This document shows, in pieces, positions 1 through 22,381 of a DNA stretch of 22,381 nucleotides. The notes below the pieces were generated by a model, which saw nothing but the letters and a program-made list of their open reading frames with translations, had not been told where the DNA came from and did not search any database. The DNA comes from a virus. Every line of letters starts with the position of its first letter. Position 1 is the stretch's first letter. The translations under genes and the position numbers were made by a program. The stretch is taken from positions 1 to 22,381 of the IMG/VR virus record IMGVR_UViG_3300028392_000314. One strand, 5' to 3'.

Positions 1-1
1 A

Positions 2-1147
2 CAGCCTGACCCCGCAGTAATTGCCGATTTGGAAAGACAACTACAGATAGCAAAAAATGCTCTAATACTACTTCAAAATGAGTTGAATAATCTTCTTGTC
101 GCATCCGACCCCAATACAAATATTGGAACAGCGGGACAACTACCAAGCGCACAAAAAACGTTACCTGATAGTAGCCCAACTGGGCCGGCACGTGATGACA
201 ATGGTAATTTAATGCCCGGTTGGAATGAAGATGAATTTGGAACACCTTATTATGTAGGTAATGGATTTGTTGCCCCAACAACTCAAGCAAGTGCCAACAC
301 TACAACACAAGGCATTACTGCTAATTTAGCAAATACTCAAGGTAACGCTACTAATCAAGATGCGGTTAGTTTCGAAAAAGCAAAAGATTGGCGTGTTAGA
401 TTAAGTCTAGCACCAAGTGCAAATTATTTGTATAAAGCAGAAAAAGGTAAAATAGGTATATTAGCACCATTGGCGGTAACAAATGGTGTGATCTTCCCCT
501 ACACACCATCTGTTAGTGTTGTATATGCTGCCTCATATGATTCGTCTGAATTAGTACATAGTAACTATAAGATTTATAACTATAAGAACAGTGCAGTTGA
601 TACTGTTACTATTACGGGTGATTTTACTGCACAGGATACAAATGAAGCCAACTACTTATTGGCTGTAATTCATTTTTTTAAATCAGTCACAAAAATGTTT
701 TATGGGCAAGATCAAAATCCAAGAAACGGTACTCCTCCGCCATTAGTTTATATGAGTGGATTGGGAACATTCCAGTTTGATAATCATCCATTAGTTGTAA
801 GCAACTTTACATATAGCTTACCAAATGAAGTAGATTACATTCGTTCAGGTAGTGTAACAACCGAACCCGGAAGTTCTACAACTGGTCAAAACACAGTAAA
901 TAATACAGATAACGCATCAAATGCAAGAATTCAGTCCTCTGGGTTAGGGGCCAAAATACCTAACTTTCAGAGACAGCAAGCAACGATTAACAGCAACGCA
1001 ACATACGTACCTACAAAAATGCAAATAGTAATAACATGTATACCAATTGTCACTCGTAATGACATCAGCAATAATTTCAGTCTCAGAGATTATGCAACCG
1101 GTGCATTGTTGCAAGGTAGCAAACGCAATGGCGGAGGTATTTGGTAA
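2..1147 (+). CDS. Tail-tube cap/initiator-like baseplate protein (gp48 type), 5' end outside window
   Basis: The frame is open to the left edge, so the true start lies upstream; the TTG at 29 is only an internal Leu codon. 381 residues are visible before TAA at 1145-1147. The visible N-terminus (to about residue 35) is a short amphipathic helix, probably a coiled coil, followed by a Gly/Asn/Thr-rich linker to about residue 125. A folded domain then runs from WRVRLSLAP (about residue 130) to the end. Its segments VIHFFKSVTKMFYGQ and GTPPPLVYMSGLG resemble what I remember of T4-like gp48 (364 aa in T4), which caps the hub and nucleates the tail tube. The position beside gene 53 and the hub genes supports a role at the tube-baseplate junction. 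The alternative is a gp54-like tube initiator or a tube-like hub protein. The tail-baseplate class is fairly secure; the exact gp48 assignment is an inference from recalled family sequence. Confidence 0.6.
   Translation, partial: QPDPAVIADLERQLQIAKNALILLQNELNNLLVASDPNTNIGTAGQLPSAQKTLPDSSPTGPARDDNGNLMPGWNEDEFGTPYYVGNGFVAPTTQASANTTTQGITANLANTQGNATNQDAVSFEKAKDWRVRLSLAPSANYLYKAEKGKIGILAPLAVTNGVIFPYTPSVSVVYAASYDSSELVHSNYKIYNYKNSAVDTVTITGDFTAQDTNEANYLLAVIHFFKSVTKMFYGQDQNPRNGTPPPLVYMSGLGTFQFDNHPLVVSNFTYSLPNEVDYIRSGSVTTEPGSSTTGQNTVNNTDNASNARIQSSGLGAKIPNFQRQQATINSNATYVPTKMQIVITCIPIVTRNDISNNFSLRDYATGALLQGSKRNGGGIW
1133..1138 (+). promoter_or_regulatory. Shine-Dalgarno GGAGGT for gene 53
   Basis: GGAGGT lies 8 nt before the ATG at 1147, inside the last codons of the preceding gene. 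This spacing supports ATG 1147 over the in-frame TTG at 1141, which would sit only 2 nt from the motif. The stop of the upstream gene and this start overlap as TAATG, so translation is probably coupled. Confidence 0.7.
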
Positions 1148-1458
1148 TGGCACTCAACAGTTTATATCCAGCAACAAGTCCATACTATACTACGGGTGTA
1201 GTTAATAACAAATTTTTAGATGTTATGGTAGATAGACCTATTCCTAAATTAGGTAGTGATAGATACTGGACTATTACACAACAATATAATCTACGTCCTG
1301 ATATGTTAGCATATGACTTGTATGCTAATCCTAAACTATGGTGGGTGTTTGCTAGTAGAAACCCAAACGCACTAGCAGACCCATTCTTTGACTTTACTAC
1401 TGGTACGTCAATATATCTTCCAGAAAACTCTACATTGATTTCAGTATTAGGATTATAA
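1147..1458 (+). CDS. 53: Baseplate wedge protein gp53 (short form)
   Basis: 103 residues from ATG at 1147 to TAA at 1456-1458. The pattern is typical of the gp53 family: a segment with YPATSPYY and an early hydrophobic strand, FLDVMVDRPIP, then WTITQQYNLRPDMLAYDLYANPKLWWVFASRNP, a proline/phenylalanine turn (DPFFDF) and a final IYLPE strand. T4 gp53 (about 196 aa) has a LysM-like part and clamps neighbouring wedges together around the gp6/gp25/gp7 core. The block YNLRPDMLAYDLYANPKLWW followed by an IYLP strand looks LysM-like. This copy is about half the T4 length and keeps mainly that core, as in several T4-like phages of aquatic bacteria. The start is set by GGAGGT upstream and the 1-nt overlap with the previous stop. 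Confident on family from the overall pattern and the neighbours. Confidence 0.83.
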   Translation: MALNSLYPATSPYYTTGVVNNKFLDVMVDRPIPKLGSDRYWTITQQYNLRPDMLAYDLYANPKLWWVFASRNPNALADPFFDFTTGTSIYLPENSTLISVLGL

Positions 1459-1459
1459 A

Positions 1460-4381
1460 ATGGCAGTACAAGCATCAGCATCACAAACAATTGATGGCTA
1501 TAACATAATTGCCACATACAGTGCAAGTTCCGGTTCTATTGGCTATACTGTTAATAAACCTGACGGAAGTGAACTATTCAGAGCCGGCTCAAGTTTTGGT
1601 CTAACTGCTGGCTTTAGTAATTTAGCAAGAATGGCTGAAGAGGCAGGTAACACTGAACTAGCAAACACGTACCGTAGTATAAATTCACAGGCATCAAGCG
1701 TGGTACCTGTATTAGATAAAGAAGTACAAGATCAACTAAATGCTGTACAACCTCCCCCGCCTACTGAACCAGTTCCTCCTGTAACTCAAAATACTCCTAA
1801 TACAAACGCCGCAGGTAACTCACCTGCAAACGATGACAGTAAAAACGATTCAAAAGCCGCGTCACAAATTGCTAACCAAGCTAATTTACCAACTGTAACA
1901 GGTAGCGCAAATCTTGCTGTTACAAATGCTTCTTTTGCCAGTACAACGCAAGCAGGCTCATCTAACACAACAAATTCCGAACCTACAAAAAAGAATGTAG
2001 GTTTAGACCCAAAGCCAGGCACACGATTAAAAAACCCACTAGGTAATTTTAGTAGTTACACATACCAACTTAGTTTATATATGATAACACCTGATGCACA
2101 TACTGCGTTTGTTGCAAATGGAAGAAAAGATATCAATGCTTTTGCAAAATCCGGTGCTAACTCTGGTAGTGGAGGTGCATATTTAATTCTTCAAAGCGGA
2201 GGTGTTAATAATACATTAAATCAACGTCCTCCTGGAATGACATATGATTACTATATTGATGATTTAAGAATCACTAATGTAGTATCAACAAAACAAACGG
2301 CTACGTCAAGTAATATTACAAAAATCACTTTTAATATTGTTGAACCAGTTGGATTTTCATTTACTACTAAATTGAAACGTGCCCGTGAAGCATTACTAAA
2401 AACTAGTAAAATACCAAATATTGAAAAAGCAACAAATGCAAGTAAGCAATTCTTTGTATTAGGTATACGATTTCAAGGATATGATGTAAATGGAGAAATA
2501 GCAAATGCTAGTAAGTATTTTAGTGACGATACATTTAATGCCGCACCTGATGCAAGTGGTGTGTATGAAAGATTCTATGATATATTATTTGAAAAAGTTA
2601 CTTTTAAATTAACCGGCGGTTCAACTGTTTATTCAGTTACAGCTAAAAATATTGCATCTGAGGTAGGATTACATGTCGCTAGAGGCACAGTTGACGCAAA
2701 TATTGAAGTGGTATCAGATACAGTTGGCGGCGCCATAGACGGTTCGGGACAAGGAGTAACTAGTTTATTTCAAACGATGAATAATAACATGGCAAAAGCT
2801 AAAGATGCTAAAAATAGAGAATATCCTGATGAATATTATGTTAGATTTGCTGGTTTGGGGTCAGATATTATCAAAGATTCACAACTAAAAAGTGTGGCAG
2901 ATATGGACAAGAAAAATTCAGCCCCCGGCCCCGCAAATAATGCAAGTGAAGTTAATGATGCAACTGGTCAAAGTGTTGCATATGATAAACAAAAAATAAA
3001 AATTAGCATTACTCAAGGTATGAGTGTACTACAGGCAATTGAAAAGATAATTAAACAAAGTACATACATGACAGATGCATTGAACACTTTGTTTAAGAGT
3101 GAAGAAACTCCTAATGCTAATACTGCATCTACTGATAAAGTTGAACAAAAAACCCCTCCAAGATTACGCTGGTATAACGTAAGCCCTGAAATTGAAGTAC
3201 TTGGATTTGACACAAAGATAAATGATTTTGGTTATAAAATTACATATGTGATTCAACCATACGATACGCCGGCTTCGGTGAGCCCTTATGGTAGAGCCGC
3301 AAAGTATTACGGCCCGCATAAACGATATGATTACTGGTACACTGGTAAAAACAGTGAAATATTAAGTTATGAGCAACAACTTGACAATGCATTCTTTAAC
3401 ATAACATTTAATCCTAATGGAGATCCAGCCGCATCAGGTGGAAATGCTAAAGTTGCACAGTTGGGAAATAAAAAGACCGGTCAAGATGCAACTGGTAAAC
3501 TTAATCCTGGTCAAGAAGCACAGAATACTTATATGACTAGTTTGTTTGACCCGGGCTCATATGCATCTGCACGAATTCAAATTTTAGGTGATCCTGATTA
3601 TTTAATGCGTGAAACTGCCGCTGGTATTAACGAAGTGTATAAACAATTTTATCAAAGTGATAATTTTACTATCAATCCAAACGGTGGGCAAGTTTTTATT
3701 GAAATTGCATTCAATGAAGGTATTGATTATGGTGCTACGATTAATGGTGTCAATGTTGATCCTAAAGATAATGGCACCGGTGTTATGACTATTAACGATA
3801 GTATTTTCTTTTGGGATTATCCTGATAGTGTAAAAACTGGACCTAACGCAATTAAAGGTGTTAGTTACCAAGTACGTGAGGTCGAAAGTGTATTTAAGGG
3901 TGGTAAGTTTACTCAGACATTACAATTAAACATTAACGAAATGCCGGACGCAATTGAAGCTGCCGAAGCTGCCGCAACTGGCACACGTGAGACCCCGGCT
4001 ACCGGTACAGTTAACTCACCGTTACGACCACTTAACAATGAACGTACTGGATTATCACAAGCCGGGGATAGTCCTACTCCGGGCACAAATGTTAACAACT
4101 CATCTTCTAATACAGGTTTACAAAGTTTTACATTAACTAAACCGGGTAATAATTTACAAACAGTACCGGACGCTTATCCCATATCTCCATTAACCGGAAC
4201 TACTACGACTAGATCAATTATTACCGGTAATACTAACAACCCAACTGTAGCTGATGATGATACTGTTGCAAATGCGGGTAGCACTACTTCCGGATCTGCA
4301 AACACAACTAGTAATGAGGGTAGAGAAATTTCTACCACAAATAATACCACTTTAACTGACACCCGCACGGGTATTGTATAA
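1460..4381 (+). CDS. Large baseplate hub protein, gp27-like by position and motifs
   Basis: 973 residues. ATG at 1460 is 1 nt after the gene 53 stop; an AGGA at 1449-1452, inside gene 53, serves as ribosome site. Visible layout: a small N-terminal domain (1-90); a Pro-rich then Asn/Ser-rich linker (about 95-185); a beta-rich domain starting near 191 (NPLGNFSSYTYQLSLYMIT) and running to about 430; an amphipathic helix near 516-535 (ITQGMSVLQAIEKIIKQS); a second beta-rich region near 566-830 containing YKITYVIQPYDTP and ARIQILGDPDYL; and a Thr/Asn/Gly/Pro-rich unstructured tail (about 833-973). The ILGDPDYL strand and the GMSVLQAIEKII helix are of the kind seen in gp27 and gpD/VgrG hub proteins, which form the trimeric ring that joins spike to tube. 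The gene directly precedes the gp5-type spike, its expected partner. T4 gp27 is 391 aa, so this is much larger. It could instead be a fusion of hub and another baseplate component. Hub role likely, exact homology unproven. Confidence 0.6.
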   Translation: MAVQASASQTIDGYNIIATYSASSGSIGYTVNKPDGSELFRAGSSFGLTAGFSNLARMAEEAGNTELANTYRSINSQASSVVPVLDKEVQDQLNAVQPPPPTEPVPPVTQNTPNTNAAGNSPANDDSKNDSKAASQIANQANLPTVTGSANLAVTNASFASTTQAGSSNTTNSEPTKKNVGLDPKPGTRLKNPLGNFSSYTYQLSLYMITPDAHTAFVANGRKDINAFAKSGANSGSGGAYLILQSGGVNNTLNQRPPGMTYDYYIDDLRITNVVSTKQTATSSNITKITFNIVEPVGFSFTTKLKRAREALLKTSKIPNIEKATNASKQFFVLGIRFQGYDVNGEIANASKYFSDDTFNAAPDASGVYERFYDILFEKVTFKLTGGSTVYSVTAKNIASEVGLHVARGTVDANIEVVSDTVGGAIDGSGQGVTSLFQTMNNNMAKAKDAKNREYPDEYYVRFAGLGSDIIKDSQLKSVADMDKKNSAPGPANNASEVNDATGQSVAYDKQKIKISITQGMSVLQAIEKIIKQSTYMTDALNTLFKSEETPNANTASTDKVEQKTPPRLRWYNVSPEIEVLGFDTKINDFGYKITYVIQPYDTPASVSPYGRAAKYYGPHKRYDYWYTGKNSEILSYEQQLDNAFFNITFNPNGDPAASGGNAKVAQLGNKKTGQDATGKLNPGQEAQNTYMTSLFDPGSYASARIQILGDPDYLMRETAAGINEVYKQFYQSDNFTINPNGGQVFIEIAFNEGIDYGATINGVNVDPKDNGTGVMTINDSIFFWDYPDSVKTGPNAIKGVSYQVREVESVFKGGKFTQTLQLNINEMPDAIEAAEAAATGTRETPATGTVNSPLRPLNNERTGLSQAGDSPTPGTNVNNSSSNTGLQSFTLTKPGNNLQTVPDAYPISPLTGTTTTRSIITGNTNNPTVADDDTVANAGSTTSGSANTTSNEGREISTTNNTTLTDTRTGIV
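3955..4378 (+). other. Low-complexity Thr/Asn/Gly C-terminal tail of the hub protein
   Basis: From about residue 833 the hub protein loses hydrophobic periodicity and becomes a chain of Thr, Asn, Ser, Gly and Pro, beginning with a short Ala/Glu helix (AEAAEAAATG). It has no predicted fold that I can see and ends 14 nt before the spike gene. It may be a flexible tether or a surface-exposed tail. Confidence 0.6.
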
Positions 4382-4395
4382 AAAGAGAATAAAAT

Positions 4396-7300
4396 ATGGC
4401 AACTAATGTATTCAAACCTAGAGGCGCAACAAGTGCATCAAAACCTGATGCAGGTGGAGCCGTATTACGCTCTGTACCTGTATTTGGTGTAGTCAAAGAT
4501 AACATCGACCCCATACGTTCTGGTCGACTGCGTGTGTATATTGCAGACATGGGCGGCGCTGACCCTAATGACGCTGAATCATGGATTACCGTTAACTATA
4601 TGACACCTTTTTATGGTTTAACTCAGGGTGATGCACCCAAAGAAGGTTATGGAACATATTTACAGAATCAAAGTGCATATGGTATGTGGTTTGCACAGCC
4701 GGATATTGATACAACAGTAGTCTGTGTGTTTATCAATGGTGATCCTGAATATGGTTATTGGATTGGGTGTGTGCCTGAACCAGAGGCATTGTATACCGTG
4801 CCTGCTATGGGTTCTGCTGAAACAGTTGTTGTTAATGAGAATGAGGGTACCAGTTACGGCGGCGCAACAAAATTACCAGTAGCAAACATTAATAAAAACA
4901 ATCAAGCAATCAATGAATCACCTACTTTTTTTAATCAGCCAAAACCAGTGCATAGCTATCTTGCCGGCGTGTTGAATCAACAAGGTTTAATTAGAGATAC
5001 GATTAGAGGCACAATAGGCACATCAGCGCAACGTGAAACACCAAGTAGAGTTGGTTGGGGCGTAAGTAGTCCCGGACGTCCAATCTATGAAGGCGGATTT
5101 ACAGACGAAACTATAGCGGATGCGGCAAATCAAGGTAGTAAACAACCGGCTTTAAGAGTAGTAGCACGTAGAGCAGGTCATTCTATTGTAATGGATGATG
5201 GTGATTTGATTGGTCGTGACCAATTAATAAGATTGCGTACTAGTTTAGGACATCAAATATTAATGAGTGATGATGGTCAATGTTTACACATCATTCATGC
5301 TAACGGACAAAGTTGGATAGAGTTAGGTAAAGAAGGCACGATTGATATGTACGCCACCAACTCAGTTAATATCAGAACACAGGGTGATTTGAATTTACAT
5401 GCTGATAACAATATCAATATGCATGCCAAAAAAGATTTAAACATCTATGCTGAAAATATTACAACCAATAGTGATAAGAAAACTAATATCAAAGTAGGTA
5501 CTGATTATGCTACGTCTGTAAATGGTAAAACAACATTGAAGTCAACGGGCGCAATGAGTTTGAAATCATCAGGTGAAGCTAGCTTTGCCAGCACAAATAA
5601 TACATTCATTAATGGTAAAAAGATAAACTTAAATACTGGTGAGGCTTCAACTATACCAGAAGATGTTAAGCCATTACCAACTAACGCACATACTGATTCA
5701 CTGTACGATTCACAAAAAGGTTGGGCGGCAGCACCGGCTGCATTATTAAGTATTACAAGTAGAGCACCTGCACATGCACCTTGGGCAGCCGCAAATCAAG
5801 GAGTTGATGTAAAAATTAACAATGATGCTGATGCAAACTTTCCAAACAATCCGGCTCCTGCAATTCAAGCGGCAAACAATTCAACAACTACTCCGGCAAC
5901 ACCAGTTAATGCTAGTGTAGCATCAACTGTTCCTGTTACCGGTGCTATAAGTGGAGCATTGGATAAGAATTCAACAACAGCTATGGTAGGACAAGTTGCA
6001 ACAATTGCACAATCTGTTCCTAATGTGGCTGCCGCTATTAAAAGTGGTGCCGGAGTAGTATCTTCAACAGTTAATGGTGCAATACAGAATATAGCGGCAA
6101 TTGGTAAAATGGCGCAATCACCACAACAACTTGAGGCGTCAGGCGTTCTTAAAGCAGGTGCAGGTTTACTTGTTGCTAATTTAGTTCAAGGTGGCAAGAC
6201 TGTACAGCAAGCACTAACTAATAATTTGTTTGCAGGCAAACCCGGTGCAGAGAATCTAACAAACTATTTAAATAATCCAACAGCTCAAGTGGCAACACAA
6301 GTTGCTAATTTTCAACAAGCACAAACTCAATTAACTAACGCAGGATTACTTACAGGTAAAGAAAGTGCAGGACAACTTGCGGGTATCGTAACCGCCGGTG
6401 CATTAGCAGGGCCAACTGCCGCTGTCAATGCAATTAAGTCAGCGGCAGGCGCATTAGGATCAACAATTACAGGACCAATAGCCGCACTAGGCGGAGCCGC
6501 AAACAGTTTGTTAGGTAGTGCAGCCAGTCAATTAGGAGCAGGTAATTTTGCAGGTAATTTAGCGAGCACAGTAACAGGAGGACTAAGTTCTATTGCCGGA
6601 TCATTGAATGGGCTAGCAAAAAGTCTAACCGGTGGTGCAGAGAGTTTATTAAATTCTGCTAAAGGTATTGCAGGAAGTGCTTTTGCGGCAATTAAGAACT
6701 CATTTCCTAAATTAACAGCAGGTATACCTCAAAATCTTAAACAAATTGCTGATAAGGCTACAGCAGCCGCACAAAATGCTACCACTGAATTACAAGCAAG
6801 CGTTACCCAGGCAGCAAATGCGTTTAATGTATCAGGCGCAAACGCGGCTTCAGTTGCCTCAGGTGCCGCAAGTTCTGCTGTTAACGGCGCGGCATCTAGT
6901 GTAAATAATTTAGTATCTAGTGCAGGTGCAGCCGCTACTACTGCGGCAGGTTTGGTGACAGCAGGATTAACTAATGGTGCAAATTCATTATTACCAGCAT
7001 CAGTCTCTACTGGATTAGGCTTTCTACCGGGAGCACAAAAGGCAGTTGCTTCTATTGTTAATAATGCAAAAGGTGCATTAAACAATATTCCCGGTACTGC
7101 TGGAATATCAACAGCATTAAGTCAAGTTACTGCGGCACTAAGCTCAGGTGGACCATTGGGAAATATAGCTTCTGATTTAATTACCAAATTAAAAAATCCG
7201 GGTGAATCACTACAAGCGTTGGCCAGCATCGGATTGCCCGCTGGCGCCGCGGCGCAATTGAATTCTGCAATTAGCTCTTTAAATTCGGGTGGTGCAATAC

Positions 7301-7731
7301 CAATCAAACTACCTGTCATCAGTGTTAATACAGTCGATAGAACAGCAATTACAGCACAGATTGGTGCAGTATTCGGTAGTACAAAGATTCCTGTACCAAA
7401 CTATAGCGGAAACCCCGCTTCAACAGGAGAAACTGCATCAACCACTGCGGCTGAAAAACTTGTACAAAAAGAAGAAAAAATTAAAGAATTTGATGCTAGA
7501 TTTGCTGTTGTTCTTAATAAAGCAAAAGCAAAGAGAGTGGAATTTGACGCGGCAGTAGAAGCATATGTAGAGGCAAAAAATAACTTACCAGCAGGTGATC
7601 CGGCAATTGGTGATGCTTATAATATAGCAAAAGCTTTGGCAGCAGAATTGAAAGATCTAAAATTAGAAGGCACCAAAATATTAGATGAAAAAGTAGATTT
7701 CCTAATTCAGAAGTCAAGAGAAACAGCATAA
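4396..7731 (+). CDS. 5: Baseplate hub/spike protein gp5-like: OB domain plus beta-helix, no lysozyme, long Ala-rich extension
   Basis: 1111 residues; ATG at 4396 with GAG at 4385-4387 as a weak ribosome site. Residues about 27-133 form the OB-fold domain of gp5/VgrG proteins (VFGVVKDNIDPIRSGRLRVYI, ending at WIGCVPEPEAL), which binds the gp27-like ring. Residues about 255-418 are a run of short polar strands with alternating pattern (NSVNIRTQGDLNLHADNNIN and following), typical of the triple-stranded beta-helix that forms the membrane-piercing needle. T4 gp5 has a lysozyme domain between these two parts; here only about 120 residues lie between them, with no lysozyme-like sequence. Residues about 440-1005 are Ala/Gly/Ser/Asn/Thr-rich and helical-looking. 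Residues about 1015-1111 form a charged coiled coil (EKLVQKEEKIKEF and on). The gene follows the hub gene and precedes gp25, which fits a spike. Family assignment is secure; the role of the extension is unknown. Confidence 0.87.
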   Translation: MATNVFKPRGATSASKPDAGGAVLRSVPVFGVVKDNIDPIRSGRLRVYIADMGGADPNDAESWITVNYMTPFYGLTQGDAPKEGYGTYLQNQSAYGMWFAQPDIDTTVVCVFINGDPEYGYWIGCVPEPEALYTVPAMGSAETVVVNENEGTSYGGATKLPVANINKNNQAINESPTFFNQPKPVHSYLAGVLNQQGLIRDTIRGTIGTSAQRETPSRVGWGVSSPGRPIYEGGFTDETIADAANQGSKQPALRVVARRAGHSIVMDDGDLIGRDQLIRLRTSLGHQILMSDDGQCLHIIHANGQSWIELGKEGTIDMYATNSVNIRTQGDLNLHADNNINMHAKKDLNIYAENITTNSDKKTNIKVGTDYATSVNGKTTLKSTGAMSLKSSGEASFASTNNTFINGKKINLNTGEASTIPEDVKPLPTNAHTDSLYDSQKGWAAAPAALLSITSRAPAHAPWAAANQGVDVKINNDADANFPNNPAPAIQAANNSTTTPATPVNASVASTVPVTGAISGALDKNSTTAMVGQVATIAQSVPNVAAAIKSGAGVVSSTVNGAIQNIAAIGKMAQSPQQLEASGVLKAGAGLLVANLVQGGKTVQQALTNNLFAGKPGAENLTNYLNNPTAQVATQVANFQQAQTQLTNAGLLTGKESAGQLAGIVTAGALAGPTAAVNAIKSAAGALGSTITGPIAALGGAANSLLGSAASQLGAGNFAGNLASTVTGGLSSIAGSLNGLAKSLTGGAESLLNSAKGIAGSAFAAIKNSFPKLTAGIPQNLKQIADKATAAAQNATTELQASVTQAANAFNVSGANAASVASGAASSAVNGAASSVNNLVSSAGAAATTAAGLVTAGLTNGANSLLPASVSTGLGFLPGAQKAVASIVNNAKGALNNIPGTAGISTALSQVTAALSSGGPLGNIASDLITKLKNPGESLQALASIGLPAGAAAQLNSAISSLNSGGAIPIKLPVISVNTVDRTAITAQIGAVFGSTKIPVPNYSGNPASTGETASTTAAEKLVQKEEKIKEFDARFAVVLNKAKAKRVEFDAAVEAYVEAKNNLPAGDPAIGDAYNIAKALAAELKDLKLEGTKILDEKVDFLIQKSRETA
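5716..7420 (+). other. Ala/Gly-rich extension of the spike protein
   Basis: Residues about 441-1008 of the gp5-like protein. The first part (about 570-670) has two related-looking helical units: SPQQLEASGVLKAGAGLLV, and about 65 residues later a unit around LTNAGLLTGKESAGQLAGIV. The middle (about 667-770) is a long run of Ala/Gly/Leu/Ser with weak amphipathic periodicity (for example SLLGSAASQLGAGNFAGNLA). It then continues through Ala/Val/Asn-rich helices to a short beta-like stretch (PIKLPVISVNTVDR) before the C-terminal coiled coil. The composition would suit helices that pack into a bundle or interact with membrane, but there is no clear transmembrane segment flanked by charges. Confidence 0.7.
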
Positions 7732-7750
7732 ATATCATATAGGATAAAAT

Positions 7751-8203
7751 ATGTCAACATATATAGGTTTTTCAACAGTAAATGCTAATAGACCCAGAAC
7801 TACTAGAGCCCCTGGGGGCAGTGCCGGCGGTACGGGTAGTATGATAGATCCTACTATTCCTGGTAAAAAATTCAGAATGGTTGACGGCCCGTTGGTATTA
7901 AGAGATTTTATTAATGCACTTAATATTAACAAAGGTGAAAAAGTGGGTCAACCCGGCTATGGAACAGATATCTGGAGTTACATTTTTGAGCCTAACGATG
8001 CCGACACGCAATTCAAAATTCAAACTGAAATACAACGTGTTGCTAGCTCGGATCCTAGAATACTATTAAACTCGGTTAAATCGTTTGTTCAACAAAATGG
8101 AATACTTTTAGAAGTAGAAGTTGCTATTCAACCCTTCAACGATGCTTCTATAGTCAACGTATTTTTCAACAACATTACTAATCAAGCTACCCTCAACCCT
8201 TAA
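7751..8203 (+). CDS. 25: Baseplate wedge protein gp25 (GPW/gp25 family)
   Basis: 150 residues; ATG at 7751 preceded by AGGA at 7741-7744. The first 45 residues are Gly/Arg/Thr-rich. The GPW/gp25 fold then follows: VLRDFINALNINKGEKVGQP, PGYGTDIWSYIFEP, a long helix around DADTQFKIQTEIQRVASSDP, then strands LLEVEVAIQP and ASIVNVFFN. T4 gp25 is 132 aa. In gp25 and its type VI secretion relative TssE, a conserved Glu-Pro-Arg motif joins the wedge to the sheath or core bundle. Here the equivalent is Asp-Pro-Arg at residues 101-103. The protein forms the inner wedge core with gp6 and gp53 and is the anchor for the first sheath ring. It lies 19 nt after the spike gene and 45 nt before gene 6, the usual pairing 25-6. 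Very confident. Confidence 0.95.
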   Translation: MSTYIGFSTVNANRPRTTRAPGGSAGGTGSMIDPTIPGKKFRMVDGPLVLRDFINALNINKGEKVGQPGYGTDIWSYIFEPNDADTQFKIQTEIQRVASSDPRILLNSVKSFVQQNGILLEVEVAIQPFNDASIVNVFFNNITNQATLNP

Positions 8204-8223
8204 AAACCGTTGTTTTCAGTTAA

Positions 8224-8231
8224 GATAAATA
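8224..8231 (+). promoter_or_regulatory. Possible T4-type late promoter box GATAAATA before gene 6
   Basis: GATAAATA differs at one base from the T4 late promoter consensus TATAAATA, recognised by the gp55-type sigma factor. It sits in the longest intergenic gap of the window (45 nt), on the coding strand. The expected start of transcription would fall about 10 nt before the gene 6 ATG, almost on the ribosome site (AGAG at 8238-8241), which is tight. In AT-rich DNA such a match is easily found by chance, so this is only a candidate. Confidence 0.25.
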
Positions 8232-8248
8232 CTTAAAAGAGAACAACT

Positions 8249-11200
8249 ATGGCCACCAGTTCAAGACAATCAGCATTATTTGGCGTTAACGATTGGCAAG
8301 CAATCTACCAAACGTTTCGTGAAGCCGACTTCAGAAGTTATGATTATGAAACCCTGCGTAAGAGTTTCATCGATTATTTACGTGCATACTATCCTGAAAC
8401 ATTCAATGATTATATTGACAGTTCAGAATTTATTGCCCTCATGGACGTTATGGCGTTTATGGGACAGGGCCTATCTTTCCGCAATGATTTAAACACCCGT
8501 GAAAACTTTATCGATACTGCTGAACGCCGTGATAGTGTTATCAAACTTGCTAACTTAGTTAGCTATAATCCAAAAAGAAACGATACAGGTCAAGGTTATA
8601 TTAAGGTAACAAGCATTCGCACTACTGAAAATATAACCGATATGAACGGTTATAATTTAAGTAATCAGATTATTCTTTGGAATGACCCGGCTAACGTAAA
8701 TTTTTTAGAACAATTCAATACAGTGGTTAATGCCACATTGATTAACAGTCAGCGTGTTGGTCGACCAGGTAACTCAGCAGATTTGCTAGGAGTTAAAACA
8801 GACGAATACAGTATTAACATTCCACCTAATAGTTTGCCCATTGCTCCTTTTAGTTCAGTGGTTGACACAATTAACATGAACTTTGAACTAGTTTCTGTAA
8901 CCAGTGTCAATGAAGATTATGTTTATGAGATTCCACCCGCACCAAGTGGTAGATTTAACATGGTTTATCGTAATGATAAATTAGGGTATGGTAGTCCAAA
9001 CACAGGATTCTTTTTCTATTTTAAACAGGGTGGATTACAATCATACGATTTTAACTTAGCGCAACAAATTTCAAACCAAGTAGTAGATATTGATATTCAA
9101 GGTATCAATAATACAGATACATGGTTATATCAACTAAACACTGACAACGGTGGCACAACACTTTGGAAACAAGTTGAAAGTGTTTATGCTAACGCTCAAC
9201 TTCAAACTGAAACAAGTAGAAAGAAAATCTTCTCAGTTGTTTCACGTTTCAATGATCAAGTTAGTTATGCTTTTGGTGATGGAGTATTTTCGGAAGCACC
9301 AGTTGGAACTTTCAGAGCATATGTTCGTGCAGGTAATGCATTGACATATACTATTGCTCCCTCTGAGATGCAAGGTATTCAAGTAACGTTTCAGTATATT
9401 AGTCGATTAGGTAGAACAGAGGCACTTACAGTAGGATTAGAATTACAATCAACAGTATCAACAGCACAGGCTAGAGAAACTTTAGCAAACATTAAATTAC
9501 GTGCTCCTGCTCGATATTATACACAAAACAGAATGGTTAATGGAGAAGATTATAACAACTTCCCATATACGCTATACAACTCAATTGTTAAAAGCAAAGC
9601 AATTAACCGAAGTTCTGTTGGTGTATCTAAAAACTTAGACCTACTTGACCCTACTGGAAAATACTCCAGCACTAATTCATTTGCAAACGACGGTGGAGTA
9701 TATCAAAATAGTAATAATGGTTACCTATTATTGACTATTACAAACACCGGCAATATTATTCAGTTCCTGACTGACACACTAGCGGCTTCATTGTCAGACA
9801 CCAGAGCAAAACAATATTACTTACAAAATTATACACGATATAATATAAACGCCGCATCCGGTGATGGAACAGTTTATTGGAATACTAGCACAGTTAACGC
9901 TAATAGCATCACTGGTTATTTCTATAATATATCTGGATCAGCGGATGTTCCAATTGCAATTGGTACATACTCAACACATAATGTAAAGTATATTACAAAG
10001 GGCGCAATGATAAAAGTTACTGCACCAAGTGGCTATTACTTTGATATAAACAACAGATTAGTATCTGGCATTGCAAGCCCAAGCGATACTACATATTATT
10101 GGACAACTGCATTAGCAATTGTAGGTGACGGATATAATAACGGTCAAGGTAATTTCAGTAATGGCACAGGCCCGGTAACATTGAATGGTTATGTACCGAG
10201 CGGAGCAATCATTACTCAAGTAATTCCTGCATTTAGCAACACTTTACCTAATCTTGTATTACAAGAATGTATTACCAGAATGGAATTAAATCAAGATTTC
10301 AGCTTAGTGTTTAATAATTCATTATTAGTAACACAAAATCGCTGGTCGGTTGAAAATTATAATACTTCTAATTGGTTTGTTAATTTTCAAAGCACCGGTG
10401 ATAATACTTATAGAATTTATTATAGAGCATTGCGTTATTATTTTGGTAGCGTGTCGGATACTCGTTTTTGGTATGAAACAGGTAAGCTTGTTTATGATCC
10501 TTTTACTGGTAAAATTTTAGCAGACAATGTTAAAATGCTAGCAACAAACACACAACCAAGTAGTAATTATCCATTGGCAAAACCAGTTGATGTGGCAGTT
10601 ATTGGTCAGACAGTAGAGTCAGATGGATATGTGAACGATTTTGAAGTAGAAGTCTCTAGTGTAGATGTTAACAATACTGAAATCATTCTTGACCCTGACT
10701 TCTTTCAAACAGTAACCGGTTATGTAACAGGCTCGACTAATATTGGTATATATGCATTCTTTGAATTGATTCAAGATGCAGTGAATTTATCACGTTACCA
10801 ATTAATTGATTCAGCTAATGTAGCATATCAATATTCAAACCAATCTTTGATTGAAGTCGTTAAGTATGAGTATCCGTTAGGACAATTGTTTTATGCATAT
10901 AGCGAGAACACATTCTACACAACTGTACAAGATACTACAGTTACAACTCCGTACTATATTGTTACCCCACAACCACAATATTTAATGCAACCAGGTCGTC
11001 AAGGTTTACAGTTCCAGTATAAGCACAACAGTAACAATACAACACGGATTGATCCTGCTACTACGAATATCATTGATTTGTATTTGGTAACACAGGCATA
11101 TTATACCGCTTACCAAAACTGGATACAAGATACAACAAATACTGTCCCCAAACCGGCAGTGCCAACTATTAACGAGTTACAACAAGCATATGGTAAGATT

Positions 11201-11620
11201 GATGACTATAAGATGTTGACAGATAGTGTAGTAATGAATAGCGTCCGTTTTGTTCCACTGTTTGGGTCTAAAGCACCTGAGCAATTACGAGGTACTGTTA
11301 AAGTTATACCATCACCAAATAGTAGCGCAAGTAACAGTGAAATTCGTAGTGCAGTATTATCTGCTATGAATAGCTATTTTAATATTAATAATTGGAATTT
11401 TGGTGACACGTTCTACTTCTCTGAGTTGAGTGCATACTTGCATACACAATTGGGTGACTTAGTAAGTTCAATAGTTTTAGTTCCAAATAATCCCACAATG
11501 TCATTTGGTGATTTGTATGAAATCAAATCAGCACCGTTTGAAATTTTTGTTAACGGTGCGACAGCAAATGATGTGGTAGTAATTGCAGCCTTGACACCCG
11601 TGCAATTACAAATAAGATAA
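8249..11620 (+). CDS. 6: Baseplate wedge protein gp6, enlarged
   Basis: 1123 residues; ATG at 8249 with AGAG 7 nt upstream. The N-terminus is the gp6 wedge signature: FREADFRSYDYETLRKSFID, then a segment around PETFNDYIDSSEF and LMDVMAFMGQGLSFRNDLNT, and ENFIDTAERRDSVIKLANLV. The C-terminus is also diagnostic: LQFQYKHNSNNTTRIDPATT with NIIDLYLVTQAYY, then FVPLFGSKAPEQLRG and NNWNFGDTFYFSELSAYLH. gp6 dimers form the ring of the wedge core, contacting gp25, gp53 and gp7, and transmit the structural change that starts contraction. T4 gp6 is 660 aa. The extra length seems to lie mostly in the middle, roughly residues 540-770, rich in Tyr, Asn and Gly. It ends 24 nt before the giant gene. Very confident on identity; limits of the inserted region are approximate. 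Confidence 0.94.
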   Translation: MATSSRQSALFGVNDWQAIYQTFREADFRSYDYETLRKSFIDYLRAYYPETFNDYIDSSEFIALMDVMAFMGQGLSFRNDLNTRENFIDTAERRDSVIKLANLVSYNPKRNDTGQGYIKVTSIRTTENITDMNGYNLSNQIILWNDPANVNFLEQFNTVVNATLINSQRVGRPGNSADLLGVKTDEYSINIPPNSLPIAPFSSVVDTINMNFELVSVTSVNEDYVYEIPPAPSGRFNMVYRNDKLGYGSPNTGFFFYFKQGGLQSYDFNLAQQISNQVVDIDIQGINNTDTWLYQLNTDNGGTTLWKQVESVYANAQLQTETSRKKIFSVVSRFNDQVSYAFGDGVFSEAPVGTFRAYVRAGNALTYTIAPSEMQGIQVTFQYISRLGRTEALTVGLELQSTVSTAQARETLANIKLRAPARYYTQNRMVNGEDYNNFPYTLYNSIVKSKAINRSSVGVSKNLDLLDPTGKYSSTNSFANDGGVYQNSNNGYLLLTITNTGNIIQFLTDTLAASLSDTRAKQYYLQNYTRYNINAASGDGTVYWNTSTVNANSITGYFYNISGSADVPIAIGTYSTHNVKYITKGAMIKVTAPSGYYFDINNRLVSGIASPSDTTYYWTTALAIVGDGYNNGQGNFSNGTGPVTLNGYVPSGAIITQVIPAFSNTLPNLVLQECITRMELNQDFSLVFNNSLLVTQNRWSVENYNTSNWFVNFQSTGDNTYRIYYRALRYYFGSVSDTRFWYETGKLVYDPFTGKILADNVKMLATNTQPSSNYPLAKPVDVAVIGQTVESDGYVNDFEVEVSSVDVNNTEIILDPDFFQTVTGYVTGSTNIGIYAFFELIQDAVNLSRYQLIDSANVAYQYSNQSLIEVVKYEYPLGQLFYAYSENTFYTTVQDTTVTTPYYIVTPQPQYLMQPGRQGLQFQYKHNSNNTTRIDPATTNIIDLYLVTQAYYTAYQNWIQDTTNTVPKPAVPTINELQQAYGKIDDYKMLTDSVVMNSVRFVPLFGSKAPEQLRGTVKVIPSPNSSASNSEIRSAVLSAMNSYFNINNWNFGDTFYFSELSAYLHTQLGDLVSSIVLVPNNPTMSFGDLYEIKSAPFEIFVNGATANDVVVIAALTPVQLQIR

Positions 11621-11634
11621 GTATATAACAACTA

Positions 11635-11639
11635 GAGAG
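11635..11639 (+). promoter_or_regulatory. Ribosome binding site GAGAG of the giant gene
   Basis: GAGAG lies 5 nt before the ATG at 11645 in the 24-nt gap after gene 6. It supports this start; no other in-frame start candidate lies nearby upstream after the gene 6 stop. Confidence 0.6.
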
Positions 11640-11644
11640 TTATA

Positions 11645-14600
11645 ATGGCAGCAAGAATTAGAACTTTAAATTTTTTACCTGAAGTATTCAGAACTCCTAC
11701 TAATGCACAATTTTTAGGAGCCACATTAGATCAACTTGTAGACCAACCAAATACAATGCGTATTCAGGGCTATATTGGTAGTAAATTTGGATATGGTATA
11801 AATGCTAAAGACAAATATGTAATAGAACCTACAAAAGTTCGTACGGATTATCAGTTAGATCCGGGAGTAGTATTTACTAAGACAAATACTTCCACAGCTA
11901 CAGATTTCATCACGTATCCTGGCATCATTGATGCATTAAAATTAAACGGTGCTGTTACTGATAATAACGATAGATTGTTTAATAGTCAATTCTATTCATG
12001 GGATCCGTTTGTTGATTTAGATAAAGTAATCAACTTTAACCAATACTATTGGTTGCCATTAGGACCACCTTCGGTAACAGTAGCAACGGATATAGTGTAT
12101 AACGCACAAGATTATAATGTTCAAGATGATCCTAATGCTTATATCATTTCAAGTGATATTAATCCAGATGGTTCCGCTAACCCAACATTAACTCTTATCC
12201 GCGGTGGCACTTATACTTTTACCGTAAATCAAAATAGTCCCTTCTGGATTCAAGGTCAACCTGGTGTTACTGGATATGATCCAAATCAACCAAATCTATT
12301 AACTCGTGACGTATTAGGAGTTACTAACAACGGAGCAGAGACTGGCATTGTAGAATTTATTGTTCCTTATAAAAATGCACAGGATGAGTATAATTTTCCT
12401 GGCAACAATTTAGTTGACGTAGTATCATCTGCACCGTTTGATGACATTGAGGGTAGATTATTAAGTGATGTTGTTGACATTGACGGAGTTACTGCTCTTG
12501 AAGGTTTAACGGTAATGTTCTACAATACCGGTGTTCCCGATGAACAAGGTTTTATAGGTCAATATTATGATACTACTTTATATGATGAAGAAACAAATGA
12601 GTCTGCACCCAATGAAGGTGGCGCACCATATGTATTTCCCGGTACAATCATAAATGATGCTAATTATGAAGGTGGTTATTATACTAATGTATCTGCAACA
12701 TTTTACAGAGTAACATATGTAGGTGATCCTACTAATCCCGTTATCAAATTAATACCTGCTTCAAGTATTCCTACTAATGAAAAAATTACTGCAAATTATG
12801 GCACACAATGGAAAGCACGTAATTTTTATAGAAATGTTCAAGGTAATATTAATATAGTTCCTTATCTAAGCAGTTTGTTAGATACATTATATTATCAAGA
12901 TGGCACTGTTTCAAATAAAGTAGGCGTTATCAGGTTGATTAATAGTAATATTACTAATCAAATCAACGTACTTGAAATTTTAGGTCAACCAAATTATACC
13001 GCACCAAACGGTATAGTATTCACTAATGGATTAAAAGTTACCTTCAACGGTGATATTTATCCTACCAGTTATAAGACAGGTGAATACTACGTACAAGGTG
13101 TTGGTACTGCAATTGAATTAATCAACACTATTGACTTGATAGTTCCAGAATCATTTACTGAGGGAACGTACAATCCTTGGGATACATTACCATACGACAT
13201 TGGTAACTATGATGTTACATTATATATTCCTGTAAAACAAGATTACATTACAATTGCTAGAAATAGTATAGATAGAAATCCATGGTCACGAAGCAATCGA
13301 TGGTTCCATATTGATGTTATCAATGCCACTGCAACATATAATAATAATCCAAGTATTGCCACAACATATGCAACACAGGATAACAAGGCAAAACGCCCAA
13401 TTATTGAATTTTATCCAAATTTAAAATTGTTTGATAATTGTATAGTTGGTAAACAACCTATAGACTTCTTTGATGTGAGAACAACTGATGCATTCACTCA
13501 AGTCGCCGGTCAATATAATTACTATCCTGATGTAGAAGTTTATACTACTGCAAATGCTACTATTGCCACAGCCTCATCAGCTACATCTACCACAATTTCA
13601 ATACTTGCAAGTAATGTTTCAAAAGGTGCGTTTCAAGTAGGACAATTTATTACTGACTCTGCAGGAAAATTACCTAGAAATTCTCAAATTACTTCCATTA
13701 ATGGAACTACAACATTAACACTTACAGTTGGATGGAGTAACCCCACATCATTCATTGGTGTGTCAAATGTATCATTGGTTGCTAATGATATATCTAATGA
13801 TAATTATGCATTGTACGATGGTGCTAGAATTGTATTCTCAATTGATAATGATGCTAATGTTAGAAATAAAATTTATGTAGCTCGTTTTTCAAGTATTCAC
13901 GGAACAACTCCTGTCATAACATTAACTGAAGCAGACGATGGTTTGGTGCTACAGAATGAAGGCACAGTAGTATATAAGGGTTATTATAATCAAGGTAAAG
14001 ATTTTTACTATTATTTTAACAATGATCCAACTGTATTAGAAAATGAATGGCAAGAAGGCCAACAAAAAACAACTGTTAATCAAGCACCATTGTTTGATGT
14101 GTTTGATGATGCCGGCGTAAGTTTTGGTGATAAGGAAATTTACATTGGTTCATCATTTAAGGGTAATAAATTATTCAGTTATGGCATTGGATCAGGAATC
14201 AATGATATTGTATTAGGATTCCCACTTCGGTATAGTTCCGTTAATAATGTAGGCGATATTAGTTTTGATGTGCCGTTAAATTCTAAAACATTTAATTATG
14301 TTCGAGGAACAACTCCTATTACTAGAAAAGTTAACACAGGCTATGTACACAACTATAGTGATTTAAATACAAGAACCAGAGCATTAGGTTGGCAGACGGC
14401 TGTTGCAGAAAGTCGCCAATATCAAATATTCTCATTTAACTATGTAGGTAACAGTGGTGTCACAACTTATATTTGTGATATAGGCGCAGCCACAAATACA
14501 GTTTGGCCTAACATCCAAGTTTATGTAAACAATGTATTACAAGACACCAACACTTACACCTATACTATTAATCCAACAACTACAGTAGTTAATTTTACAG

Positions 14601-17600
14601 TACCTAATACGCTAGTAGACACAGTAGTTGAAATTACATTATTGAGTGACCAAGTAAGTAAGACTGCTTATTATCAGATACCTAATAATTTACAGAATAA
14701 CCCCTTCAACACTGATATAACAACAGCTAACGTAGGTGATATTCGTGGACAGTATCAAAGTATTTTCTACAATAATCCAAATACAACCGGTACAGTATTT
14801 GGCGCAAATAATTATCGTGATTTGGGTAATCTTGTACCATGGGGTAATAAAATTATTCAGAATAGTGCATCATTGGTGTTGCCCGGCACCTTTTTAAGAA
14901 AGCCAGGAGTCAATTTATACGACTCATTGCAGTATAATAGTAATCAATATATTTCATTCAAAACTTTACTAATAGATACTGTTAATAAAACAGAATATAA
15001 TGTATATCAATCTTCGGCAGTAATGCTAGATGATGCACTGGATCAAATCACCATATCTAAAGTAGATAGCGCGCCGTTCTTCTGGAGTGATATGCTACCT
15101 AGTAAATCACCTTATGCTAGCAACTCATATACTTTTGCAAATTCATTAGATGTTAGTAGATATCCATTAACCAGAATTTATAATTTTGATACTGCAAACT
15201 ATTATGGAGTATTGGTATATCTAACACGTACTGTACAAGGTTATACTAGTATTACTCAATTGGTTATTGGAATTGATTATACTATCAGCGCAACAAGCCC
15301 GGCACTAACAGTTGAGACTGATTTGTTACCCGGAGATATTATTACAGTTAATGAATATTATCAAACCTACGGATCGTATGTTCCAAATACCCCTACAAAA
15401 TTAGGCTTGTACCCATCATTCATTCCTGAAGTAATACTAGATGAAAACTATACTAACCCTACATACTTTATTCGCGGACATGATGGGTCTTATACAAAAT
15501 TATATGGAGATTATATTGACGGGCATCTCGTAGACTTTAGAGATAAAGTCTTGCTTGAGTTTGAAACTCGAATCTATAATAATTTAAAATTAAGTAATAT
15601 TATTCCTATAAGAGATTATGATGTTGTTCCTGGATTTTTCAGAACTACTGATTATTCTTATGATGAATTCTTATCAATTTATTCTCAGTTTTTCTTAAAC
15701 TGGGTTGGACAAAATCGGGTTGAGTATAAACAACAAATTGGATATACTCCTACTAACCAATTTTCATACAACTACAGCCAATCTGGCAATAAAATTAACA
15801 ATGCTCAAATTCAACAAGGATACTGGAGGGGTATATATCAATACTACTATGACACATCACAGCCTGATGTAGCACCTTGGGAAATGATAGGATTTACTAG
15901 TCAACCTGCATGGTGGACAACACGTTATGGTCCTGCACCATATACCAGTGATAACTTAGTATTATGGGGTGATTTAGCCGCAGGTCTTAATTGGAATAAC
16001 GGAGATCCTGTTATAGTAACACAATGTATTAGACCACAGCTACTACAAGTATTACCTGTTGATAGTAACGGTAATCTAGTATCACCGTTTGACGCAATTG
16101 TAGGTAATTATGACGGTAGAAGTTTCCGCAATGATTGGAAAGTTGGGGACGTTGCATCAACAGAATTTTCGTATCGTAGAAGTAGTTCATGGCCGTTTGA
16201 CTTAATGAAAATATTAGCATTAACTAAACCTGCTGAGTTTTACAACTTAGGCGTTGATGTTGACAATTACAAATACAATAGTGAATTCAATCAATTCTTA
16301 GTCAATGATAGAAGCCATTTAGTAATTGCAGATGTTCAAATTTATGGTGATGGCATTGCCAAAACAAGCTATATCAACTGGATTGTTGATTATGAAAAAC
16401 AAGTTGGTATCGATTCAACACAAACAACTATAGATTTATTAGCCAACTTAGATGTTCGATTAATATATCGTGTTGCTGGCTTTACTGATAAAACTCTTGT
16501 TAACTTTTATGTTGAAAAAGGATCGCCTAATAGCAACAACGCATCACTGTTGATACCCTCTGAAAGTCTGAATGTATTATTATATGATAATATTCCCTTC
16601 AATAAAATTATATACAGTGGTGTTATTATACAAAATTCCGGTACTGGCTGGAAAGTATATGGTAACTCACAAACAAAAGCATATTTTACGGTAAGTAAAC
16701 CAAAAATCAATGGTAACTATAATTTAGTGACAGTTGAAGGTGAATCAGTACAAGTTGCTAAAGATTATTTTGAAAACACAGAAATATTAATACCGTATGG
16801 TACTGAGTTTGTATCTAAACAAGATTTGGCTCAATTTATTGGAAGTTATAGTAATTATTTAACAACACAGGGTGTATTGTTTAAAGAAATAGAATCTGGA
16901 ATAGATGTTAACTGGAATCAAATGATTGCAGAATATTTATATTGGACTCAATCTGGTTGGGGGAAAGGTAGTTTACTTAATTTAAACCCGGCAGCCAATT
17001 TGATTACTATTCAGAAAGATAGTTGTGTAGTACAACCATTGACACTACAACGTCAAAACTTTATATTAAATCAAAATTTATATCCAATTCAATCTGTTGA
17101 TTTAGCAGTAGTGCGAGATGACACACTATTTACTGCTACACCTCTTAATCAAGGTGATACCGTTGCGTATGGTCAGTTTAATATTAGTAACTTTGAACAC
17201 GGTGTTGTATTCAACAACGTTACATTATTCAACGATGTGATTTATAATTTGATTACCGGACTACGGCAGAATCGTATTATAACTCGTGGTACAAAAACTG
17301 CTGACTGGAACGGCACTATTGATGCACAGGGTTTTATCCTTAATCAAGATAATATACAAGAATGGAATAATATAACCAAATATACTAAAGGCGTTATTGT
17401 AAAATATAAAAATAAATATTGGGTTTCATTAAGAGTATTAGAACCAAGTATGACATTCGACGGTAGGTACTGGAAAGAAACAGACTATAATGAAATTCAA
17501 AAGGGATTACTACCAAACCCAAGTACACGTAGTTATGAAAGTGTATTATATTACAATACAAACACTCCTAACTTAAGTAAAGATGCTGACTTATTAAGTT

Positions 17601-20600
17601 GGTCATTGGTTGGATACCGCCCTCGCGATTACATGGCTCTGGCTGACCTAACTGATATTACTCAAATCAATGTTTACAAAAACTTGATTAAAGAAAAAGG
17701 CACAAAGATTGCCGCAGAAAACTTTAAAGGTATTAATTTACCACAAGGTGGCATTGATTATGATATCTATGACAACTGGGCCATTAAGACCGGCGAGTTT
17801 GGTGGCGTGTTAGATAATAACTTTATTGACTTTAAATTAAATCAAAATGAATTGACCGGAAATCCTTCTATAGTTGGATTAACAACAGGCACCTACACAG
17901 ACGGGGTACAACAAGAAGTCCCATTGTATTCTGTATTCAATTACGGCAGACCTATTACTAATCCTAATGTTTTACCAACGATTCCCGCAAATACACCTAA
18001 CAGATTATATCCGGATGCAGGTTATGTTAATTTTAATGACATAACTACGTATGGCTATTACTATAATGATTTGAATCTTGCACAAACACCTTTGTCAAAA
18101 TTATATGTAGGTGAATATGTTTGGGTCGCTGACTATAACGGCACTTGGCAAGTATATACGCCTATTTCAAATGGTAACTTGATTCAAGTATTAAACAATT
18201 TGAATGGGACTGTTACACTACAATTTGCTGAACCACATGGATTAACAAAGTATCAAACTATTGCAATCATTAACTTTGATGACGCGGTTAACGGTTATAG
18301 AATTGTACAAGCAGTTGTAGATAATTATAGAGTTACGATTGCACTATCATTAGTTTCTACTATAGCAAGATTGACTAACACCAATAGTATTGTAATGCGT
18401 TTCCAGTCACAGCGTGTAAGCCAACCAAGTGATATTGTTAACTTACCTTTATTGAATACTGAATTTGTTAAAAACAAAGTATGGGTAGATACTAATACTG
18501 ACGGTGATTGGGCTGTATATCGTAAAAGCATTAATTATCAACTAGACTTAGAGTTATTAAAGACCGGATCAGAAACATTTGGTAGTGCAGTTGCAACTAC
18601 AAGTGATTTAGGTTATTTAATTGGTGATGCTGATTTAGGTGTAGCATATCGTTACACATATAACCCTGTATTCGAACGCTATGACCTAGCACAAACACTA
18701 ACTGGTTCTGCTAGTTTTGGTTCATCAATAGGATACACCGGTTCAACTTTTGCTATTAGTCAACCTACGGGAACATTACTTGCAGATAGAAAAATAAAAA
18801 TATACACATTGATAAGCACACTTCAAGTTAATGAGTTACAATTTTTACAAACAATTCAAGCACCAACTGGCATAACAAATTGGGGAACTAAAACAGAATT
18901 TTCTGGAGATGGCAACTGGTTATTCATTAGTGCATATGAACAAAATGCATTCTATGTATATCGTAAATCTCAAGTTACTGGTTTGTATGAATATAACACT
19001 ATTATAACATTGGGTAGTCTTGTTACCGGTGATAATTTCTCATATGCATTGGCAACTAACTATTATGGTAATACATTAGTAGTTGGCGCACCCGGAGTTG
19101 ACACCGGTGTTACTAATAATACAGGCACATCTTATATATTTGAACGAGTGATGCAAAACTTTGAAGTGAGGTTTACTAGTCAGCCATTCGTGCCGCAAAC
19201 ATTTAATTTAGTAGCCGGTCCTTTAACTAGGACAGCAATCGGAAGTTCTATTAACTCTAGCAATGCCATTACATTGTCATCAGTTGCAGGACTGTCAGAT
19301 GGAGTGAATGGAACACCAATTGTATTTACAGGTAACGTATTTGGTGGTATATCACTAAATCAAGTTTATTATGTTAAATTAATTTCTGGTTCAACAATCA
19401 CTCTTTCATTGACAAGAAACGGAACAACATTGGTGTTAGCAAACACACCATCTGGTACAATGACCATGGTTGCACAAACATCACCAATCTATGTTAGTGT
19501 CAATGGAACATTAATAGATGACAATAACTATGCTGTAATTGGATCATTGTTAAATGTATATCAATCATTAAACGCAGGTGATATACTAACAGTTAGTGGA
19601 TCTACCTTTGTGTTGATACAACAATTTACCGCAACTGACACTATTACAATTGGCGAGCAATATGGTTATAGTGCAGACTTGGATACATATGGTAATGAAC
19701 TTTTAATTGGCGCCCCTTTCCAAATTAATTCACAAAACAAAGAAGGCACAATTTATCGTTATACTGATGGCGGCGGAAGTTATGGTATTATTACTGGTAC
19801 GATTGATTGTCAAGTCACCACACCAACGACTATTTTATTGAATGGTTATGCTGTTGCTATACCTGTAGGTAATGCATCAGTGGTTGCGGCAGCAATAGCA
19901 GGATCAAATATTACTAATGTAACCGCAACATCAATAGATAATAAACTTGTCATATCGTTGATTAACATAGAATTAGCAACAATCAATGACAAGTTAGATA
20001 TTATTACACTTACTGGTAATGCAATGTATCAATTGGGTATTTCAAAATACACATTTACACAAACTATCACTGACCCGCATACCGCCGGTAGAACTCAATT
20101 TGGTACTGTTATCAAATTTAATGATAATGGTTCATTTGTAGCAAGTGCACCGGCATCAGCACGTTATGAAGCAACTACATTCGATTCAACCGATGATGAT
20201 AATTATAACAATGATACATTGTTTGATAATAATACAACACAGTTTGTAGATATCGCAAGAAACGCCGGCGCAGTTTACATGTTTGACTATGCTGAAAATT
20301 ATAATGAAAATTTAACAAATGTTGGTCAATTCATATACGCTCAAAGTGTAAACGCATTGAATATAGACTATGGTGCACAACCATACTATGGTACTGCGTT
20401 AGACTTTAATGATAATACGGTAGTAGTTGGTACGCCTGGCTTTAGACCGGGATATAACAATGGTCAAGTAATTATCTACACAAACTCATCTGGTCTAGCG
20501 GATTGGTCTGTATATCGTCAACCAGAAATAGCAGTCGATGTTAACGGCATTCAAAACGCACAACTATACAGTGCATCAACTAACAACACATTAATAAACT

Positions 20601-22381
20601 TAGATTACTTTGATCCATTACAAGGAAAAATATTAGGCGTAGTATCAGAAAACTTAGATATAATTTCTAATGCTGATCCTGCATCATATAATAGTCCTAA
20701 TACAACTATATCTGGATCTAGTGTTTGGGGCACTAAACAATTAGGTAAGTTGTGGTTCAATACAAGTTCTACTAAATTTGTTAACTATCATCAGTATAAT
20801 GATGTAGTATATAATAGCAAATGGTGGGGTCGTGTATTCCCTGGTAGTCAAGTTACAATTTACAGTTGGATTACAAGTGATGTGGTTCCGGCCGAATATA
20901 CAGCTACCGGTACTCCATTGAACTTAACAGATTATGCTATTGAATATGTATTAAATTCAACCGGAGCTATTACCCCTGTATATTTCTACTGGGTAAGAAA
21001 TACTAATATCATCTTCAACCAGATAGGTAAAACATTAAGTGATACTATATGTGAGGCATATATTAGTGCACCACAGGCATCTGGAATCGCTTACTTTGCA
21101 CCTATACAATCTAATGTAATGGGTTTGTATAATACAAGTGAGTATGTCAATTCAACTGATACAGTAATGCATATTGGTTTTGCTACTGGTACAAATGATG
21201 ATGATTCGCATAGTATTTACAGTTTGATTCGTTCAAACTATGTAGATGATTTCTTACCCGGATTGCCTGCATTAACAAGTTTACCTCCCCTATCATTATA
21301 TGATAGAATGTTAGATAGTATGAGTGGAGTAGATGAATCAGGTGCCATTGTTCCTGATCCATACTTACCAAAACCAGTACAGAGTGGTATATTAGTTCGT
21401 CCTCGTCAAGGCTTCTTCTATTCACGCTTTGGTGCATTAAAGAATTACTTAACACTTGCTAACCAAGAATTAGCACAGATTCCGTTTACAGAAACTCAAT
21501 CTAGTAAATTTTTATACACCGTTGGACCTATAAATCCAAGTACAGGATTACCATTCTATGAAACAACTGACTACTGGGAATATATAAACTGGTGGCAACC
21601 CGGCTATAATGATAATACTAAATCTGCTATGTTAGTAGAATCATATTTTCAATTAGCAACTATTAATGCACAGAATGGATTAATTGTAACTGTTAATAAA
21701 AACGGTGCCGGCTTCCAAGAAACATACAGATATGATAGCACGGTATCTACTTGGGTCCGTATAGGATTACAAAATGGAACAATTCAATTTAAGAGTTCAT
21801 TGTGGGATTATGAAACAGCACGATTAGGGTTTGGTGATAATTTCTTTGACACAACACCATTCGACACATATCCAAGTCAAGAAACACGCTCTATCACTCG
21901 ATTCTTAAATGAAGAATTACCGAGTGAAATATTTGCTTTCAGAAATCAAGGATTGATTTTATTGTTTAACTATATAATGAGTGAAACAATAGAGAGTCAA
22001 AATTATCTGCCATGGTTAAACAAGACATCATTTATTGATGTAGCACACACGATCCGTGAATTACTTCCTTTAGAAGTATTTCAAAGTGATAATCAAGATT
22101 TCTTGTCTGGATACATCAATGAAATTAAGCCGTATCATGTAGTTGTTAAAGATTTCTTATTCAAGTACACTGGTACAAACTTATGGGCCGGCAATATTAC
22201 TGACTTTGATTTACCAGCACAATATAACACAAATTTACAGAAATATATAACACCTGAATTAGTATATGCTAATCCAAGCGGCGACAGTCAATATTTACCA
22301 ACAGATGCTATATGGCAAGACCCTGCATATACAAATTGGTTTAACAATTACGGCGTGAGTATAACCGGAGTCAATGCTTAT
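11645..22381 (+). CDS. Giant baseplate wedge/adhesin-like structural protein, 3' end outside window
   Basis: ATG at 11645; the frame stays open through 3579 codons to the last base, so the protein is at least 3579 residues and its C-terminus is unseen. The N-terminus (RTLNFLPEVFRTPTNAQFLG, TLDQLVDQPNT) looks like a baseplate attachment domain. Further along: a beta domain at about 180-241 (LTLIRGGTYTFTVNQ, PFWIQGQPG); residues about 1330-1440 with DYSYDEFLSIYSQFFLNWVG and GYWRGIYQYYYDT; a carbohydrate-binding-like motif at 1907-1943; a probable seven-bladed FG-GAP propeller at about 2312-2977; and a late region with YWEYINWWQPGYN and INEIKPYHVVVKDFLFKYTG. Three related beta modules are scattered through it. 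There is no signal peptide, membrane segment or enzyme motif. It occupies the place of T4 gp7 (1032 aa) and the outer wedge genes directly after gene 6, so an outer wedge or receptor-facing role is inferred. I do not recognise the whole protein. Alternatives are a tail-fibre-like arm or a fusion of several wedge proteins. Confidence 0.8.
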   Translation, partial: MAARIRTLNFLPEVFRTPTNAQFLGATLDQLVDQPNTMRIQGYIGSKFGYGINAKDKYVIEPTKVRTDYQLDPGVVFTKTNTSTATDFITYPGIIDALKLNGAVTDNNDRLFNSQFYSWDPFVDLDKVINFNQYYWLPLGPPSVTVATDIVYNAQDYNVQDDPNAYIISSDINPDGSANPTLTLIRGGTYTFTVNQNSPFWIQGQPGVTGYDPNQPNLLTRDVLGVTNNGAETGIVEFIVPYKNAQDEYNFPGNNLVDVVSSAPFDDIEGRLLSDVVDIDGVTALEGLTVMFYNTGVPDEQGFIGQYYDTTLYDEETNESAPNEGGAPYVFPGTIINDANYEGGYYTNVSATFYRVTYVGDPTNPVIKLIPASSIPTNEKITANYGTQWKARNFYRNVQGNINIVPYLSSLLDTLYYQDGTVSNKVGVIRLINSNITNQINVLEILGQPNYTAPNGIVFTNGLKVTFNGDIYPTSYKTGEYYVQGVGTAIELINTIDLIVPESFTEGTYNPWDTLPYDIGNYDVTLYIPVKQDYITIARNSIDRNPWSRSNRWFHIDVINATATYNNNPSIATTYATQDNKAKRPIIEFYPNLKLFDNCIVGKQPIDFFDVRTTDAFTQVAGQYNYYPDVEVYTTANATIATASSATSTTISILASNVSKGAFQVGQFITDSAGKLPRNSQITSINGTTTLTLTVGWSNPTSFIGVSNVSLVANDISNDNYALYDGARIVFSIDNDANVRNKIYVARFSSIHGTTPVITLTEADDGLVLQNEGTVVYKGYYNQGKDFYYYFNNDPTVLENEWQEGQQKTTVNQAPLFDVFDDAGVSFGDKEIYIGSSFKGNKLFSYGIGSGINDIVLGFPLRYSSVNNVGDISFDVPLNSKTFNYVRGTTPITRKVNTGYVHNYSDLNTRTRALGWQTAVAESRQYQIFSFNYVGNSGVTTYICDIGAATNTVWPNIQVYVNNVLQDTNTYTYTINPTTTVVNFTVPNTLVDTVVEITLLSDQVSKTAYYQIPNNLQNNPFNTDITTANVGDIRGQYQSIFYNNPNTTGTVFGANNYRDLGNLVPWGNKIIQNSASLVLPGTFLRKPGVNLYDSLQYNSNQYISFKTLLIDTVNKTEYNVYQSSAVMLDDALDQITISKVDSAPFFWSDMLPSKSPYASNSYTFANSLDVSRYPLTRIYNFDTANYYGVLVYLTRTVQGYTSITQLVIGIDYTISATSPALTVETDLLPGDIITVNEYYQTYGSYVPNTPTKLGLYPSFIPEVILDENYTNPTYFIRGHDGSYTKLYGDYIDGHLVDFRDKVLLEFETRIYNNLKLSNIIPIRDYDVVPGFFRTTDYSYDEFLSIYSQFFLNWVGQNRVEYKQQIGYTPTNQFSYNYSQSGNKINNAQIQQGYWRGIYQYYYDTSQPDVAPWEMIGFTSQPAWWTTRYGPAPYTSDNLVLWGDLAAGLNWNNGDPVIVTQCIRPQLLQVLPVDSNGNLVSPFDAIVGNYDGRSFRNDWKVGDVASTEFSYRRSSSWPFDLMKILALTKPAEFYNLGVDVDNYKYNSEFNQFLVNDRSHLVIADVQIYGDGIAKTSYINWIVDYEKQVGIDSTQTTIDLLANLDVRLIYRVAGFTDKTLVNFYVEKGSPNSNNASLLIPSESLNVLLYDNIPFNKIIYSGVIIQNSGTGWKVYGNSQTKAYFTVSKPKINGNYNLVTVEGESVQVAKDYFENTEILIPYGTEFVSKQDLAQFIGSYSNYLTTQGVLFKEIESGIDVNWNQMIAEYLYWTQSGWGKGSLLNLNPAANLITIQKDSCVVQPLTLQRQNFILNQNLYPIQSVDLAVVRDDTLFTATPLNQGDTVAYGQFNISNFEHGVVFNNVTLFNDVIYNLITGLRQNRIITRGTKTADWNGTIDAQGFILNQDNIQEWNNITKYTKGVIVKYKNKYWVSLRVLEPSMTFDGRYWKETDYNEIQKGLLPNPSTRSYESVLYYNTNTPNLSKDADLLSWSLVGYRPRDYMALADLTDITQINVYKNLIKEKGTKIAAENFKGINLPQGGIDYDIYDNWAIKTGEFGGVLDNNFIDFKLNQNELTGNPSIVGLTTGTYTDGVQQEVPLYSVFNYGRPITNPNVLPTIPANTPNRLYPDAGYVNFNDITTYGYYYNDLNLAQTPLSKLYVGEYVWVADYNGTWQVYTPISNGNLIQVLNNLNGTVTLQFAEPHGLTKYQTIAIINFDDAVNGYRIVQAVVDNYRVTIALSLVSTIARLTNTNSIVMRFQSQRVSQPSDIVNLPLLNTEFVKNKVWVDTNTDGDWAVYRKSINYQLDLELLKTGSETFGSAVATTSDLGYLIGDADLGVAYRYTYNPVFERYDLAQTLTGSASFGSSIGYTGSTFAISQPTGTLLADRKIKIYTLISTLQVNELQFLQTIQAPTGITNWGTKTEFSGDGNWLFISAYEQNAFYVYRKSQVTGLYEYNTIITLGSLVTGDNFSYALATNYYGNTLVVGAPGVDTGVTNNTGTSYIFERVMQNFEVRFTSQPFVPQTFNLVAGPLTRTAIGSSINSSNAITLSSVAGLSDGVNGTPIVFTGNVFGGISLNQVYYVKLISGSTITLSLTRNGTTLVLANTPSGTMTMVAQTSPIYVSVNGTLIDDNNYAVIGSLLNVYQSLNAGDILTVSGSTFVLIQQFTATDTITIGEQYGYSADLDTYGNELLIGAPFQINSQNKEGTIYRYTDGGGSYGIITGTIDCQVTTPTTILLNGYAVAIPVGNASVVAAAIAGSNITNVTATSIDNKLVISLINIELATINDKLDIITLTGNAMYQLGISKYTFTQTITDPHTAGRTQFGTVIKFNDNGSFVASAPASARYEATTFDSTDDDNYNNDTLFDNNTTQFVDIARNAGAVYMFDYAENYNENLTNVGQFIYAQSVNALNIDYGAQPYYGTALDFNDNTVVVGTPGFRPGYNNGQVIIYTNSSGLADWSVYRQPEIAVDVNGIQNAQLYSASTNNTLINLDYFDPLQGKILGVVSENLDIISNADPASYNSPNTTISGSSVWGTKQLGKLWFNTSSTKFVNYHQYNDVVYNSKWWGRVFPGSQVTIYSWITSDVVPAEYTATGTPLNLTDYAIEYVLNSTGAITPVYFYWVRNTNIIFNQIGKTLSDTICEAYISAPQASGIAYFAPIQSNVMGLYNTSEYVNSTDTVMHIGFATGTNDDDSHSIYSLIRSNYVDDFLPGLPALTSLPPLSLYDRMLDSMSGVDESGAIVPDPYLPKPVQSGILVRPRQGFFYSRFGALKNYLTLANQELAQIPFTETQSSKFLYTVGPINPSTGLPFYETTDYWEYINWWQPGYNDNTKSAMLVESYFQLATINAQNGLIVTVNKNGAGFQETYRYDSTVSTWVRIGLQNGTIQFKSSLWDYETARLGFGDNFFDTTPFDTYPSQETRSITRFLNEELPSEIFAFRNQGLILLFNYIMSETIESQNYLPWLNKTSFIDVAHTIRELLPLEVFQSDNQDFLSGYINEIKPYHVVVKDFLFKYTGTNLWAGNITDFDLPAQYNTNLQKYITPELVYANPSGDSQYLPTDAIWQDPAYTNWFNNYGVSITGVNAY
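12182..12367 (+). other. Cupredoxin-like beta domain in the giant protein
   Basis: Residues about 180-241. The pattern LTLIRGGTYTFTVNQ, then PFWIQGQPGVTGYD, then GIVEFIVP resembles a beta-sandwich motif that recurs in T4-like aquatic phage structural proteins, where I remember a His before the PFWI segment. Here that position is Ser (NSPFWIQ), so metal binding through that residue is not expected. Fold assignment is by pattern only. Confidence 0.45.
14513..14646 (+). repeat. Beta module, copy A, in the giant protein
   Basis: Residues about 957-1001: QVYVNNVLQDTNTYTYTI followed by strands ending VVEITLLS. It shares with two later segments (15209-15360 and 19484-19630) the order: hydrophobic strand, short turn, a Tyr-containing strand, then a strand before a Gly-Asp or Val-Asp turn leading into an I-T or E-I-T strand. 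This is the type of module often used in phage fibre and adhesin stalks. Confidence 0.45.
15209..15360 (+). repeat. Beta module, copy B, in the giant protein
   Basis: Residues about 1189-1239: VLVYLTRTVQGYTSITQLV, then GIDYTIS, then LLPGDIITVNEYY. It aligns by eye with copies A and C through the Y-T-I strand and the GDIITV turn-strand. Confidence 0.45.
17363..17473 (+). other. CBM5/12-like motif in the giant protein
   Basis: Residues 1907-1943: EWNNITKYTKGVIVKYKNKY, with W, three Y residues and a closing RYWKE. The spacing W-x(6)-Y-x(2)-G-x-I/V-V-x-Y-x(3)-Y-W, then a W after about 20 residues, matches the small chitin/carbohydrate-binding CBM5/12 type (also called ChtBD3). Such modules appear in phage adhesins and in chitinases. 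The match is by pattern; binding is not shown. Confidence 0.45.
18122..18163 (+). repeat. W-x-V-Y motif, copy 1, in the giant protein
   Basis: Residues 2160-2173: WVADYNGTWQVYTP. The same motif recurs at 18482-18529 (WVDTNTDGDWAVYRKS, residues 2280-2295) and in shortened form at 20501-20521 (DWSVYRQ, residues 2953-2959). The second and third copies bracket the propeller. Confidence 0.6.
18482..18529 (+). repeat. W-x-V-Y motif, copy 2, in the giant protein
   Basis: Residues 2280-2295, WVDTNTDGDWAVYRKS, just before the first propeller blade. The Asp/Asn-rich turn could hold a metal ion. The DWSVYRQ strand at the end of the propeller resembles its last part, as expected if the first and last blades are closed by matching strands. 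Confidence 0.55.
18578..20575 (+). other. Probable seven-bladed FG-GAP beta-propeller in the giant protein
   Basis: Residues about 2312-2977. Seven segments fit the FG-GAP pattern (F/Y-G/S-x-x-hydrophobic, a turn with Gly/Asn/Asp, then hydrophobic strand and a GAP-like turn, then a V/I-Y-hydrophobic strand). They begin at residues 2312 (FGSAVATTSDLGYLIG), 2358 (FGSSIGYTGSTFAISQP), 2413 (WGTKTEFSGDGNWLFISA), 2465 (FSYALATNYYGNTLVVGAPG), 2673 (YGYSADLDTYGNELLIGAPF), 2819 (FGTVIKFNDNGSFVASAP) and 2914 (YYGTALDFNDNTVVVGTPG). Each is followed by a strand such as YVYRKS, YIFERV, TIYRYTD, AVYMFDY or VIIYTNS. Integrin alpha heads and some bacterial surface lectins use the same fold for ligand binding. 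Two larger segments interrupt it, after blades 4 and 5. Confidence 0.7.
19484..19630 (+). repeat. Beta module, copy C, inserted in the propeller
   Basis: Residues about 2614-2662: PIYVSVNGTLIDDNNYAVIG, then LNAGDILTVSGSTF. It matches copies A and B in order of strands and in the GDI-L/I-TV turn-strand. It is the second half of the insertion between blades 4 and 5; the first half contains a TLSSVAGLSDG segment and a VYYVKLISGSTITLSL strand pair, also adhesin-like. Confidence 0.5.

Follow-up and report, generated by a model that had tools for sequence, protein, structure and literature searches.

The giant virion protein encoded in this phage DNA contains a single FG-GAP beta-propeller at residues ~2308-2958, and its seven blades and integrin-alpha type are well supported by family profiles and predicted structures. 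The propeller is a clade-specific insertion in a conserved scaffold and has been passed down within one large clade that has yet to be cultivated. Taken as a whole, we hold it to be rather probable that this inserted, clade-inherited integrin-type propeller forms a host-facing binding head on the baseplate.

Gene cluster and the giant protein

The material is a 22,381-base IMG/VR virus record, analysed as one strand over its whole length (the window), with its last open reading frame still open at the window end. All features described here lie on the plus strand. The window contains a myovirus baseplate set arranged much as in T4: a gp53-like protein, the hub, a gp5-like spike containing an OB domain, gp25, gp6 and then the giant ORF. 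This includes a gp53-like wedge protein (1141..1458; PF11246, phrog_7145), a gp5-like hub/spike protein with an OB domain (4396..7731; PF04717, phrog_13211, E 1.7e-36), a gp25 homologue (7751..8203; PF04965, E 1.4e-8) and a homologue of the baseplate wedge protein gp6 (8249..11620; phrog_10646, E 4e-258), which lies immediately 5' of the giant ORF. The giant ORF itself (11645..22381; phrog_10938, E 2e-241) covers residues 1-3,579 before running off the window. A longer contig, L001, overlaps the window by 14,101 identical bases and completes the ORF (L001:3365-22021) to 6,219 residues. Intact homologues on other contigs have ~5,300-6,400 residues, compared with 3,300-4,450 in the cultured relatives examined.

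The giant gene lies directly 3' of gp6, the position of the T4 gp7-type wedge gene, and this order is common to phages 121Q and Cassandra. Its PHROG match, phrog_10938, is annotated as "virion structural protein". The preliminary description had called the product a giant baseplate protein; gene order and PHROG 10938 support a virion protein of the baseplate module, and gene order suggests a place for it in the baseplate. Searches for a solved relative of the scaffold found none: against the PDB, scaffold profiles A2 and A5 gave no matches at E <= 1, profile A6 matched only one unrelated chain (E 0.48), and a single-sequence search with the N-terminal scaffold found no useful relative.

Seven blades and their inserts

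Seven FG motifs occur at residues 2312, 2358, 2413, 2465, 2673, 2819 and 2915 of the giant ORF, the first corresponding exactly to window base 18578, and the propeller as a whole extends from about 18566 to 20518. The preliminary description had read seven FG-GAP segments in order between 18578 and 20575, with VVGAPG, LIGAPF and VVGTPG turns. All three turns are present as quoted, and the seven segments are confirmed. The start of that span falls on the first FG motif, but its end lies ~20 residues too far downstream.

Blade 1 (18566..18703, residues 2308-2353, FG at 2312) was delimited using a blade HMM and DSSP on the structural model. It is followed by blade 2 (18716..18859, residues 2358-2405, FG at 2358) and blade 3 (18881..19009, residues 2413-2455, WG at 2413). 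Blade 4 (19034..19627, residues 2464-2661) carries the VVGAPG turn, a Pfam FG-GAP_2 match at residues 2461-2499 and a large insert between strands C and D (19166..19582, residues 2508-2646), which is partly missing from three relatives (L025-L027). This insert contains a VFTG-x-VFGG-YYV repeat, which occurs five times in L001, at residue 2561 in the insert and at 3967, 4070, 4325 and 5898 in the C-terminal half. Blade 5 (19658..20071, residues 2672-2809), with the LIGAPF turn, has a second insert between strands C and D (19769..20047, residues 2709-2801), and blade 7 (20384..20518, residues 2914-2958) carries VVGTPG.

Blade 6 (20099..20350, residues 2819-2902) has a conserved acidic B-C loop of 42 residues (20147..20272, residues 2835-2876; TTFD..DD..N.DTLFDNNTTQFVD). 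With a mean majority fraction of 0.80, it is the most conserved of the loops longer than five residues, and a regular expression for its motif finds it in 100/136 propeller members. Calcium loops of the DxDxDG type are absent from the blades of the window protein, where the sole match in the region (DTNTDG) lies in the N-terminal flank. The same calcium-site expression matched 82/136 regions; these matches were set aside, as the only one in the window falls outside the blades.

Family assignment and predicted fold

When the propeller was searched for by tBLASTn in 50,697 phage records, nothing matched, and relatives were therefore taken from IMG/VR. Pfam FG-GAP_2 (PF14312) matches the region with 30.1 bits (E 5.7e-7), above its gathering cut-off of 23, although it covers one blade in the window; it also matches 40/45 family members (E <= 0.01), with a best E-value of 6.8e-32. 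The profile search proposed in the preliminary description thus recovers the FG-GAP family both in the window and among its relatives. Against PDB sequences, the profile of the 45 family members gave 16 matches at E <= 0.01, every one an integrin alpha chain, with integrin alpha-4 at the top (9e-15); since non-integrin FG-GAP propellers may be scarce in the PDB, this closeness may partly reflect the library.

An AlphaFold2 model of the window region with 24 relatives reached a pTM of 0.77, and DSSP assigns strands A-D in each of the seven blades. The Foldseek matches of this model in the PDB are mixed because of the inserts, with integrin alpha heads among the best. The distant and insert-poor relative L122, whose FG motifs number exactly seven and are almost evenly spaced, gave a cleaner model (mean pLDDT 84.6, pTM 0.85). 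Integrin alpha chains make up all of its top 50 PDB fold matches (best E 4.7e-14), and the better pairs reach TM-scores of about 0.5-0.6. The two predicted models and the profile matches thus agree on the seven-bladed integrin-alpha-type propeller that had been proposed, with four-stranded blades in the window model, and from the fold matches to closed propellers and integrin heads the ring is predicted to be closed.

Two other readings of the domain have to be weighed against this. The motifs could be a chance resemblance in a long beta-rich protein that forms no closed propeller. In a hold-out test, in which one blade was left out of the HMM and then searched for, the omitted blade was usually the next-best site in the protein yet its scores ranged from just -0.9 to 7.6 bits, and the test missed blade 3. 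This test is weak for single blades, and the propeller call draws its strength instead from the agreement between Pfam, the profile of family members and the fold; as two independent models and the seven motifs of the distant L122 concur with them, we consider chance resemblance highly improbable. A generic beta-propeller of the WD40, BNR or lactonase type, outside the FG-GAP/integrin family, is also very unlikely. An initial Foldseek search that used the window model, rich in inserts, did return WD40-type and other propellers too, and Lactonase, PROPPIN and EML propeller models match a few members weakly, but among the family matches FG-GAP_2 is the best and most frequent by a wide margin, and neither the profile matches in the PDB nor the top folds of L122 include anything other than integrin alpha chains.

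Insertion into a conserved scaffold

Both borders of the propeller can be located by comparison with the propeller-less Pseudomonas phage Cassandra, where the alignment stops at residue 2291 and restarts at 2958. Between these points lie ~670 residues here vs ~12 in Cassandra. The N-terminal junction KVWVDTNTDGDWAVYR (18473..18526, residues 2277-2294) runs on from the upstream scaffold and aligns with GKVWIDSINSDNDWAV of Cassandra. A junction strand, DWxVYR, is present in two copies at the ends of the propeller (residues ~2290 and ~2953) and in one copy at the Cassandra site. The second copy forms the C-terminal junction DWSVYRQ (20501..20521, residues 2953-2959). The downstream scaffold block (20522..21364, residues 2960-3240) is conserved in jumbo phages both with and without the propeller. 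The N-terminal and C-terminal flanks stand 349-451 aa apart in 121Q, Cassandra and a Vibrio phage; for members with at least three blades, the median separation is 1,106.

To follow the distribution of the propeller, we used an unrooted tree of the downstream scaffold block from 170 representatives. The propeller is missing from one clade of 33 rows (SH-aLRT 98), to which all five cultured jumbo phages examined belong, while a full-length propeller HMM finds it in 136 representatives, with one contig (L164) doubtful. Blade HMM counts of 0-2 in some members had been read as absence of the propeller; reading of the sequences and the full-length HMM overturned this, revealing divergent propellers instead. 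A single gain or a single loss suffices to explain the distribution on this unrooted tree, and we infer a gain in the clade that carries the propeller, not a loss in the other. It travels with its scaffold, and no swapping was seen.

Divergence and possible function

Across 85 relatives, the mean identity to the window protein is 49% in the propeller, a figure that counts both large inserts too, compared with 62-71% in the scaffold blocks; the C-terminal half stands at 46%. The loops of the propeller also accept additional sequence. A module of ~50 residues (GSFxVGxxYxIxSLGTTxF..GA) is found in three different propeller loops across relatives: after residue 2352 (L003, L005, L008), 2442 (L014, L025, L026) and 2459 (L009, L011). 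A tBLASTn search with this mobile module found no annotated relative. A similar stretch also occurs in the C-terminal half of L001.

Faster divergence and module-accepting loops suggest solvent exposure and a variable partner, as in a host-binding head, and favour a role in host binding. The propeller would then hang off the baseplate as a globular, surface-exposed head that would be first to touch a sugar or protein on the cell surface, and its outer loops would tolerate added modules. By integrin convention, the ligand face is formed by the B-C and D-A loops, and the conserved acidic loop of blade 6 would sit on this face. In a more specific version, which strikes us as unlikely, the propeller would work like an integrin head: this loop would bind a metal to coordinate a ligand on the host, and the clade would sense or grip its host through an integrin-type adhesion domain built into the baseplate.

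Structural docking is also compatible with vertical inheritance and with the conserved loop of blade 6. Propellers often serve as platforms for contacts between proteins, and this one could bind a tail fibre, a whisker or a neighbouring wedge subunit and make no contact with the host itself. That it is confined to one clade without visible swapping speaks for such a role, as does the conservation of the acidic loop, which is among the most conserved parts and is retained across phages of probably differing hosts, as would suit an internal or structural interface. A docking platform sits less well with a propeller that diverges clearly faster than the scaffold blocks, and its loops take inserted modules in different relatives, unlike a packed interface. 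We therefore regard docking as possible but somewhat unlikely, and prefer the host-facing binding head.

Whichever role applies, this is a clean clade-specific domain difference within a conserved virion protein. It bears on host contact by giant phages without recognisable T4-type tail fibres, and propellers of the L122 type offer a defined domain of ~500 residues for binding and structural work.

Relation to integrins and to other phage proteins

The integrin alpha head shares with the window propeller its seven FG-GAP blades of four strands. The integrin has DxDxDG calcium loops, which the window blades lack, while the window propeller, unlike the integrin, has two large C-D inserts and a conserved acidic loop in blade 6. 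The integrin propeller is also N-terminal, whereas this one lies inside a phage virion scaffold. Integrin thigh and calf domains, a transmembrane helix and a beta partner have no counterparts here, as both flanks are phage scaffold. The domain is integrin-like; the whole protein is not an integrin.

Stand-alone FG-GAP propellers in jumbo phages are already known. The "hemagglutinin" of Agrobacterium phage Atu_ph07 (393 aa) is one such protein (fold match 5e-13, with FG-GAP_2 matches), and for the 375-aa gp213 of Sinorhizobium phage AP-J-162 a model has been reported to resemble human integrin 3VI3 (PMC11242549). Both are separate small proteins encoded in another gene cluster, in contrast to the propeller built into the giant protein here, and the giant baseplate-module protein of Atu_ph07 is without a propeller. 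Likewise, the phrog_10938 proteins of RaK2/121Q-like jumbo phages share the same scaffold in the same place after gp6, but in the five examined (3,300-4,450 aa) there is no propeller at the insertion site. The present case differs in having its FG-GAP propeller inside the giant product of the gene that follows gp6, and in having it throughout an uncultivated clade. In a full-text search of one open library, no paper combined FG-GAP, phage and baseplate.

Further repeats and possible binding modules were observed in the giant protein and its relatives. Residues ~4717-5024 of L001, beyond the window, are BNR/Asp-box-like; tBLASTn matched them to tail fibre proteins of Caulobacter phage and to gp7 of cyanophage S-SSM7, and the giant protein may thus carry two propellers. 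S-SSM7 gp7 is a baseplate wedge protein of 3,001 aa, in which a BNR-like stretch resembles the C-terminal half of the giant protein. As a homologue of the scaffold it was unconfirmed, with no match by three profiles and no FG-GAP propeller (E-values calculated over four sequences only). In the propeller-less giant protein of Atu_ph07 (L041), residues 1272-1300 weakly match the chitin-binding-type family CBM_5_12, which also matches one member of A4 at E 1e-6, hinting at other binding modules in the giant-protein family. Finally, Sinorhizobium phage Phosso (PV764938.1, L267:7162-18240) encodes a hypothetical protein of 3,692 residues over which some 30 FG-GAP-like blade matches are spread; these probably correspond to several tandem propellers.
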